Part shown: positions 1-64,000 of the stretch, piece after piece
Numbering within the stretch: position 1 is the first letter of the stretch
How the letters are laid out: each line of letters starts with the position of its first letter
Translations under genes and position numbers: made by a program
NCBI RefSeq assembly: GCF_022014595.1
Contig: NZ_CP091740.1
Span: 2,096,200 to 2,160,199 of the forward strand
Reading direction: 5' to 3'
Origin: Solitalea lacus
GTDB lineage: Bacteria > Bacteroidota > Bacteroidia > Sphingobacteriales > Sphingobacteriaceae
DNA length: 64,000 bases
Notes under the pieces: model-generated
What the model saw: the letters and a program-made list of their open reading frames with translations, nothing else
What the model was told of the DNA's origin: nothing
Databases searched by the model: none

Positions 1-169
1 TGATATTTTCATATAGATAAAGGAAAATAATTATCCTTATTAATTTACTGATTAATAGTGTTATATACAACTAATATTCCCAATAGGAGTAATATTAGGA
101 AAGTTGATTTAGAGCGAAAATCAGGGTATTTTAAGGGAAACAAATTTTTTAACTTTAAATCTAAAATTT

Positions 170-727
170 ATGAAAAAGCTCTCTCTAATTCTGTCCGTTG
201 CCTTTGCAATTTTAATGATCGGCGGATGCAGTAAAGAACAATCTAAACCAAGTGCAACTTCTAATCGAGACTATGAAGGATTATCTAATGAATGTGGTTG
301 CCATTGTAGAGGTGGAAAAGTTACCGCAGGAAGTCTTCTAGTTCAAAATGAAAGCCTAAACTTCACATTTTCTTTTCATGGTGATAGTGAAAAAAAAGAG
401 GGTGATATTGGAGAATTTAATTATGTAAACCATATCACTGGTGTACATCGTCATGGTGATGTTACTTGTCTGGTGATAATTGATAATGTGGCTTGGTTTG
501 TAGGAGTTGAAGGCGACAATAGTGAAACCCCTGGTGCAAGAGCTGTTTGGAAAGCCGATGATAATGGAGAAGGCGCTAATGACCCAGTGGATCAGGTAAG
601 TGTTCCGCTTTTTAATCAATCAAGTTCCGTGGCTAACAGTGTTTGCGATTGTCATCCATCAATCAATCCGACTCTTATTAATATTGCTGAAGGAAATATT
701 CAGTTTCACAAAGACTTAGAAGAATAA
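170..727 (+). CDS. Hypothetical secreted lipoprotein
   Basis: A 185-residue protein of unknown function. The N-terminus has a basic MKK start, a hydrophobic stretch and a GGCS lipobox with Cys at about residue 20, so it is predicted to be a lipid-anchored envelope protein. After the signal there are two small Cys-rich motifs: CGCHC at about 42-46 and CDCH near residue 158. Several His-rich stretches lie between them, such as GVHRHGD, which could bind metal or form disulfides; this is inference. I do not recognise a family. It stands alone, with a terminator hairpin about 50 bases after the stop. The start fits the signal peptide and is preceded by an AT-rich leader. Confidence 0.7.
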   Translation: MKKLSLILSVAFAILMIGGCSKEQSKPSATSNRDYEGLSNECGCHCRGGKVTAGSLLVQNESLNFTFSFHGDSEKKEGDIGEFNYVNHITGVHRHGDVTCLVIIDNVAWFVGVEGDNSETPGARAVWKADDNGEGANDPVDQVSVPLFNQSSSVANSVCDCHPSINPTLINIAEGNIQFHKDLEE

Positions 728-774
728 GTCTAACAAATGAACGTCCTGAAATAAGTTAAAGGTTTTTGATATTT

Positions 775-806
775 ATCCCAGTTTCAAAAGAGGCTGGGAT
801 TTTTCG
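775..806 (+). terminator. Intrinsic terminator after the first lipoprotein gene
   Basis: A 7-bp stem (ATCCCAG/CTGGGAT) with a 12-base loop is followed by a short T run. It lies about 50 bases downstream of the stop at 727. Confidence 0.65.
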
Positions 807-1231
807 TTATAGACAGGTAATTATTATACAAATCGACGTCCTCCGTGCCAATAATTTTGCATGCAGCTTTGACTTCAACACTGTGCTTAAGTCAAATACT
901 TCTTTCAACGTCTTTCGATAAGATGAAATTTTTTATATGCAATCAAAATTTCACTTTAATTTCATAATAGGATTTGATCTTGTATAAGGTTTTGGTTTTT
1001 TAAATTTGTAAATGTAAGCCTGGTTCCCCGCCAGGCTTTTACATTAAAGTATATTGATATTTATCCTATCTTCTTTATTCTATTCCTTCAATTAGTTGAT
1101 GCAAAAATTAACTACTCTTTTATATATTGTGAGAGATTCAAATACATGTGAATATAGACACTGAGCTGTAGGTTGGCATGCTATCAAATCGTAACAATCA
1201 ATTTCCTGTAAAAACTTTAAACAAAACAGTA
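807..1231. other. Intergenic region with a second hairpin
   Basis: No convincing gene. A second hairpin at about 1011-1045 pairs AATGTAAGCCTGG with CCAGGCTTTTACATT (two-base bulge) and ends in T-rich sequence; it resembles a terminator but has no gene directly before it. The reverse strand of 790-960 gives a short open stretch with one stop and no recognisable motif, so it is not called. Confidence 0.5.
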
Positions 1232-2614
1232 ATGCAAAGACGAGAATTTGTAAAACTGACATCAGCTTTTACGTTATTATTTCCTTGCAGTAAAATGGCA
1301 AGCGCTATGTTTTATAATGGTAATAGCTATGAAGAAAATATAAAAAATCAATCATTAGCAGCATTTAGGCGATTTGAAACCGTATGGAATTTTAATGATT
1401 TCTGGAAGCGAGGAAATACATTTGATGCCTGCCTCACTTTTGCAGATGCAATGCACAACAAATGGCCGAAAGATGCGGGAGTTGTAGCTATGCAAAATCG
1501 AATTGGTGAAATGCTTGATGAAAATTTGAAGTACTTTTCCTCATTTGATCTGGGTGGGTTATGGGCAGATGATTTTGGATGGTGGGGCTTGATGGCTCTG
1601 AATGCTAGAAAACATTTATTAAGGATAAACGATAAAGCGCTAGCAGATAAATATCTTGATCTCAGCATTCAATGTTGGCAACAGAAGAAAACCCATGCTT
1701 ATGATTTTACTTCCTCTGCCAGGCCGGTACCGCATGGTTGCAGGAACGGTGATGCCAAAGGTCAGAGCAAGGGGGTTAAAAATACAGTAACTAATGTTCT
1801 GTTATTCCTGCTGTCAACCCGCATTTATCGTTTAACCTTAAAAGAAAACATTGCTGATAATGAAAAATATCTTGAAATGGCTTATCGTCAGTGGATGTGG
1901 TTTAATAGCTGGTTTAAACTTAAGGAATATGAATACCTTAAAATGATAGTAAATGAAGGCGCCCTGGTACAGGAACGACCTACGGCTTTTTTTGAAGGCT
2001 CTGACTATAAAGAAACAACGCATCCTACATGGGAAAAGGGTTGGATTTGGACTGGCGATCAGGGAATGTTATTAGCGGCACTTAATGATATGCTGGAGAT
2101 TAAAAACCATCTGGCATCTTGGATTTCAAAAAATAAAATTGATCCGGACTTTAAGGTTGAAGTTTACGAAAAATCCATCCTCACCTATATCAATCTGTTA
2201 AGCAAAGGGATCCAAAATGCATTGGTCAGCAATTCTGATGGCATAATTAGGGAAGCTCCTTTCATGGCAAACTTTGGGCCTGAGTTTGGCAATGATTACC
2301 TGGCTGGTCGTGGTATAATGATGCGATATCTTGGAAAATTAAAGGGTCCGGGTAAGGGCATCGATTTCAATAAAAATATTAGAGCCACTGCTGATGCCAT
2401 CTGGAAAACGAGAGATTTGGCAACAAATCAATTCAAGCCAGAATTTACCAGTCTTGAAATGGATAAGCTATACGTTTCTCAGTTTAGAAGGCTAGTTGGT
2501 GTTGCTGATGATATTTATCAGTGGAATATTGCATCGATGAATGAACAGCAAAAATTTGGAGTCTGTCAATCAATTGGACTTGATGCTTTCGGAGCCTATA
2601 TAAGCTCAATGTAA
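1232..2614 (+). CDS. GH76-like alpha-1,6-mannanase family protein with Tat-type signal
   Basis: Predicted exported glycoside hydrolase-like protein of the GH76 (alpha/alpha)6 toroid family, whose known members cut alpha-1,6-mannan backbones. The open frame extends back to an ATG at 1178. I prefer the ATG at 1232 because it places an RREFVK twin-arginine motif two residues after Met, followed by a hydrophobic stretch. The paired acidic residues typical of GH76 appear as WADDFGWW (Asp131-Asp132 counted from the 1178 start), and WIWTGDQG resembles the conserved W-x-YNQG segment. Length (about 460 aa) is normal for the family. Nearby GH38, mannose kinase/isomerase and sugar porter genes support a mannan or mannosyl-glycan role. 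Activity is inferred; it might be a divergent GH76 relative. An intrinsic terminator follows. Confidence 0.7.
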
Positions 2615-2649
2615 GCTGAGTAACATTTAATCACGATATATCTTTGGCA

Positions 2650-2685
2650 AAAAAAGAGAAGTGTTTCCTGCTTCTCTTTTTTATT
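2650..2685 (+). terminator. Strong intrinsic terminator
   Basis: A perfect 12-bp stem (AAAAAAGAGAAG/CTTCTCTTTTTT) has a 9-base loop and an AT-rich tail. It could act in both directions between the GH76-like gene and the convergent lipocalin-like gene. Confidence 0.8.
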
Positions 2686-2736
2686 TATAGACGAAAATCA
2701 TTCTCCCGAATTCTCTCACTTATATGGTCAGAGGTT

Positions 2737-3162
2737 TTATTTCTCTCGGGTATAATTAAGTTTCAAGCTTGGTTTTCTAGTTAAAATAAGCGTGGAATCT
2801 GTTAGATTGTATATTATACAGGTGTCTATACCTGCAATTGGATTCTTAACACCTACAGAATGATTCCACAATAACAAGGTATCGCCTTTTAGTTGCCATT
2901 TATCATAAAGGAGCGTGTGCATATTTATTGAACTCGCAGTTCCATCACTATTTAATTGAAAACCCTGTTTCTGGCTTTCCTGTCCGGGAATTGGTTGTAC
3001 CCATTTGCCTATCAACTTCTCTGCTTGAGTAGCTTGGTTTTTAGGAGCCGAAATTACTCGACTTGTTGTGTCTGTAGTTTCTTTGTTTTGTTGACGGCTC
3101 TGGCAACCAATAGGGATTAATAATATTATTAGAGCAAATAGTGGATAGGTATGTCTAGTCAT
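2737..3162 (-). CDS. Lipocalin-like lipoprotein (Lipocalin_3-type)
   Basis: A small predicted lipoprotein of about 141 residues. I chose the start at MTRH rather than the upstream ATG at 3195, because it places a hydrophobic signal and Cys (IPIGCQS) at the usual distance. The mature part carries the pattern LIGKWVQPIPGQ, then GFQLNSDGTASSINM, then DKWQLKGDTLLL. This matches lipocalin-like domain proteins common in Bacteroidota, small beta-barrels with no assigned ligand. It is transcribed convergently with the GH76-like gene and divergently from the GntR regulator. The role is unknown, possibly envelope binding of a small molecule. Confidence 0.7.
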   Translation of the reverse strand: MTRHTYPLFALIILLIPIGCQSRQQNKETTDTTSRVISAPKNQATQAEKLIGKWVQPIPGQESQKQGFQLNSDGTASSINMHTLLYDKWQLKGDTLLLWNHSVGVKNPIAGIDTCIIYNLTDSTLILTRKPSLKLNYTREK

Positions 3163-3255
3163 TTTTGATGCTATTATTATGGTCGGTAAAAACAATACAA
3201 AATTGTGGCCAATTCGTCAATCCGCTAGCTAGTGTTTATATTTAGGTATTGGTTA

Positions 3256-3285
3256 TTGATTTTGTTATTCAGTCTTTTATATTTG
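3256..3285 (+). promoter_or_regulatory. Candidate Bacteroidota-type promoter before the GntR gene
   Basis: TTG at 3256-3258, exactly 19 bases, then TATATTTG at 3278-3285. This fits the TTTG-N19-TAnnTTTG pattern of the Bacteroidota primary sigma factor. If used, transcription would begin around 3290, which argues for the internal ATG at 3317 as the true start of the regulator. Confidence 0.4.
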
Positions 3286-3289
3286 TAAT

Positions 3290-4042
3290 ATGTTCAAACA
3301 TATGCACAAAATACCTATGCTGGATCATGACAGTAAAGTGCCGTTAAATAAACAGGCGGAAGATGCTTTACGGGCTTTGATGCGTCATCCTGATTTTGGT
3401 AAAGGGGCCTTATTTCCCAAGGAAACTGATTTGGCTCAACGCTGGGGCATTTCAAGGAATACACTGCGGCAAGCAATAAATAATCTTGTTAAAGAGGGTT
3501 TGCTTGAACGAAAGAAAAGATTGGGTACCAGAGTTACCAACCAAAAGATCAGTACCAATCTTAATAACTGGATGAGTTTTACTCAGGAGATGGAAAGCAT
3601 GGGCTTATCTTTTAAGAACTTGATGCTGAAGGTTGAAAATAAAAAGGCAGATGATGAAGTCTCCAAAGGACTTCAAATTGAAGAGAAAACTGAAGTGTTA
3701 TGTTTAAAACGGGTGCGCAGTACGGATGAAAGTCCAATGGTCTATTTCGAGTCGTATTTTCACCCACGTTTAGCTATTTCGGAACAAGAATCGTTTGAAA
3801 AACCACTGTACGAAACATTAGATAAGAAGTACAATATCGTACCTGTTTATTCCCAAGAAGAAATAAAGGCTATTGCTGCCTCAAAAAAAATTGCCGACAT
3901 ACTTAAAATAAGTGAAGGGGAACCTGTTTTGGAGCGTAAGAGAGTTGTGCTCGATGCAGGAAGGAGACCTGTTGAATATAATGTTTGTTATTACAGAAGT
4001 GATTGGTTTACATACAGTATAGAAATTAAACGTACAAAGTAA
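3290..4042 (+). CDS. GntR/HutC-family transcriptional regulator with UTRA domain
   Basis: A 250-residue DNA-binding regulator. The N-terminal winged helix-turn-helix (about residues 15-80) contains LFPKETDLAQRWGISRNTLRQA and the wing GLLERKKRLGTRV. The C-terminal UTRA effector domain (about 95-245) ends with RRPVEYNVCYYRSDWF, typical of HutC-type regulators that sense sugar phosphates or other small ligands. Only three bases separate its stop from the ROK-isomerase start, so it probably heads a regulator-kinase/isomerase-porter-GH38 operon and responds to a sugar or sugar phosphate made by it. Internal Met codons at 3302 and 3317 are alternative starts; the 3317 start leaves the DNA-binding domain intact and fits the promoter seen upstream. 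Confidence 0.85.
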   Translation: MFKHMHKIPMLDHDSKVPLNKQAEDALRALMRHPDFGKGALFPKETDLAQRWGISRNTLRQAINNLVKEGLLERKKRLGTRVTNQKISTNLNNWMSFTQEMESMGLSFKNLMLKVENKKADDEVSKGLQIEEKTEVLCLKRVRSTDESPMVYFESYFHPRLAISEQESFEKPLYETLDKKYNIVPVYSQEEIKAIAASKKIADILKISEGEPVLERKRVVLDAGRRPVEYNVCYYRSDWFTYSIEIKRTK

Positions 4043-4045
4043 AAA

Positions 4046-6745
4046 ATGAACAATACAAAATTGATCGGGGTTGATGTGGGCGGAAGCCATGTTTCGGCTA
4101 GTATCATTGATTTTAGTACGCCGTTTAGTCAAAAGATCCTTAGAGATGACATTAATGCTTTTGACAGTGCAGCTACTATTTTAGGTACTATTGGAAAGAG
4201 CATCCAAAAAGCCGCTTTTGATGAAAATGTTGGGGCGGTAGGGATAGCTTTCCCTGGTCCCTTCGACTATGAAAAGGGTGTAAGCAACATTGCCTTTGTT
4301 GGCGGAAAGTTTGAATCAACTTTTGGCTTGCATGTACAACAAGCACTGAAAAATATTACCGGACTTCATAATATACCCTTCGTTTTTGCTAATGATGCAC
4401 ATTGCTTTGCTGTAGGAGCACATTATCAATTGAAGCTTAATAGTAAAAGGGCCGTATTTCTTACTCTTGGAACCGGATTTGGTTCAGCATTCATGGAAGG
4501 GGAGGAGCTCTTATATAAACACCCGGATTTACCGGAAGTTGGTGCTTTTTATAATGAACCTTTTCTAGACTCTAATGCTGATGATTGCTTTTCAACCCGT
4601 TGGTTTTTAAAAGAATATAAGGTAAGGTCGGAGAAAGAGGTTGCTACCGTTAAAGAGTTGGCAGAATCTAAGGATGACATTGCAATTTCAATATTTAAGG
4701 ATTTTGGGTCTAATATGGGTGCATTCTTATTCCCATGGCTGCAAAAATTTAAATGTGATACGCTTGTTATTGGCGGAAACATAAGCAATGCCAAACTGCT
4801 CTTTGATAGTGCTTTTAAGGCTGAATTAAAGAAGCTGGAGAATTTAGAGATTATTTATTGTAATAAAACAGAAGAGTGCATTTTAACTGGAGCTGCACTT
4901 ATTGCTAAAAAGAAAATGAGCGAAGTAAAATTAAATCAACTTAATCAGGAGCAATATTTAGAAGACATTCATGAGGTTCGTAAAACGAGCCAACCTTTGT
5001 TGCCTGTTTCCAATACCTTGAAGTCTGATCAATCCTATACCATCTTTCCATCCTTTAAAACAAATAACTCAATAAATATTGGTCATGATTTACTGGCCCA
5101 AGGTTTATTAAACGAAAAGACCGTTGTTATTGATGGTTTTGGAGGGGTATTGTGGGAGGTATTCCGTAAAGAGTTGCAACAAAGCTTCGATAAATATAAT
5201 AAAAAGGTGTTTTGGTATGATATAGCGGCATGTCTGAAAACACCTGAAGAAATAAACGAAATGGTTGCACCGAGTTTAAATGGTGACGATCCGGTATTTG
5301 GAAAGAGATATTCTGGTCAACTGACAGATTTCTTCAATGAAAAGAAGTTGGCGTTATTAAAGCCGGAGCCGGAAGCTGATCTATGCATTGTATATGGTAC
5401 CGGAGCTGCCTTAAGTAACTGGCAAGGATCAATTATATACTTAGATGTTCCCAAAAACGAAATTCAGTACCGTATGCGGGCCCGGAGTATTACCAACCTT
5501 GGATCACAGGAGTTGAGCTCAAATCAGCAAATGTATAAACGTTATTATTTTGTTGATTGGCCGGTGTTAAACAAGCATAAAGAGGAATTGCTTAATAAAA
5601 TCGATTATATAGTTGATGAGCAGCGGATCAACGAAATAACCTGGATGAGTGGTGAGGATTTCAGAGGAACACTTGATGATATGCTGGAACAACCTTTTAG
5701 GGCAAGACCGTGGTTTGAAGCAGGAATTTGGGGTGGTCACTGGATGAAAAATAAGCTGGATGGCTTAGTTCAGGATGAAGTGAATTATGCCTGGTCATTT
5801 GAGTTAATAACTCCTGAAAATGGAATTGTGTTAGATGGTAACAATCATCTGTTAGAGGTTTCATTTGACTTTCTTTTATTCCGCAATAACAGAAAAGTGC
5901 TAGGTAAAGCTGCTGCTAGGTTTGGAAATGAGTTTCCGATCCGTTTCGATTTTCTAGATACGTTTGCCGGTGGTAATTTATCCATTCAATGCCATCCAAG
6001 AACTCAATATATACAGGAGAATTTTGGGGAAACTTTCACACAAGATGAAACTTATTATATACTTGATTGTGAACCTGACGCCGATGTTTATTTAGGGTTC
6101 CAGGATGATATCAATCCGGGGGAATTTAAACAGGCGCTGTTGGATGCGCAGAACAAGGGTATCGAGATGCCGGTTGAAAAATATGTTCAAAAATTCACGG
6201 CCAATAAGCATGATTTGTTTCTTATTCCTAACGGCACCGTTCATGCTTCAGGCAAAAACAATTTAGTGCTGGAAATTAGCAGCACCCCTTACATCTTTAC
6301 TTTTAAAATGTATGATTGGCTTCGATTAGACCTCAACGGCCAACCTCGTCCAATAAATATTGAGCACGCCTTCAATAACCTGTATTTTGATCGTAAGGGA
6401 GATTATGTGCCTTCAAATCTTATTTCTCATCCTACAGTAGTAAAAGAGTGGAGCGATGGAAGATTGGTTAAACTTCCAACACATCCTGAGCATTTCTACA
6501 CAGTTGACAGATATGAGTTTACTAATGATGTAACCATAGCTACTGATGAGCAATGCCATTGTTGTATGCTGGTTGAAGGAACTGAAATAGAAGTTATTGT
6601 AGATGGTAAAACATCTGTCTTTAACTATGCCGAAACGTTTGTTATTCCAGCATTGGTAAAAGAATATACGGTTCGATACAGAAATAATGACAAAGCTTAT
6701 TTAGTGATAGCTTATGTAAAAAACGAATGTTGTATAAGTAATTAA
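4046..6745 (+). CDS. ROK sugar kinase fused to class I mannose-6-phosphate isomerase
   Basis: An 899-residue fusion predicted to turn mannose into mannose-6-phosphate and then fructose-6-phosphate. Residues 1-290 are a ROK kinase: phosphate-binding DVGGSH at 10-15, catalytic ND with Asp117, LGTGFGSAF and VIGGNIS. The Cys-rich zinc motif of most ROK kinases is absent. Residues about 335-510 form a linker domain like the nucleotide-kinase-related N-terminal region of Bacteroidota isomerases (VVIDGFGGVLWEVFRKEL), with no clear P-loop. Residues about 540-899 are the cupin isomerase, with metal ligands in IQCHPR (Gln648, His650) and PNGTVHASG (His733), then NNLVLEIS. The stop is followed within 9 bases by the MFS porter. 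Mannose as substrate is inferred from the isomerase half; ROK kinases also act on glucose or fructose. Confidence 0.88.
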   Translation: MNNTKLIGVDVGGSHVSASIIDFSTPFSQKILRDDINAFDSAATILGTIGKSIQKAAFDENVGAVGIAFPGPFDYEKGVSNIAFVGGKFESTFGLHVQQALKNITGLHNIPFVFANDAHCFAVGAHYQLKLNSKRAVFLTLGTGFGSAFMEGEELLYKHPDLPEVGAFYNEPFLDSNADDCFSTRWFLKEYKVRSEKEVATVKELAESKDDIAISIFKDFGSNMGAFLFPWLQKFKCDTLVIGGNISNAKLLFDSAFKAELKKLENLEIIYCNKTEECILTGAALIAKKKMSEVKLNQLNQEQYLEDIHEVRKTSQPLLPVSNTLKSDQSYTIFPSFKTNNSINIGHDLLAQGLLNEKTVVIDGFGGVLWEVFRKELQQSFDKYNKKVFWYDIAACLKTPEEINEMVAPSLNGDDPVFGKRYSGQLTDFFNEKKLALLKPEPEADLCIVYGTGAALSNWQGSIIYLDVPKNEIQYRMRARSITNLGSQELSSNQQMYKRYYFVDWPVLNKHKEELLNKIDYIVDEQRINEITWMSGEDFRGTLDDMLEQPFRARPWFEAGIWGGHWMKNKLDGLVQDEVNYAWSFELITPENGIVLDGNNHLLEVSFDFLLFRNNRKVLGKAAARFGNEFPIRFDFLDTFAGGNLSIQCHPRTQYIQENFGETFTQDETYYILDCEPDADVYLGFQDDINPGEFKQALLDAQNKGIEMPVEKYVQKFTANKHDLFLIPNGTVHASGKNNLVLEISSTPYIFTFKMYDWLRLDLNGQPRPINIEHAFNNLYFDRKGDYVPSNLISHPTVVKEWSDGRLVKLPTHPEHFYTVDRYEFTNDVTIATDEQCHCCMLVEGTEIEVIVDGKTSVFNYAETFVIPALVKEYTVRYRNNDKAYLVIAYVKNECCISN

Positions 6746-6753
6746 GAAAACCA

Positions 6754-8181
6754 ATGCAAAAAGACTCAACCTTAAACACACGCTTTTTAACATTAATTAC
6801 GCTTGCTGCAACCCTAGGCGGATTTTTATTCGGTTTTGATACCGCAGTTATTTCCGGAACTATTGCCTTTGTTAAGCAACAATATAATTTGGATGCTTTA
6901 ATGGAGGGGTGGTTTGTTAGTTCGGCCCTACTAGGATCAATAGTTGGAGTTGCCATAAGCGGCAAAATGGGCGATCAATTGGGGCGTAAAAAAGTAATGC
7001 TTTTTTCAGCGTTTCTTTTTGGTATTTCGGCCATTGGTTGTGCAGTAGCACCAAGTGCCTTTTCACTGATTGTTTTTAGATTAATAGGCGGTTTGGGAAT
7101 TGGGGTAGCCTCGGTAATCTGTCCTATGTATATTGCAGAATTAGCTCCTTCGCACGCCAGAGGAAAGCTTGTGACTTATTACCAATTAGCAATTACCATT
7201 GGTATTTTGACTGCTTATTTTTCAAATGCCGCTATTGAATCCGTATCAGGGAATAAAGTAGAAGGAACTGGTTGGCTGCAACTTGTTTTTCATCAAGAGT
7301 CCTGGAGAGGAATGTTCGCAACCGGAATAATTCCGGCATTGCTCTTTCTATTAATGATTTTGTTCGTGCCAGAAAGCCCACGGTGGCTTGCAATGAAGAA
7401 GAGAACTAATGAAGCACTGCAGGTATTAACAAAAATTTTTGGTCCAGCTCATGCTGAAACAGAAATAGAGGCGATTGTTGGTTCATTGGAAAGCTCAGAA
7501 AATAATACAAACCTTAGTGCTGTCTTTGAGCAAAGTTTAAGGAAACCAATTGTTATAGGTATTCTGTTGGCTGCTTTGTCGCAATTCAGCGGTATTAATG
7601 CCATTATTTACTATGGTCCATCTATACTGGAAAAGGCAGGTTTTAAGCTCGGAGAAGCATTAGGCGGGCAAGTAACTATCGGCATTGTGAATGTGCTATT
7701 CACCTTTGTTGCAATTTATGTTATTGATAAGAAAGGCAGAAAACCGCTTTTGTTATGGGGTATTGGGGGAGCAGTTATATCTCTGGTTATGGCTGCGGTA
7801 TTATTTGCATTAAATACCACCAGCTTTTTAGTATTAATTCCCATTATTTTATTCATTGCTTGTTTTGCTTTTTCCTTTGGTCCGGTTACCTGGGTGGTGA
7901 TAAGTGAAATATTCCCAACAAATGTAAGGGGTGTTGCTGTGGCCATTTCTACTATGAGCCTTTGGGTCGCTAATTGGATTGTCGGACAGTTTTTTCCTTT
8001 AATGCTGCATGAAGTAGGAGCATCAGTTACCTTTTTGATTTTTGCTTTATTCAGTGCTTACGCATTTATTCTTTCGTGGAAAAAAATTCCTGAGACTAAA
8101 GGCAAAACTTTAGAAGAAATAGAGCATTTCTGGAAGCACAAAACCCAGCAAGACTTAGAACCTTTAAACACAATTAAATAA
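6754..8181 (+). CDS. MFS sugar porter (sugar:H+ symporter family)
   Basis: A 475-residue inner-membrane transporter with about 12 membrane segments. Sugar porter signatures are present: GGFLFGFDTAVISG in helix 1, GDQLGRKK in the first cytoplasmic loop, PESPRWLAMKK near residue 210, SQFSGINAIIYYGP in helix 7, DKKGRKPLL in the second repeat, and the C-terminal PETKGKTLEEIE. This places it with XylE/GalP-type symporters for hexoses or pentoses. It begins 9 bases after the kinase-isomerase fusion and precedes GH38 by 39 bases, so mannose released in the periplasm is the likely cargo; that specificity is inferred from context. Confidence 0.93.
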   Translation: MQKDSTLNTRFLTLITLAATLGGFLFGFDTAVISGTIAFVKQQYNLDALMEGWFVSSALLGSIVGVAISGKMGDQLGRKKVMLFSAFLFGISAIGCAVAPSAFSLIVFRLIGGLGIGVASVICPMYIAELAPSHARGKLVTYYQLAITIGILTAYFSNAAIESVSGNKVEGTGWLQLVFHQESWRGMFATGIIPALLFLLMILFVPESPRWLAMKKRTNEALQVLTKIFGPAHAETEIEAIVGSLESSENNTNLSAVFEQSLRKPIVIGILLAALSQFSGINAIIYYGPSILEKAGFKLGEALGGQVTIGIVNVLFTFVAIYVIDKKGRKPLLLWGIGGAVISLVMAAVLFALNTTSFLVLIPIILFIACFAFSFGPVTWVVISEIFPTNVRGVAVAISTMSLWVANWIVGQFFPLMLHEVGASVTFLIFALFSAYAFILSWKKIPETKGKTLEEIEHFWKHKTQQDLEPLNTIK

Positions 8182-8220
8182 GTCTCGAACTAAAAATCAT
8201 TCAGATATATAAAAATAGCT

Positions 8221-11200
8221 ATGAAGAAAGTTGTTTTGTTACTTTTCATGACCATACTGGCAGTTAATTCTTATGCCCAATTAACTGTGCCGTATTTCGG
8301 AAAGATAGAGTGGGTAAATGGTTATGCAAAAGAAATTTCGGGCGAAAACATAAGTTATGATTCTGCATACCCGGAGTATGCAACAATGGCCTTACTTACC
8401 AGATGTACAAATGGCCAAAAGGCAATTGCCTGGGAAACTGCTCCGGTTCCTCAAAAGGTAAATGGAAAGTACGTTTATTTTAGCTGGGTAGCGGCACATT
8501 CTTCCGGTACCAGCAAAGGTACTCGCCACTTCGATTTATACCTTAACGATGAAAAGTTATTGACCTTTACAACGCTGCCTGACCACAAAGCACCCAATTG
8601 GAAGTTCAGCGCTGCAGATAGTTCTGCATTGGTCTTTCAGCAAACCAAAAGAGATGGTGCAAATGATGCTCACGGAATTGCGTTTTTGAGATTGCCTGTG
8701 AGCAAAGTAAAAGCAGGAGTACCGGTTAAGCTTAAAATTGTAGGCCAAAATCAAGATAGCAATGATTGGTATATGGTGTTTAAGTTCTCATTTGAAGAAA
8801 AGGCCGATGTTTATCCTCGTCCGTTTTTGTTGAAGGATGGCCGGCAAATAATTGCACTTACAGCCTTACATTTTGGTGCCGATGCGAATTTAAATGTGAA
8901 ACTAAATAATAAAGAGTCATTATCTTTTCCAATCCGAAATGGCATAAATAAGTTCGATATTCCTGTAAATGCTGTCTCTAAAGTGGATAGTATGATGGTT
9001 AATGTTTCTGTAGGAAAAAAGACGCTGATAAATAAGTTTGTACAGGTCAAGCCAGTAAAACCAAGGACCCTTCATTTTATTCATCATTCACACACCGATA
9101 TTGGATATTCTCACCTCCAGCCGGAAGTATTGAAAATCCATCTTAAAAATATTGATGACGCCTTGCAAATGATTGAGCAAACGAAAAATTTGCCACTAGA
9201 AGCAAGGTTTAAGTGGAACATAGAATCGTTATGGGCCGTTGAAAATTATCTAAAGCAAGCAACACCTGAACAAAAAGACAAGTTTGTTAAGGCGGTGAAA
9301 AGCGGAAGTATTGGGTTATCGGCTTTGTATGCAAATATACTTACGGGTTTGAGCCAGCCGGAAGAAATGTTTCACTATACGGATTATGCACAACAGTTAA
9401 AAAAAGAGTTCGGATTTAAAATTAATAGTGCCATGATTTCGGATGTGCCTGGTTTTGCCTGGACAACCGTGACGGCATTGGCCAATGGGGGCGTCCGTTA
9501 TTTCTCCAGTGGTCCTAACTTTTTAGGAGAAAATCATCCTTACTGGGGAGACCGGGCAGGTTATTTTGTCAAAACCTGGGGTGATAAACATGTTTGGTGG
9601 GCTTCTCCATCAGGAGAAGAGAAGGTATTGTTCTGGACCGGTGCCAAAGGGTATTCATCATGGCATGGTATGGCTCCTGGAGGAGTGTTTGAGCGTGGTC
9701 CAGGAAAAATTGCAGCCTATCTTAATGAGTTGGATAATAATAATTATCCTTACGATATGGTGCAATGGCGCTATAACTGCGTTTCTGATAATGGACCTAT
9801 AGATACTGCTATTTCCCGCTTTGTTGATCAATGGAATAAAAAATATGCATCCCCAAAAATTGTACTGAATACTACGGATAAGCTTTTTGAGGAGTTCGAG
9901 CAAAAGTATGGGGCACAACTACAGCTTGTAAAAGGGGATATTTCTCCGTATTGGGAAGATGGTGCTGTTTCAACAGCCGCTGAGGAAGGTAAAAACAGGG
10001 TTAATAGCTTACGTTTACAGCAGTTGACCAATCTTTACGCCATGCTAAGCCCTAAAAACTATAACAATCAAAGATTTTATGAAGCATGGAAAAATGTGAT
10101 CATGTTTCATGAGCATACCTGGGGTGCCCACAATAGCACCACACAACCGGATGTTCCTTTTGTTACGGAGCAATGGCGTATTAAAAAGCAATTTATGCTG
10201 GATGCAGATGCAGAAATTAATGCACTGGAAAAAGATTTATTGCAGCCTTTAAGCAATAACAACTCTAAAATGATTGCAGTGTTTAACACTTTATCATGGA
10301 AACGCAGTGGCCTTGTTGTTCTTCCTTCAGGTGTTAGTGGTAAATCTGTAAAAAGTGCTTCAGGTAAGTTATACCCGCTACAAAAATTAAGTAACGGAAG
10401 TTATGTGTTCATTGCTAAAGACGTTCCTGCTTTGGGTGCATCATTTTATGAGCTCTCAAACTCAGAGGCTAAAAATGAAACTTCACAATTCAGTTTAACT
10501 GACAATTCTCTTGCTAATGGCAAAGTAAGCGTACAATGGGATAAAACAAACGGAAGCTTGTTAAAGTTAGGGTCTTCAGATTTCAACTTTGCCGGCACAT
10601 TTAATAACCAGGGACTGAATAGTTATTGGTATGTTCCAGGTTTGAACCCGGCCGATGCTGTTTCTAATGGTAATGTGCAGGTTAAAGTTTTGGAGAATGG
10701 GCCTGTCCTAAAATCGGTTGGTTTATATTCATCAGCTCCTGGTGCCAATTGGCTGGAAAGAAGAATTAATCTGTATGCAGAGAGTGGGGAAGTACAAATT
10801 GAAAATATCATTGATAAAAAAGCAATCAGAACCAAGGAAGCAGTTCATTTCGGTTTTCCTTTTAACGCTACCTTAGACAAAACAATTATGGATGCTGGTT
10901 ATGGTTCTATAAGGTATTTGACTGATCAACTTCCGGGGTCTAACATGGACTATATGTATGGACGCAGATGGTTGGATGTTACTACAGCGGATAAGGGTGT
11001 GCAGTGGATGCTGCGTGAAAATCCATTGGTTGAACCAGGGCAAATGATTGATGAGCGTTTAACGGTTCAACCGAGTCATAAGGAGTGGAAAAAAGAAGGG
11101 AAGCCAACTTCGACTTGGTTTAGCTACGCAATGAATAACTACTGGCATACCAATTATAAGGCAGATCAGGAGGGCGTTACGAATTACAAGTATGCACTTA

Positions 11201-11541
11201 GACCTCATGGAAAATTTAGCTATTCTGAAACTGAAAAAATGGGGACTGAATTTACGCAACCATTATTAGCTGTACCGGTAAATTCTACTACAGGTTTTAA
11301 AGAAAGCTTGTTTGAATTGAGCAATGCTAACATAGTTGTAACCAGCATAACTCCACAACAGGATGGAGGATTTCTGATCAGGCTATTTAATCCTGAGTCA
11401 ACAACTGAACAAACAGGTATTCAGTGGAAAAGCTTAAAACCAACTCAAGTTATTAATGCAAAAACGGGTAAAGGCTTACAGTTAGCTGAGGCTATTTCAA
11501 TAACTGGTATGGGTATTTTTGAGCTTAGAATAAAGAATTAG
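8221..11541 (+). CDS. Secreted GH38-family alpha-mannosidase
   Basis: A 1106-residue exported glycosidase. It has a signal peptide ending NSYAQ, a roughly 250-residue N-terminal beta domain, then the GH38 catalytic part. The zinc-binding HxD is HTD at 291-293; the likely nucleophile is Asp408 in ISDVPGF; the last zinc ligand is probably His632 in HEHTWGAHN. C-terminal beta-sandwich domains follow (about 700-1106). GH38 enzymes remove alpha-linked mannose from N-glycans and mannans. The nucleophile segment differs from the DPFGHS type of eukaryotic enzymes, so linkage preference is uncertain. It is the last gene of the mannose operon. Two hairpins follow in the next 260 bases. Confidence 0.87.
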   Translation: MKKVVLLLFMTILAVNSYAQLTVPYFGKIEWVNGYAKEISGENISYDSAYPEYATMALLTRCTNGQKAIAWETAPVPQKVNGKYVYFSWVAAHSSGTSKGTRHFDLYLNDEKLLTFTTLPDHKAPNWKFSAADSSALVFQQTKRDGANDAHGIAFLRLPVSKVKAGVPVKLKIVGQNQDSNDWYMVFKFSFEEKADVYPRPFLLKDGRQIIALTALHFGADANLNVKLNNKESLSFPIRNGINKFDIPVNAVSKVDSMMVNVSVGKKTLINKFVQVKPVKPRTLHFIHHSHTDIGYSHLQPEVLKIHLKNIDDALQMIEQTKNLPLEARFKWNIESLWAVENYLKQATPEQKDKFVKAVKSGSIGLSALYANILTGLSQPEEMFHYTDYAQQLKKEFGFKINSAMISDVPGFAWTTVTALANGGVRYFSSGPNFLGENHPYWGDRAGYFVKTWGDKHVWWASPSGEEKVLFWTGAKGYSSWHGMAPGGVFERGPGKIAAYLNELDNNNYPYDMVQWRYNCVSDNGPIDTAISRFVDQWNKKYASPKIVLNTTDKLFEEFEQKYGAQLQLVKGDISPYWEDGAVSTAAEEGKNRVNSLRLQQLTNLYAMLSPKNYNNQRFYEAWKNVIMFHEHTWGAHNSTTQPDVPFVTEQWRIKKQFMLDADAEINALEKDLLQPLSNNNSKMIAVFNTLSWKRSGLVVLPSGVSGKSVKSASGKLYPLQKLSNGSYVFIAKDVPALGASFYELSNSEAKNETSQFSLTDNSLANGKVSVQWDKTNGSLLKLGSSDFNFAGTFNNQGLNSYWYVPGLNPADAVSNGNVQVKVLENGPVLKSVGLYSSAPGANWLERRINLYAESGEVQIENIIDKKAIRTKEAVHFGFPFNATLDKTIMDAGYGSIRYLTDQLPGSNMDYMYGRRWLDVTTADKGVQWMLRENPLVEPGQMIDERLTVQPSHKEWKKEGKPTSTWFSYAMNNYWHTNYKADQEGVTNYKYALRPHGKFSYSETEKMGTEFTQPLLAVPVNSTTGFKESLFELSNANIVVTSITPQQDGGFLIRLFNPESTTEQTGIQWKSLKPTQVINAKTGKGLQLAEAISITGMGIFELRIKN

Positions 11542-11660
11542 CACGATAATAGGATAGGATACGATGAAATTTGGCTACTATTTTCATGGAATAATCCATT
11601 TTGTTAATCTGATCATCTATTTTGGTTCTTATTAAGCTTACATACATTAGCAGAATCGTC

Positions 11661-11695
11661 AAGCCTGTGTTTCGCTTACAAAATACAGGCTTATT
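11661..11695 (+). terminator. Hairpin after the GH38 gene
   Basis: A 12-13-bp stem (AAGCCTGTGTTT/AAATACAGGCTT, with one G-T pair) and a 7-base loop lies about 120 bases after the GH38 stop. It resembles an intrinsic terminator, though the T tract is short. Confidence 0.5.
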
Positions 11696-11759
11696 AAAGA
11701 CGTTAGCTGTTATTTAATAAAGTGTTCATTTCATTGTAGGGTAAGTGTGAATAAGTGTG

Positions 11760-11808
11760 AAAAGGCTAATGGCTATGTTTTAAACATAATCATTAGCCTT
11801 TTTTTGTT
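11760..11808. terminator. Bidirectional terminator between convergent genes
   Basis: A perfect 12-bp stem (AAAAGGCTAATG/CATTAGCCTTTT) with a 19-base loop and T7 tail sits between GH38 (+) and the TraB-like gene (-). A-runs and T-runs on both sides let it serve both strands. Confidence 0.8.
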
Positions 11809-11823
11809 AACCATAAAATTAAA

Positions 11824-12807
11824 TTAATTGTATGAGTTATCGGTTTTTTTAGGATTCTGCACATTGACATTATTCTTGAAGATGTTCTCAAATGGTTTTA
11901 GCTCATATCCCATTTTAGACAAATGAACTAGCAAGCCTTGATTGCCTGATAAAATATATTCTGGAACGATGAAGAATGTTGGTTTATCCTCTAATGCTCT
12001 CTGCATTTTGGTTGCCCAGTTTAAAGCTCTTTCTTCAACAAGGAACTTATAATGAAGATCACTAAGGGTGGAAGTAAATTTTGATAAATATTCAGTTCGG
12101 GACTGTTGTGGAAAGGAATAAGGTTCTTTTAATGGTAAACTGGATTTTAATAAAGTCTCAATTTGGATTCGTTCAGGTCGATAGTAATCCCTTTTCATTT
12201 GGGTATACGTTTGTCTTACTTGACGATAGTTTTTTACAAACTGCAACAGTAAACTTGTTCTGGTTTCCAGTTCTATTTTATTAAGATGTTCATAGATTTC
12301 TGTAGATTTTTCAAATTCACAAATCTTTTTATTGTTGTCGAGTGCAAGGCGAATTATCTGCGTTTCAGCTGATTGTGGTTCGCAGCCGATCATTTGGGCT
12401 ATTACCATATTATAAAGCACAATTGGAGCAAAATTGAAGCGATCTTCGTCCAAATCTACGTTGATAGAATCTTTAAAAAATGATTTCAGATAGGCATAGT
12501 CTTTAGTTGAATAATAATCCTTTAGTCTAACATTATCAGGTAATTTGTTGGCTGAAAGTACCTCCGTAATAAAAGTAGGACGGGTGATATCATTCTGAAT
12601 ATAAATCTGATCGGACTTCAATAGCTTTTGTTTCTCAATTTCAGTAAAAATAAGGTCCTTGGGACATAGGACGTATGGTATTCCAATTAAGTAAGAAGTT
12701 TTTGCATTGTCTTTTGAGCGTATTTCCCAAAAGAGAGGATCAGTTTGGCTGTACAAAAATGATGTTGCATTAAAAAATAAACATATCGTAAGGATAAGTT
12801 TTTTCAT
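11824..12807 (-). CDS. TraB/GumN-family protein lacking both signature histidines
   Basis: A 327-residue exported protein with a signal peptide ending FLYSQ. The start of the mature part (PLFWEIRSKDNAKTSYLIG) and the C-terminal GNQGLLVHLSKMGYELKPF match TraB/GumN (Tiki-related) proteins, proposed metal-dependent peptidases with two G-x-x-H motifs. Here the first motif reads GIPY (Gly42-Tyr45) where GTIH is usual. In the second, the GAGH region reads PEYI (282-285). Both histidines are therefore gone while the fold-defining segments remain, so it is probably a non-catalytic member; that is an inference. It is transcribed alone, convergent with GH38. Confidence 0.75.
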   Translation of the reverse strand: MKKLILTICLFFNATSFLYSQTDPLFWEIRSKDNAKTSYLIGIPYVLCPKDLIFTEIEKQKLLKSDQIYIQNDITRPTFITEVLSANKLPDNVRLKDYYSTKDYAYLKSFFKDSINVDLDEDRFNFAPIVLYNMVIAQMIGCEPQSAETQIIRLALDNNKKICEFEKSTEIYEHLNKIELETRTSLLLQFVKNYRQVRQTYTQMKRDYYRPERIQIETLLKSSLPLKEPYSFPQQSRTEYLSKFTSTLSDLHYKFLVEERALNWATKMQRALEDKPTFFIVPEYILSGNQGLLVHLSKMGYELKPFENIFKNNVNVQNPKKTDNSYN

Positions 12808-13320
12808 ATCGATGAATGCTGTGAGCTATGTTAGGTTAAGGTTCAGTATGTTAAAATTGGCCTTGAGCTAATTTTATGGCTACAAAGCTAATTATTTAAA
12901 TTAATTAAACCCTTGGTGACTTTTTAACGTTTTGTTAAGTTTTGTTAAATCAACCATGCTAGCTGATTTCGTAAAAGGAAGATAGTCAAAGATGACGTAT
13001 TTTGATTCATTATATAGTCCATTCAGTTAATGCTATGCTTATTACTAGGAGTTTGAACAAGCATTCTGGACTGGTTATTATTAAAAGCCATTGAGTTGTG
13101 CTAGGTTATGAAAGCAGGTAATTAAAAGCTATCGACTGAATAAAACCACTTATAAATATTGGGTAATTAAATATTATAAGTTGCTAATATAGTATCCTTC
13201 AGATGTACTTAATATTTCAAGCAATAAAAAGTGATCTTATTTACTGAAATGAATGAATCAAATTTTGTTGAGTGTTAAGTTCTCAAAATTTTATATCTGT
13301 CTGACCTTTTTTTCGAAGGA

Positions 13321-13360
13321 TAGTCCATCTTATTAGGTTTATAGTCTATTCCAGTCCGTT
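13321..13360 (+). promoter_or_regulatory. AGTCC direct repeats, candidate activator operator
   Basis: TAGTCCATC at 13321, TAGTCTATT at 13342 and CAGTCCGTT at 13352. The first two are 21 bases apart, about two helical turns. The block ends about 12 bases before a TAnnTTTG element and covers the place of a -33 box. A similar pair lies upstream of the AraC gene (51061 and 51081). This placement fits an AraC-type activator site; which protein binds is inferred. Confidence 0.5.
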
Positions 13361-13371
13361 TCATTGTGGGG

Positions 13372-13379
13372 TACCTTTG
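13372..13379 (+). promoter_or_regulatory. TAnnTTTG promoter element for the SusC operon
   Basis: TACCTTTG matches the Bacteroidota -7 consensus and lies 70 bases before the SusC start. No good -33 TTTG is found 19 bases upstream, as expected for an activator-dependent promoter. Confidence 0.5.
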
Positions 13380-13448
13380 TATCCGAAGTTTATTAGTTGA
13401 TTATTAAGGGTTTACAAGGGCCAATTATTTATCAATCAAGGAGATCCA

Positions 13449-16400
13449 ATGAAACAAAAAGTGTATTACTTCCTCGCCTTGGCTTGTCTAACATGCCTTA
13501 TTCACCAGAACGGTTATGCTCAGAATAAAGGTGCCAAGCAAACAATATCCAACGTTGCAGATACAGCTGTTGCTCGAAAAGTAACTATAACTGTAAAGGA
13601 TTTGGCAACCTCCAAATTAATTGACAGTGTTCGGGTAACTCTAGGTGGACAGGCGAATTATACAATTAATGGTATTGTAACGTTTGAAAACTCTAATGAT
13701 TCAACCGTATTAGTATTTAAGCCAGGTTATTATAGAATTATGAAGAAACTGACATCCTCAATGATGACAGTAAACTTAATAAAATCTGATGGTGAATCAA
13801 ACGGACTTGTTGTTCATGCCGGATTGAACAAAAATTCTAGCACGTCTCTTGGTGGCTCTGAAATCACCATTACAGGTAATGAGCTTCGTAGGATCAACTC
13901 AATCAACTTTATTGATGGACTAAAATATTATGTTCCTTCATTAATTGTTTCTAAAAATAATTACAATGGAAGTAATCCAAATGCACTTCCAGAAATCAAA
14001 TTGCTGGGTACAAATAGTTTTCCTTATTCTGCTACTGCTGCCAACAACAATAACTCTGTTGCAGGGGTTCAAACGAATCCTTCAGCTGGAGATTTTATTG
14101 CTAACAATGTAACTTCCACTGGCGCTCCGATAATTTTGTTGGATGGAATTCAGGTATCACTTCAAACAGCACTTGATATTGATTTGAATCGCATTCAAAA
14201 GGTTACCGTATTGAAAGATGCAGTTGCAACTGCCAGCTATGGTATGCGTGGCGGAAATGGGGTAATTGCTATTCAAACTGAAAAACCTAAAGGAGGTGAT
14301 TTAAATGTTTCATTTACAGAGCAATTGCAAGTTGCTACTCCTGATGTTTCTTCGTTCAATTCATTAAGTGCAAAGGATAAATTTCTTTTAGAGTATAATG
14401 CAGGTTTATATAATGGCAAACTTGCTATTTACAAAAAAAGAATAAACCAGCTTAATAATAATGTTAACACTGATTGGTTAAATCTGCCATTACAAAATGG
14501 TGTAGGTTTGAAGCATTCCCTTGCTTTAAGCAGTGGCAATGATGATATAGTTTATGGCTTAACAGCTTCTTATAATGATATTCAAGGTTCAATGAAAGGT
14601 TCTAGCAGAAAGAATCTTGATTTAGGAGCTCATTTTGGAGGTCGTTTCGGTTCATTCTCATTCAATAATCAGTTTAACTATTTAGGCACAAATGCTGTCA
14701 ATTCTCCATACGGATCGCTTAGTGAGTATGCAAAGATGAATTCATATTGGAGTCCTTATGATGCAGTTTCCGGAAAAATTCAAAAGTTCGTTGAAAACGA
14801 TACCATTAATGAAGCTGGAGCTGTTAAATATCTTAACTACACCAATCCTGCTTACAATGCAATGCTTTCAACGACTGATGCTGCTAAGTACGCTCGTTAT
14901 AGTAATATCACTAACCTGAATTGGGTATTGGGTGGCGGATTTCAATTAAACGGGTTGGCTAGCATCAGTAAACAAAATGATGAGATAAATTATTTCTTGC
15001 CACCAAACCATACAGCGTTTGCGAACATAACTCTTGATAAAATTTTTGAACGTGGTTTATATAAATATACTTCGAACTCATTTACAGATCTTCAAGGTGG
15101 TGCGAGCTTACGTTATCAAAATGATTTCGGTAGAAATGAAATTTTTGTCAACCTTGGTGAGAACATAATTCAAACCTCAAGTGAGTCAGAAGGTGTAATG
15201 GTCAGAGGTTTTGCCACAGACCGTTTGTCTGATATTGCTTTTGGTAATGCATATTCAAGTTCAAAACCAGCCAGTGGTAAAGTAGTAACTCGTTATGCTT
15301 CTACTTTTGGCAATTTAACATACAGTTACGATAAACGTTACCAGATTGATCTTTCAGGTTCATTTGATTATCATTCATCGCTAAGCAATCCGGCAAAGTT
15401 TGCTGCTGCAGGTTTGGCGTGGAATGTACATAATGAGAAATTCCTTAAGTCAGCAAAATGGATTGATCTTTTAAGAATTAAAGGAAGCTTAGGTATTACT
15501 GGTAATCAGTACTTTTTATCATACCTTAACCATACTACATATAACTATTATACTGATCAGCAATACGTACCTGCAGGCAGTACCATAGGTATGGGATTGG
15601 GTGCCTATATAACTGGTGTGGCCAACAAGAACTTACAAGCTCCTGAAACCTATAAGCAGGATATTGGAGTAGATGCGGCCTTCTTTAATAATCGCTTAGC
15701 ATTAAGTCTTAATGCATACAAGCAGAGAAGCTATAGAATGGTGCTTCCAATAAGCTCAGTTTCTTCAACAGGATACCAAAACTTTTCATTTTATGATAAT
15801 TATGGAGAACTTGAAAACGGAGGATTTGAAATCAGTGCGGCTGCAACAGTTTATAAATCTCTTCAGAATAATTTGAGCTGGAATGTCATGGCAAACACAC
15901 TACATGCCACGGATAAGCTTACCACCAATAGTGGGCCATTCTTCGATAATTTAAATTATAATAACAATTATAATACTCCTCAAAATGCGCTTCAATCTCA
16001 GTACGTATTAGGAAAATCTCCATATGCAATTTGGGCCGTACCATCTTTAGGTATCGATCCTAAAACCGGCAAGGAAGTTTTCGTAAAGAAAGATGGTTCA
16101 ACCACCACTACTTGGGATGCAAATGATAAAGTGTATGCAGGTAAATTGACACCATCATGGTCAGGTTCACTCGGAACCGATCTTACCTATAAACAATTCG
16201 CGTTAGGTGCTTACTTCAATTATCAACTTGGCGCTAAGGTTTATAATCAAACGATCGCCGATATCGAAAATGGAAATATTGAAAACAATGTTGATGGTCG
16301 TGTGACAACCTTAAGTAAACCAATTGTATTAAATGGTCTATTAACAGCGCCAACCTTCGCAACCACCAGGTTGGTTGAAGATGATGATAAGATTCAATGT

Positions 16401-16580
16401 TCATCCATCATGTTGGGCTACACCATGCCAAAAACAATTGCAGAAAAAATTAAGGCCAAAAACTTGGGCATCAAATTAATGATGAACAATGCTTTTGAAA
16501 TTGGTGGTGCAGATATGCAGCGTGGAGTTTATTATCCATTCCAGCGTAATTATACGTTCACTTTAAATGCAAACTTTTAA
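13449..16580 (+). CDS. SusC/RagA-like TonB-dependent outer-membrane transporter (first)
   Basis: A 1043-residue outer-membrane protein with a signal peptide ending NGYAQ. A short beta domain (about 45-105) resembles the carboxypeptidase-regulatory-like domain of SusC proteins but lacks its usual sequence landmarks. The plug follows, with LDGIQVS, then QKVTVLKDAVATASYGMRGGNGVIAIQT, and then a long beta-barrel rich in aromatic and Asn residues that ends in NANF. SusC proteins import oligomers with the help of the SusD lipoprotein. The SusD start directly abuts this stop. AGGAG precedes the start. The substrate is unknown; the N-terminal domain is more diverged than in the second SusC. Confidence 0.92.
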   Translation: MKQKVYYFLALACLTCLIHQNGYAQNKGAKQTISNVADTAVARKVTITVKDLATSKLIDSVRVTLGGQANYTINGIVTFENSNDSTVLVFKPGYYRIMKKLTSSMMTVNLIKSDGESNGLVVHAGLNKNSSTSLGGSEITITGNELRRINSINFIDGLKYYVPSLIVSKNNYNGSNPNALPEIKLLGTNSFPYSATAANNNNSVAGVQTNPSAGDFIANNVTSTGAPIILLDGIQVSLQTALDIDLNRIQKVTVLKDAVATASYGMRGGNGVIAIQTEKPKGGDLNVSFTEQLQVATPDVSSFNSLSAKDKFLLEYNAGLYNGKLAIYKKRINQLNNNVNTDWLNLPLQNGVGLKHSLALSSGNDDIVYGLTASYNDIQGSMKGSSRKNLDLGAHFGGRFGSFSFNNQFNYLGTNAVNSPYGSLSEYAKMNSYWSPYDAVSGKIQKFVENDTINEAGAVKYLNYTNPAYNAMLSTTDAAKYARYSNITNLNWVLGGGFQLNGLASISKQNDEINYFLPPNHTAFANITLDKIFERGLYKYTSNSFTDLQGGASLRYQNDFGRNEIFVNLGENIIQTSSESEGVMVRGFATDRLSDIAFGNAYSSSKPASGKVVTRYASTFGNLTYSYDKRYQIDLSGSFDYHSSLSNPAKFAAAGLAWNVHNEKFLKSAKWIDLLRIKGSLGITGNQYFLSYLNHTTYNYYTDQQYVPAGSTIGMGLGAYITGVANKNLQAPETYKQDIGVDAAFFNNRLALSLNAYKQRSYRMVLPISSVSSTGYQNFSFYDNYGELENGGFEISAAATVYKSLQNNLSWNVMANTLHATDKLTTNSGPFFDNLNYNNNYNTPQNALQSQYVLGKSPYAIWAVPSLGIDPKTGKEVFVKKDGSTTTTWDANDKVYAGKLTPSWSGSLGTDLTYKQFALGAYFNYQLGAKVYNQTIADIENGNIENNVDGRVTTLSKPIVLNGLLTAPTFATTRLVEDDDKIQCSSIMLGYTMPKTIAEKIKAKNLGIKLMMNNAFEIGGADMQRGVYYPFQRNYTFTLNANF

Positions 16581-17978
16581 ATGCTTAAATCAGGTATTAT
16601 GCAAGTTGTGAGAAAGAAAATATTAGTAATGGCAGGGTTATGTGTCCTATTTAGTACCGTAGCCTGTCAAAAATGGGTTGATGATGCTCCTCAACCTTTG
16701 CAAGTGGATGAATCAAAAGTTTTCTCTACTGAGCAGGGATTTCGTGATGCCTTAAACGGGGTTTATTTACAGTTGGGTTCATCTGCTCTTTACGGAAGAG
16801 AGTTAACCATGGGAGTACTGTCATTGGCTGGAAGAAACTACGATAGTGTAAGTGTTACTAAAGTGAGCAACTTATATTATAAAGCTGCTACATGTAACCT
16901 TGCTGATCCTTCGGTTAAAAGTTATTCTGCTGAGGTTTGGAACAAAATGTATCAATCCATTGCCAACCTGAATAATGTTTTAGCTAATGCAGAAACAAGA
17001 AAAGGCATATTTACGGGCGATAATTATAAAACCGTAAAAGGAGAGGCTCTAGCTCTTAGAGCGTATTTACACTTTGATTTGCTTCGTTTGTTTGCTCCAG
17101 CTCCTGTAACAGGTCAGTTGGCTAGTCCGGCTATTCCATATGTAACAGCGTTAAGTGCCAATGCTACTCCGGTAAGTTCTGTTGAGCAAGTACTACAAAA
17201 CTGTATTGCTGATTTAACTGCGGCAGATGAGTTGTTAAGTGCCGATGATTTAACAGCATCTCAATTTACAAAATGGGCGGTAAAAGGCTTATTAGCACGT
17301 GTGTACATGTATAAAGGAGATAATGCACAAGCCAAAGAAAATGCTTTAGCAGTTATCAACAGCAATAAGTTTTCATTGTCAACAAACAACAATGATTTAT
17401 TCTTTACAAAAGAAAGCTTGTTTAAACTTTATATATACAACAATAATTATTACGCATACTATAAATCAGTGTTTAGCTCCCCAGTCTTATTGGGCTTATC
17501 ATCTTCAGCTCAAACTGCAGTATATGTAACAGGCAATGGTGCTACCTCAGATTATCGGAAGAATTTTATTAACACACTAACCGGAAATGGAACAGGTGCA
17601 GCACTCATGCCCAAGAAATTCTATGCAACTGCTTCGAATATATTTCCAATGATACGTTTATCGGAGATGTATTACATAGCAGCTGAATGTGCTGCCGATG
17701 TACCAACAGGCTTATCGTATATCAATCAAGTTAGAACTGGCAGAGGGGTTCCGGCTTTAACCGCTGCAAACGTTCCGGATGCAGGAAGCCTTTCTAATGA
17801 AATTATGAAAGAATATCGAAAAGAATTTATCGGAGAAGGGCAAATGTTCTTCTATTATAAGCGGAAAAATACGCCATTTACAGCTTTGCCATTTTATCCG
17901 AAAGTGCCTGCCGTAGCTGGCGAAGCTTACGTTCCTGTGGCGGCCAATGCAAGTTATACATTCATTAAACCTGAATAA
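16581..17978 (+). CDS. SusD/RagB-like surface lipoprotein (first)
   Basis: A 465-residue partner of the preceding SusC. A lipoprotein signal has Cys in STVACQKW. SusD landmarks are VFSTEQGFRDALNGVY, WNKMYQSIANLNNVL, GEALALRAYLHFDLLRLF, AVKGLLARVYMYKGD, IRLSEMYYIAAE, and YRKEFIGEGQMFFYYKR near the C-terminus. SusD proteins lie on the cell surface, bind the glycan or peptide, and close the SusC barrel. The start abuts the SusC stop with no spacer; an internal ATG at 16599 is an alternative start that also keeps the signal. The relatively short length suggests a compact binding surface. Confidence 0.92.
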   Translation: MLKSGIMQVVRKKILVMAGLCVLFSTVACQKWVDDAPQPLQVDESKVFSTEQGFRDALNGVYLQLGSSALYGRELTMGVLSLAGRNYDSVSVTKVSNLYYKAATCNLADPSVKSYSAEVWNKMYQSIANLNNVLANAETRKGIFTGDNYKTVKGEALALRAYLHFDLLRLFAPAPVTGQLASPAIPYVTALSANATPVSSVEQVLQNCIADLTAADELLSADDLTASQFTKWAVKGLLARVYMYKGDNAQAKENALAVINSNKFSLSTNNNDLFFTKESLFKLYIYNNNYYAYYKSVFSSPVLLGLSSSAQTAVYVTGNGATSDYRKNFINTLTGNGTGAALMPKKFYATASNIFPMIRLSEMYYIAAECAADVPTGLSYINQVRTGRGVPALTAANVPDAGSLSNEIMKEYRKEFIGEGQMFFYYKRKNTPFTALPFYPKVPAVAGEAYVPVAANASYTFIKPE

Positions 17979-18015
17979 TAGGGGTAAATAACAGGGGTAA
18001 AAAATTAATTGCAAA

Positions 18016-21000
18016 ATGATCATTATGGGTAGCAATAATAAAAAATTAAACGGGGGATGGAATAAGGGTGTTCTACTGTTTTTCCTTCTAAATCTTTTTA
18101 CCACAGTACTTTTTGCACAAAGCATAGTAGTAAAGGGTACTGTTAAAGATGAATCTGGAGAGGCTTTAGCTGGAGCCATTGTTCAACAAGTGGGCGTCAA
18201 AAATGCTACGTCAACAAATAAGGATGGTAAGTTCGAGCTAAAAAACGTTGCTCCGGATGCAATCTTGAGTGTTTCATATGTGGGTTATAAGACTGAAAAA
18301 CAGTCGATTAAGCCTGGTCAGACTAGTGTCATCTTTATATTAAAAAGTAACATTATCACACTAAAAGAAGTAACAGTAAATACAGGATTATACAAACGTC
18401 CTGTAGGTAATTTTACCGGTTCGGCGAAAACTTATTCCGGTGAAGAATTGAAAACTGTTAACCCTCGCAACGTGATACAGGCATTAGCGGCTATTGATCC
18501 AGCAGTAAGATTAGCTGAAAACAACCAGATGGGTAGCAATCCCAATCAATTACCTAACATTCAGATAAGGGGAGCTAATAACCTTCCATTGCAAGGTAAT
18601 ACTAATGCAGGTGCAAATCCGGTTTCAAATGGTGATATCATGGCGAGCTATTTGGCAAATCCAAATCAGCCATTAATTATTTTAGATGGTTTTGAAACCA
18701 CAATGCAGACCCTTTATGATTTGGATGTTAATTTAATTGCCAATATTACTGTTTTGAAAGATGCAGCTGCTACTGTTGCATATGGTTCAAAAGCAGCTAA
18801 CGGTGTAATTGTAGTTGAAACCAAGCAGCCTAGCTTTGGTAAGTTAAGAGTTACTTACTCGGTAAATGCAAGTGCTGAATTGCCTGATCTTTCATCTTAT
18901 CACTTAATGGATGCAGCGCAAGTTCTGGAGGCTCAACGCTTAACAGGTGTTTATAGCGATCCGAGTAACTACAATAAGGATCTTGCTAAGAAACAGTGGT
19001 ATGATTACCGCTTAGCTCAAGTTAAGAGTGGTGTAAACACCTATTGGCTTTCTCAGCCGTTGCAATTAGGTTATGGTTTAAGTCATAGCTTGTCATTGTC
19101 GGGAGGTAAAGGAGCATTACGCTATAGTTTTGGATTGAGTTATAACAATGCAGAAGGGGTAATGAAAGGTTCAGGTAGAGACCGCTATGGTATGAACTAT
19201 AATGTTTCATACACCGCAAAAAAGATAAAATTAAACAATACCATTTCTCTTGGTTATGCTAAGGGCAATAACACTCCGTGGGGTAGTTTTGATAGTTATG
19301 CTAAACAATTTCCATATTTTAAAAATAACGATGATGCGGGCAATCCAATTAAAGTTTTGGAACCTAATTCCTCAGATTTAGGGTTCAGTATTTCTGCTCC
19401 AGGTGGAACTTTTGCCAATCCAATGTATAACTCAACCTTAAACATAAAAGATTATACTACGACTTTAAGTTTAACCAACAATACAAGTGTTGATTGGTCT
19501 ATTACTAATGATTTTAAAATATCAGGTAGCTTGGGTTGGTCTGGAAATACACCTAATGCAGAGGCTTTCTTCCCTGCAGATCATACCATGTTCCTTGCAA
19601 ATTCCATGGCAACGTTTACTGATTTAGGGTCTTATCAACAAACTAAGGGTTCTAATAGTGCAATTAATGGCAGAGTGAGTGCAAGTTATAACCTAAATCT
19701 AGGCAGACATAATATTCTTGCCAATCTAGGTTCAACTTTTCAGAAAACTTCAAGCAATGGTACCACTGTTATTGTTAATGGAATTCCGAACGATTACTTA
19801 GGAGAAATGGGATTGGCTAATGGGTTTAATTATTTGAATACTAAGCCTAGAACCATCAATAACTTATCTAAAAACTTGTCTAGCTTCTTAAACTTGAGCT
19901 ACAATTTTGATAATCGTTATACTGTTGAAGCTACAGTTAACCAGAGTGGTTCATCTCAGTTTGGTTCTAACAGCCGATTTGCTCCTTTTTATGCGGGTGG
20001 GGTTGCCTGGAATATTACAAACGAAAAGTTTTTCAAACCAAACAACATTATTTCATCAGCTAAGCTAAGAGCTAGTATTGGTATCACTGGTAACCAAAAC
20101 TTCTCTTCAGATATGGCTCAGCAAATTTACAATTACAATTATTACAATAATTACCGGTTCATGGTGGGTACTGTTGTGGGTGGCTATGCTAATCCGGATT
20201 TACAATGGCAGCAAACCCTTAAAAACAATATCGGTTTAAATGTTGGATTATTTAAAGGTAGAGTTAATGCTTCCCTTGAATATTTCCGTGAAACAACTAA
20301 CAACTTGATTTTGCCATTGGATCTTGCGCCTTCTACAGGATTTACATCCTATCAAAATAACTTAGGTGCAACCAAAAATGAGGGTTATGAAATAACAATC
20401 TCCTCTCCAATTATAAAAGATGCAAAACGCAATATTTTTTGGACCCTTGGCTTCAGTACCGGTCATTATGAGAATGTTATAACTAAGTTGTCTCCTGCTA
20501 TTGATGCAATTAATAATCGTTTCAACAGTTCAACAGATCCGAACAATGCTAATAATTCAAAATACCAAACTTCACCACTTCCGCGCTTTGTTGTAGGTGA
20601 GTCAATGTCTAGAATTTGGGCAGTACCGTCATTAGGAATTGATCCTGCTACTGGTCAGGAAGTGTTTGTAAAACTGGATGGCAGTAAGACATTTATTTGG
20701 GATGCGAATGATAAGCGTCCGATTGCAGATGCAAATTCGAAATTCAAAGGTGGTTTGTCATCTAATTTCAATTATAAAAACTTCATTTTAAACTTTAATC
20801 TGACTTACCAGTATGGTGGTTATATGTACAATCAAACATTGGTAGATAAAGTAGAGAATGTGAATTTACTGCTGGGTAATGCCGACGAGCGGGTAATAAC
20901 TGAACGTTGGAAACAACCGGGTGATCATTCTTCATTTAAATCATTAATTGCCGACGGCAGTAAAGGTTTGCAGCAAACAAATGCAACCTCACGTTTTGTT

Positions 21001-21210
21001 CAAAAAAATGATTTCCTTGATCTGGCAAGTTTAACAGTAGGGTATAATATTCCTGCAAGCTTAAGGTGGGTTAAAGCAGCTCACTTATCTGCACCAAAAA
21101 TTATGGTTACACAAAACAACCTGATCCATTTAGGTACCATTAAAAACGAGAGAGGTACAAGTTATCCTTTTTCTAGAAGTTTAAGTTTTGGTTTATCAAC
21201 AAATTTCTAA
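18016..21210 (+). CDS. SusC/RagA-like TonB-dependent outer-membrane transporter (second)
   Basis: A 1064-residue paralogue of the SusC at 13449. The signal peptide ends TVLFAQ. A clear carboxypeptidase-regulatory-like domain follows (VKGTVKDESGEALAGAIV at about 40-57, FELKNVAPDAILSVSYVGY). The plug has LNPRNVIQALAAIDPAVR-like sequence, LDGFETT and ITVLKDAAATVAYGSKAANGVIVVET, then the barrel, ending FGLSTNF. The first codons give two in-frame ATGs (18016 and 18025). It follows the first SusD by 37 bases and is directly followed by its own SusD, so the operon encodes two complete import pairs. Shared barrel motifs with the first SusC, such as IWAVPSLGIDP, indicate duplication. Confidence 0.93.
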   Translation: MIIMGSNNKKLNGGWNKGVLLFFLLNLFTTVLFAQSIVVKGTVKDESGEALAGAIVQQVGVKNATSTNKDGKFELKNVAPDAILSVSYVGYKTEKQSIKPGQTSVIFILKSNIITLKEVTVNTGLYKRPVGNFTGSAKTYSGEELKTVNPRNVIQALAAIDPAVRLAENNQMGSNPNQLPNIQIRGANNLPLQGNTNAGANPVSNGDIMASYLANPNQPLIILDGFETTMQTLYDLDVNLIANITVLKDAAATVAYGSKAANGVIVVETKQPSFGKLRVTYSVNASAELPDLSSYHLMDAAQVLEAQRLTGVYSDPSNYNKDLAKKQWYDYRLAQVKSGVNTYWLSQPLQLGYGLSHSLSLSGGKGALRYSFGLSYNNAEGVMKGSGRDRYGMNYNVSYTAKKIKLNNTISLGYAKGNNTPWGSFDSYAKQFPYFKNNDDAGNPIKVLEPNSSDLGFSISAPGGTFANPMYNSTLNIKDYTTTLSLTNNTSVDWSITNDFKISGSLGWSGNTPNAEAFFPADHTMFLANSMATFTDLGSYQQTKGSNSAINGRVSASYNLNLGRHNILANLGSTFQKTSSNGTTVIVNGIPNDYLGEMGLANGFNYLNTKPRTINNLSKNLSSFLNLSYNFDNRYTVEATVNQSGSSQFGSNSRFAPFYAGGVAWNITNEKFFKPNNIISSAKLRASIGITGNQNFSSDMAQQIYNYNYYNNYRFMVGTVVGGYANPDLQWQQTLKNNIGLNVGLFKGRVNASLEYFRETTNNLILPLDLAPSTGFTSYQNNLGATKNEGYEITISSPIIKDAKRNIFWTLGFSTGHYENVITKLSPAIDAINNRFNSSTDPNNANNSKYQTSPLPRFVVGESMSRIWAVPSLGIDPATGQEVFVKLDGSKTFIWDANDKRPIADANSKFKGGLSSNFNYKNFILNFNLTYQYGGYMYNQTLVDKVENVNLLLGNADERVITERWKQPGDHSSFKSLIADGSKGLQQTNATSRFVQKNDFLDLASLTVGYNIPASLRWVKAAHLSAPKIMVTQNNLIHLGTIKNERGTSYPFSRSLSFGLSTNF

Positions 21211-21214
21211 GCGT

Positions 21215-22693
21215 ATGTTCAAAATGAATCAATTAACAAAGCAAATAAATAAAGTATCCACATTGGTTACTTCTGGCTGCTTCATGTTCGGTGCCATTAC
21301 GCTAACTACCCTTAGTGGATGTGAGAAATTTTTGGAAATGCCATTAAAGGATAAGGTGCCGCAAGAATCGGTATTTAGTGATGAGCAAGGATTTATGGAT
21401 GCACTAACTGGAGTGTATTTAGGCATGGATAAGCCTCAAAATGGACCAACTAAGGGTTTATATACTAACGATTTGTCAGTTGGGGCGCTATCAGTGATGA
21501 GTAATAATTACTCAAATGCATCCTCTTCGGCAATCAGTGATGGTATGTATGCCAACTTTGCAAAATATGATTATAACCAGGCAGGGGTAAAGCAGGAAAT
21601 TGCCTATATATGGAGTGGTATGTATAATAATGTTGCCAATTTGAATAACCTGCTTGAACATATTGATGCTAAGGAGAGTGTTTTTACACGTGATCATTAT
21701 GCAAGGGTTAAAGGTGAAGCGTTAGCATTACGTGCTTTCTTTCACTTTGATCTGGCTCGATTGTATGGAAAGTCTCCTGTTACAGGAATGAATGAAAAAG
21801 CTATTCCGTATGTTACCAAATTTGGCTCGTCCTCAGTTCCATTTGTAACACTTAATACAGCTCTTGAGTCTTGTATTTCAGATTTAAATGAAGCTAAAAG
21901 TTTATTGGCCAAGGCCGATACTGCATCGCTGCAAGAAGGTTCACTTAACCTATTTGCAGGCTACACACAAAACCATATGAATTATTGGGCAACCAAGGCT
22001 TTATTGGCACGTGCGTACATGTATAAAGGTGATTACGCTAATGCATGGAAAAATGCTGCTGAAGTTATCGGAAGTAATAAGTTTCCTTTGTCAACCAGCA
22101 ATGTTGCTGTTTCGACTAATACTACCAGGGATCGTTTGTTTTCGAAAGAATTAGTATTTGCAGTATACAGCGCAAACGTAGGTAGCATTAATGATGGTAT
22201 GTTTAATTTAAGTACTGGAACTTCTCTTCAGTTTACCAATAAGACTACACTTTATAGTACAGGTGATTGGAGACTGTCATGGTTTGATAAGAACAATGTT
22301 AATACGGAAGTACCTTCTAAATACTTTCAAAACGCTGGCTTGCCATACATTATGCAAAATATAGTACCGCTTATCAGGATTTCAGAAATGTACTATATCG
22401 CCGCAGAATGTGCAAATAACAATGGTGATTTAGCCCAGGCATTGGTGTACTTAAACAAAGTAAGAAATGCTCGTGGATTAAGTTCTTTAACTAGTACTGA
22501 CGCTTCGAGTTCGGCGGCTCTCTCACTTGAAATTACCAAAGAGTATAAGAAAGAATTTTTTCAGGAAGGTCAGACATTCTTTTATTATAAAAGACTTAAT
22601 AAGGATTTGAAGGCAGAAACCGGTACTACCGTAAATGTTCCTGCTGATGCATATGTTTTCCCAATTCCTGATAAAGAAGTTGAATATAATTAA
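21215..22693 (+). CDS. SusD/RagB-like surface lipoprotein (second)
   Basis: About 492 residues. The open frame begins with a TTG at 21188 inside the SusC gene, but ATG at 21215 (or 21224) gives a proper lipoprotein signal with Cys in LSGCEKFLEM, so I start there, 4 bases after the SusC stop. SusD landmarks: VFSDEQGFMDALTGVY, WSGMYNNVANLNNLL, GEALALRAFFHFDLARLYG, ATKALLARAYMYKGD, IRISEMYYIAAE and YKKEFFQEGQTFFYYKR. It resembles the first SusD along its length and presumably pairs with the second SusC. Confidence 0.92.
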   Translation: MFKMNQLTKQINKVSTLVTSGCFMFGAITLTTLSGCEKFLEMPLKDKVPQESVFSDEQGFMDALTGVYLGMDKPQNGPTKGLYTNDLSVGALSVMSNNYSNASSSAISDGMYANFAKYDYNQAGVKQEIAYIWSGMYNNVANLNNLLEHIDAKESVFTRDHYARVKGEALALRAFFHFDLARLYGKSPVTGMNEKAIPYVTKFGSSSVPFVTLNTALESCISDLNEAKSLLAKADTASLQEGSLNLFAGYTQNHMNYWATKALLARAYMYKGDYANAWKNAAEVIGSNKFPLSTSNVAVSTNTTRDRLFSKELVFAVYSANVGSINDGMFNLSTGTSLQFTNKTTLYSTGDWRLSWFDKNNVNTEVPSKYFQNAGLPYIMQNIVPLIRISEMYYIAAECANNNGDLAQALVYLNKVRNARGLSSLTSTDASSSAALSLEITKEYKKEFFQEGQTFFYYKRLNKDLKAETGTTVNVPADAYVFPIPDKEVEYN

Positions 22694-22725
22694 TAGGTAT
22701 TGTTCGCTTTAAATTATTAAAAGTC

Positions 22726-23514
22726 ATGAAGTTTAGATTTCAATATATACTCGCTTTTTTCAGCATGTTGTCAATTACAGCATGCGAAGAGAAACCTGCG
22801 TTATTTACGGATACTGATGGTCTTTATTTTGGAACAGCAGATACAGCCATTTCGTATTCATTTGCGAAGTACCCAAAAAAAATTGCTGATACTCTTCAAA
22901 TACCGGTAAATGTTTTAGGGAATTCTGCTGCCTCAGACAGACCAATTGGTGTTGAAGTGGTGGCAATGAGTGAGTTGGGTACTGCTATTGAAGGGACTCA
23001 TTTTAAGATTCTTTCTAATCCGGTTATTCCAGCCAACGCGCATAAGTCCACAATTCAGGTTGCTGTTTATCGTACCCCTGATTTAGAGTCAGGTGGTGTG
23101 AAGAAGTTCGCAATCAGATTAAGGAAAGATGAAAATTTCCCATCGGAGGGTATCAGCTTAAAACAGAAACTGACGGTTAATTTGGCTTATATCCAAAAAC
23201 CGGCTTCCTGGGGCGAATATACAGGAACTGTTACAGGTTATTGGGCTGGCTTTAGTGCCAATTTTGGAACCTGGACTCCGACGAAATACAAATTGATTTT
23301 AGAGGCCTTGTATGATCCTCAAACGGGCACAACTGTTACGGAATTTCCTGGAAACAGATTTGGACCACCAGTTATCTATAGTCAGTATCTGGCAACGGTA
23401 AGAAATTACATTAAAACGAAGTATCCAGGCAATTACGGGGTAGCTGGAGGTGCAACCTTGACAGATCCGGACAATAGTAACCTTCCAGTTCAGGTAGGTC
23501 CTGCAAATTATTAA
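22726..23514 (+). CDS. DUF4843-type surface lipoprotein
   Basis: A 262-residue lipoprotein with Cys in LSITACEEK. The mature start LFTDTDGLYFG followed by an Ig-like beta segment (DTLQIPVNVLGNS, RPIGVEV, GTHFKIL) matches DUF4843 proteins, which are found after SusD genes in Bacteroidota and are thought to be accessory surface binders. It lies 33 bases after SusD and 29 before the PKD-like gene, inside the same operon. No catalytic motif is visible. Confidence 0.8.
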   Translation: MKFRFQYILAFFSMLSITACEEKPALFTDTDGLYFGTADTAISYSFAKYPKKIADTLQIPVNVLGNSAASDRPIGVEVVAMSELGTAIEGTHFKILSNPVIPANAHKSTIQVAVYRTPDLESGGVKKFAIRLRKDENFPSEGISLKQKLTVNLAYIQKPASWGEYTGTVTGYWAGFSANFGTWTPTKYKLILEALYDPQTGTTVTEFPGNRFGPPVIYSQYLATVRNYIKTKYPGNYGVAGGATLTDPDNSNLPVQVGPANY

Positions 23515-23542
23515 GAAATGTTCATTTGATAACTATAACAAA

Positions 23543-25210
23543 ATGAAACAGATGAAAAAAGTATTAGGTGTTTTCTTGACTGCAATTGTTGCATCACTTG
23601 GCTTTACAAGTTGCTATAAAGATATTGGAGGATACGATTATAACGAGATAAACTCACTGAAGATTTCTACGGATATGACTGGTGCTGATCCGAATATTTT
23701 CATTACTGCAGATTCAATTGACTTGCATCAAAATGATAGCCTGAAAGTAAAGCTTAAAATTGAACAATCATCGGGCGCAGCAGAAAATTTCTCGTATCAA
23801 TGGTTACTTACACAGTATGACCAATCTTCTGGTAATCCTTCAAAAAACTTACTGGACTCTTCAGCAACGTTGAAAACTAAAATTACGTTGGCCCCTAATT
23901 TATACAAGTTGGTTGCCAAGGTTACTGATAAAAGCACAGGTGTTTCTTACTATAAACACTTTGCCTTAAACGTGTCTACGGCTGATTGGGGCGGTGAAGG
24001 TTGGGTTGTGTTACAAAGCGAGCCTGACGGATCAGACATCTCAGTAATCACTACCAGAGACGGATCTGTCAAAGGGAAAGTTTATCACGATATTTATTCG
24101 ATCGTAAACGGTCATAAGTTGCCTGTAGGTACCTATAAGGCAAATGTGATCAATTATGGAACTACCCTGCGTGCACAAAAAATATCGTTTTTCTATCCCA
24201 ATGGAGCTTTGCAAGTTAGAAACACCGACTTTGCTGATTCCACTAAAGGTGAGTATTGGTTTGCCGTAAATCCGGGAGCTGCTAACTTTCAAGTGAATGG
24301 TTCTGCTGGGGGATCTTCTGCAGGATGGGAATATACCATTGTTAACGATCAAATTGCTTATCGTCAATTTGCAAGTGCTGCTCATTTAATAAATGCGCCA
24401 TTGTTCTTTCCTCCTTATGCAGGCCTTTCAGTAAGTCCTTATGTTATTAATGCAGCTGCAAGCGATCAGTATTATACACTTTATGATAAGGCAAACAGAG
24501 GCTTTGTGATATTCAATGCATCAACTTCATCATTTGTAAATATACCTGCATACGCAGCTGCTGCCACAAATTTGAATCCTACAACAGGTCAGGGATTTGA
24601 TATGAAAAACATGGCAGATAATATGATCTATGCTGAAAATGCGCAGCCATTAACTACTGCAGGTACTAACTGGAATTGCTTTTTTAGAAATGATGCCGGT
24701 ACTAAAACTTATTTAGTTCAATTCCCGCGTGGAATTTCATATGCAAATAATTTTACAACCGGTCGTTTCCAATTAACTGAGGCAAATTGTCCGGGTATTA
24801 ACACGGCTACCCAATTTGCTTGTCCAACTTACCTGACAATGCCTAAGGGTGTGTTTTATTATGTAAACGGCAACAAAGTTTACACCTGTAAAGTAAATAC
24901 AGTTGCAACTTCAACGGCAAGAGCAGATGTTGGCGGACTTATATTCCCAACTGGTACTGTAATAAAGGCAATGAAAATATTTAACTCAGGTTATACTGCT
25001 GCCAACATTACAGCTTTAAACGTACCTGAAGGTAAGGTTCTTGTAGTTGCTACGGACGAAACAGCAAGTGGGGGAGGAAACAATGTGTATTTCTTTAATC
25101 TGAATCCTACTACGGGAGACATTTTAGGATCACCAACAAGCCCTGCTGATGTTTACCGTGGCTTTAACACAATTAAAGATATAGTATTTAAAAAAGGATT
25201 AGGTCGATAA
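23543..25210 (+). CDS. PKD-like family surface lipoprotein
   Basis: A 555-residue lipoprotein with Cys in GFTSCYKDIGGYDYNEIN. An Ig/PKD-like module at about 35-150 (SYQWLLTQYD, KTKITLAPNLYKLVAKVTDKSTG) is followed by a larger region with repeated Y-x-LYDK and FVIFN-like strands, probably a beta-propeller or beta-sandwich. Proteins of this layout accompany SusC-SusD-DUF4843 sets and are believed to bind substrate at the cell surface. The next gene begins after a 128-base gap that contains two CTAATGTCAA repeats (25220 and 25286), so a secondary promoter is possible there. Confidence 0.75.
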   Translation: MKQMKKVLGVFLTAIVASLGFTSCYKDIGGYDYNEINSLKISTDMTGADPNIFITADSIDLHQNDSLKVKLKIEQSSGAAENFSYQWLLTQYDQSSGNPSKNLLDSSATLKTKITLAPNLYKLVAKVTDKSTGVSYYKHFALNVSTADWGGEGWVVLQSEPDGSDISVITTRDGSVKGKVYHDIYSIVNGHKLPVGTYKANVINYGTTLRAQKISFFYPNGALQVRNTDFADSTKGEYWFAVNPGAANFQVNGSAGGSSAGWEYTIVNDQIAYRQFASAAHLINAPLFFPPYAGLSVSPYVINAAASDQYYTLYDKANRGFVIFNASTSSFVNIPAYAAAATNLNPTTGQGFDMKNMADNMIYAENAQPLTTAGTNWNCFFRNDAGTKTYLVQFPRGISYANNFTTGRFQLTEANCPGINTATQFACPTYLTMPKGVFYYVNGNKVYTCKVNTVATSTARADVGGLIFPTGTVIKAMKIFNSGYTAANITALNVPEGKVLVVATDETASGGGNNVYFFNLNPTTGDILGSPTSPADVYRGFNTIKDIVFKKGLGR

Positions 25211-25338
25211 TCGGTCAGCCTAATGTCAAAATAGTGTCAATTCGTAACATATTGATTTTAAGGAAGTAATAGAGATATAGCTGATCTAATGTCAAGAGAG
25301 AGAAAGAAACAAAAGAGAAATCCATTTATTATTTGATC

Positions 25339-27837
25339 ATGAAATTAAAATTTATCCCAGTTTTTGTGTTTGCCTTGTTTGCTTTTAAAGCAGGCTTTGC
25401 GGAAGATTCTACAGCAGTGAAGAAACCTGTTGCTCTTCCTGTTTTGGCAGGTAAGCTGAAAGCTTACAAAGAGGTTATTCCTGCCAAAGCACTTACACAA
25501 ACAGGTTTATTTAAGGTGCATCAGGTAGATGACAAGTATTTTTTTGAAATTCCTGATGAATTATTATCCAGAGAATTTCTTTTTACTACACGTTTGTCAA
25601 AGGTGCCAACCGGTAGCCCTCGTTTCGGAGGAGATTTAATGAATGGAATGATAGTTTCTTTTGAGAAGGCTCCTGGTGACAAATTATATGTACGTGCAGT
25701 TACAAGTGTTGCACAAAGTGATCCCTCGAATGCTATTGCACGCGCTGTAAAAAATGCGACGATCGACCCAATTATTATGGTGCTTGATCTTAAAGCTCGT
25801 GGCGCAGATAATAAGTCATCAGTAATTGATATTACCGACTTTTTCCTGAAAGATAATTTGATTTCGGGTTTCCATCCTGCTGCTAAAAAGCAAATGGGTA
25901 CAGGATCTCCTGCTGCTGACAGATCACAGATTTTGTCAATGAATGCGTTTCCAAATAACATTGAGATTAAATCAATGAAGACGTATTCAATGGGTGGAGG
26001 TGCCAAGCCGGAAGGTGGTGAGGGGGCTTCAGTTTCTCCTAGTGCGGGTGTAACATTTGAAATAAGCAATGCTGTTACGGTATTGCCTGAAACACCTATG
26101 CAATTACAGGCATATGATCCTCGTGTTGGTTATAAGTTTGAAAGCTATAATGTGTTTTCTGACTCACAACAAAAGGTGGAGGAACAACGCTATATCATTC
26201 GTAATAGACTTGAAGTTAAGCCAGGTGATATGAAGCGTTATAAAGCTGGTGAATTAGTGGAACCGAAAGAACCATTAGTTTATTACATTGACCCTGCAAC
26301 TCCAAAAAAATATCGTCAGTACATTATTGCTGGTATTAACGATTGGAATGAAGCATTCAAAGCTGCTGGTTTTAAAAATGCTATTATTGGTAAAGAATGG
26401 CCAGAAAATGATAAATCAGTTGATATTGATGATGCTCGTTTCAGAGTAATTCGTTATATGCCTTCTACAAATCCATTTGTTGATAATAATCAGGTAACGG
26501 ATCCTCGTACTGGTGAAATTCTTCAAACGTATATTGGTTGGTCGCACAGTCAGGTGAAAACGCTTCACGACTTGTATATGGTACAAGCTGGAGCAGTTGA
26601 TCCTGGAGCTCGCAGCATGCAATTCAGTGATGAATTAATGGGAGCTTTAATTCGTTCAGAAATTAACAAAACTGTAGGTTTAACGCTTGGTCTGCGTGAA
26701 AACTTGTTAAGTAGCAGCAGTATTCCTTTTGAAAAATTGAGAGACAAAGTTTGGTTGGAATCTCATCCATACAATAACTCAATTATGGATTACAACCATT
26801 ATAATTATGTAGCACAGCCTACTGACGGCGTTTCTCGTAAAGGTTTGATTCCTCAAATTGGCGACTACGATAAATGGGCGATTAAATGGGGATATGCTTA
26901 TACAGGAGCAAATGATTTTGAAGCTGATAAAAAAATCCGCTTAAAATGGATTGCAGAGAATGTAAAAGCTGGATCTAAATTGGCATTTGCTGGTGCTACT
27001 CCTGGAGTAAAAGGTGATGACATTACAAACCCTGCAGCACAATGGGAAGATTTGAGTAATAATCCTGTTAAAGCAGCTGAGTATGGTATTAAGAACTTAA
27101 AAGTTGTGATGTCTAATTTGGTTAAATGGACTACAGAAGGTGATAATACCTATTTTAATACGTCTGATGTTTATTATACGTTACTTACTCAGTATGGGTT
27201 CTTCATACGTCATGGATTTACTCAAGTAGGAGGTATCAATGAAAATATTAAGAGCGTAGAGCAAGCAGGTGATGTTTTCAGCCCAGTGTCTAAGGAAACT
27301 CAAAAAGCTGCTATTGCCTTTTTGAACAAAGAAGTATTTAACACTCCAAATTGGCTTTTAGATCCAAACGTGTTAAATAAGTTCAGAAAGCCGGCAAAGA
27401 AAGAGGAAGTACTGAAATTCCAGGAGGATGCTCTTTTTAATCTTCTTGAGTCTTCTCGTCTTTACCGTATGAATGCTACCACTCTGCGTTTTGGTAAAGA
27501 GAAAACTTATACGGTTGATGAAATGCTTACCGACTTAAATAAAGGTTTGTTTGCAGAGTTGTCGACTCGTCAACCGATTAATTCGAACAAACGTTATCTG
27601 CAAAAATCCCTGGTAACCAATTTGCTTAAAACCTTATTAGATGGAGAGCAGCAAGCTGGCGACCCAACTAAGGAAGGTATTGGAGGAACTGATGTTGCTG
27701 TAGTTTTGCGTTCGCAATTGAAAAGCATAATGGTACAATGTAAAGCAGCAGCTGCCGGATACTCTGATCCTATAATGGTTGCTCACCTTAGATACATTTC
27801 GGATAAAATTGATAATGCTTTAAATCCGAAAAACTAA
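25339..27837 (+). CDS. Zinc-metalloprotease-family protein with destroyed active site
   Basis: An 832-residue exported protein starting at ATG 25339 (an in-frame TTG two codons earlier is less likely). It has a signal peptide ending AGFAED and DUF5118/DUF5117-like domains as in its neighbour. Where the neighbour has HEVGHTLGLRH, this protein has KTVGLTLGLRE (444-454). All three zinc ligands and the catalytic Glu are replaced, while flanking MG-LIR and EKLRDK-W and the Met-turn-like NSIMDY are kept. The reading frame is intact over its full length, so it is not simple decay. It is probably a non-catalytic paralogue acting in binding, regulation or complex formation with the active copy 36 bases downstream; that role is inference. 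Confidence 0.88.
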   Translation: MKLKFIPVFVFALFAFKAGFAEDSTAVKKPVALPVLAGKLKAYKEVIPAKALTQTGLFKVHQVDDKYFFEIPDELLSREFLFTTRLSKVPTGSPRFGGDLMNGMIVSFEKAPGDKLYVRAVTSVAQSDPSNAIARAVKNATIDPIIMVLDLKARGADNKSSVIDITDFFLKDNLISGFHPAAKKQMGTGSPAADRSQILSMNAFPNNIEIKSMKTYSMGGGAKPEGGEGASVSPSAGVTFEISNAVTVLPETPMQLQAYDPRVGYKFESYNVFSDSQQKVEEQRYIIRNRLEVKPGDMKRYKAGELVEPKEPLVYYIDPATPKKYRQYIIAGINDWNEAFKAAGFKNAIIGKEWPENDKSVDIDDARFRVIRYMPSTNPFVDNNQVTDPRTGEILQTYIGWSHSQVKTLHDLYMVQAGAVDPGARSMQFSDELMGALIRSEINKTVGLTLGLRENLLSSSSIPFEKLRDKVWLESHPYNNSIMDYNHYNYVAQPTDGVSRKGLIPQIGDYDKWAIKWGYAYTGANDFEADKKIRLKWIAENVKAGSKLAFAGATPGVKGDDITNPAAQWEDLSNNPVKAAEYGIKNLKVVMSNLVKWTTEGDNTYFNTSDVYYTLLTQYGFFIRHGFTQVGGINENIKSVEQAGDVFSPVSKETQKAAIAFLNKEVFNTPNWLLDPNVLNKFRKPAKKEEVLKFQEDALFNLLESSRLYRMNATTLRFGKEKTYTVDEMLTDLNKGLFAELSTRQPINSNKRYLQKSLVTNLLKTLLDGEQQAGDPTKEGIGGTDVAVVLRSQLKSIMVQCKAAAAGYSDPIMVAHLRYISDKIDNALNPKN

Positions 27838-27872
27838 TAAACAGACTGTATAGTAAGATAATTAGCAGGTAA

Positions 27873-30395
27873 ATGAAACTTAAAATATTATTTATAGTGT
27901 TGTTGGGGGTGTGCTGCAATCAGGTGATGGCTCAGCGCAAAAAGGATAAACAACCTATAGCAAAGGTCGATTCTGTAAAAAAAGATCCGTTAAGTACGAT
28001 CATCACTAAAAATACAGAAACTAAAAAGGGATTGTTTAATATTTATCGTACTGGTGATAAGTATTATTTTGAAATTCCTGATTCTATTTTAAAAAGAGAA
28101 TTATTATTAACCACTTTCTTAGTAAAGACTCCAGGTGGTAGTCCGAAGTTTGGTGGCGAGCAGATGAATGAAAAGGTCATGTCTTTTGATAAAGGCTTAG
28201 GTAACAAGATCAACTTACGTATCATTACCTTAATGACTAAATCTGATTCAAGCAATGCCATTGCCAAAGCCGTTGCCAACTCAAATATAGATCCTATTGC
28301 CATTGTGTTTGATATTAAGGCTAAGGGTAATGGAGGTAAAAGTTCAATCATCGACGTAACGGATTTTCTTCAAAAAGAAAACTCTTTTACAATGCTAAGC
28401 CCAGAAGTTGCTAAGAGATTGAACTTAGGAGCTATGGCTTCAGACAGAAGTTATGTAAAGAGTTTTGCATCATATCCGGTTAATGTTGAAATTAAGATGG
28501 TGCGTACTTATGCGGCCACTGCTCCAGCAAAAGTTGATCGTTATACTGTTGCACTTGAAGCAGCAAAAGTAGGTGGAGCTGCAACAATGGAAATTTCAAC
28601 TTCAATTTTATTGATGCCTGAAAAACCAATGGTGGGTCGCCAATTTGATTTGCGCGTAGGTTATTTTGCGGATAATAGTGGTTACATTCCTCTTTCAGAT
28701 GATCAGCAAAACATTAAGGACAAAACCTTCATTGTTCGCTACCGCTTAGAGCCCAAGGCTGAGGATATGGAGCGCTATAAGAGAGGTGAATTGGTTGAGC
28801 CTAAGCAACAAATTGTTTATTATATCGATCCGGCTACTCCAAAGCAATGGCGTAAGTACCTGATCGCCGGTATCAATGACTGGAATGTAGCATTTGAAGC
28901 GGCAGGTTTCAAAAACGCAATTATCGGTAAAGAATGGCCAGAGAATGATACAACAATGAGTTTGGAAGATGCTCGTTATAAGGTATTACGTTATTTACCT
29001 TCAGATACACCTAACGCTTATGGGCCTAATATTCACGACCCTCGAAGCGGTGAGATCTTACAGGGCTATATTGGTTGGTATCACAACGTTATGACCTTGG
29101 TTCACGATTGGTACATGATTCAGGCAGGTCCGAACGATCCTAGAGCTCGTAGCATGAAGTTTGACGAAGAACTAATGGGTGAATTGATCCGATTCGTTTC
29201 TTCACACGAGGTAGGTCACACATTGGGTTTACGTCATAACATGGGTAGCAGTAGTTTAACTCCGGTTGAAAAATTAAGAGATAAAGAATGGGTTGAAAAA
29301 CATGGTCACTGTAATTCGATTATGGACTATGCACGTTTCAACTACGTAGCTCAACCTGAAGATAACATTGGCCCTAAAGGAATTTATGCACGTATCGGTG
29401 ATTACGATAAATGGGCTATTAAATGGGGCTATACCTATACCGGTGCTAAGGACGATGATGAAGATAAAAAAATCGTTTCTCAATGGATTGTTGACAGCTT
29501 AAAAGCTAACCCAGGATTATGGTTCGGTGGTGAAGGTCGTAATCACGATGCTCGTTGCCAGACAGAAGACTTGGGCGACAACAGCATGAAAGCCAATGAG
29601 TATGGTATTAAAAACTTGAAACACGTAGTGGCTCACTTGCCTGAGTGGACTAAAGAAGAAGGTGATTTATATAAAAACCTTGCTCAAATGTATATTCAGG
29701 TGGTAACACAGTTTAACCGATATGCTACTCATGTTTCCAGTAACGTAGCCAGCGTTTATGAAACATTTAAATATCCTGGTGATGCGGGTGAAGTTTATGC
29801 ATCTGCTCCTGTGGAGAAGCAAAAAGAAGCTGTGGCATGGTTAAATAAATATGTTTTTGAAACTCCAACTTGGTTATTAGATCAGAACATTCTTAATAAA
29901 ATTGGTGCTCCAATTCATTTAAGCAGTGTTAGAAACATTCAAGAACGCCAAATGGCTGTTTTATTAAGTGATCGTGTTTTTAATACAATGAATTTAATGC
30001 AACAGCGGTTTGGAGAAGCAAATACCTATTCAATGAATGAGTATTTATCAGATTTGAAACAAGGTGTTTTTAGTGAGTTGAAAACTAATAAGCCGATTGA
30101 TCAATTCCGCCGAGATGTTCAAAAATCCTATGTTACTGGAATCATTCGTGCGATGAAAGAAGGCGAAATAGGAAATAATGCTATTGGTTTATTGTTTTCT
30201 CCTGGTGCAGCGGAAGAAACGCCATTAACGACTAATACAGATATTTCAGCCCTATTAGCTGTACATTTAGAGAATTTGCGCAAAGACATCTTGGCTGCCA
30301 TTCCGGCAACTACGGATAAAGATTCAAAAGAGCACCTTCAATATGTTGCTGATAACATTAAAAGGGCCTTAAACAAGCGATTCGACACTAAATAA
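27873..30395 (+). CDS. Zinc-dependent metalloprotease (DUF5117/DUF5118 type), active-site intact
   Basis: An 840-residue exported metzincin-like protease. The signal peptide ends QVMAQ. The extended zinc motif HEVGHTLGLRH lies at residues 445-455 (ligands His445, His449, His455; catalytic Glu446), followed by NSIMDY as the probable Met-turn near 480. Conserved segments shared with the preceding gene include VEPKQQIVYYIDPATPKQWRKYLIAGINDWN. Predicted location is periplasm or cell surface. It sits in the SusC/SusD operon after the inactive paralogue, so it probably trims proteins or peptides captured at the surface. An intrinsic terminator with a GCAA loop lies just after the stop. Confidence 0.9.
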   Translation: MKLKILFIVLLGVCCNQVMAQRKKDKQPIAKVDSVKKDPLSTIITKNTETKKGLFNIYRTGDKYYFEIPDSILKRELLLTTFLVKTPGGSPKFGGEQMNEKVMSFDKGLGNKINLRIITLMTKSDSSNAIAKAVANSNIDPIAIVFDIKAKGNGGKSSIIDVTDFLQKENSFTMLSPEVAKRLNLGAMASDRSYVKSFASYPVNVEIKMVRTYAATAPAKVDRYTVALEAAKVGGAATMEISTSILLMPEKPMVGRQFDLRVGYFADNSGYIPLSDDQQNIKDKTFIVRYRLEPKAEDMERYKRGELVEPKQQIVYYIDPATPKQWRKYLIAGINDWNVAFEAAGFKNAIIGKEWPENDTTMSLEDARYKVLRYLPSDTPNAYGPNIHDPRSGEILQGYIGWYHNVMTLVHDWYMIQAGPNDPRARSMKFDEELMGELIRFVSSHEVGHTLGLRHNMGSSSLTPVEKLRDKEWVEKHGHCNSIMDYARFNYVAQPEDNIGPKGIYARIGDYDKWAIKWGYTYTGAKDDDEDKKIVSQWIVDSLKANPGLWFGGEGRNHDARCQTEDLGDNSMKANEYGIKNLKHVVAHLPEWTKEEGDLYKNLAQMYIQVVTQFNRYATHVSSNVASVYETFKYPGDAGEVYASAPVEKQKEAVAWLNKYVFETPTWLLDQNILNKIGAPIHLSSVRNIQERQMAVLLSDRVFNTMNLMQQRFGEANTYSMNEYLSDLKQGVFSELKTNKPIDQFRRDVQKSYVTGIIRAMKEGEIGNNAIGLLFSPGAAEETPLTTNTDISALLAVHLENLRKDILAAIPATTDKDSKEHLQYVADNIKRALNKRFDTK

Positions 30396-30402
30396 TTAAA
30401 GT

Positions 30403-30431
30403 ACATGCTCGAGCAATCGGGCATGTTTTTC
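30403..30431 (+). terminator. Intrinsic terminator with GCAA tetraloop after the metalloproteases
   Basis: A 10-bp stem (ACATGCTCGA/TCGGGCATGT, one G-T pair), a GCAA loop of the stable GNRA class and a TTTTT tail begin 7 bases after the stop. It probably ends or weakens the SusC operon transcript before the TlpA genes. Confidence 0.75.
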
Positions 30432-30454
30432 TATATAGCGTTTGTAAGAACAGT

Positions 30455-31849
30455 ATGAAGAAGTTATTATCGGTTTTATTTTTGTTCAATTTATGCATTT
30501 TTAGTGCTTATGCAGGCGCTACAAATGCAGTTATTAATTGTACAATTCATGGAAATAGCACGAGTGGTTTATTTCTATACCAATTACAGGATGGGGATGC
30601 TGTAAGCTTAGGCTTTAAGCGCCCTGATGCGAATGGAAACTGCTCTTTTAACTTGGATGTTAAAGAGGGTGTTTTCTTTTTCAAAAAGGCAGGAGGTAAA
30701 GGACATGAGTTTAAAACCCTTATTTACCTTAAAGCCGGTGAGCAAAAACAAGTAGATTTTTATATAGGCAAGGAATCTATTGATTATGATAGTTGTGCCA
30801 TTACAAAGCCAAACGCCGAAACGAAAAGTTTCCAGTCTTGGTTAAATGCCATGAATGAATACGCTCATGCTGTGAAAACTAAACCAAGTGTGGGTCGCAG
30901 CAAATATGCTCAATTCGAAAAGTTTGCAGCTTCGTTTTTAAAGACGAACAAAACCGTTAATCCTTACTTTAATACTTGGCTTAATGATAAAGTTGCCATC
31001 GATCTTAAATACTTAAGAGCTGGTAATTATTTTGGTTTAGGCAGATTAAATGCCGCTTGTGACAGTTCGATAAGTGCTCCGGAATTTTATAAACCTTTAC
31101 TTGATAAGAATATTGTCAATGATGTTCGCATACTTCGATCGGAGCATGGAATGGAACTGCTTGATTATGTTTTTGGATATTGGAAATTCAATGAAGTAAA
31201 AAACCAACAAAAGGTAGTCGATAACTTTTTTTCTCCAGAAAATGCTGCAAAAATTACTAATGATGCAGTTAAGGTTGCATTTTTAATGCATAAAATGCCT
31301 GGAATTAAAGAATATGAAAACTTTGTGAAATACGTTGAACCATATAAAAATGTATTTGTTACCCCCAAGCAGAAAGAAGCTTATAATAAATTATATAATG
31401 ATTTAGGGCCATTCGCTAAAGGCAAACCGGGATATAACTTTGAGCTAAAGGATGTTAATGACAAAACCTATACATTGGCCGGATTTAAGGGTAAAGTAGT
31501 GGTAATTGACGTTTGGGCTATGTGGTGTGCTCCTTGTTTGCAAGAAAAACCGATCATGGAAAAAATTGCTGAAGGTTATCATGACAGAAACGATATTGTC
31601 TTTATTGGAATGTCAGTAGATGGTCATGCAAAAAAGGATGCTTGGAAGAGCTTTGTGAAAAAAAATCACTTTACAAGCATTGAACTATTATCACAATTCG
31701 ATGAATCACTATTTAAATACTATAAAATATCAGGTATTCCTCGTTTTCTAATTTTTGATCGGGAGGGTAAAATTATAACGGTAGATGCACCAAAGCCATC
31801 AAATCCAGGCTTTAAAAAGCTCCTTGATGCCACATTGAATGCGAATTAA
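30455..31849 (+). CDS. TlpA-like thiol-disulfide oxidoreductase with DUF4369-like N-terminus (first)
   Basis: A 464-residue exported redox protein. Signal peptide ends SAYAG. The N-terminal about 110 residues form a small beta domain like DUF4369, then a helical middle part, then a thioredoxin fold at about 325-464 with WCAPC (Cys358, Cys361) and the cis-Pro segment ISGIPRFLIFDREGK. Such proteins reduce or shuffle disulfides outside the cytoplasm. It lies 60 bases after the metalloprotease and a terminator. Cargo is unknown; the protease, SusD or imported peptide substrates are all possible. Confidence 0.87.
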   Translation: MKKLLSVLFLFNLCIFSAYAGATNAVINCTIHGNSTSGLFLYQLQDGDAVSLGFKRPDANGNCSFNLDVKEGVFFFKKAGGKGHEFKTLIYLKAGEQKQVDFYIGKESIDYDSCAITKPNAETKSFQSWLNAMNEYAHAVKTKPSVGRSKYAQFEKFAASFLKTNKTVNPYFNTWLNDKVAIDLKYLRAGNYFGLGRLNAACDSSISAPEFYKPLLDKNIVNDVRILRSEHGMELLDYVFGYWKFNEVKNQQKVVDNFFSPENAAKITNDAVKVAFLMHKMPGIKEYENFVKYVEPYKNVFVTPKQKEAYNKLYNDLGPFAKGKPGYNFELKDVNDKTYTLAGFKGKVVVIDVWAMWCAPCLQEKPIMEKIAEGYHDRNDIVFIGMSVDGHAKKDAWKSFVKKNHFTSIELLSQFDESLFKYYKISGIPRFLIFDREGKIITVDAPKPSNPGFKKLLDATLNAN

Positions 31850-31914
31850 TTCAAGACTTTTAATGGGCAGTTTTTAACAATTAAGATTAACTTTAATCAT
31901 AAAAGATATTGGAA

Positions 31915-33672
31915 ATGAAAAATTTCATTAAAAGTTTAGTGCTTGTCTTTTTTTGCTTAGCCGCCGTGGTAAATGCATCAGCACAATCACGGCTGGTAAC
32001 AATCACCGGTTCATTTACCCAGAAAAAGAATTATGAGATCACGATTGCTGGCAAGTCGGGTGATAAATCTTTCAGAGTAGTTCAACACAATAATGATCCC
32101 AGCAATCCTAATTTTTCATTTGTTTTTCCTGCAATTGCAGATGCAAACTATCAACTGAAGGTAAAGGTAATGAAAATGGGTAATCGCAGGTTGGAAGTTG
32201 AAACCGAGGTTGATTATCCTTTGAACCTGACCGGAAAAAATAGTTTAAACTTAACTATCGACCCTGCTTTGTTTGATCAAAAGTCAGGTTTTAAAATTGA
32301 AAAACTGCCGGCTAAACTCTCAACGGCATCAATTTCGGGTTCGTTTAACAATGCCAAATATGGGGTAGACCTTACCTTCGAAAAGGTGGTTGAAGGTCGG
32401 TTGGCGCCGGTTCAAATCATTTTTGGTAAAGCAGGAGATTCAGTTTTCAACTTTTTGGTACCTGTTGAAAAGGAAGGATTCTATTACCTGACCACCATGG
32501 GTTGGAAAAAGCAGGTTTACCTAAAGCCTAATGACCAGTTACAATTGGTGTTAGATAACAGATCTGGAATACAAATCAGTACCACTAAATCTACTGAAGA
32601 GAATAATGCGCTTCAAAAATGGGAAGAATTGATTTATCCTTTGAAGGCTATCGTTAAAACGCCAAAGCCGGATCGTGAAGCGTTTATGTCTATGCATCAG
32701 TCATTGCAGCCAAAAATTAAAACATTTGTTCAGCAGGTTAAAACTCAGAATGTGAAATTTAATGCACTTTTTAAAACTGCTGCACAGCTTGATAACAATA
32801 TGGCCGTCTTGAACCTGCTGTTAAAAACAAATAGTGTAAACAGAGGGTCGTTTTCGTCCTCTTATAAAGAATTTGTAAACGTTCCGGATTATTACAAACA
32901 GACATTAAAAACTAATGCCATTAACTCTGCTGATTTGTTGAAATTAGCAGATGGTTATGATTATATTAATCTGAATGCAAAATTAAGCTTGGACGATACC
33001 AAGGCGAAAGGAATTACAGATGCTGAAAAGGTGAAGGTTTTGATGAATTCAACGCCAAATGATACATTAAAAGCTTATTTGTTAAAATCTCAATTGAATG
33101 AACTGGAGCTCAACGTAAGTAACTATACGGAGTTTCGTGATGTTTTCCTGCCGTACAAAAAATATGCAAAAGTGCCTTCAGTTAAAGCCAAGTACGATGG
33201 TGTTAGCGGCATGTATGCTGCCGACACAGCATTTTTAGGCAAATCAGCTTACGACTTTACTTTGCCAGATGTAAACGGCAAAATGGTGTCGATGAAGGAT
33301 TTTAAAGGCAAAGTTGTTTTGGTTGATGTTTGGGCTACTTGGTGCGGGCCTTGCAAAGCGCAAATGCCTTTCCTGAAAGAAGTAGAAGAACTTTATAAAG
33401 GAAATGACAGTATTGTTTTTGTAGGCATTTCTTTGGATGCCGCAAAAGACAAGCAAAAGTGGCTGAACATGATTCATGAAAAGCAGCTTGAAGGTGTACA
33501 GCTTTTGGATGATTTCGGCAGAACATTTGGCCGTAAATACAAAATGGTTGCGATTCCTCGCTTTTTATTAATTGATAAAAACGGTAATTGGGCCGAAGTA
33601 CGTTGTCCGCTTCCTGAAAATAAGGAAAAGCTTAAGAAATACATTGATAGGGAATTACAAAGAAATATTTAA
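31915..33672 (+). CDS. TlpA-like thiol-disulfide oxidoreductase, large form (second)
   Basis: About 585 residues from ATG 31915 (an in-frame TTG at 31909 is less likely). Signal peptide ends NASAQ. A long N-terminal region (about 25-430) of beta and helical segments precedes a C-terminal thioredoxin domain with WCGPC (Cys477, Cys480) and MVAIPRFLLIDKNGNW. The thioredoxin half resembles the preceding gene, so the two are paralogues with different N-terminal parts. It is the last gene of this locus; a terminator follows. Confidence 0.87.
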   Translation: MKNFIKSLVLVFFCLAAVVNASAQSRLVTITGSFTQKKNYEITIAGKSGDKSFRVVQHNNDPSNPNFSFVFPAIADANYQLKVKVMKMGNRRLEVETEVDYPLNLTGKNSLNLTIDPALFDQKSGFKIEKLPAKLSTASISGSFNNAKYGVDLTFEKVVEGRLAPVQIIFGKAGDSVFNFLVPVEKEGFYYLTTMGWKKQVYLKPNDQLQLVLDNRSGIQISTTKSTEENNALQKWEELIYPLKAIVKTPKPDREAFMSMHQSLQPKIKTFVQQVKTQNVKFNALFKTAAQLDNNMAVLNLLLKTNSVNRGSFSSSYKEFVNVPDYYKQTLKTNAINSADLLKLADGYDYINLNAKLSLDDTKAKGITDAEKVKVLMNSTPNDTLKAYLLKSQLNELELNVSNYTEFRDVFLPYKKYAKVPSVKAKYDGVSGMYAADTAFLGKSAYDFTLPDVNGKMVSMKDFKGKVVLVDVWATWCGPCKAQMPFLKEVEELYKGNDSIVFVGISLDAAKDKQKWLNMIHEKQLEGVQLLDDFGRTFGRKYKMVAIPRFLLIDKNGNWAEVRCPLPENKEKLKKYIDRELQRNI

Positions 33673-33691
33673 GATTATTGCTTCATAAGCT

Positions 33692-33730
33692 AAAAAAAAG
33701 TGGCCTCCAGCAGGGCCATTTTTTTTTATA
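33692..33730 (+). terminator. Intrinsic terminator after the second TlpA gene
   Basis: TGGCC/GGCCA stem (33701-33705 with 33714-33718) flanked by an A8 run before and a T10 run after. Confidence 0.75.
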
Positions 33731-33778
33731 CCGTTAACTTATCATTGAAATTAATTTTATTGAAAAATCCATTGCTAG

Positions 33779-33835
33779 TATAGATTTGTCCATTCTTGTT
33801 TAGCTACTTAAAATATAGATTTGTTGACCATTGAT
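33779..33835 (+). repeat. TATAGATTTGT direct repeat before the beta-helix gene
   Basis: TATAGATTTGT occurs at 33779 and 33814, 35 bases apart, each followed by a CCATT sequence (GTCCATTC, then GACCATTG). The position about 90-140 bases upstream of the next start suggests a regulatory site. Confidence 0.4.
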
Positions 33836-33920
33836 TAACATTAAATAAATCTACTTAAGTGAATAAAATTTGTAATTAATTATTCATCCGTTCATATTTA
33901 CCAAAACTAGTTGTCGATAG

Positions 33921-36095
33921 ATGAAATTTAGCTATTTACTTATTTTAAGCGTACTCTTTGCTTTACCATCCGTTGTTATCGCACAAAGAAAAAATCATGT
34001 CATTTATGTTTCTGTAGATGGGAAGGATAGCAACTTAGGAACACTTAAAAAACCTTTTGCTACACTTCAAAAAGCACAAAGTATTGTTCAAGCTCTAATA
34101 AAATCTAATCCAACAGACTTATATACTGTTTATATCCGTCAAGGGACTTATTTTTTTGATAAGAGTTTTGTAGTTGATAGTCTTCACTCTGGAAGGAAAA
34201 CTTCTCCAATTACTTACTGTGCCTATCAGGATGAAAAAGTAAGTTTTTCAGGTGGAATAAATATTCCTGTGAATAGGGCTGTTGTTGTTTCCAATCCATC
34301 AATCATTAGCCGCCTGTTGCCCGAAGCTCGTAAAAAGGTGTTGCAGGTTAACCTGAAGGCATTAGGTATAAAAAATTACGGAGCTGTTAAACCAAAAGGT
34401 TTTGGCCGTGCCTACTCCAATGCCGCAATGGAGCTTTTCTGCAATAAAGAAGCCATGAGGCCGGCCCGTTGGCCCAATGATACTTTAGTTCCAATTGGCA
34501 AAGTACATGATCCGGGATCTATCCCACGTAACGGTGATTTTTCCCAAAGAGGAGGAAAGTTTTCATACAATGTGCAAAGACCATCTCGCTGGACAAAGGC
34601 AAATGATCTGTGGATCTCTGGCTTTTTCAAATATGGATATGCTGATGACGCCGTGAAGATTGCTCAGCTTGATACTGTAAATAAAACATTTACTACTGTG
34701 CAAGAAACTTTGTATGGCTTTGAAAGTGGCAAAGTTTTCCAGCGTTGGTATGCTTTTAATTTATTGGAGGAAATTGATCTGCCGGGTGAATATTATATCG
34801 ATCGGGCTGCGGGTATGCTTTACTTCATGCCCCCTGTAGGAAATTTGGAAAGCCTTGAAGTATCGTTTACAGAAGATCCTTTAGTGGTGCTAGAAAATGC
34901 ATCATATGTACAATTTAAAGACATTACTTTTGAATGTGGACGTGGCATGGGTGTCTATATTGAAAAAGGTAAGGAAAATAAGATTGATCGTTGCGTTTTC
35001 CGAAACTTGGGTACTGTAGCAGTTATGGTTGGTAAAGGCATACATTCACCCAAAGGTTTGCAGCATGATGTTACAGGGGAACCTGTTTCAAGAAAGATCG
35101 GCAGTTTGTACGGCCACCTGTATACGAACACCACTTTTGAACGTGAAGCCGGTTTCGGTCATATCATCAGTAATAGTCACATCTACAACATAGGATCTGG
35201 TGGAATCATTTTAGGCGGAGGTAACAGGTTAACCCTTGAAAAAGGAAATAACCAGGTTGTTAATTGCCGCATTCATGATTTTAATCGCATCGAACGCTCC
35301 TACAAAGCCGGAGTTAATATTGACGGCGTGGGTAATGTCATTCGTAATTGCGAAATCTACGATTGTCCGGGTAGTGCAGTGCTTTTACATGGCAACGACC
35401 ATTTAATTGAATATAATAACATCCATCATGCTGTAACGCAAGGTGATGATATGGGCGCTATTTATTATGGACGCGACCCGAGTGAATTTGGCAATAAAGT
35501 GCGATACAACTTCTTTCACCATTTAGGTAATGATCACGGTTATTTAGTAGCCGTTTACCATGATGATGGAGCTTGTGGAATGGAAGTCTACGGCAACGTA
35601 TTTTACAAAGCAGGAAGTCGTGCCTCACTCATTGGCGGTGGTAACGACAATGTTTACCGTAACAATTTGTTCATTGATTGTTCGGTTGCAATACATATTG
35701 ATAACCGCTTGTTGGGTTGGGGGCGGAATATGGTGAAGCGCGATGAAATCTTCGAGCAACGCTTGAAGGCCGTTAATTACCAACAGCCTCCTTACTCCTT
35801 AGCTTATCCATCCCTTACCAACTATTTCGATGATAAGCCTGGATTACCAAAGCGAAATTACATCGAGGGTAATGTGTTTGTGAATACCAAGCAGATCACT
35901 GACGCAAAAGCCGAATGGTCGGATGTTGGGAAGAATATCACCTTGTTTGGTAATCCAGGTTTTGTGGATTCTGAAAAAATGAACTTTGAACTTTTGCCTT
36001 CTTCGGAAGTGTTTAAGCTGATGTCTGAGTTCAAGAAAATTCCGTTTTCGAAAATAGGTATTCAAAAAGAAGAAAAAATCACCCTAAATAATTAA
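33921..36095 (+). CDS. Secreted right-handed beta-helix protein, GH141-like
   Basis: A 724-residue exported protein. Signal peptide ends SVVIAQ. It opens with the HVIYVSVDGKDSNLGTLKKPFATLQKAQ motif typical of parallel beta-helix carbohydrate enzymes; a beta-sandwich insertion (about 100-290) is followed by repeated strands such as GNVIRNCEIYDCPG, HLIEYNNIHHA and NVYRNNLFIDCS. The segment GDDMGAIYYGRDPSEFGNKVRYN is well conserved in this type of protein. Architecture is closest to GH141 (known members include an alpha-L-fucosidase and a xylanase), but I cannot confirm family membership or substrate. Its stop overlaps the start of the next gene by one base, so the two are co-translated. Confidence 0.75.
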   Translation: MKFSYLLILSVLFALPSVVIAQRKNHVIYVSVDGKDSNLGTLKKPFATLQKAQSIVQALIKSNPTDLYTVYIRQGTYFFDKSFVVDSLHSGRKTSPITYCAYQDEKVSFSGGINIPVNRAVVVSNPSIISRLLPEARKKVLQVNLKALGIKNYGAVKPKGFGRAYSNAAMELFCNKEAMRPARWPNDTLVPIGKVHDPGSIPRNGDFSQRGGKFSYNVQRPSRWTKANDLWISGFFKYGYADDAVKIAQLDTVNKTFTTVQETLYGFESGKVFQRWYAFNLLEEIDLPGEYYIDRAAGMLYFMPPVGNLESLEVSFTEDPLVVLENASYVQFKDITFECGRGMGVYIEKGKENKIDRCVFRNLGTVAVMVGKGIHSPKGLQHDVTGEPVSRKIGSLYGHLYTNTTFEREAGFGHIISNSHIYNIGSGGIILGGGNRLTLEKGNNQVVNCRIHDFNRIERSYKAGVNIDGVGNVIRNCEIYDCPGSAVLLHGNDHLIEYNNIHHAVTQGDDMGAIYYGRDPSEFGNKVRYNFFHHLGNDHGYLVAVYHDDGACGMEVYGNVFYKAGSRASLIGGGNDNVYRNNLFIDCSVAIHIDNRLLGWGRNMVKRDEIFEQRLKAVNYQQPPYSLAYPSLTNYFDDKPGLPKRNYIEGNVFVNTKQITDAKAEWSDVGKNITLFGNPGFVDSEKMNFELLPSSEVFKLMSEFKKIPFSKIGIQKEEKITLNN

Positions 36096-36910
36096 TGATG
36101 AAAATTCTTGGTAAAAGCTTACTATTATTCGGTTTATGCTTAGGTCTAATTATGAAACAAGGCGATTCTTTTGCCGTGACTAAAAGCGATACCTTAAAAA
36201 TTTTAACATATAATGTCCATCACTGCAATCCTCCAGGTACAAATGTAATCGATGTAGCCGCTATTGCGAAAGTGGTAAAAGAGAGCAATGCTTCCATTGT
36301 AGCACTTCAGGAGGTTGATGTCAATACGTCGAGATCAGGAAAAGAACTGAATGAAGCGGAAGCCATTGCCAAAGCTTGTGGCATGTATTTTTGCTTTGGT
36401 AAATCCCTTGATTTTGCAGGAGGCGGTTATGGTAATGCTATTTTATCTAAATACCCTATTAGCGACGTGCAATGTATGCTTTTATCAAAGGCTGCTGATC
36501 CCAAAACTGAGCAGAGGTCTTTACTTACTGTTAAATTAGCCATTGGAGAAAATAAATTTATCCGTTTTGCTTGTACGCACTTGGATGTTGCCAGCGTAGC
36601 GAATAGAGAATTACAGATTAAGGAGATCACCCAAATGGCTAAAAGCGATTCACTGCCATTCTTTATCGCGGGTGATTTTAATGATATTCCTCAAAGTGCA
36701 GCTCTTAACCTGTTTGATAAAACGTTTATTCGTAGTTGTATAACTTGTGAACCAACAGCTCCTCAGGATGTTCCTAATCAAATCATTGATTTTATTGCCT
36801 TTGATAAACGCTTTTCTAAAAATATTAAGGTAGCGAATCATGTGGTTTTGGATGATCGATATGCTTCTGATCATCGTCCGGTATATGCAGAATTGTTAAT
36901 AAAACACTAG
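36095..36910 (+). CDS. Secreted endonuclease/exonuclease/phosphatase-fold protein
   Basis: A 271-residue exported metal-dependent phosphodiesterase-type protein. An N-terminal hydrophobic signal precedes the EEP core: ILTYNVHHC, ALQEVD (metal-binding Glu), GYGNAILSKYP, FACTHLDV, FIAGDFND and the terminal SDHRPVYAEL. All main catalytic residues are present. Family members cleave nucleic acids, phosphoinositides or sphingomyelin. The one-base overlap with the beta-helix gene indicates a shared role, which may be removal of a phosphodiester from a glycan or lipid; this is speculation. A strong terminator follows. Confidence 0.85.
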   Translation: MMKILGKSLLLFGLCLGLIMKQGDSFAVTKSDTLKILTYNVHHCNPPGTNVIDVAAIAKVVKESNASIVALQEVDVNTSRSGKELNEAEAIAKACGMYFCFGKSLDFAGGGYGNAILSKYPISDVQCMLLSKAADPKTEQRSLLTVKLAIGENKFIRFACTHLDVASVANRELQIKEITQMAKSDSLPFFIAGDFNDIPQSAALNLFDKTFIRSCITCEPTAPQDVPNQIIDFIAFDKRFSKNIKVANHVVLDDRYASDHRPVYAELLIKH

Positions 36911-36932
36911 TTGCTTTTAGTTCAATTTTATA

Positions 36933-36972
36933 AACACAACCACGGTTAACCCAATTGCCGTGGTTGTGTTGT
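36933..36972 (+). terminator. Strong hairpin terminator after the EEP gene
   Basis: A perfect 13-bp stem (AACACAACCACGG/CCGTGGTTGTGTT) with a 12-base loop begins 23 bases after the stop. The T tract is weak, but stem strength and position support termination. Confidence 0.7.
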
Positions 36973-37215
36973 TCAATATTTTCCGGATATAGTTAGGATA
37001 TCTGTACTGTTGGCCACTATTTTTACCTGTAAAAATAATTTAAGAACTGGGTAATAAAACATAGGATATTGATTCTAAAAGGAAATAGTTTAGGTCCTAA
37101 GTTTTAGTTGAAATAAATAACAAGAGAAGGCATTGATTATAGATCATTAGTGAGGTTGGGTCGTTAATAGATTCAAAAGTTGAAAGATGGAATAATAATA
37201 ACCTGTTTCATAAAG

Positions 37216-39516
37216 ATGAAAGGATTTTACAAGAGTTCAATTTTACTTATATCAAGTCTTGCAATAGCAATGCAAGTATTGGCACAGACTGATTTTCGAA
37301 CCAATTATTTTAAAATACATATCGACAAACGTGGATATATTACCAGCATGGTAAATACAAGCTCCCAAAAAGAGTTTAGCCCGATTGATAAGCCTTCGCC
37401 TTTATTGTGTTTGTATAGTTCAGTAAAAGATGTGTATTACTATCCACAAAGGGCTGTATACAATGTTAAGTATCAAAAGCTTGTACTACAATACAAGAAT
37501 GGTTCGACCGCAACTGTATCCATCATACCCAAAAATGGAAAATACTTTAGGTTGGAGTTGCTTTCACTGACCAATCGCAAGGATATAGATAATGTTCAGT
37601 GGGGACCTATTCATACCAGTATTACCAATTTGATGGGGGAAATAATTGGCGTAAGCCGCGATACCAGTGATGCAGTCAATTACGCCATTGGTATGCTTGC
37701 CTTAAACGATAATACACTGGGAGGTACTTCTAAAACGATTGGCGATGCTGCTCCTTTCCAGTATATTATTCACACCCCTGATGCGAAGCGTTATCCCTTG
37801 CCGAGTCATTTGCATGAAGGACAGGTTTTTTCTCTTGGAGGCAATGGGATTAGTGATGTAGCGTTTTATGCACACAAGGAGCCTTATTACAGGATTATGT
37901 ATGGAAATTCTGCAGACGTTGATGAGAAAGGGAGAATATCCATTGTTTACCAATCAAGGGATAGGTCTTTCAAAAGGCAGGTTTATTACTCACTTATTCC
38001 TAATATGCAAGCCAATAAACCTAATCATATTGACGTGCAGCCATTACCGGGTATAGACTTTATCGGTTCATCGGTTGCCTTATGGGGCAGTCCTGATAGT
38101 ACGGCATTGATGGATGTTGTACAGAACATTGTAAAATCTGAAGGGCTTCCATATCCAACTATTAATGGAAAATGGGTTAAGGATCCTGCTGCTTATGTTC
38201 CCGATGTTCTTACCGCCGGCGGGTTATATGATAATATTATATCCTATACCAATAAGTTAGGCTTTAAAACAATAAGCTTATATGACCAAGGTTTCTTGAG
38301 GCCTGACCGCGGGAATAAGGGTTATATTGATGGAAATTATTTTGAGAAGAAGCCCCTAAAGTTAAGTTCGGGGGATATGTCGCATAAAGAATTTGCCGAC
38401 ATGGCAGCAAAATACGGTATTACAATAGGCAGAACTCCTATCACAAATTCTTTGGCTCCGGGGACTATGGATGCCAGTCCTGTGCCCAGTGACAGTATAT
38501 GCTATCAGCAAAAACGTTTATTGGCGAAAAGTATTAATCCAACTGATACAATTTTGATAGTAGACGACCCGACTTATATGGAAGAAATTGCCAGTTGGGA
38601 AGGCCATTGTGCCAATTTAAATATGATAAAAATTGGTAAGGAACTGATTCATTACCTTGGTGTCTCTGACAAAGCTCCTTATCGACTTTTAAATGTAAAA
38701 AGGGGATACTGGGGAACTAAACCGGCTAACCATTCTGTGGGCGATGCTGTTTATAAACTACAAGTGACTGTCAATTACGGCTATGATGGAGTGATCCCTA
38801 ATATGGAACTACAGGATAAGATCGCAGAATACTATGCTGATGTTTGTGCCATCAATGGTTTGCGTTATTATGATTTTGATGGTCAGGAATTTTTATTTAA
38901 TAATGGTCATGGTTACTACTCTGCCAAGCGATTCTTCCGTAAGATGTTTGAGAAAGCATCAGCGTTGGGCGTTCCCTATATCCGCTTTACCGGAGCAACT
39001 TTATCGGAGGGTTCATGGCATTATCAAAGTATTTGGAACGTTGGGGGAGGGAAAAACCTTTATGATGTAGAAACCAGGGAATGGGGTAGTACCACCAGTC
39101 AAGGCAAAGACCTTCGGGATGTAACCTATGCTAATTATTTCCCTGTTGGTATGGGCGGTAATTTTCCGATCAATGCTAATTCAACAGTTAGCCAATACGA
39201 GCATATACAAGCAATCTCTGTAGGAGTTGGGACAACCTACAGCTTAGTCTTAAATCAGAAAGATGTTGAGAGTTGTCCGCAGAAAGATGAAATTTTTAAA
39301 GCAATACGTACTTGGGAAAACGCCAGGGCTGCCAATGCTATTCCTCGGTGGGTTAAAAAAGAACTGGCCGATGGTTCTAAATCTTTTCACCTGGAGGAAT
39401 TAGATGCCAATCATTGGAACTTATATAAAGTAAATGCAGATGGATCCGGCAAGCAACTGTTTGTATCGTTGAAGAGGGATGAGAAATATCCCGCATCTAC
39501 AACTTCAACCAAATAG
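37216..39516 (+). CDS. Secreted protein, probable glycosidase of unrecognised family
   Basis: About 766 residues from ATG 37216; an in-frame TTG at 37180 is passed over because the ATG gives a clean signal peptide ending QVLAQ. An N-terminal beta-sandwich-like region (about 25-280) is followed by a region with TIM-barrel character: GFKTISLYDQGFL, YGITIGRTPITNS, LRYYDFDGQEF near residue 553 and YIRFTGATLSEGSWHY. Acidic residues at strand ends (DFDGQE) could be catalytic. I do not recognise a family; the layout recalls large GH families with an N-terminal beta domain, and neighbours are all glycan enzymes. A good terminator follows the stop. Confidence 0.65.
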   Translation: MKGFYKSSILLISSLAIAMQVLAQTDFRTNYFKIHIDKRGYITSMVNTSSQKEFSPIDKPSPLLCLYSSVKDVYYYPQRAVYNVKYQKLVLQYKNGSTATVSIIPKNGKYFRLELLSLTNRKDIDNVQWGPIHTSITNLMGEIIGVSRDTSDAVNYAIGMLALNDNTLGGTSKTIGDAAPFQYIIHTPDAKRYPLPSHLHEGQVFSLGGNGISDVAFYAHKEPYYRIMYGNSADVDEKGRISIVYQSRDRSFKRQVYYSLIPNMQANKPNHIDVQPLPGIDFIGSSVALWGSPDSTALMDVVQNIVKSEGLPYPTINGKWVKDPAAYVPDVLTAGGLYDNIISYTNKLGFKTISLYDQGFLRPDRGNKGYIDGNYFEKKPLKLSSGDMSHKEFADMAAKYGITIGRTPITNSLAPGTMDASPVPSDSICYQQKRLLAKSINPTDTILIVDDPTYMEEIASWEGHCANLNMIKIGKELIHYLGVSDKAPYRLLNVKRGYWGTKPANHSVGDAVYKLQVTVNYGYDGVIPNMELQDKIAEYYADVCAINGLRYYDFDGQEFLFNNGHGYYSAKRFFRKMFEKASALGVPYIRFTGATLSEGSWHYQSIWNVGGGKNLYDVETREWGSTTSQGKDLRDVTYANYFPVGMGGNFPINANSTVSQYEHIQAISVGVGTTYSLVLNQKDVESCPQKDEIFKAIRTWENARAANAIPRWVKKELADGSKSFHLEELDANHWNLYKVNADGSGKQLFVSLKRDEKYPASTTSTK

Positions 39517-39538
39517 AAATGCATTAATATATTGCTGT

Positions 39539-39581
39539 AATAAGCCTTTAAGAAGCAATTCTTTTAGGCTTATTTTTTTCA
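39539..39581 (+). terminator. Intrinsic terminator
   Basis: Stem AATAAGCCT/AGGCTTATT with further pairing inside (AAGAA/TTCTT) and a T7 tail, 22 bases after the stop at 39516. Confidence 0.8.
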
Positions 39582-39615
39582 GATTCAGTTTTCAAGTGCA
39601 AGAGTTCTAAATTCT

Positions 39616-39730
39616 CTATGCACTTTCTGCTAATTTATATTGGTTTACAAAATCCCGAGGCGAAAGACCTTTTACTTCTTTAAAATGTTTGTTGAAGTTA
39701 GAAATTTTTGGTATCCGCTGTGATAGCATG
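39616..39730 (-). pseudogene. Relic: C-terminal end of an AraC-family regulator
   Basis: Read on the reverse strand, 37 codons from ATG at 39730 to the TAG at 39616-39618 contain SNFNKHFKEVKGLSPRDF, the typical second helix-turn-helix end of an AraC regulator. No cupin or first helix-turn-helix is found upstream (39731-40079 shows only short broken frames). It is a truncated remnant, suggesting that a regulator once stood here, next to the GH3 gene. The rest of this 560-base gap shows no other gene. Confidence 0.65.
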
Positions 39731-40079
39731 TTTCGGTATCATTGTTAATCATGCTAAAAGATTAACAATAGATTTAACAAATATAGGTGCTGATCTAAAT
39801 TTTGCAACTACTGTCAATTCCCGATTAGATTAAATGTCTTGTAGTACCATAAAGGGCTTGAGGTGTTATTTATACTCATTGTAATGTTCAAAATCCAGCT
39901 GCATTAGTGGAAGTTTGCAGATAATTGTAAAATTCATTACTGTTTTCATTAAAGTTTTGCATATAAAGCATAAGAATTTACCAAAATAATGTAGGTTTTG
40001 AGCTATCTAAATCCGCATTTTTAAAGACCAATCGATTATTGTAATTGATAGGACGAAATGCAGGTTTAATAAATTGATA

Positions 40080-42734
40080 ATGCTAAGCAATAAAATAATA
40101 AACACGGTTAAAAGACATGTATGGGTGGTGCTTGTATTTTGCTCTGCAATATTGCATGCGCAGGATTATAAGCGATTACCAATGTGGGATTCATCTTTGC
40201 CAATTGATCAACGGGTGAATGATTTGGTAAGCAGGTTAACATTGGAGGAAAAGGTTTTCCAAATGCTAAATGCCGCTCCTGCCATTCCGCGACTTGGCAT
40301 TCCTGCTTATGAATGGTGGAATGAAATCTTACATGGAGTGGCTCGTACGCCTTATAAAACAACGGTGTTCCCACAGGCTATAGGTATGGCTGCAACCTGG
40401 GATACGACGTCCTTAAAGCTAATGGCGAATTATTCGGCTATGGAGGGTCGCGCTATTAATAATAAGGCGGTTGAAGAGGGCAAAACAAAGGAACGCTATA
40501 AAGGGCTGACATTTTGGACACCCAATATCAATATCTTTCGTGATCCTCGCTGGGGCAGAGGACAGGAGACTTATGGGGAGGATCCATTTCTCACAGCTAA
40601 ACTTGGAGCTGCTTTTGTGCGTGGTTTGCAAGGTAATGATCCTAAATATCTTTTATCTGCAGCATGTGCTAAACATTATGCTGTGCACAGTGGTCCTGAA
40701 CCTACAAGGCATACCGATAATGTGAATCCAACTTTATATGATTTGTGGGATACCTACTTGCCGGCATTTAAAGAGTTGGTGGTAAATGCAAAAGTTGCCG
40801 GAGTGATGTGTGCCTACAATGCTTTAAACACTCAACCTTGTTGCGCTAACGATCTGCTGATGAATGAAATTTTGAGAAATCAGTGGAAGTTTGAGGGTTA
40901 TGTAACTAGCGATTGCTGGGCAATTGACGATTTTGTGAAGAATCATAAAACGCATAAAACAACTGCTGCGGCTTCTGCTGATGCGGTAATGCACGGTACC
41001 GATGTTGAATGTGGCACTTCTGTTTATAAATCATTGGTGGATGCAGTGAAAAATGGAATAATAGATGAAAAACAAATTGATGTTTCCGTAAAGCGTTTAT
41101 TTACCATTCGTTATCGCTTGGGAATGTTTGATACAAAGGAAAAGGTAAATTATACACAAGTTCCTTTTAGTACATTGGAAGCACCTCAACACAAAGCACA
41201 TGCACTTAAAATGGCGCAACAGTCAATCGTGTTGTTGAAAAATGATAATCAGCTTTTGCCTTTGTCCAAATCTTTGAAACGTATTGCTGTAATTGGCCCC
41301 AACGCTGACAGCCGGGTAGCGATGCTTGGCAATTATAATGGTGTTCCTTCGCGCATTGTGTCGGTGTTAGATGGTATTCGTGATAAGGTTGGGACCAATA
41401 CGGAAATTACTTATGAATCTGCTATTAACTATGTTGGAGAAACTCTGTTTTTGTCTGATAATGATGTTAGTTTCTATTCAAATGAGAAGAAACAAGGAAT
41501 AAAGGTTTCTTATTTCAATAATGAAGAATTGAAGGGTCCGCCAGTGTATGAAACAGTGGTAAATGATATCAATTTTGCTTATCCTGAAGGACAATTGCCT
41601 GCTCGAGGAGTTAGGGCCAGGCATTATTCAGCTCGCTTTACTGCTGATTTTTCTACGAAAGAAGATGAAACTATTTCGTGGCAAATGGAAGGTGATGATG
41701 GTTACCGCCTGTATATTAACGATAGTTTAGTTGTTAACCGTTGGGGCTATGAACCAGGTAAGCGTATTTTTAAATGGAACGCCCGGAAGGGGGTGAATTA
41801 TAAAATGGTATTGGAATATTGGCAGAATGAAGATGGAGCTATGATCCGCATGCAAAAAGGTTCAGAACAAAAGGCCGATCTGAAAGCGATAGCACAAAGA
41901 GTTGCCGATGCTGATGCCATTGTATTTGTGGGTGGAATTTCACCTGAATTAGAAGGGGAGCAAATGCCCGTTAATGTCGAAGGTTTTGACGGAGGTGACC
42001 GTACTTCAATACTGTTACCGGCCATTCAAACCTCATTATTAAAAAAACTTAAAGCTACCGGTAAGCCCCTTGTTTTTGTTATGCTTACGGGAAGTGCCAT
42101 TGCCATGCCATGGGAACAAGAAAATATACCGGCAATTTTAAACGCTTGGTATGGAGGACAAAGTGGAGGTACTGCCATAGCGGATGTTCTATTTGGAGAC
42201 TACAATCCGGCTGGAAGATTACCTGTTACTTTCTATAAAAGGGATACGGATTTACCAAAGTTTAATAATTACAATATGCAGGGACATACCTACCGATATT
42301 TTAATGGAGAGGTATTGTATCCATTTGGTTATGGTTTGAGTTATACATCTTTTAATTACAGTGGTTTAAGTGTTTCTAAAAACATAAAAACAGGTGCTTC
42401 CATAACAGTTGAAGTAAATGTGAAAAACGTGGGCAGGAAAGATGGGGAAGAAGTGGTACAGCTGTATGTGGCATATCCAAAGTTGAAGAATAAAACACCA
42501 ATCAGGGCGCTCAAAGGATTTCAACGAATTTCTCTGAAATCAGGCGAAAGTCGTAAGGTTCGTTTCGTTCTAAACCCTGAACACCTATCATTAGTGGATG
42601 ATAATGGTCAGCGTTATCAGCCAACAGGAGAACTGACAATCAGTGTGGGAGGAGGTCAACCAGACGTTAAGACAAAATGTACTTCAAATACTGTTCAACA
42701 AACAGTTATGATTAGTAAAAATAGTATCATGTAA
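40080..42734 (+). CDS. GH3 beta-glycosidase with PA14 insertion, beta-xylosidase-like
   Basis: About 884 residues from ATG 40080 (a TTG at 40074 also opens the frame). Signal peptide ends AILHAQ. The N-terminal GH3 TIM barrel includes FWTPNINIFRDPRWGRGQETYGEDP and the nucleophile Asp278 in VTSDCWAID. The second alpha/beta domain (about 380-770) is interrupted by a PA14 carbohydrate-binding insert at about 470-600 (DDGYRLYINDSLVVNRWG). An FnIII-like domain (about 790-870) ends the protein. The SDCWAI nucleophile segment is usual in beta-xylosidase-type members; beta-1,2-xylose of plant N-glycans is one possible target, inferred from the nearby PNGase F-type gene. It lies 20 bases before the next gene. 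Confidence 0.9.
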   Translation: MLSNKIINTVKRHVWVVLVFCSAILHAQDYKRLPMWDSSLPIDQRVNDLVSRLTLEEKVFQMLNAAPAIPRLGIPAYEWWNEILHGVARTPYKTTVFPQAIGMAATWDTTSLKLMANYSAMEGRAINNKAVEEGKTKERYKGLTFWTPNINIFRDPRWGRGQETYGEDPFLTAKLGAAFVRGLQGNDPKYLLSAACAKHYAVHSGPEPTRHTDNVNPTLYDLWDTYLPAFKELVVNAKVAGVMCAYNALNTQPCCANDLLMNEILRNQWKFEGYVTSDCWAIDDFVKNHKTHKTTAAASADAVMHGTDVECGTSVYKSLVDAVKNGIIDEKQIDVSVKRLFTIRYRLGMFDTKEKVNYTQVPFSTLEAPQHKAHALKMAQQSIVLLKNDNQLLPLSKSLKRIAVIGPNADSRVAMLGNYNGVPSRIVSVLDGIRDKVGTNTEITYESAINYVGETLFLSDNDVSFYSNEKKQGIKVSYFNNEELKGPPVYETVVNDINFAYPEGQLPARGVRARHYSARFTADFSTKEDETISWQMEGDDGYRLYINDSLVVNRWGYEPGKRIFKWNARKGVNYKMVLEYWQNEDGAMIRMQKGSEQKADLKAIAQRVADADAIVFVGGISPELEGEQMPVNVEGFDGGDRTSILLPAIQTSLLKKLKATGKPLVFVMLTGSAIAMPWEQENIPAILNAWYGGQSGGTAIADVLFGDYNPAGRLPVTFYKRDTDLPKFNNYNMQGHTYRYFNGEVLYPFGYGLSYTSFNYSGLSVSKNIKTGASITVEVNVKNVGRKDGEEVVQLYVAYPKLKNKTPIRALKGFQRISLKSGESRKVRFVLNPEHLSLVDDNGQRYQPTGELTISVGGGQPDVKTKCTSNTVQQTVMISKNSIM

Positions 42735-42753
42735 TACTCTTACCTGATTAAAT

Positions 42754-45108
42754 ATGAACGTTTCAAAAATTAAGGGTTTTATTGCATTGCTGTTTCTTTG
42801 GGGAGCAGCTAAGGCTCAGACAACAGAAGATAAGTCATTAGCAAAGTTCTTACAGCAAATACATGGTTCTTTTGGGGTTTCGATTCGACAATATAATGGA
42901 ACTATATTGACCCATCAGGAGAATTTAACAAGTAAAGAAAGTCTAAAGAGTAGCTGGAAATTGAAGTTGTCTTCAAAAAAAACAAGCGGAGAGTCTGATG
43001 CATTAGACATTACTATTAATTGTCGCTTGAACAGAGGAGAGGCTCATTCTACTGCTCTTGCGGCATCATTTAATTTTAGCAATTGGAGTAGAAATAATTA
43101 TGTTCTAGTGCCAGCGATTGTTTATAATGGTAATCGCTATCGGACAATTGGAAATGGTTACAATCCAGACTATCCAAAGGAAATGTACTACAATCCGAAG
43201 GTGCCGCTTACTATTTCCAATAATCCTCGTTTACAGATAGATGAAGGAAAGGAGTCTTTAATAGAATTGCAAACAGGCAATGCCGCCACTCCCGCAATGT
43301 GTTTTTTTTCTCCCAAAGAAAAGAAGGGTTTTATTGTAATCACTCATCAACAAACAAAGTTTGGAAATAGCGGCTTAACAATTACTGAAAACGCAAAGCA
43401 GGATAGCAGTTCATTCCAAATTTCCGCACCCTCTATGCGTAAACTGGCCGCAGGATTTGGCGATTTTCATGCAAGCGAGGATAAAGCCCCTGATTGGAAA
43501 GCTGGAGACGCATTATCATTACAGTTTCGTGTATATGTATTTCCTGCGAATGACATTCCAGCCTTGCTTCAAAAATTTATGGAGGTTCGTAAGCGATTCA
43601 CCATGCCCAATCAGCCGCGCAATCAGCTCCCGATGAGCAAACAGATTGAGCTGGGGACTACTATTTGTCGTAATAACTGGTCGGAGAACCCGGTAGGGAA
43701 TTATTATTTGCCAGAAAATAATAGGCATTTTCAATTAGGGTGGGTTAGTGGTATGATGAACACATATCCTATGCTAGCCTTAAACGATGACATAGAACGT
43801 AACAGGGTAGGGCAGGAACTGGACTTTATTGTAAATAAGCTGCAGGGTAAAAGCGGTTTCTTCTACGGAGGAATTACAAGTGATGGCAAAATCCGTCCGG
43901 AGAAAATGCATCCTGATTTTCCTGCCATTCAGGCAATGGTTAGGAAAAATAGTGATGTACTGCTATGGTTTATGAAGCATCTGTTGTTGTTAAAAGGACA
44001 AGGCCTCGCTTCGTTCATCAAACCGAAATGGGAAACCTCTGCAAAAAAATTAGCACAAGCTTTTACAACCACCTGGAATAAGTATGGTGAATTCGGGCAG
44101 TACATTGTGCCTGAAACAGGAGAAATTGCAGTGTTTAATTCTACTGCCGGCGCTATAGCCCCGGGAGGATTGGCTCTGGCAGCAAAATACTTTAATGAAC
44201 CTACTTTTTTAACCGCGGCAAAGTCAGCTGCTGACTATTATTATCAGAGGGATGTGGTAAAGCAAGGGCTTACCGGTGGTGACTGTGGAGATATATCGCA
44301 GGATGCTAATTCTGAATCGGCCTTTGGTTTTTTGGAGTCATTAATGGCTCTATATTATGTTACCAATGACGCTCAATGGTTGAAAAAAGCAGAAGTTCAG
44401 GCGGCTCTTTGTTCTACATGGGCCATTTCTTATGATCCGATTTTTCCTGAACATTCTACTACCGCTAAACTTGGGTGCCATATGGCAGGTGCTTTATGGG
44501 CTAGCATTCAAAACAAACATGCTGCACCCGGTATATGTACTGCTTCGGGTGATTATTTATTCAAGTTATTTCGTGCAACGGGTAATAAACTATATGCTGA
44601 TTTGATTAGGGATATACAGCATGCAAATGTTGAAGCGACAAATATGCCTAATCATGTAACTACTAATTATTTAATAGGCTCTTCGATGGAACGTATTCAA
44701 CCTTCTGATGCCGAAGGTAAAGGCAGCATCGGGAACTTTATTCACACACGAAATTCATGGACCGAGACCAACGGCATACTGATGGTCATGGAACTGCCCG
44801 GTATTTATTTGCAAACTGATACCCGAACGTTACAAGTATTTGACCACGTAGAGGCATCAATTATAAAGCATGATGACACCGGAATTACACTTTCATTAAA
44901 AAATCCAACCATCTATGAAGCTGCTATTTCTGTTTTTGCAGAAACCAGTAATGAAGCTGTTAAGCCAATGGGCTATGTTAATTTTTTGAGTTGGCCAAAA
45001 CTTCAGGTTAAAGCAGGGGAAACGATAAAAGTAATGGTCAAGAAAAATGGTGAAGTTGCAATATTGTCACAGGTAAATGCAGCATCAGTTGATGGTATAA
45101 TTCATTAA
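42754..45108 (+). CDS. Secreted protein of unknown family, probable (alpha/alpha) toroid enzyme
   Basis: A 784-residue exported protein with a signal peptide ending GAAKAQ. The N-terminal half (about 30-290) is beta-rich. The C-terminal half has helical-toroid character, with motifs such as WVSGMMNTYPMLAL, GFFYGGITSDGKI, GDCGDISQDANSESAFGFLESLMALY and KLGCHMAGALWASIQ. Such pairs of beta-sandwich plus toroid occur in several glycoside hydrolase and lyase families, but I cannot assign one. It follows GH3 by 20 bases and presumably acts on the same substrate. A broken ORF follows before the PNGase F-type gene. Confidence 0.6.
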   Translation: MNVSKIKGFIALLFLWGAAKAQTTEDKSLAKFLQQIHGSFGVSIRQYNGTILTHQENLTSKESLKSSWKLKLSSKKTSGESDALDITINCRLNRGEAHSTALAASFNFSNWSRNNYVLVPAIVYNGNRYRTIGNGYNPDYPKEMYYNPKVPLTISNNPRLQIDEGKESLIELQTGNAATPAMCFFSPKEKKGFIVITHQQTKFGNSGLTITENAKQDSSSFQISAPSMRKLAAGFGDFHASEDKAPDWKAGDALSLQFRVYVFPANDIPALLQKFMEVRKRFTMPNQPRNQLPMSKQIELGTTICRNNWSENPVGNYYLPENNRHFQLGWVSGMMNTYPMLALNDDIERNRVGQELDFIVNKLQGKSGFFYGGITSDGKIRPEKMHPDFPAIQAMVRKNSDVLLWFMKHLLLLKGQGLASFIKPKWETSAKKLAQAFTTTWNKYGEFGQYIVPETGEIAVFNSTAGAIAPGGLALAAKYFNEPTFLTAAKSAADYYYQRDVVKQGLTGGDCGDISQDANSESAFGFLESLMALYYVTNDAQWLKKAEVQAALCSTWAISYDPIFPEHSTTAKLGCHMAGALWASIQNKHAAPGICTASGDYLFKLFRATGNKLYADLIRDIQHANVEATNMPNHVTTNYLIGSSMERIQPSDAEGKGSIGNFIHTRNSWTETNGILMVMELPGIYLQTDTRTLQVFDHVEASIIKHDDTGITLSLKNPTIYEAAISVFAETSNEAVKPMGYVNFLSWPKLQVKAGETIKVMVKKNGEVAILSQVNAASVDGIIH

Positions 45109-45119
45109 ATAGATTATTT

Positions 45120-45372
45120 ATGAAGAAAATTCATATTGTATTGGCCTTTATTGGATGGGCAGGGGTACATACTCAGGCGTTTTCCCAGCAAAGAATAAAT
45201 GTACCGGCTCAAAAGCTGATAGATTTAGAGATAGATAAAATTTGAAAAAATAACGCCTGCTCATCTCATTAAAACCCAATAAAAAATAGGGAAATGAGAA
45301 ATAGGTCATTATGAACAGGAGAATAAACTAGGCCACAGCAATTGGAGCCTTACAATAAATACCTCAATCCCT
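45120..45372 (+). pseudogene. Relic: signal peptide and fragments of a decayed gene
   Basis: An ATG at 45120 opens 41 codons with a convincing signal peptide (MKKIHIVLAFIGWAG, cleavage near AFSQ) and then stops at TGA 45243-45245. Shifted frames continue protein-like stretches (FEKITPAHLIKTQ, then HYEQENKLGHSNWSLTI), the last in frame with the next gene. It looks like a frameshifted remnant of an exported protein. It lies exactly between the toroid-like gene and the compositionally different PNGase F-type gene. Confidence 0.45.
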
Positions 45373-45375
45373 TTG

Positions 45376-47301
45376 ATGAAAAAGTTTTTAATTTTTTTGT
45401 TTTTAGTACTTTCTGTCAGTTGTTACGCGCAAAAATCGAAGGTCATTCATGTGGTGCCGCATCATCGAACAACAGTGATCTGCGACACCAAAATGTCCGG
45501 GAGCAATCCATTTCCCGCCTGGGGCGTCTTTCCATCCGAATCATTGCCTGTGCGAAAAATAACTATGCATGTAACGCTTGGCAGCCCCGATAGCATCCGT
45601 ACTGCTCATTGGGATTATTTGGACCGCATATATATCCGCCGAAAAGGTGGGGAGCATGGGAAATTGAACAATTGTGAGATTGGGCGGATGCTTACCCCTT
45701 ACGGAAGTATTTACAATAAAGGGTGGAGTTGGACCTGGAAAGTTGATGTGACCGATTTTGAACCCCTCCTGCGAGACAGTGTAGAGATTGTGTACGTTCA
45801 TACCGGATATGAGGATAAAACAGTCGGTTGGGCGTTGACAATTGATTTTGAAATACTTTCCGGCCCACCTGTTGTACGGCCACTTGGTATCACTACGCTC
45901 TGGAATGGCGCCTTCAAATATGGTGATCCCAAATATAATATCGCGGATTCTCTGCATCCTATCAGCTATGTGGCGCCATTCGGCACAGCCATTAGCCGTA
46001 TCAGGATACAGCATACAGGCCACGGTATGGACAAACCAAAGGGGTGCAGCGAGTTTTGTTCCCGCTGGCGCGAGTTGCGCATGGATGGCAAGCTGGTAGA
46101 CCGTCGTGATATATGGAAGAAATGTGGAAGTAACCCTCTTTACCCTCAGGGTGGAACATGGGTTTACAACCGCGCTTACTGGTGCCCCGGCGACTTGCAG
46201 GTGCCCGACATCATCGATCTGCCAACTTCTGCAGGTCAACACACAGCTTCGATAATGATGGAGCCTTATACAGCTACGGGCAATATCCAGGCTGAGGAAA
46301 ATATTAGCGCCTTTCTATACAGCTACTCTTCACCGCTTCAAAAAACGGATGTGACTTTAGATCAGATTGTTGTGCCTACAGACGAGCAGCAATTTTCGCG
46401 TCTGAATCCTGCCGCCTTCAATCCTCGCTTTATTGTCCGGAACCTGGGTTCCCGCAATTTGAAAAAGCTCACTATAACTTATGGCACAGAGGGATTCCCC
46501 AAAAGAATTTACCATTGGAAGGGCGACCTGGGGTTCAATAAAACCACCGAAATTATACTGCAGGAACCGGTGCAATTCAAACAAGGAATAAATACGTATA
46601 CAGTTACTTTATCTAAACCCAATGGAGTGGCAGATGCATGGATGGGTGACAATGAGCTAACCACCACCTTCACGGCTCCTGAGCTTTATCCTACCAACTT
46701 TGTATTGAAATTCAAGACAAACAACCAACCGATGGATAATGATGTCTATTTGATAGATTCAGTTGGAAATAAAATATTTCATAGGGCAGCTCCGGAGCTG
46801 AGCCCCGATTCCCTTTACCAAGATACCATCCGGTTGAAAGAGGGAAAATATGAGTTGTGCCTGACAGACTCAGCAGGCAATGGGCTGGAATTTTGGGCAG
46901 AGCCGAAGAATGGCGATGGCTATTTGCGGATGTTTGATTTGAAAGGAAACCTCATTTACACCTTCGAGAGCGATTGCGGCGATGGCGAGAAGCTGAGTTT
47001 TGTCGCTACTTCTAATTTCATTGCCGATACAACACAGGCTAATTACGCATTCTCTTTGTATCCACGGGCTATTACCTCTAATACTGAATTGACTGTCATC
47101 TCTAATAAAACGGGTGAAATGAAGGTAGTGTTCACTGTGGATGGAAAAGTGTACCAGCAGCACGAGTATGTTGGGATAAAAAATGGCACATTTAGCTATA
47201 ATCTTGAAGATCTCCCTGACGGTAGAATCATAATGGAGGTTTTCATTGAAGGCAAAAGCCGTTTTAAAGGGCGACTAAACAAGAAAGGAATCAAAAAGTG
47301 A
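45376..47301 (+). CDS. PNGase F-type N-glycanase with C-terminal type IX sorting-like domain
   Basis: About 641 residues, starting at ATG 45376. Signal peptide ends SCYAQ. Residues about 25-335 match the two-domain PNGase F fold: EIGRMLTPYGS, VDVTDFEPLL, GHGMDKPKGCSEFCSRW and NRAYWCPGD. Asp80 (HWDYLD) aligns with catalytic Asp60 and Glu226 (GCSEFC) with Glu206 of the Elizabethkingia enzyme. PNGase F releases N-glycans from asparagine. A CARDB-like module and a GDG-type beta domain follow. The last 80 residues (LYPRAITSN, LEDLPDGRIIMEVFIEGKSR) resemble type IX secretion C-terminal signals, implying surface or extracellular location. By eye G+C and codon use are higher than in the neighbours, suggesting acquisition by transfer. 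Confidence 0.87.
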   Translation: MKKFLIFLFLVLSVSCYAQKSKVIHVVPHHRTTVICDTKMSGSNPFPAWGVFPSESLPVRKITMHVTLGSPDSIRTAHWDYLDRIYIRRKGGEHGKLNNCEIGRMLTPYGSIYNKGWSWTWKVDVTDFEPLLRDSVEIVYVHTGYEDKTVGWALTIDFEILSGPPVVRPLGITTLWNGAFKYGDPKYNIADSLHPISYVAPFGTAISRIRIQHTGHGMDKPKGCSEFCSRWRELRMDGKLVDRRDIWKKCGSNPLYPQGGTWVYNRAYWCPGDLQVPDIIDLPTSAGQHTASIMMEPYTATGNIQAEENISAFLYSYSSPLQKTDVTLDQIVVPTDEQQFSRLNPAAFNPRFIVRNLGSRNLKKLTITYGTEGFPKRIYHWKGDLGFNKTTEIILQEPVQFKQGINTYTVTLSKPNGVADAWMGDNELTTTFTAPELYPTNFVLKFKTNNQPMDNDVYLIDSVGNKIFHRAAPELSPDSLYQDTIRLKEGKYELCLTDSAGNGLEFWAEPKNGDGYLRMFDLKGNLIYTFESDCGDGEKLSFVATSNFIADTTQANYAFSLYPRAITSNTELTVISNKTGEMKVVFTVDGKVYQQHEYVGIKNGTFSYNLEDLPDGRIIMEVFIEGKSRFKGRLNKKGIKK

Positions 47302-47372
47302 GTTGATTTGTGCTTTTTTTCATTCAGAGTTATTCTAATTAATTACTTATGACAACTGGAAATACATTATAT

Positions 47373-49583
47373 ATGAAAATACTAAAACAAGCATTTACAA
47401 TTGCCTTGTTATTTGCAACGTCGGTTTCTTATGCCGATAATGGAAAGGATTTGCGATTATGGTATAAACAGCCAGCCAGGCTTTGGCATGCCGAAGGCTT
47501 GCCTCTTGGCAATGGTCGTATGGGTGCCATGATGATGGGAGGCATTAACACTGATACTATTCAATTCAACGAAATAAGCCTTTGGTCAGGTGATAATAAT
47601 TGGGATGGAGATTATGAAACCGGTGATCGCGGTTTTGGCTCGTATCGTGATTTTGGTCGTTTTGTGGTTGATTTTAATAATATTGGAACAGTACATGCTT
47701 ATACTCGCTCCTTGAACCTGACGACTGGTGTACAAAATACCTCTTTCGAAAGCAATGGCATAAAATTTATCCGCGAATCATTCGCCAGCAATCCTGATCA
47801 AATGCTTGTATTCAGGTTTGCTGCTAGTAAAAAAGGTGCTTTGTCAGGAAAGATTTCAATGACATCAGCACAAGGAGCTATAAGTAAGGCTAATGGCAAA
47901 ACGTTGAGTTTTCTTGGCGAGATGCCAAATAAATTGAAATACGCATCTAAGCTACTTATTGTAAATGAAGGGGGATCGGTTCGTATGGAAGGAAACACCC
48001 TTGTTTTCGATAAATGCAACTCCTTTATTGTTTATTTGGATGCTCGGACCAATTATAAGCCTGATTACAACTCGGGGTGGAGAGGTGATGATCCAATGCC
48101 TGTAATTGAAAAGGAGCAAGCGGCAGTATTAAAGCTGGATTATAAGAATCTATTAAATCGACATATTAAGGATATCTCAAGGCTCAATGCAGCTGCAACA
48201 ATTGATGTTGGAAAAACTCTTGATGCAGTTCTTGCTCAACCAATTGATGTTCGGTTAAAACAGTATGCTGCAGGTAGCAATGATCCGGATTTGGAGGAAA
48301 CTATTTTTCAATATGGACGCTATTTATTAGTTAGTTCATCTCGCCCCGGCAGCTTACCTGCTAATTTGCAAGGCTTGTGGAACAATAGCAATAATCCTCC
48401 TTGGGCCAGCGACTATCACAATAATATTAATGTGCAGATGAATTACTGGGCTGCTGAGTCAACCAATTTATCAGAGTGCCATGTGCCATTAATTGATTTT
48501 ATTATTGCCGCTCAGGAGCCTTGTCGTATTGCAACACGAAAAGCTTTTGGTCAAAATACACGAGGCTGGACAGCTCGTACCAGTCAGAGTATTTATGGAG
48601 GTAATGGTTGGGAATGGAATATTCCTGCCAGTGCCTGGTACGCTCAGCATGTATATGAGCATTGGGCATTTACTCAGGACAAAAACTATCTGCAACAAAA
48701 GGCATATCCTATCTTAAAAGAAATATGCAACTACTGGGAAGACCGTTTGAAAAAAATGCCCGATGGAACTTTATTGGTTCCAAATGGTTGGTCGCCAGAA
48801 CATGGTCCTCGGGAAGATGGAGTAATGCATGATCAGCAATTGGTTTGGGACCTGTTTCAAAATTACCTGGAGGCTGCAGGCGCCTTGGGTGTAGATGCTG
48901 ATTATCAGGGTAAAGTGAAAGATATGTTGATTCATTTGGGGCCAAATAAAATTGGACGCTGGGGACAGCTGCAGGAATGGCAAACAGATCGTGATGATCC
49001 GGATGATCAGCACCGTCATACGTCACATTTGTTTGCGGTGTATCCAGGCCATCAAATCAGTCCAACAACCACTCCGGAGCTAGCGAAAGCGGCAATTATT
49101 TCCTTACGTAGCCGAAGTGGCAATTACGGAAAAAATATTAATACTCCATTTACAGTGGAATCTACGATAGGAGACAGCCGTCGTTCTTGGTCATGGCCTT
49201 GGCGTTGTGGAATGTGGGCAAGGTTAGGTGATGGAGACAAAGCGGGAATGATGATTCGCGGATTATTAAAGTACAATACCCTTCCTAATCTTTTTACCAC
49301 TCATCCTCCATTTCAATTGGATGGTAATTTTGGTATTTCCGGAACTATTCCTGAAATGTTGTTGCAGAGTCATGCGGGCGAAATCAGTTTGTTGCCTGCT
49401 ATTCCTAAAAGTTGGGAAGCTAAAGGATCATTCAAAGGTTTAAAAGCCAGAGGAGGATTTACCGTTGAATGCAGCTGGGAAAATGGTAAGGTGATTTCTT
49501 ATAAAATAACTTCAAAAGAACAGAAGAAAATAAAAGTGCGGGTAAATGGAGAAGTTAAAGAAACATTGTCAGTAGTAATTTAA
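47373..49583 (+). CDS. Secreted GH95 alpha-L-fucosidase/galactosidase
   Basis: About 736 residues from ATG 47373. An ATG at 47349 also opens the frame, but the later Met gives a standard signal peptide ending VSYAD. The N-terminal GH95 beta-sandwich begins LWYKQPARLWHAEGLPLGNGRMGAMMMGG and NEISLWSGD. The catalytic toroid contains WASDYHNNINVQMNYWAAE with the conserved Asn pair and an HTSHLFAVYPGHQI segment, and ends with QLDGNFGISGTIPEMLLQS. GH95 enzymes cleave alpha-1,2-fucose or alpha-L-galactose. It follows the PNGase F-type gene by 71 bases. A terminator ends the cluster. Confidence 0.92.
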   Translation: MKILKQAFTIALLFATSVSYADNGKDLRLWYKQPARLWHAEGLPLGNGRMGAMMMGGINTDTIQFNEISLWSGDNNWDGDYETGDRGFGSYRDFGRFVVDFNNIGTVHAYTRSLNLTTGVQNTSFESNGIKFIRESFASNPDQMLVFRFAASKKGALSGKISMTSAQGAISKANGKTLSFLGEMPNKLKYASKLLIVNEGGSVRMEGNTLVFDKCNSFIVYLDARTNYKPDYNSGWRGDDPMPVIEKEQAAVLKLDYKNLLNRHIKDISRLNAAATIDVGKTLDAVLAQPIDVRLKQYAAGSNDPDLEETIFQYGRYLLVSSSRPGSLPANLQGLWNNSNNPPWASDYHNNINVQMNYWAAESTNLSECHVPLIDFIIAAQEPCRIATRKAFGQNTRGWTARTSQSIYGGNGWEWNIPASAWYAQHVYEHWAFTQDKNYLQQKAYPILKEICNYWEDRLKKMPDGTLLVPNGWSPEHGPREDGVMHDQQLVWDLFQNYLEAAGALGVDADYQGKVKDMLIHLGPNKIGRWGQLQEWQTDRDDPDDQHRHTSHLFAVYPGHQISPTTTPELAKAAIISLRSRSGNYGKNINTPFTVESTIGDSRRSWSWPWRCGMWARLGDGDKAGMMIRGLLKYNTLPNLFTTHPPFQLDGNFGISGTIPEMLLQSHAGEISLLPAIPKSWEAKGSFKGLKARGGFTVECSWENGKVISYKITSKEQKKIKVRVNGEVKETLSVVI

Positions 49584-49600
49584 AATGCAGTAAATAATAT

Positions 49601-49640
49601 AAGAGAGGCTCCTTAACTTTTTAAGCAGCCTCTCTTTATT
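49601..49640 (+). terminator. Intrinsic terminator ending the enzyme cluster
   Basis: A 10-bp stem (AAGAGAGGCT/AGCCTCTCTT) with a 16-base loop begins 18 bases after the GH95 stop; the tail is AT-rich. Confidence 0.75.
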
Positions 49641-49801
49641 TACCGGTCACTAAAGGCAAAGTTGTTGTTGAGAATGGTGTTGTTTTTTCCAAAATGCTGA
49701 TGAAACCCTCGACTTTTATATACTAGATTGTTTTCCATCAATATATCAGTTGATTCTTCATCAGTATATAATCCCCAACCCATCCTTCTGAAATATCTGA
49801 A
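49640..49801 (-). pseudogene. Relic: fragment of a right-handed beta-helix protein
   Basis: The reverse strand from about 49801 down to the TAA at 49640-49642 reads about 53 codons with [34 protein letters not shown] and [11 protein letters not shown]. This pattern (W-G-x-Y-x-DE, ENN-V-Y, GFHQH-GK-N, NNxFAF) is typical of beta-helix carbohydrate enzymes. An in-frame TAA lies just upstream and no start or remaining domains are found, so it is the tail of a lost gene. It has a different orientation and sequence from the intact beta-helix gene at 33921. Confidence 0.65.
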
Positions 49802-49911
49802 TTAAGTTAGTTGAATAGTGTATTATTTCAATGGAAATCTCCATTCTTGAAATCTATGCATGTCCCGATATTTACCCCCAGAGTAATAAATGATTTATCA
49901 TTAGGTGATGA

Positions 49912-49940
49912 AGGCCGTTTTTAGGAACGGCTTTTTTTGT
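49912..49940. terminator. Terminator downstream of the AraC gene
   Basis: GCCGTT/AACGGC stem with a 6-base loop and a T7 run on the + strand. It lies 10 bases past the end of the minus-strand AraC gene. Confidence 0.55.
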
Positions 49941-49949
49941 TATCGGAGG

Positions 49950-50900
49950 TTAATTGCCTGGTATAGAGTCAGTAGTCGATCTGTCATGTAAGGCTTTATA
50001 CTCCATAGGGGAGCAGCTCATTACTTTTTTGAATATCCTGGAGAAATAATAAGGGTCGTCATATCCAATTTTTTGACCCACCTCTTTAATGATAAGATTG
50101 CTTTGCGTAAGTAATTGACAAGCATATCGAATTTTTATTCGGATAAAATATTCGATAGGAGACAGGCCTGTTTTTCTCTTAAAAAGAGCCGAGTAATGGG
50201 AGGTTGAAAAATTAAATTCATGAGCAATCTCTTCTGCTGAAAGCCGTTTATCTATATTTTCATGCATAAAGGCGATTGATAGATTTAAATGGTCTACAGT
50301 ACTCGATTCTTTGACCTTTTTATTAGTTTTTTCAGGGAATAAGAAAAAAGTGATAAATCTGCACAAACAGAGATTGGCGTAATTTAGATTTTCCAAACTG
50401 AATCCTTCTTGAATGCTACTAAACATCTCCTGCCATAGCTCTACAATCTGTTCATTATAAGGTAAATCGGTTGGAATGAAAAAACGTTTAAGGTTTAAAT
50501 TATTAATTAACCCCTCTACGTTTTTTCCGGTAAAATGAACCCAGTAGATTGTCCATGGAGTTTCAATATCAGATTGGTAACAGTGAAATTCCTTAGGTGA
50601 AATCAAGATAAATTGATTCGGTGTTATTGTAAAGGTTCCTTGTGCTGATTTATAATATCCTTTTCCATTCAAGCAATAGATCAAAATGTAATCATCACAA
50701 CCATTTTCTCTAATTCTATAATGAAATTCTGCGTTTGGGTAATAGCCTATATGGGTAATATAAATAAGGTTTATCTGTTTGACCAATATCGATGCTGGTA
50801 TGTCTATTTGCTTGGCACCAATAAAGCCGTCTCTCTGTTTTTTAATAGAGTTTAATCCACCTTGACCTTCTTTAATTATATCAATTACTTCTTTTTCCAT
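49950..50900 (-). CDS. AraC-family transcriptional regulator
   Basis: A 316-residue regulator. An N-terminal cupin-type effector-binding domain (about 40-180) contains YILIYCLNGKGYYKSAQGTFTITPNQFILISP and PWTIYWVHFTG. The C-terminal pair of helix-turn-helix motifs (about 210-310) contains RLSAEEIAHEFNFSTSHYSALFKRKTGLSPIEYF and VGQKIGYDDPYYFSRIFKKVMSCSPMEYK. Such proteins activate sugar-use genes on binding a monosaccharide or short oligosaccharide. It is encoded opposite the enzyme cluster. Its 5' region contains a pair of AGTCC repeats similar to those before the first SusC gene, so it may control both; this is inference. Confidence 0.9.
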   Translation of the reverse strand: MEKEVIDIIKEGQGGLNSIKKQRDGFIGAKQIDIPASILVKQINLIYITHIGYYPNAEFHYRIRENGCDDYILIYCLNGKGYYKSAQGTFTITPNQFILISPKEFHCYQSDIETPWTIYWVHFTGKNVEGLINNLNLKRFFIPTDLPYNEQIVELWQEMFSSIQEGFSLENLNYANLCLCRFITFFLFPEKTNKKVKESSTVDHLNLSIAFMHENIDKRLSAEEIAHEFNFSTSHYSALFKRKTGLSPIEYFIRIKIRYACQLLTQSNLIIKEVGQKIGYDDPYYFSRIFKKVMSCSPMEYKALHDRSTTDSIPGN

Positions 50901-51280
50901 GTTAGTGAAATCGTATTAATTGATCCTTAATTCATTAAGAGACCTTTAATTTAATTTCTGCTATTGATTAATCGAATGGATTAACTAATTAAGGAGTAAA
51001 ATAGAGATAAAATTAAAGAGAGAATAATAGTCGAAGAATAAGCTATTATTTACCTTGAATAGTCCATCCTATGATTTTCCAGTCCCTCATCGCTGCGAAT
51101 AAAACAAGCCGACAACAACAACTAGACACAACTTACAACCTAATTAATATCTTTACGGTAAAGGCGAACAATGACGGCGCAGTTTTCTCGCGCCGGAAAT
51201 GTTGCACGCCATTAACAACAACCTGCGGTTACCTGTAACATATTTCTTCTGCAAAATAGCTTTAAACAAATGATTCACAC
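50901..51280. other. Divergent intergenic region with AGTCC repeats and a GC hairpin
   Basis: It separates the AraC gene (-) and a serine hydrolase gene (+) and holds no gene. AGTCCATC at 51061 and AGTCCCTC at 51081 form a direct repeat 20 bases apart. A GC-rich patch at about 51160-51235 contains a hairpin (CGGCGC 51175-51180 with GCGCCG 51190-51195, 9-base loop) and is unlike the AT-rich surroundings. Confidence 0.5.
51061..51088 (+). promoter_or_regulatory. AGTCC direct repeat, candidate AraC operator
   Basis: AGTCCATC (51061-51068) and AGTCCCTC (51081-51088) share orientation and are 20 bases apart, as expected for the two helix-turn-helix contacts of AraC proteins. The downstream copy is preceded by TTTTCC, comparable to TATTCC before CAGTCCGTT at 13352. 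It lies about 160 bases upstream of the AraC start. Confidence 0.45.
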
Positions 51281-52357
51281 ATGAAAAAAATATTTCTGAT
51301 AATTATTTTATTTACACAACTCACTAGTGTTTTTTCGCAAACAACAAAAGTTGCTTTGTTTATTGATTCATTTGTTGCAAAAAACAATTTTAATGGGACA
51401 ATACTTATTGAGCAAAAGGGAATAGTAACTTACAACAAAAGCTTTGGCTTCGCCAACTTTCCGTTTAAAATACCCAACACATCCGATACAAGATATAGGG
51501 TGGCTTCTATCACAAAAGCATTTACATCTGTACTTATCTTACAATTGTATGAGCAAGGAAAAATAGATTTAAACAAAATAATAACTACTTATTTACCTGA
51601 TTATAAAGGAGCAGCCGGTAATATAGTTACTGTAAAAGAACTGCTGAATATGACGTCTGGCATGAAGAATATGGATGATGGACTCACACTTGAAAAGGTA
51701 TTAAAGAATGGAATGCCACAGTATCAAACGCCGAACACGTCAGACGAAATGCTTACAAAATTTTGCAGCGATACACTGGTTACAACGCCGGGGACAGTTT
51801 TTGATTATAATAATGCTGATTTTATTATTCTGGGGAAAATTATTGAAAGGATAACAGGCAAAACATATGAAGATAATTTACGGGAAAAAATATGGCGGCC
51901 ATTGCAAATGGATAATTCTGGTTTGCTTTCGCAGGAAAAAATTATTGAGAAACTTGCCGACACCTATTTTTACAGAGACAATTTAAAAATACTCTCAAAT
52001 GATTTACCTGTTTATTGGAGCAACTGGTATGCTGCAGGAGCCATGTATTCAACTGCAGGCGATATTTTAAAATTTGCAAATGCTTTGTTTAAAGGCAAAC
52101 TAGTAAAACAGGAAACTTTAAATCAAATGTTTACTTCAGGGCTTGGTGAGTATGGCTATGGTGTCTGGGTGTATAAAAATTATGAAATCAATCATACAAT
52201 GTACACAATTGTTAAAAGACCCGGCTCAATAATGGGCGCACAAGCTATGTTGTTTCATATATTGGAGGATGGTTCTACGATAATTATTCTTTGTAACACC
52301 GGCACCGTAAGTCTTGACGACTTAGCTGCTAACATTGCTGATAAAATTATTTATTAA
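51281..52357 (+). CDS. Secreted serine hydrolase (beta-lactamase class C/penicillin-binding protein-like)
   Basis: A 358-residue exported serine hydrolase. Signal peptide ends SVFSQ. The catalytic S-x-x-K is SITK with Ser76 and Lys79. The Y-x-N motif is YNN at 176-178. Supporting segments are LQLYEQGKIDLNKIITTYLPDY, VKELLNMTSGM and DFIILGKIIERITGK. Families of this kind include esterases, D-aminopeptidases and DD-peptidases as well as class C beta-lactamases; the sequence alone does not decide. It is a single gene with a compositionally different leader. Confidence 0.85.
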   Translation: MKKIFLIIILFTQLTSVFSQTTKVALFIDSFVAKNNFNGTILIEQKGIVTYNKSFGFANFPFKIPNTSDTRYRVASITKAFTSVLILQLYEQGKIDLNKIITTYLPDYKGAAGNIVTVKELLNMTSGMKNMDDGLTLEKVLKNGMPQYQTPNTSDEMLTKFCSDTLVTTPGTVFDYNNADFIILGKIIERITGKTYEDNLREKIWRPLQMDNSGLLSQEKIIEKLADTYFYRDNLKILSNDLPVYWSNWYAAGAMYSTAGDILKFANALFKGKLVKQETLNQMFTSGLGEYGYGVWVYKNYEINHTMYTIVKRPGSIMGAQAMLFHILEDGSTIIILCNTGTVSLDDLAANIADKIIY

Positions 52358-52492
52358 CAGAGTACAACACTTACAACAAGATATTACCCACTAAAAGAAC
52401 ATGGTGATAGTAATGCTGGAAGCATGGGGTTGGTTTGTGTTTTCATAGCTATAAGGTGGTCTCTGTAAACTTAATAGACCTATAACACGATA

Positions 52493-53029
52493 TTAGCTGC
52501 TGCTGTTTTCTGTTAGTTCTTTAATCGCCTGAATAAACTTTGTTAACTCATCAACTGTTTTACTATCTTTTATTTCTCCTCTTTCGTTCAGTTTTCCTTT
52601 TATTCCCTGAATTAATAATGTTGTTTCGTTGGTTGTTTTTGTCATCAAGGTCTTCATAATTAACTTTAGTTCTTCGTGTCCTTTTTCTCCGCTTGCAGAT
52701 GCTGTAATTAATCCAGTAGGTTTATCTGAAAACACTGTTGTTGAAACACACCATTCTATACAATTTTTGAGTCCGCTTGGTATACTAAAAACATATTCAG
52801 GTGTACAAATTATAATTCCGTCTGATTTTTCAATAGCACTTCTAAAATCTAATATTATTTTGGGAGTATTATTTTCAGAAAGTTCGGGGTCGAAGTGAGG
52901 CAGGTTTTTTAAATTATTGAAAATTGTAACATTGAAGAATTCTTTCGTTATGCTTATAATGTTATCAATAAGTTTTTGATTTGAAGATTTTTCGCTTGCA
53001 CTTCCATTTATTATTAATATTTTTTTCAT
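52493..53029 (-). CDS. NADPH-dependent FMN reductase family protein
   Basis: A 178-residue cytoplasmic flavodoxin-like oxidoreductase. The N-terminal strand and flavin phosphate loop is ILIINGSASEKSSNQKLI; the second flavin loop is IICTPEYVFSIPSGLKNCIEWC, a hallmark of this family; PTGLITASASGEKGHEELK follows. It probably reduces FMN, quinones or azo compounds with NAD(P)H. It has no operon partner and faces the serine hydrolase gene. Confidence 0.87.
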   Translation of the reverse strand: MKKILIINGSASEKSSNQKLIDNIISITKEFFNVTIFNNLKNLPHFDPELSENNTPKIILDFRSAIEKSDGIIICTPEYVFSIPSGLKNCIEWCVSTTVFSDKPTGLITASASGEKGHEELKLIMKTLMTKTTNETTLLIQGIKGKLNERGEIKDSKTVDELTKFIQAIKELTENSSS

Positions 53030-53243
53030 TCTATACTATTGAATTAACAATCCTAATGGTTATTGAGTTTATCAGCTGTTGCCTTCTTCACTTTGTCTTG
53101 ATATCAGTATAAAATTTACCTTTCCAAAACATTATTTTTTTAGGGTTTTCTTTAAGATCGAATTGAAGTCGAATTTTGTTTTTAAAATGTCTTTATCCCA
53201 TCCGACATAAAGTGAATGTTTGTGTTGCTTACTACTTTAGAAG

Positions 53244-53774
53244 TCATACATTTTCTGATTTACTGGTGTCATTAATTGAAACAATCTCAGTAGTAGTATT
53301 ATTATACTCCCATTGATCATAATTTACTTTAAGTTCCCAAATTGAAGTTAGTAAAGAGAAAGAGACAAATACACTCAAAGTATATTCTTTTAGTTCCCAA
53401 ATTGTAGATAGTAAATAGAAAGAGTTTAATGCCCCAAATGTATTTACTATAAGTTCCCAAATTGTAAATAGTAAAGAGAAAGAGTTTAATGCTCCAAATG
53501 GAAATTCAACTAATATAAATACTATGGAAGCTAAAATAATAGTATAAATTCTGGGACCTATTATTTCATATTCATCGTCATAGAGGTTGTATGATGAACA
53601 AAGTTTAAAGCCTATGATACTGGCCCAAAGTAAAATTGTCCATGAAACAATGCCTTTAACAAGGGCAAGTGTAGTCTTTAAAAGTAAAGCTTTGGCAATG
53701 CATAATAGAAGTGCAAAAGATGAAAGAATGATAGCAACAAGCGCAAAAGCTTTTACAGTCATCTTAGAAAACAT
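53244..53774 (-). CDS. Hypothetical membrane protein with three 20-residue repeats
   Basis: A 176-residue protein of unknown family. It has an N-terminal membrane segment (about 8-30), two further hydrophobic segments (about 35-55 and 75-92), and then three tandem 20-residue repeats ending in TIWELIVN, TIWELKEY and SIWELKVN, each with a hydrophobic core such as FGALNSFSLLF. The repeats correspond to an exact 60-bp periodicity in the DNA (see the repeat entry), so copy number may vary without breaking the frame. The C-terminus is polar. The stop is followed by about 200 bases with no clear gene before FMN reductase. Confidence 0.6.
   Translation of the reverse strand: MFSKMTVKAFALVAIILSSFALLLCIAKALLLKTTLALVKGIVSWTILLWASIIGFKLCSSYNLYDDEYEIIGPRIYTIILASIVFILVEFPFGALNSFSLLFTIWELIVNTFGALNSFYLLSTIWELKEYTLSVFVSFSLLTSIWELKVNYDQWEYNNTTTEIVSINDTSKSENV
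53331..53510. repeat. Three tandem 60-bp repeats inside a membrane-protein gene
   Basis: Units begin at 53331, 53391 and 53451. Each opens with AGTTCCCAAATTG followed by TAGTAAA(G/T)AGAAAGAG. The second and third copies are nearly identical over their first 45 bases; the first is more diverged. Confidence 0.85.
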
Positions 53775-53905
53775 GGTTTTGATTTTTTATCAATAGTACG
53801 ATTAATTGATAATTAAAATGCAGGCAACGTTTTATGCCTGCCAAAGAGGATTTGTATCTCTGGACCTTTCTTAGGCAATTTTAACTAGGTGATGTGTTAA
53901 TAGTT

Positions 53906-54112
53906 TTACGCTTGCTTTCTACCAATAGTAAAATATAAAACTGATCCTATTATTGGAACAAACAAAATCACTACGAGCCAAATTAACTTTGTAGTACTGT
54001 CTCTAAATGTTGTTTTTAATAGACTAATGAGCGCAATAATTGGGATAATAATTAAAGAAAGAGTAAATGTAGTCCAAAAAATAAGACCAATGCTAGGCGA
54101 TATAAGTTCCAT
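53906..54112 (-). CDS. Small membrane protein with PLDc_N-like domain
   Basis: A 68-residue protein with two membrane helices. The second half (KLIWLVVILFVPIIGSVLYFTIGRK) matches the PLDc_N domain found at the start of cardiolipin synthases and as free-standing small proteins. There is no phospholipase domain, so it is a stand-alone version; its role is unknown, possibly interaction with immunity or envelope proteins as seen for other small members. The start overlaps the end of a decayed reading frame. Confidence 0.75.
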   Translation of the reverse strand: MELISPSIGLIFWTTFTLSLIIIPIIALISLLKTTFRDSTTKLIWLVVILFVPIIGSVLYFTIGRKQA

Positions 54113-54305
54113 AAATGAGATTTGTTACAAATATAGTTGTTTTAATTGTATGTAATGATGCATCAATGCTCCGGTTCTCATCAAAGGCTTTCCATTCCCC
54201 ATCATATTTATCATTTTCATAGTTTCCTAAAATCAAGTCACAAAATTCCTTTGATCCAATTGTTGTTTTTTGATAAACACCGATTCAAAATCAGGTAGTT
54301 TTACT
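54087..54305 (-). pseudogene. Possible relic of a decayed small gene
   Basis: On the reverse strand two frames give adjacent protein-like stretches: VKLPDFESVFIKKQQLDQ, then (shifted) KEFCDLILGNYENDKYDGEW followed by KAFDENRSIDASLHTI, ending at a TAG near 54087. There is no start codon, and the second frame has no Met. A frameshifted remnant is the simplest reading. The rest of the gap up to 54420 shows nothing firm. Confidence 0.3.
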
Positions 54306-54420
54306 TAGATGTAAATCAGTATTACTACTGAAAAAGCGTCGGAAGTATCCTTTTAAATTTGTATTAATTCACTGGATACACTTTTACTCATTCAACTAAA
54401 TCTCTTAAAGACAATTATTC

Positions 54421-55569
54421 ATGAAAACAATCTATCGATTTACGCTCGTTGCACTATTGATGCACTTGGCTATTCCTTCTGAAGCTCAACTGCTCAATAA
54501 AATCAAAAACAAGGTAAATGAACAGCTTAATAAGGCCGACGAAAAGGTTAGCGGAGAAAAAACGGCTCAGGAAAGCTCATCGGCAACCGGCAGCACAAGT
54601 AGTGAAAACAGGGCAAATCCTTCGAGTAGCGAAGCCCTTAAGGGTGTTGAAAAAACTTTAATTTATAAGCTTGATGCCGGGGAACGCATTGATTACCGAG
54701 AATCAAGGATTATGGTGAGCAGTGATAACAAGGTTTCGGGCCTTGTAATTGTAAACAAAAGCGGCGCCCGCTATGTGGTTGAAAACGGCGTTAAAAAAGG
54801 ACCTTACACTGTTAAAACCATTCCGCTCGATTTTCTCAAGCAAACCAATAAAGCAGCAAAGACACAAAGCGACAATATTGACCCGCAGGAAATGATTGCC
54901 ATTTATCAGAACTATATTAAAACAGATAACGACAATACCTACATTGTTTTTAACGGTAAAAAGCACGGCCCGTTCAGTACCCTGGATGCCATGAAAGTCA
55001 ACCCGCAGAAAACAAAGTTTGTGGCGGTGATTTCGATTGATATTGACGACAACAACAAGCAAAAGTTCTTGGTTAACCAGGAGGGTAAGAAGATTGAATT
55101 AGCCAAAGGCGGACAGCTTTTCGGGCAGATAGTGGTCAACTCATCATTTACCGATGCTGCGTTTTGGGGACAAGACCTAGCAGCAGCCTATGCTCAAACA
55201 GGTGGCATGCAATCTGTTTTGGCAACACTTAGCGGCAACAAACAAGTGATTAATCCACAACTAAACAGTGTTTGGTACGATGCCTATAATCATCTGTTAG
55301 CTACCAACGAGAAAACGGTCTTTTTAAACGGTAAAGTGTTAAAAGAATTTGAACGTACTGTTGGTTCGGATTGGAGAGATATTTGGCTGAACAGCGACGG
55401 ATCGGCATGGGCGGCTTTAGTTGACAATCAATTGCATTTTAGTGATGGCAGCAAAATTGATGACGGGTTCAGTGTAGGTTCATCCAATCAAAATGGCAAA
55501 ACTGTTTTAAGCTGGGTTGCCGTTTCGAAGCAGGATTATTCAGTTACTCGTTATGCAAAAACACTTTAA
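54421..55569 (+). CDS. Hypothetical secreted protein, coiled-coil start
   Basis: A 382-residue protein with a signal peptide ending PSEAQ. A short charged helical stretch (LLNKIKNKVNEQLNKADEK) and a Ser-rich linker (about 45-75) lead into a beta-rich domain of about 300 residues with repeated Y-x-V-F-NGK-HGPF-like strands (GVKKGPYTV, NGKKHGPFST, NEKTVFLNGK), suggesting a propeller or beta-solenoid. I recognise no family. The next gene starts 17 bases before this stop, so translation is coupled. A TAAATTTG element at 54354 could be its promoter. Confidence 0.65.
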   Translation: MKTIYRFTLVALLMHLAIPSEAQLLNKIKNKVNEQLNKADEKVSGEKTAQESSSATGSTSSENRANPSSSEALKGVEKTLIYKLDAGERIDYRESRIMVSSDNKVSGLVIVNKSGARYVVENGVKKGPYTVKTIPLDFLKQTNKAAKTQSDNIDPQEMIAIYQNYIKTDNDNTYIVFNGKKHGPFSTLDAMKVNPQKTKFVAVISIDIDDNNKQKFLVNQEGKKIELAKGGQLFGQIVVNSSFTDAAFWGQDLAAAYAQTGGMQSVLATLSGNKQVINPQLNSVWYDAYNHLLATNEKTVFLNGKVLKEFERTVGSDWRDIWLNSDGSAWAALVDNQLHFSDGSKIDDGFSVGSSNQNGKTVLSWVAVSKQDYSVTRYAKTL

Positions 55570-56293
55570 ACTTTTCCTGCTGCTGACATGTCTGGGTCAG
55601 GCATTTTATAGCCAGGCCCAAACTGCCGATTTTCGTAAGAAGTTTGAGGATGACTATACACGTGCTCAACGATTTTGGGAAAACAACGCGTGGATTGTCG
55701 ATTCATTATGCCAATATAAGGTACCCGCAACGTTTGCACAGGCAATCGTTTTCCCTGAGTTGATACGCTACTCAGCCCTGCGCGATCAGATGGAAATTGG
55801 CGGGTTGAAAATTTTGTACGTTTCCTTTGGTAATGATTATGCTGATTTTTCCATCGGAAACTTTCAAATGAAACCTTCGTTTGTTGAACGATTAATGATT
55901 GATGCAGAAACAGCCAAACTGACGAAAGTATTCAAGCTGCTTGTTATGAACGGGAAGGATGAGGAATGTAAACGAAAAGAAATTGTGAAAAACCTCGAAT
56001 CGAGGCAAATGCAGGTGTTGTATCTGGCTGCATTCTATCAGCTTTGCGAACAAAAATTCAAAAACAAAAGATGGTCTTCGGAAACCGAGAAACTAAGGTT
56101 TTATGCTACTGCCTACAATTGCGGCTATTGGCACAACAATGAGTACATTACTAATAAACAAAAACAAAAGCATTTCTCCACCTCGATAATGGGTAGGGGT
56201 AACTCTTATAATTATGCCGATATATCATTGTATTACTATAATTCGTTGCAGGTGGAGAAAATGAGCCATAATGCAACTCGAGTGAACAAGTAA
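55553..56293 (+). CDS. Secreted protein with lysozyme-like (lytic transglycosylase) features
   Basis: About 246 residues from ATG 55553, overlapping the previous gene by 17 bases; an upstream TTG at 55517 is less likely. Signal peptide ends FYSQAQ. Three features in order recall the goose-lysozyme/SLT fold: a Glu in AIVFPELIRYS (Glu69), the SIGNFQMKPS motif (about 100-109) resembling S-x-G-x-x-Q-x-x-P, and ATAYNCGYWHN (YNCG at 188-191) resembling the AYNAG segment. It may therefore cleave peptidoglycan. The match is at motif level only; a divergent or inactive member is possible. Confidence 0.6.
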   Translation: MQKHFKLFLLLTCLGQAFYSQAQTADFRKKFEDDYTRAQRFWENNAWIVDSLCQYKVPATFAQAIVFPELIRYSALRDQMEIGGLKILYVSFGNDYADFSIGNFQMKPSFVERLMIDAETAKLTKVFKLLVMNGKDEECKRKEIVKNLESRQMQVLYLAAFYQLCEQKFKNKRWSSETEKLRFYATAYNCGYWHNNEYITNKQKQKHFSTSIMGRGNSYNYADISLYYYNSLQVEKMSHNATRVNK

Positions 56294-56383
56294 TTTGTAA
56301 CACACCTTGTCAGCTGGTAAGATATTGCAAAAACTTAATGTTGCCTTGTCTTGAGGGCTTTTTAGGTTAAAATACTACTAAAC

Positions 56384-57097
56384 ATGAAAAAACTAACTCT
56401 CATTCTATTTGCTTTTTTAGGCCTATCAATAATAAGCTCCTGCAGGAATACCATTGAAGGCTCGGGATATTATGTTACAGAAACACGCGCTTTGGGCGAG
56501 ATTAATGCTGTTACCATCAGCGGCGATTTTGATGTGGTACTGCATAAAGACTCTGTTAGCTCAGTACGGATATACGCCGAAGACAATATCGTCCCCGAAA
56601 TTGTAACTGAATTAAACTCAAATAATTCATTGAGTATTTATTACCGCGATTATCGTAGCAAATATGACCATGGCCGGGTTGATATTTACGTTCCAGTGAA
56701 AAACCTGCGAGCTGTTGATTTACAAAGCAGCGGTTCAATACATGGTACACCGGTTTTATTTGCTTCGGAAGTTAAGTTGAATATCAGCGGCTCGGGCGAA
56801 GTAAAATTGCCTGTTAATACCGAAAAGATTTATAGCAATATGTCAGGCTCGGGTTTAATGGAATTATGGGGTACAGCAACCAACACCGACCAAAGCATTT
56901 CGAGCTCGGGGAAGATTAGATCATTTGGCTTGGTTAGTAAGGATGTAAAAGTATCCATTTCGGGCTCCGGCACCTGCGAGGTCAATGCTACGCAAACCCT
57001 GGATGCCACTATCAGCGGCAGTGGTAATATCATTTATATGGGCAATCCGCAGGTAACTACACATATTAGTGGTAGCGGGAAAGTAAAGAAGTATTGA
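56384..57097 (+). CDS. GIN/DUF2807-domain lipoprotein (beta-solenoid)
   Basis: A 237-residue lipoprotein with Cys in IISSCRNT. The DUF2807 (head GIN) pattern is clear: INAVTISGDFDVVLHKDS, VRIYAEDNIVPEIVTEL, DIYVPVKNLRAVDLQSSG, then repeated SGSG turns (KLNISGSGEVKL, NMSGSGLMELWG, SISGSGTCEVNA, HISGSGKVKK) as expected for a right-handed beta-solenoid. These proteins are abundant in Bacteroidota envelopes; adhesion roles have been suggested. It lies 90 bases after the lysozyme-like gene and may belong to the same unit. Confidence 0.87.
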   Translation: MKKLTLILFAFLGLSIISSCRNTIEGSGYYVTETRALGEINAVTISGDFDVVLHKDSVSSVRIYAEDNIVPEIVTELNSNNSLSIYYRDYRSKYDHGRVDIYVPVKNLRAVDLQSSGSIHGTPVLFASEVKLNISGSGEVKLPVNTEKIYSNMSGSGLMELWGTATNTDQSISSSGKIRSFGLVSKDVKVSISGSGTCEVNATQTLDATISGSGNIIYMGNPQVTTHISGSGKVKKY

Positions 57098-57153
57098 TTT
57101 TCTCTTGCCTTCTTTTAAGTAGTTTAATGCTTTTCAACAACTTCGTATCTTCG

Positions 57154-57678
57154 TTATTTTGTTGTCTTGCTGCCAAGTTGTTTACCCATTTTTTCATATT
57201 CGATGTCATTAGGCTCCCAAAGTTCAATCTTGTTGCCTTCAGGGTCAAGAATATGAACAAATTTTCCGTATTCAACTGTTTCAATGGTGTCTACAACTGT
57301 TACACCACCTTTGTTCAATTCTTTCACAAGAACCTCTATATTTTCAACCCTGTAATTTATCATGAAGTCTTTTGTTGAAGGGCTAAAGTATTTTGTTGTT
57401 TCGGCAAATGGACTCCATTGCGTAAAACCTTTTTTTGTGCTGTCATCACCTTGATACCACTCGAAGACTGTCCCATATTGGTTTGTATTTAAGCCAAGGT
57501 GGGTTTGGTACCACTCCCTCATTTTGTTAGGGTTTTTACATTTAAAAAAAATGCCACCTATGCCTGTTGCCTTTTTTAAATTTCTTGTTGTTGAGCTTTG
57601 CTTGGTCAGTATTGTTTTAATTGCGAAACCTGAAAGAAAAGATGTCACAATAACTAAAATAAGTAATGCCTTTTTCAT
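57154..57678 (-). CDS. VOC (glyoxalase/bleomycin-resistance-like) protein with N-terminal anchor
   Basis: A 174-residue protein. Residues about 45-160 form a VOC-type fold: GIGGIFFKCKNPNKMREWYQTHLGL, PFAETTKYF, FMINYRVENIEVLVKELNKGGV and FVHILDPEGNKIELWEPN, with Glu of IELWEP as a likely metal ligand. Unusually a hydrophobic segment (MKKALLILVIVTSFLSGFAI) precedes the domain, so it is predicted to be membrane-anchored or exported, while most family members are cytoplasmic. Substrate unknown. Confidence 0.83.
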   Translation of the reverse strand: MKKALLILVIVTSFLSGFAIKTILTKQSSTTRNLKKATGIGGIFFKCKNPNKMREWYQTHLGLNTNQYGTVFEWYQGDDSTKKGFTQWSPFAETTKYFSPSTKDFMINYRVENIEVLVKELNKGGVTVVDTIETVEYGKFVHILDPEGNKIELWEPNDIEYEKMGKQLGSKTTK

Positions 57679-57825
57679 TTGTTAGAATGTTTATCGTTAA
57701 TGACGTAGTTCGTTAAATTTTCACTGTTGCTTCGAAGCCCACATGGTTAACTAAGTTTTGCATTGAACGTAAATGTAGAGAACAGTTGATTGGTTAGTTG
57801 AACCGAAAAGCAGCAAACAAATTGG

Positions 57826-58266
57826 CTATTTATTTAAATTTGACCACTCTGTTTTGGTCAGCTCAAACCTCACTTCCTTGCCGTGTATTCCATTTTTTCG
57901 CCACCCCATTTTAATATAAAACTGCTCTGCTCTTGTATTTGGAGCGGTTCCAAGCCATACATCCTCTTTGTTTTGTTCGAAATACCAATTTAGCATCAAG
58001 TTATGAAGTGTTTTTCCAATTCCTCTACCTTCAAATTCCGGATGGAGGAAGAGTGCCCAAATATTGTTGTTGACTAAATCTGCAATTGCAAACCCAATAA
58101 TTTTTGTATTGATTTCACAAACCCAGCCTTTACCACGGTTAAATAGATATTGATTGCAATCTTCATCTGTTACTAAACCAGGGTTAGAAAGTATGTTTTC
58201 CTTCACAGAGTTACGGACAAACTGTATTTGTTGGATGTCTTGAAACTTTGCTTCTCGATAAGTCAT
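57826..58266 (-). CDS. GNAT-family N-acetyltransferase
   Basis: A 146-residue acetyltransferase-like protein. The acetyl-CoA binding motif is LFLHPEFEGRGIGKTLHNLML (about 92-112). N-terminal FQDIQQIQFVRNSV and C-terminal TRAEQFYIKMGWRKNGIHG are typical of single-domain GNAT proteins. The acceptor is unknown. It is a single gene between VOC and the GH36-like gene. Confidence 0.87.
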   Translation of the reverse strand: MTYREAKFQDIQQIQFVRNSVKENILSNPGLVTDEDCNQYLFNRGKGWVCEINTKIIGFAIADLVNNNIWALFLHPEFEGRGIGKTLHNLMLNWYFEQNKEDVWLGTAPNTRAEQFYIKMGWRKNGIHGKEVRFELTKTEWSNLNK

Positions 58267-58362
58267 ACACTGTTTAGAACTAATATGTGGTTTGCTCTAT
58301 TTTTTTTCCATTTCTAATTCTTCCATCATCTTATCCATCGCTTGAAATCATAACATGATAGG

Positions 58363-60696
58363 TCATAACTTTTTAAACTGTATCTTCCATTGAACGGTAG
58401 TATCATTTTTGCTATGGATAAGGATATGCACCCAACCTTTCTCAGTTTGCGGGAGCACCTGAATGGTATTGCCATTTTCCTTGTCGCTCACATCCACTTT
58501 TGCTACATTCCAGTTTCCATTGTCTGTTAGACCAGCAATGCGCAATTCATAAACATCGCCTCCAATAATTTCACTTTTGCCTGAAAGCGTTTCATTGCTC
58601 CAATTCTCATCTTGCACATCAATCATTCCCTGTGTAATATGTTTCGATGTAGATACCAGTACAGGATGGTTAGTCTTAGCGCGCACTGCAATAATCTTGC
58701 ATGATTCGCCAGGAAGCTCGTAAGCGAATTGATCGTTGATCTCGGTCAATGGCTTCTTTTCCCAGAAATCAAACGCATAATAGCTTGTGTTTTTTTGTAA
58801 TCCGGCCCATTCTGTAGTACAGCCAATCACCTGCTTCGTAGTATCCCAGTTAAACAGGCCTATCACATTGCGTTGTACGCGTTTCTTGTGATCAGTTGCC
58901 AGCCAGATGGTTGGCAATGTTCTGTCAAATGCATCAACGGGACGAGCTGTGCCGCTATGAGAAGCCATGCATCTTTTCATGATCTCGAGTCTGTCTTCAG
59001 GCAGATCGGGTAACCAATCGCTACTAAGAAAAAACTGACCGCTCAACGCTACCCAGGATGGTAACAGTCGGGCTCGTGTTATTGAGCCAATTCCTTTACA
59101 GGCAGCATCTGCGGTAGCCGAACCTGACTCACGTATAATGGACGGATCCGGATCATTCCACCAAACCCTTCCATTCAAAAAATATAACCGGGATGCTCTG
59201 ATGGCGCCTGTGCGGATACTTTGGCCGTCATGATTAAAATCAGGGCCCACCCGCATAGCATCAACCAATCCAATAGAAGCACCGAAAGACCGCATATTCT
59301 GGCTAACACAGCATCCTGAAAAAAATACTTCTTTCCCCACGGTCTCTCGCAATAGTTTTAACCCGCTGCGAAATGCTTCGATTTGTGTTTTGCTTGCATC
59401 GTATAAAGGCAAGCAGTTGCCCATTTGATCGTCTTTATACCCATCATTGATATAAACCTGTTCTGTAACCGTACCAGTCCACAAGCCATCCATCTTAAAA
59501 TAATTAAAACCCCATCCATGCAGGGTTTTAGCTACGGAAGTTAAATGCTGCTGAACCTGAGGGTTAGTCAGATCGAGTGATGTGCCACCCCATTTTGTTT
59601 CGTAGGGTGTGCTATCGAGCCGTTTTGCAAACCAGGATTGGCGATCTTTGTACTCAGGATCCTGGTGATTACGTGCAAAGGGCATCCACCAGATGCCGGC
59701 AGTCAACCCGTTGTCTTTAATACTGCTAGCCACTGATTGCATTCCTGTAGGGTAGGGCCCATTCGGTTTTGGCCTATCGAAGCCACGTGTTGGCCCGTTA
59801 TAGCTGCCTCCGTCCTGCCATTGATCATCGAGCTGGATAACGTTTAGACCATATGGCTTCAGTTTTTCGGCAGTAAACTTTGCTAACTGCGATGTAGAAG
59901 CGCTGTTTCCGGCGCCCCCGTTTTTTTCACTGTACCAGGTACAATACACCGCTTTGCGGGGTGGTAATTGAATATGTTGATGACGGGCTATCGTAGCAGC
60001 AAATGCTTCCTCACCCTCACGTGCATCCTTGAAATAGCCAATCATTAATGTTTCCAATGGCTCTGCTGCTCCTTTTGGAATGATCAATCTGCCATAATCA
60101 ATCTGCGATTGCACCCGTGCCCTGTTATCGCTGGTATCGGAAAAGAACACACCACTTCCTTTTTCATTGGTAAGCCATCCAGCAACTACACCGTTGCGTG
60201 TAGCAGGGTCAACCGTTGTAAGAAAAACATAGCTGCCAGGGTTATCCTTGGGTGAAAGGAGTCCGGCTGTTCCCAGTGTTTTTAGATTTTGTAATGGCTT
60301 TTGCAAATCTACCTCGAAGGAAAAATGATTTACTTTCTGCAAATTCATTGCTGCGTGGCCATTATTAACGATGGTTTCCCTGATAAAAAGAAAAGCATGT
60401 TGCGGATATAGCGCAATGTTATAATAACCGCCATCGGCTTTGCTCAGTTTCAATGCACGTCCTTGACCAAAAACCTTATCTGATACTGGCTCAACTGAAG
60501 CTCCAGCAACATTTTCAGCAATTCCCTTTTTGAGAAAGACTTTTCCGGATGTCAGGTCTTTTACTTCAATCATTTTCAGCTGCGGTTGATAAACTGCCGA
60601 TAAATACTCATTCTGAATCATAGAGTTATTGGTTTGAGCAAACAGTATGCTGTTACCCAATACAAAAAATGCGAATAGAACTTTTAACTTTTTCAC
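58363..60696 (-). CDS. Secreted GH36-like alpha-galactosidase
   Basis: A 777-residue exported glycosidase with a signal peptide ending SILFAQ. After an N-terminal beta-sandwich (about 25-240) the TIM barrel shows CTWYSEKNGG, LNVIQLDDQWQDGG, GIWWMPFARN and the nucleophile Asp403 in YFKMDGLW; the acid/base is probably Asp486 in MRVGPDF. A C-terminal beta domain and a further beta module (about 680-777) follow. GH36/GH27-type enzymes remove alpha-linked galactose. It is 1 base from the DUF2200 gene upstream on the same strand. By eye it is richer in G+C than the 25-50 kb region. Confidence 0.87.
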   Translation of the reverse strand: MKKLKVLFAFFVLGNSILFAQTNNSMIQNEYLSAVYQPQLKMIEVKDLTSGKVFLKKGIAENVAGASVEPVSDKVFGQGRALKLSKADGGYYNIALYPQHAFLFIRETIVNNGHAAMNLQKVNHFSFEVDLQKPLQNLKTLGTAGLLSPKDNPGSYVFLTTVDPATRNGVVAGWLTNEKGSGVFFSDTSDNRARVQSQIDYGRLIIPKGAAEPLETLMIGYFKDAREGEEAFAATIARHQHIQLPPRKAVYCTWYSEKNGGAGNSASTSQLAKFTAEKLKPYGLNVIQLDDQWQDGGSYNGPTRGFDRPKPNGPYPTGMQSVASSIKDNGLTAGIWWMPFARNHQDPEYKDRQSWFAKRLDSTPYETKWGGTSLDLTNPQVQQHLTSVAKTLHGWGFNYFKMDGLWTGTVTEQVYINDGYKDDQMGNCLPLYDASKTQIEAFRSGLKLLRETVGKEVFFSGCCVSQNMRSFGASIGLVDAMRVGPDFNHDGQSIRTGAIRASRLYFLNGRVWWNDPDPSIIRESGSATADAACKGIGSITRARLLPSWVALSGQFFLSSDWLPDLPEDRLEIMKRCMASHSGTARPVDAFDRTLPTIWLATDHKKRVQRNVIGLFNWDTTKQVIGCTTEWAGLQKNTSYYAFDFWEKKPLTEINDQFAYELPGESCKIIAVRAKTNHPVLVSTSKHITQGMIDVQDENWSNETLSGKSEIIGGDVYELRIAGLTDNGNWNVAKVDVSDKENGNTIQVLPQTEKGWVHILIHSKNDTTVQWKIQFKKL

Positions 60697-60697
60697 A

Positions 60698-61048
60698 CTA
60701 CTTTCTTAAAATCTTCTCCATTGTTTTTCCTTTTGCCAATTCATCCACTAGTTTATCTAAATAACGGATCTTTTGCATGAGTTTATCTTCGATTTCTTCT
60801 ACACGATAGCCACAAATCACACCTGTAATCTTTGAAGCGTTGGGATTAATTTCTGGTGCCTCCTCGAAAAAGGTTTGAAAATCAGTCTTATTATCAATTT
60901 GCTGTTCTAATGTTTGTTGATCATATCCAGTCAGCCAACAAATGATACTATCTAGCTCTTCCTTTGTCCGGCCCTTTTTCTCTGCTTTGTTAATATAATG
61001 CGGATAGACACTTGCAAATGACATTTTAAAGACTCTTGTATTATCCAT
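60698..61048 (-). CDS. DUF2200 family protein
   Basis: A 116-residue cytoplasmic protein. The sequence [35 protein letters not shown], then [55 protein letters not shown], matches DUF2200, a small conserved family of unknown function. Its stop is one base before the GH36-like start, so the two may be co-transcribed, though a functional tie is not obvious. Confidence 0.87.
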
Positions 61049-61706
61049 TTTAATTGTTGTAGTTTCTAATAATCAAACACTTTAGGTTAGTTTCAAACCA
61101 GCATAAGGTAGCAGGCTATTGCAGTTTATGCCTCTTAAGGTAAATAATTTTAACATAAATTGTTTTTACGAGAGGTTGTTTAACGCCTAATCATACCATT
61201 CGCTTCATTATCATGTACCTAAAGTCAGTCGGCCTAAGTGTTATAATGCCACTATTTTGATTTAAAGTTTTGCTTGAAAGTGTTTTAATGTTAAGACGTT
61301 ATTGTTGGTTAATAACTAACCGGAATTTGCAAACTTTGTTTATCTTCATTGAAACAACGCACTCTCATATTATATTCATAAGTATAAAAAGCCTTTCGAT
61401 GTAAAGCTATTAATGCTTGACTCAACCCAATGGCTCTATGAAATACTACCCTGGGGAAAAAATCTATAAGGTAAAAGGGGAAAAGTTTCTGGATGATTTC
61501 TTCAAAGCCTTCAACGGTAAAAAACCTTAAGATCTAAATCCAGGAACAACAGCAGCTAAACTAAACGAATTTACCGAAGGTGTTGTGTCCAAATGGAGAG
61601 ATAACTTAAGGAGAGAATAGATGAACTTAACATGAGTATTTGCTAAAGCTGGGCGGATGATTTATTTGTTTACAAATACATTAATTAAAGCAATAAATAA
61701 TACAAT
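61049..61706. other. Intergenic region with one broken short ORF
   Basis: About 650 AT-rich bases between the DUF2200 gene (-) and the MscS gene (+). Apart from the split ORF at 61438-61620, described separately, I see no gene or clear repeat. Confidence 0.5.
61438..61620 (+). pseudogene. Short ORF split by an in-frame stop
   Basis: ATG at 61438 opens 30 codons (MKYYPGEKIYKVKGEKFLDD, then FFKAFNGKKP), then TAA at 61528. Reading on in the same frame gives 29 more protein-like codons (DLNPGTTAAKLNEFTEGVV, then SKWRDNLRRE) and TAG at 61618-61620. The continuity suggests a nonsense mutation in a small gene or the tail of a lost gene. I do not recognise the family. Confidence 0.4.
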
Positions 61707-62516
61707 ATGGATAAGCTGGATAATTACTCGACAAAATTTATTGACTGGCTGGTTACTTTCGGTCCAAAACTTCTCGGTGCATTAGTAGTCTTTATTATCG
61801 GGCTTTACTTAGCCAATATGGTGGCACGACTGGTTTCCAAAGCGTTAAGTAGACGAAGGATTGATATATCCCTACAATCTTTTCTAGGAAGTTTAGTGAG
61901 TGTTGGATTGAAAATATTGCTACTTATTTCCGTTGCCGGTATGTTAGGCATTCAAACCACTTCTTTTGTTGCAGTGATTGGTGCTTTAGGTTTGGCTGTA
62001 GGTTTGGCTTTGCAGGGATCACTGGCAAATTTTGCAGGCGGGGTTTTAATATTGGTTTTTAAACCTTTTAAAGTTGGAGATTTAATTGAATCAGGTGGAC
62101 AAACAGGGCATGTTCAAGAAATCCAAATTTTCAACACTATTTTACTTACGCCTGAAAATAAAACGGTAATACTTGCTAACGGCGGAGTATCAAATAGTAC
62201 AATAATTAATTATAGTCGACATGGGAATTTGCGTGTGGATATTACAATGGCAGTAGCACCAGACAACGATATTGAAAAAGTGCGTAGGGTTGCTTTACAA
62301 GCAATTGATGCAAATAGGTTTGTTTTAAAGGAGCCAGCTCCATCAGTAAATGTAATTAAAGTTGGTGATGGAATGATTACACTGGCAATTCGTCCTTATG
62401 CAACACCTGTTGACTACTGGGATGCATTTTTTACAGTGCAGGAAGATGTGAAAAATGCCTGGGATAAAAATAATGTTTCAGGGCCAGTCCCTACCAGGGT
62501 TATTATAAATAAATAA
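61707..62516 (+). CDS. MscS-family small-conductance mechanosensitive channel
   Basis: A 269-residue inner-membrane channel of about the length of classical MscS. Three N-terminal membrane segments end in the pore helix FVAVIGALGLAVGLALQGSLANFAGGVLILVFKPFKVGD with the Gly/Ala pattern of TM3. The cytoplasmic beta domain follows (FNTILLTPENKTVILANGGVSNSTIINYS) and the vestibule ends with VPTRVIINK. It opens on osmotic downshock to release solutes. It stands alone. Confidence 0.93.
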   Translation: MDKLDNYSTKFIDWLVTFGPKLLGALVVFIIGLYLANMVARLVSKALSRRRIDISLQSFLGSLVSVGLKILLLISVAGMLGIQTTSFVAVIGALGLAVGLALQGSLANFAGGVLILVFKPFKVGDLIESGGQTGHVQEIQIFNTILLTPENKTVILANGGVSNSTIINYSRHGNLRVDITMAVAPDNDIEKVRRVALQAIDANRFVLKEPAPSVNVIKVGDGMITLAIRPYATPVDYWDAFFTVQEDVKNAWDKNNVSGPVPTRVIINK

Positions 62517-62650
62517 ATAAATAACCGCTTAACGAAGTCAACAAAATTTATTTCCTTCTATTCTAAATGAAATGAAGAACAAAAGCAGATTCTGATGATT
62601 TAACCCCTTCCAAAGTTAGGGGGCCTGTACACCATAAATTGGTGGTTATT

Positions 62651-63400
62651 TTATTCCAATACGATTTGCCTAATTGATTGTGATGTGCGATTGCGGTGTA
62701 TCATTATCAGGATAACTAATATCGTTCCCCAAACTAATGAAAGCATCCAAGTTGAAGCATTTTTATCGCCAGTACTATTCAGATGCAGACCTTCATTACT
62801 TAATTCATATGCAATGTTTGCTCCCCAATGAATTCCTAATGCGAGCCAAAGTGATTTCTTTATTACCACACAGAAACCTAAAACTAATCCCAATAGAAAC
62901 AAATAAGACAATACTGATATATCTTCATTAAGCCTCCAAATATGGTTTAATACATAGAGTGCAGAAGATAATAATATCCAAACAATTGGCTTTAAAGATT
63001 TCAAATGCCCATATAAATATCCTCTTGTTAGAATGTCTTCAGCAATGGAAGGGAAAAAAGTCATAAATAAAGTTAGTGGAAGACTTTTTAGAAAAAATCC
63101 AAATGTTTGCAGACTTTCTAAATTTTCATAATTTAATCCAATAGACAGTAGGATTGATAATGTGAATGAGGCAAGTCCTACCAATAGTCCTACAAGTAAT
63201 ATTCGATACCATTTTCCGGTTAATGATAGGCCATAACCTTCCAGTAACTTCCACCCCTGTAATCTGCAGAGAAATATTGCAGCCACTAAAAAACCGATCT
63301 TGAATACGGCAGTTACCCAAAAAGACTGAAAAAATTCCGGAAAATGATAGATAAAAAACAGAAATATAAATCCAGCAATAATTGATATCCAATTTTTCAT
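62651..63400 (-). CDS. CPBP-family intramembrane protease-like protein
   Basis: A 249-residue protein with about seven or eight membrane segments. The three CPBP motifs appear in order: the E-E-x-x-x-R motif as EDILTR in FFPSIAEDILTRGYLYG, an aromatic-x-x-x-H motif as YVLNH, and HWGAN as H-x-x-x-N. The second Glu is Asp here, a conservative change. Relatives include Rce1-type proteases and bacteriocin self-immunity proteins. Target unknown. Confidence 0.85.
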   Translation of the reverse strand: MKNWISIIAGFIFLFFIYHFPEFFQSFWVTAVFKIGFLVAAIFLCRLQGWKLLEGYGLSLTGKWYRILLVGLLVGLASFTLSILLSIGLNYENLESLQTFGFFLKSLPLTLFMTFFPSIAEDILTRGYLYGHLKSLKPIVWILLSSALYVLNHIWRLNEDISVLSYLFLLGLVLGFCVVIKKSLWLALGIHWGANIAYELSNEGLHLNSTGDKNASTWMLSLVWGTILVILIMIHRNRTSQSIRQIVLE

Positions 63401-63625
63401 TTCGTTTTTTTACAAGTATACGGATTGAGAAACTTCCACAAAAAATTAGAGCTTCGATTTGTTTGTAGGACAAGAAATTAAGCCTTAGTTTTTGGGCTAG
63501 GTTTTATAAATTGAACTTTAGTAGTTAACTTAAACTTTATATTTTCAATTTAGCATCAACACCGGATGGACGACAGTGCAAATCTGAAAAAGTGGAAATA
63601 ATAATAAAGTTTAAAGCAAGTAAAA

Positions 63626-64000
63626 ATGGTTTACGAAATTAAACTTTACAATATAAGGCCAGACAATCTTTCCCGTTTTACATTGGGGACTGTTGGAGCA
63701 AAACCTCTTTTCGTTGTTGGTCTTAATCCAAGCACAGCAGACGACAAAATTCCTGACTTGACAATTAAGAAAGTAATGACTTTTGCAGAGCAAGCGGGCT
63801 TTGACAGTTTTGTAATGTTTAATCTATATGCTCAAAGAACACCTTATCCCGATAAAATTCACGACAAGATTGACAGCACGCTACACAGAGAGAATATTGA
63901 CAAAATTGTTTCAACCTTAAAAAAACATAAAAATCCTTCTGTTCTCGCTGGTTGGGGGCAAACAATTAATGTTAAACCGTTTTTCATCGATTGTTTAAAT
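63626..64000 (+). CDS. DUF1643 domain protein, 3' end outside the window
   Basis: An open frame from ATG 63626 runs through the end of the window (125 codons visible). PLFVVGLNPSTADDKIPDLT followed by IKKVMTFAEQAGFDSFVMFNLYAQRTP is the DUF1643 signature; members of about 170-200 residues are common in bacterial accessory DNA with unknown function. AGCAAG precedes the start by a suitable distance. It is incomplete only because the window ends. Confidence 0.85.
   Translation, partial: MVYEIKLYNIRPDNLSRFTLGTVGAKPLFVVGLNPSTADDKIPDLTIKKVMTFAEQAGFDSFVMFNLYAQRTPYPDKIHDKIDSTLHRENIDKIVSTLKKHKNPSVLAGWGQTINVKPFFIDCLN

Follow-up and report, generated by a model that had tools for sequence, protein, structure and literature searches.

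A conserved pseudo-metzincin beside its motif-intact sister in a doubled SusC/SusD cassette

Metzincin-type proteases carry the zinc-binding motif HExxHxxGxxH. In the window analysed here, a 64,000-nucleotide stretch of DNA from Solitalea lacus, a gene with this motif (here termed D) is directly preceded by a paralogue (U) in which all zinc ligands and the catalytic Glu are replaced. Why would a full-length protease gene be kept after its catalytic centre was lost? We compared U, D and the surrounding cassette with their relatives, and weighed the possible roles of U.

The U and D genes and their cassette

U and D are located on the plus strand at 25339..27837 and 27873..30395. With the ATG at 25339 as start codon, U encodes 832 amino acids (the listed open reading frame opens at an in-frame TTG, 25333), and the D protein has 840, with a start at 27873. 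The two are paralogues, identical in 45% of alignment columns (384/847). Both contain DUF5118, DUF5117 and DUF4953/Met-zincin in this order, with scores far above the curated Pfam cut-offs; the DUF4953 score is 302 bits in U and 386 bits in D (cut-off 24.2). Besides Pfam, these assignments are based on alignment, orthologues and structure models. The zinc-binding motif of D, HEVGHTLGLRH (codons 445–455; 29205..29237, plus strand), is matched in U by KTVGLTLGLRE (codons 444–454; 26668..26700, plus strand), as seen from translation and the motifs of orthologues, and the Met-turn segment SIMD is present in both proteins. Rechecking by translation and alignment reproduced the coordinates, lengths and both motifs that a sequence-only reading had given for this pair. 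Judged by eye, the N-termini of U and D look like signal peptides.

The structure models have pLDDT 90.2 and pTM 0.88 for U, and 88.3 and 0.86 for D. The four best VIA rows for U are karilysin; residues 263–523 align with karilysin 8b2q_A at Z 8.5 (rmsd 3.4, 148 aligned), while unrelated rows reach 8.1. The top row for D is 4l6t_A (Z 9.4, rmsd 3.6, 189 aligned), karilysin 2xs4_A gives Z 9.0 (rmsd 3.2, 147 aligned), and all nine D rows with Z above 8 are proteins that we take to be metzincins. A Foldseek search of U against PDB produced no match at E ≤ 0.001, its top rows being designs, repeats and unrelated proteins, and no family is excluded thereby. In a sequence search of solved structures, U had no match at E ≤ 10. 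For D there were eight weak matches, seven of them presumably metzincins, and the lowest E-value was 0.48; no solved relative of either protein was obtained by sequence search at a meaningful E-value.

The gene order SusC-SusD-SusC-SusD-DUF4843-PKD_2-U-D-TlpA-like genes is shared by all U loci, and the dual SusC/SusD operon proposed from the window proved to be real and conserved across cassettes. All genes listed here are on the plus strand. SusC1 (13449..16580), a SusC/RagA-type outer-membrane transporter, scores 335.6 bits with NCBIfam TIGR04056, below the SusC cut-off of 368.25 bits, and has no Pfam match at E ≤ 0.001; its identity to the corresponding protein of 12 other cassettes is 49–61%. 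SusC2 (18016..21210), a SusC/RagA TonB-linked transporter, is above the cut-off with 550.9 bits, and its orthologues (67–73% identical) are confined, within the 399 genomes, to the 13 with U. The SusD-like lipoproteins SusD1 (16581..17978; Pfam SusD-like_3 and SusD_RagB) and SusD2 (21188..22693; assigned by Pfam) are each present in 13/13 cassettes, as are the DUF4843 (22726..23514; PF16132) and PKD_2 (23543..25210; PF16407) proteins, both with N-termini that look lipoprotein-like by eye. The intergenic gap between U and D is 18–35 bases in the 13/13 loci measured.

Just 3' of D there is a terminator-like hairpin of 10 pairs followed by a T-rich tract (30403..30426, plus strand), a pattern match only, in a stretch where such sites are not significant as a class (9 vs 12.3 expected in shuffles); promoter and terminator scans of the stretch were both near shuffle level. 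The thioredoxin-like genes downstream are TlpA1 (30455..31849; Pfam Redoxin/Thioredoxin_8), with WAMWCAPC, and TlpA2 (31909..33672; Pfam Redoxin/AhpC-TSA), with WATWCGPC. The WCxxC motif is present in 13/13 TlpA1 counterparts. For TlpA2 it is seen in 5/13 rows, the other 8 loci ending before the gene in the retrieved stretch, and two of these five (G004 and G029) are probably extra TlpA1-like genes. Four gene kinds are doubled in the cassette: SusC, SusD, the protease and TlpA-like. The pattern across genera suggests that the cassette moves as a unit.

Loss of the zinc site and selection on U

Of the 399 genomes surveyed in the bacterial family, 13 carry U, and a fuller search of the genus added one more; the 13 sequences of the motif comparison include that of the window. 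Named relatives that carry U are Pedobacter borealis, Pedobacter insulae and Solitalea agri. In 14/14 loci the zinc site of U is degenerate and D, located directly after it, keeps HExxHxxGxxH, so the inactive state of U is conserved, and a locus with HExxH in both copies was not seen. Ligand 1 is replaced by Arg or Lys, and ligand 3 by Glu or Asp, in 14/14 U. The first His, the Glu and the second His are all absent in 12 of the 14. The U proteins of G004 and G029 have REIGHSLGLRD, with the Glu and the second His retained, and may still bind a metal. The loss occurs in three genera; the U frame is open over 818–841 codons in 13/13 loci, and the SIMD Met-turn (S482, I483, M484 and D485 by D numbering) is retained in 13/13.

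Outside U, the zinc site was lost in none of the 190 family members counted (12 D, 119 and 59 others), a sample chosen by similarity to U rather than at random, in which distant branches are under-sampled. All 178 members other than U and D (119 + 59) have an intact HExxHxxGxxH. Within the 190, no pair reaches 99.5% identity, and two pairs are more than 97% alike. The 119 contain no stretch shorter than 700 amino acids; among the short ones left out, L025 and L091 have an internal stop and keep the motif. One region (G632), a placeholder without a gene, was removed before the count of 59. The loss in U is more than chance (14/14 U vs 0/190 others).

In phylogenetic trees U forms one clade and D another, and together they are split from 14 other representatives. 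The two are sister clades, as a single tandem duplication would yield, and the zinc site of U was lost before the present group spread. The branching order matches between the U and D trees; this does not prove contact between the proteins, because the cassette is inherited together. A dN/dS ratio could be obtained for four of the 78 U pairs and four of the 66 D pairs; in all others, synonymous sites are presumably saturated. For U it is 0.077, 0.062, 0.064 and 0.039, and for D, in the same four pairs, the values are close (0.097, 0.066, 0.059 and 0.043). U is therefore under strong purifying selection, with no value near 1, and its zinc site was not lost by recent accident. Identity to orthologues is 62–74% for U and 67–74% for D, which places both among the most conserved genes in the cassette.

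The sequence-only reading had also described the loss as limited to the ligands and the catalytic Glu, with conservation elsewhere. The residues are replaced as it stated, but further near-invariant columns are lost in U. Among 134 columns near-invariant in active members, 15 are altered in all 13 U, 13 of these within D 381–561; the columns lost in all U make up 9/37 at D 435–495 vs 6/97 elsewhere (Fisher p 0.005; in this and the following column tests columns are taken as independent, without phylogenetic correction). H479, R488 and R561 (D numbering), near the zinc site, are lost in 13/13 U. The edge strand DPR-GEI (D389, P390, R391, G393, E394 and I395) is fully retained. Column entropy in the active-site segment is 0.65 bits in U vs 0.23 in D (p 2e-6, on the same assumption of independent columns).

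Possible roles of U

U is almost certainly a conserved pseudoprotease. An own function for it, such as adaptor, inhibitor or substrate receptor, had been suggested from the window; the conserved dead state and the selection on U support such a function, but the choice between the three is not settled by sequence. We lean slightly towards an ancient, selected pseudoprotease that acts as a non-catalytic partner of D. Whether U physically contacts D is, judging from the genes, evenly balanced. The live/dead zinc-peptidase pairs of MPP and bacterial M16B (PMC11266112) and of TldD/E (PMC5810440) are precedents for such a partnership. Under this model, U and D would be exported to the periplasm and form a two-subunit peptidase with D as the cutting subunit. 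U, which keeps the fold, the edge strand and the N-terminal domains, could hold and present the peptide, or cap and position D. The pair would act on a (poly)peptide imported via the doubled SusC/SusD, a proposal suggested only by the protease, and the TlpA-like thioredoxins could open the disulfides of this substrate. A peptide-import role of the cassette is itself a tentative suggestion. We speculate that an ion pair between Arg/Lys and Glu/Asp ties the former zinc site of U together. The frame of D is broken downstream of the zinc motif in one of the 14 genomes (G217), which counts against an obligate partnership, unless it is a sequencing error.

U could instead regulate D without being its subunit, as a trans-acting inhibitor (e.g. 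blocking the D cleft) or as a folding chaperone acting via the N-terminal domains. The position of U immediately upstream of D, with its short gap, fits this role, and the N-terminal/DUF5118 part is tighter in U than in D, by column entropy (0.54 vs 0.80, p 0.026 with columns taken as independent and no phylogenetic correction; p 0.057 for the DUF5118 core alone) and by mean pairwise identity (0.75 vs 0.63). A regulator acting only through its N-terminal part would however not need the pseudo-cleft, which is fairly conserved in U (mean pairwise identity 72% in the active-site segment vs 53% in the C-terminal part), and we regard this role as unlikely. Less likely still, U could be a free-standing receptor or carrier in the periplasm that binds the peptides imported by one SusCD pair and does not contact D. 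With four gene kinds doubled, U and D could each be assigned to an importer of their own, and the retained edge strand would suit a peptide-binding protein, but no U without D was observed among 14/14 loci.

An enzyme with another metal site or chemistry is very improbable. The Glu and second His kept in 2/14 U speak for it, as does a precedent described in PMC5810440, where a mutated His of TldD is replaced as metal ligand by a neighbouring Glu; the other 12 U lack the first His, the Glu and the second His, and the three residues near the site (H479, R488 and R561) are gone from 13/13. The replacement of all zinc-site residues in the U of the window would also be expected if U were a decaying pseudogene or its sequence were in error, a reading to which we give a negligible probability. 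A recent or decaying pseudogene is ruled out by dN/dS and the conservation of U, including frames open in 13/13 loci, orthologue identity as high as that of D and the identical loss in three genera, and a sequencing error in U by the 13 orthologues besides the window's own.

As a natural example, U is clear-cut: a bacterial metzincin-type protein without its former catalytic centre has persisted beside a motif-intact sister in three genera. Calling every DUF4953 gene a metalloprotease would mislabel the U clade. With two adjacent genes in one cassette and named relatives that carry them, U and D make pseudoprotease function directly testable, and the doubled SusCD-protease-thioredoxin cassette may import peptides.

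Comparison with known systems

Bacteroidota proteins of the DUF5118-DUF5117-DUF4953 (Met-zincin) type resemble U and D in all three domains and their order, and U differs from the 190 members counted in that these keep HExxHxxGxxH. Karilysin and MMP-like catalytic domains are 13–18% identical to U and D, which have large additional N- and C-terminal parts. In the open-licence PubMed Central literature, mostly judged by titles and abstract openings, no description of the doubled cassette was found. RagAB has been linked to the uptake of proteins (PMC11817032), and outer-membrane utilisomes are described with a SusC2D2 core (PMC7618045). Like the cassette, these importers combine SusC/SusD pairs with accessory proteins; the cassette differs in that it has two different SusC/SusD pairs, together with thioredoxin-like proteins and the live/dead pair of U and D. 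The available part of an iron-stimulon study (PMC10434189) reports many SusD genes and no link to the U/D cassette.

Catalysis was also lost in ADAM pseudo-metzincins (ADAM11, 22, 23 and sperm ADAMs), some of which act through protein contacts (PMC11266112). Unlike U, these are animal transmembrane proteins with disintegrin domains and have no operon with an active sister. TldD/TldE, a microcin-processing protease, is a heterodimer whose TldE subunit does not share the metal ligands of TldD (PMC5810440). It resembles U/D as a live/dead metalloprotease pair, but it has an HExxxH motif and is not a metzincin. We know of no SusCD setting for TldD/TldE. In MPP and the bacterial M16B peptidases, a zinc-binding subunit is joined by a homologous subunit without the zinc motif, encoded in bacteria by a two-gene operon (PMC11266112). 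As in U/D, the genes are adjacent paralogues, one without metal ligands; the MPP/M16B complex is proven, whereas that of U and D is proposed. MPP and M16B belong to an unrelated sequence family: a domain search of U and D at E ≤ 0.001 recovered only DUF5118, DUF5117 and DUF4953, and no M16 or TldD domain.

The most specific model, which we consider possible but rather doubtful, is a heteromeric importer-peptidase with its main roles doubled (SusC1D1/SusC2D2, U/D, TlpA1/TlpA2). In it, U would be an obligate zinc-free MMP-like metzincin subunit with a conserved Arg/Lys-Glu/Asp ion pair, and U/D would be another live/dead zinc-peptidase pair, invented independently of those of M16 and TldD/E.

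The U-D pair and loss of the zinc site

The upstream paralogue U (25339-27837, + strand) and its downstream sister D (27873-30395, + strand) have the same coordinates as in the sequence-only reading. The proteins were described there as aligned paralogues, and they are indeed 45% identical across almost their full length, both with the Pfam domains DUF5118, DUF5117 and DUF4953 (Met-zincin) far over the cut-offs. The zinc site reported as lost in U has K444, T445, L448 and E454 at the ligand and catalytic Glu positions, and D keeps the intact motif attributed to it, H445-E-x-x-H449-x-x-G-x-x-H455; the Met-turn segment SIMD is common to both. U is the sole exception among the four DUF4953 genes of the genome, the other three having HExxHxxGxxH.

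The U-like genes were found in 13 of 399 genomes of the bacterial family, sampled evenly from a larger set and searched with U (63-100% identity, the window's genome counted); identity then drops to 47% in the next-best matches, which are D genes. Searching one genus more fully (145 genomes) added one carrier, G794, and a second genus (93 genomes) still had three. Three of the four genomes in the window's genus carry U, and the 14 orthologues in total are spread over three genera. No further U stood out phylum-wide in 395 genomes: after the window's U and D, the top match scored 926 bits, compared with 1605 for U itself.

The inactive state is conserved, with Arg or Lys as the first ligand and Glu or Asp as the third in all 14 U orthologues. 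The catalytic Glu is replaced by Thr, Asn or Ala, and the second His by Leu, Phe or Ser, in 12 of the 14; both residues are retained in G004 and G029 (motif REIGHSLGLRD). Since these two genomes form the deepest branch within the U clade, the outer zinc ligands may have been lost first. The REIGHSLGLRD proteins of these genus mates (loci L016 and L017) could represent an intermediate stage of zinc-site loss and might still bind metal. Intact HExxH in both copies was found at no locus, U being degenerate and the D motif kept in 14 of 14. The loss of the zinc site is common to all U orthologues and has been long retained. The D frame is interrupted beyond the motif in one single-contig genome (G217; locus L036, about 16290-16346) with U intact, through either a sequencing error or real loss.

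Outside the U-D pair, HExxHxxGxxH is present in 119/119 other members, as well as in 12/12 full-length D proteins of the same alignment and in 59/59 further regions from other genomes (the sixtieth, a placeholder without a gene, was excluded). Motif loss outside U was found in none of the 190 members counted, which are all distinct at 99.5% and form 188 groups at 97%, in a sample picked by similarity to U that covers distant branches unevenly.

The AlphaFold2 models of U (70 aligned sequences, mean pLDDT 90.2, pTM 0.88) and D (66 aligned sequences, 88.3, 0.86) have a largely similar order of elements, with the active-site helix at residues 431-449 and 432-450, and the preceding strand at 393-402 and 394-403, respectively. 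In a second-look structure alignment, the best match of the U core (263-523) was karilysin at Z 8.5, with an unrelated protein first appearing at 8.1. The first nine rows for the D core are all metzincins, spanning Z 9.4 to 8.1, and unrelated proteins begin at 7.8. The predicted MMP-like fold of U is a supported lead and not proof, because its Z score is near background and Foldseek with the U model gave no match at E <= 0.001.

History and constraint of the pair

U and D are sister clades: each forms one clade in both trees, and the split between the joint U-D group and the 14 other representatives has 100% support. The branching order is the same inside U and D, (G004, G029) first, then (G149,(G208,(G280,G361))), then G000 and the rest, in a D set without G217. 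The U stem is longer than that of D (0.68 vs 0.29 in one tree, 0.51 vs 0.27 in the other), as expected after loss of catalysis.

Purifying selection on U is evident from YN00 dN/dS values not near 1 in the four computable pairs (74 other U pairs and 62 D pairs were uncomputable): 0.077 (G004-G029), 0.062 (G280-G361), 0.064 (G208-G361) and 0.039 (G208-G280) for U, and 0.097, 0.066, 0.059 and 0.043 for D in the same order. In cassette comparisons, U is about as conserved as D and SusC2 and mostly more conserved than SusC1, SusD1, DUF4843 and the TlpA-like genes.

Across 131 active members, 134 alignment columns are near-invariant (97% or more). U fully preserves 85 of these, and 15, including those of D residues H479, R488 and R561, are altered in 13/13 U. 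By D numbering, the stretch 435-495 holds nine of the 15 (Fisher p 0.005) and the wider stretch 370-570 holds 13 (p 0.011); in these p values and the entropy ones, columns are treated as independent and relatedness is uncorrected. Between orthologues, the active-site segment is more variable in U than in D (entropy 0.65 vs 0.23 bits, p 2e-6), the N-terminal/DUF5118 part is less variable (0.54 vs 0.80, p 0.026; DUF5118 core alone, p 0.057), and DUF5117 does not differ (p 0.5). Constraint in U seems to have moved off the catalytic centre.

The SusC/SusD cassette

The dual SusC/SusD operon noticed in the sequence-only reading recurs as SusC1-SusD1-SusC2-SusD2-DUF4843-PKD_2-U-D, followed by TlpA-like genes, in G794 and all 13 carriers from the family-wide search (the fetched stretches of G376, G149 and G004 start within SusC1, and the last gene is truncated at the end of most stretches). 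Its named carriers are Pedobacter borealis, Pedobacter insulae and Solitalea agri. The U-D linkage is tight, with a gap of 18-35 bases in 13/13 loci. Orthologues of SusC2 (18016-21210) were found only in the 13 U-bearing genomes of the 399, the best two candidates per genome being scored; no other match exceeds 42%. Identity between cassettes is 49-61% for SusC1 vs 67-73% for SusC2. SusC1 (13449-16580) has no Pfam match and is under the NCBIfam SusC cut-off, which the adjoining SusC2 passes.

Four TlpA-like genes instead of two are present in Solitalea agri (G029; locus L077, 15100-21000), the fourth being of the TlpA2 type; the G004 stretch stops before any TlpA2-type gene would be visible. 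A terminator-like hairpin between D and TlpA1 (30403-30426, a pattern match) may separate TlpA gene expression. Possible sugar-use genes were recognized by eye upstream (3290-11541; a GntR-like regulator, an MFS sugar transporter and an alpha-mannosidase-like protein) and downstream (40074-42734; a glycoside-hydrolase-family-3-like protein).

A scan of 100 loci with profiles built from the cassette revealed a simpler SusC-SusD-protease-TlpA unit with a single protease (L181-L189, L192, L193, L075, L114 (= L186) and L125); most remaining loci have the protease without other cassette genes at that profile sensitivity. Such a simple unit may be the origin of the doubled cassette. The window's U shares 74% identity with its counterpart in G343, from another genus, vs 62% with the counterparts in genus mates G004 and G029, and a control DUF4953 gene is 79-82% identical within the genus; this suggests that the cassette may have been transferred horizontally. 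Over the cassette block (13449-33672), both U and D are closer to those of other genera than to those of genus mates, suggesting transfer of the block.

Proposed function and known live/dead pairs

U and D probably act in the periplasm, since their N-termini are signal-peptide-like by eye; the N-terminal stretch of the window's D has two cysteines and no clear lipobox. We infer that the SusC/SusD importers would capture a protein or peptide, the TlpA-like proteins would reduce it before cleavage, and D would cut it in the periplasm with U as its non-catalytic partner. The main rival is that U inhibits or chaperones D, and the stronger constraint on the N-terminal segment of U fits that role as well.

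A full-text literature search found no paper for DUF5117 or DUF5118. Judged by title, the DUF4953, DUF4843 or Met-zincin literature includes none on the cassette, and two of these papers use the terms in other contexts; among open-licence PubMed Central papers on SusC/SusD, metalloprotease and TlpA operons in Bacteroidetes, judged mainly by title and opening of the abstract, none describing the cassette was found. Pseudoprotease and metzincin titles mostly concern ADAM17 and other animal metalloproteases, and a 2024 review of inactive metallopeptidases covers families such as ADAM, M14 and M16B (PMC11266112). Live/dead zinc-peptidase pairs are already known; U-D adds a different protein family and genomic setting, and its metal centre has been replaced in an unusual way. 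Precedents are MPP, whose dead subunit helps to build the active centre and binds substrate, and the bacterial M16B pairs (both PMC11266112). TldD/E is a further precedent, in which TldE keeps no metal residue (PMC5810440).
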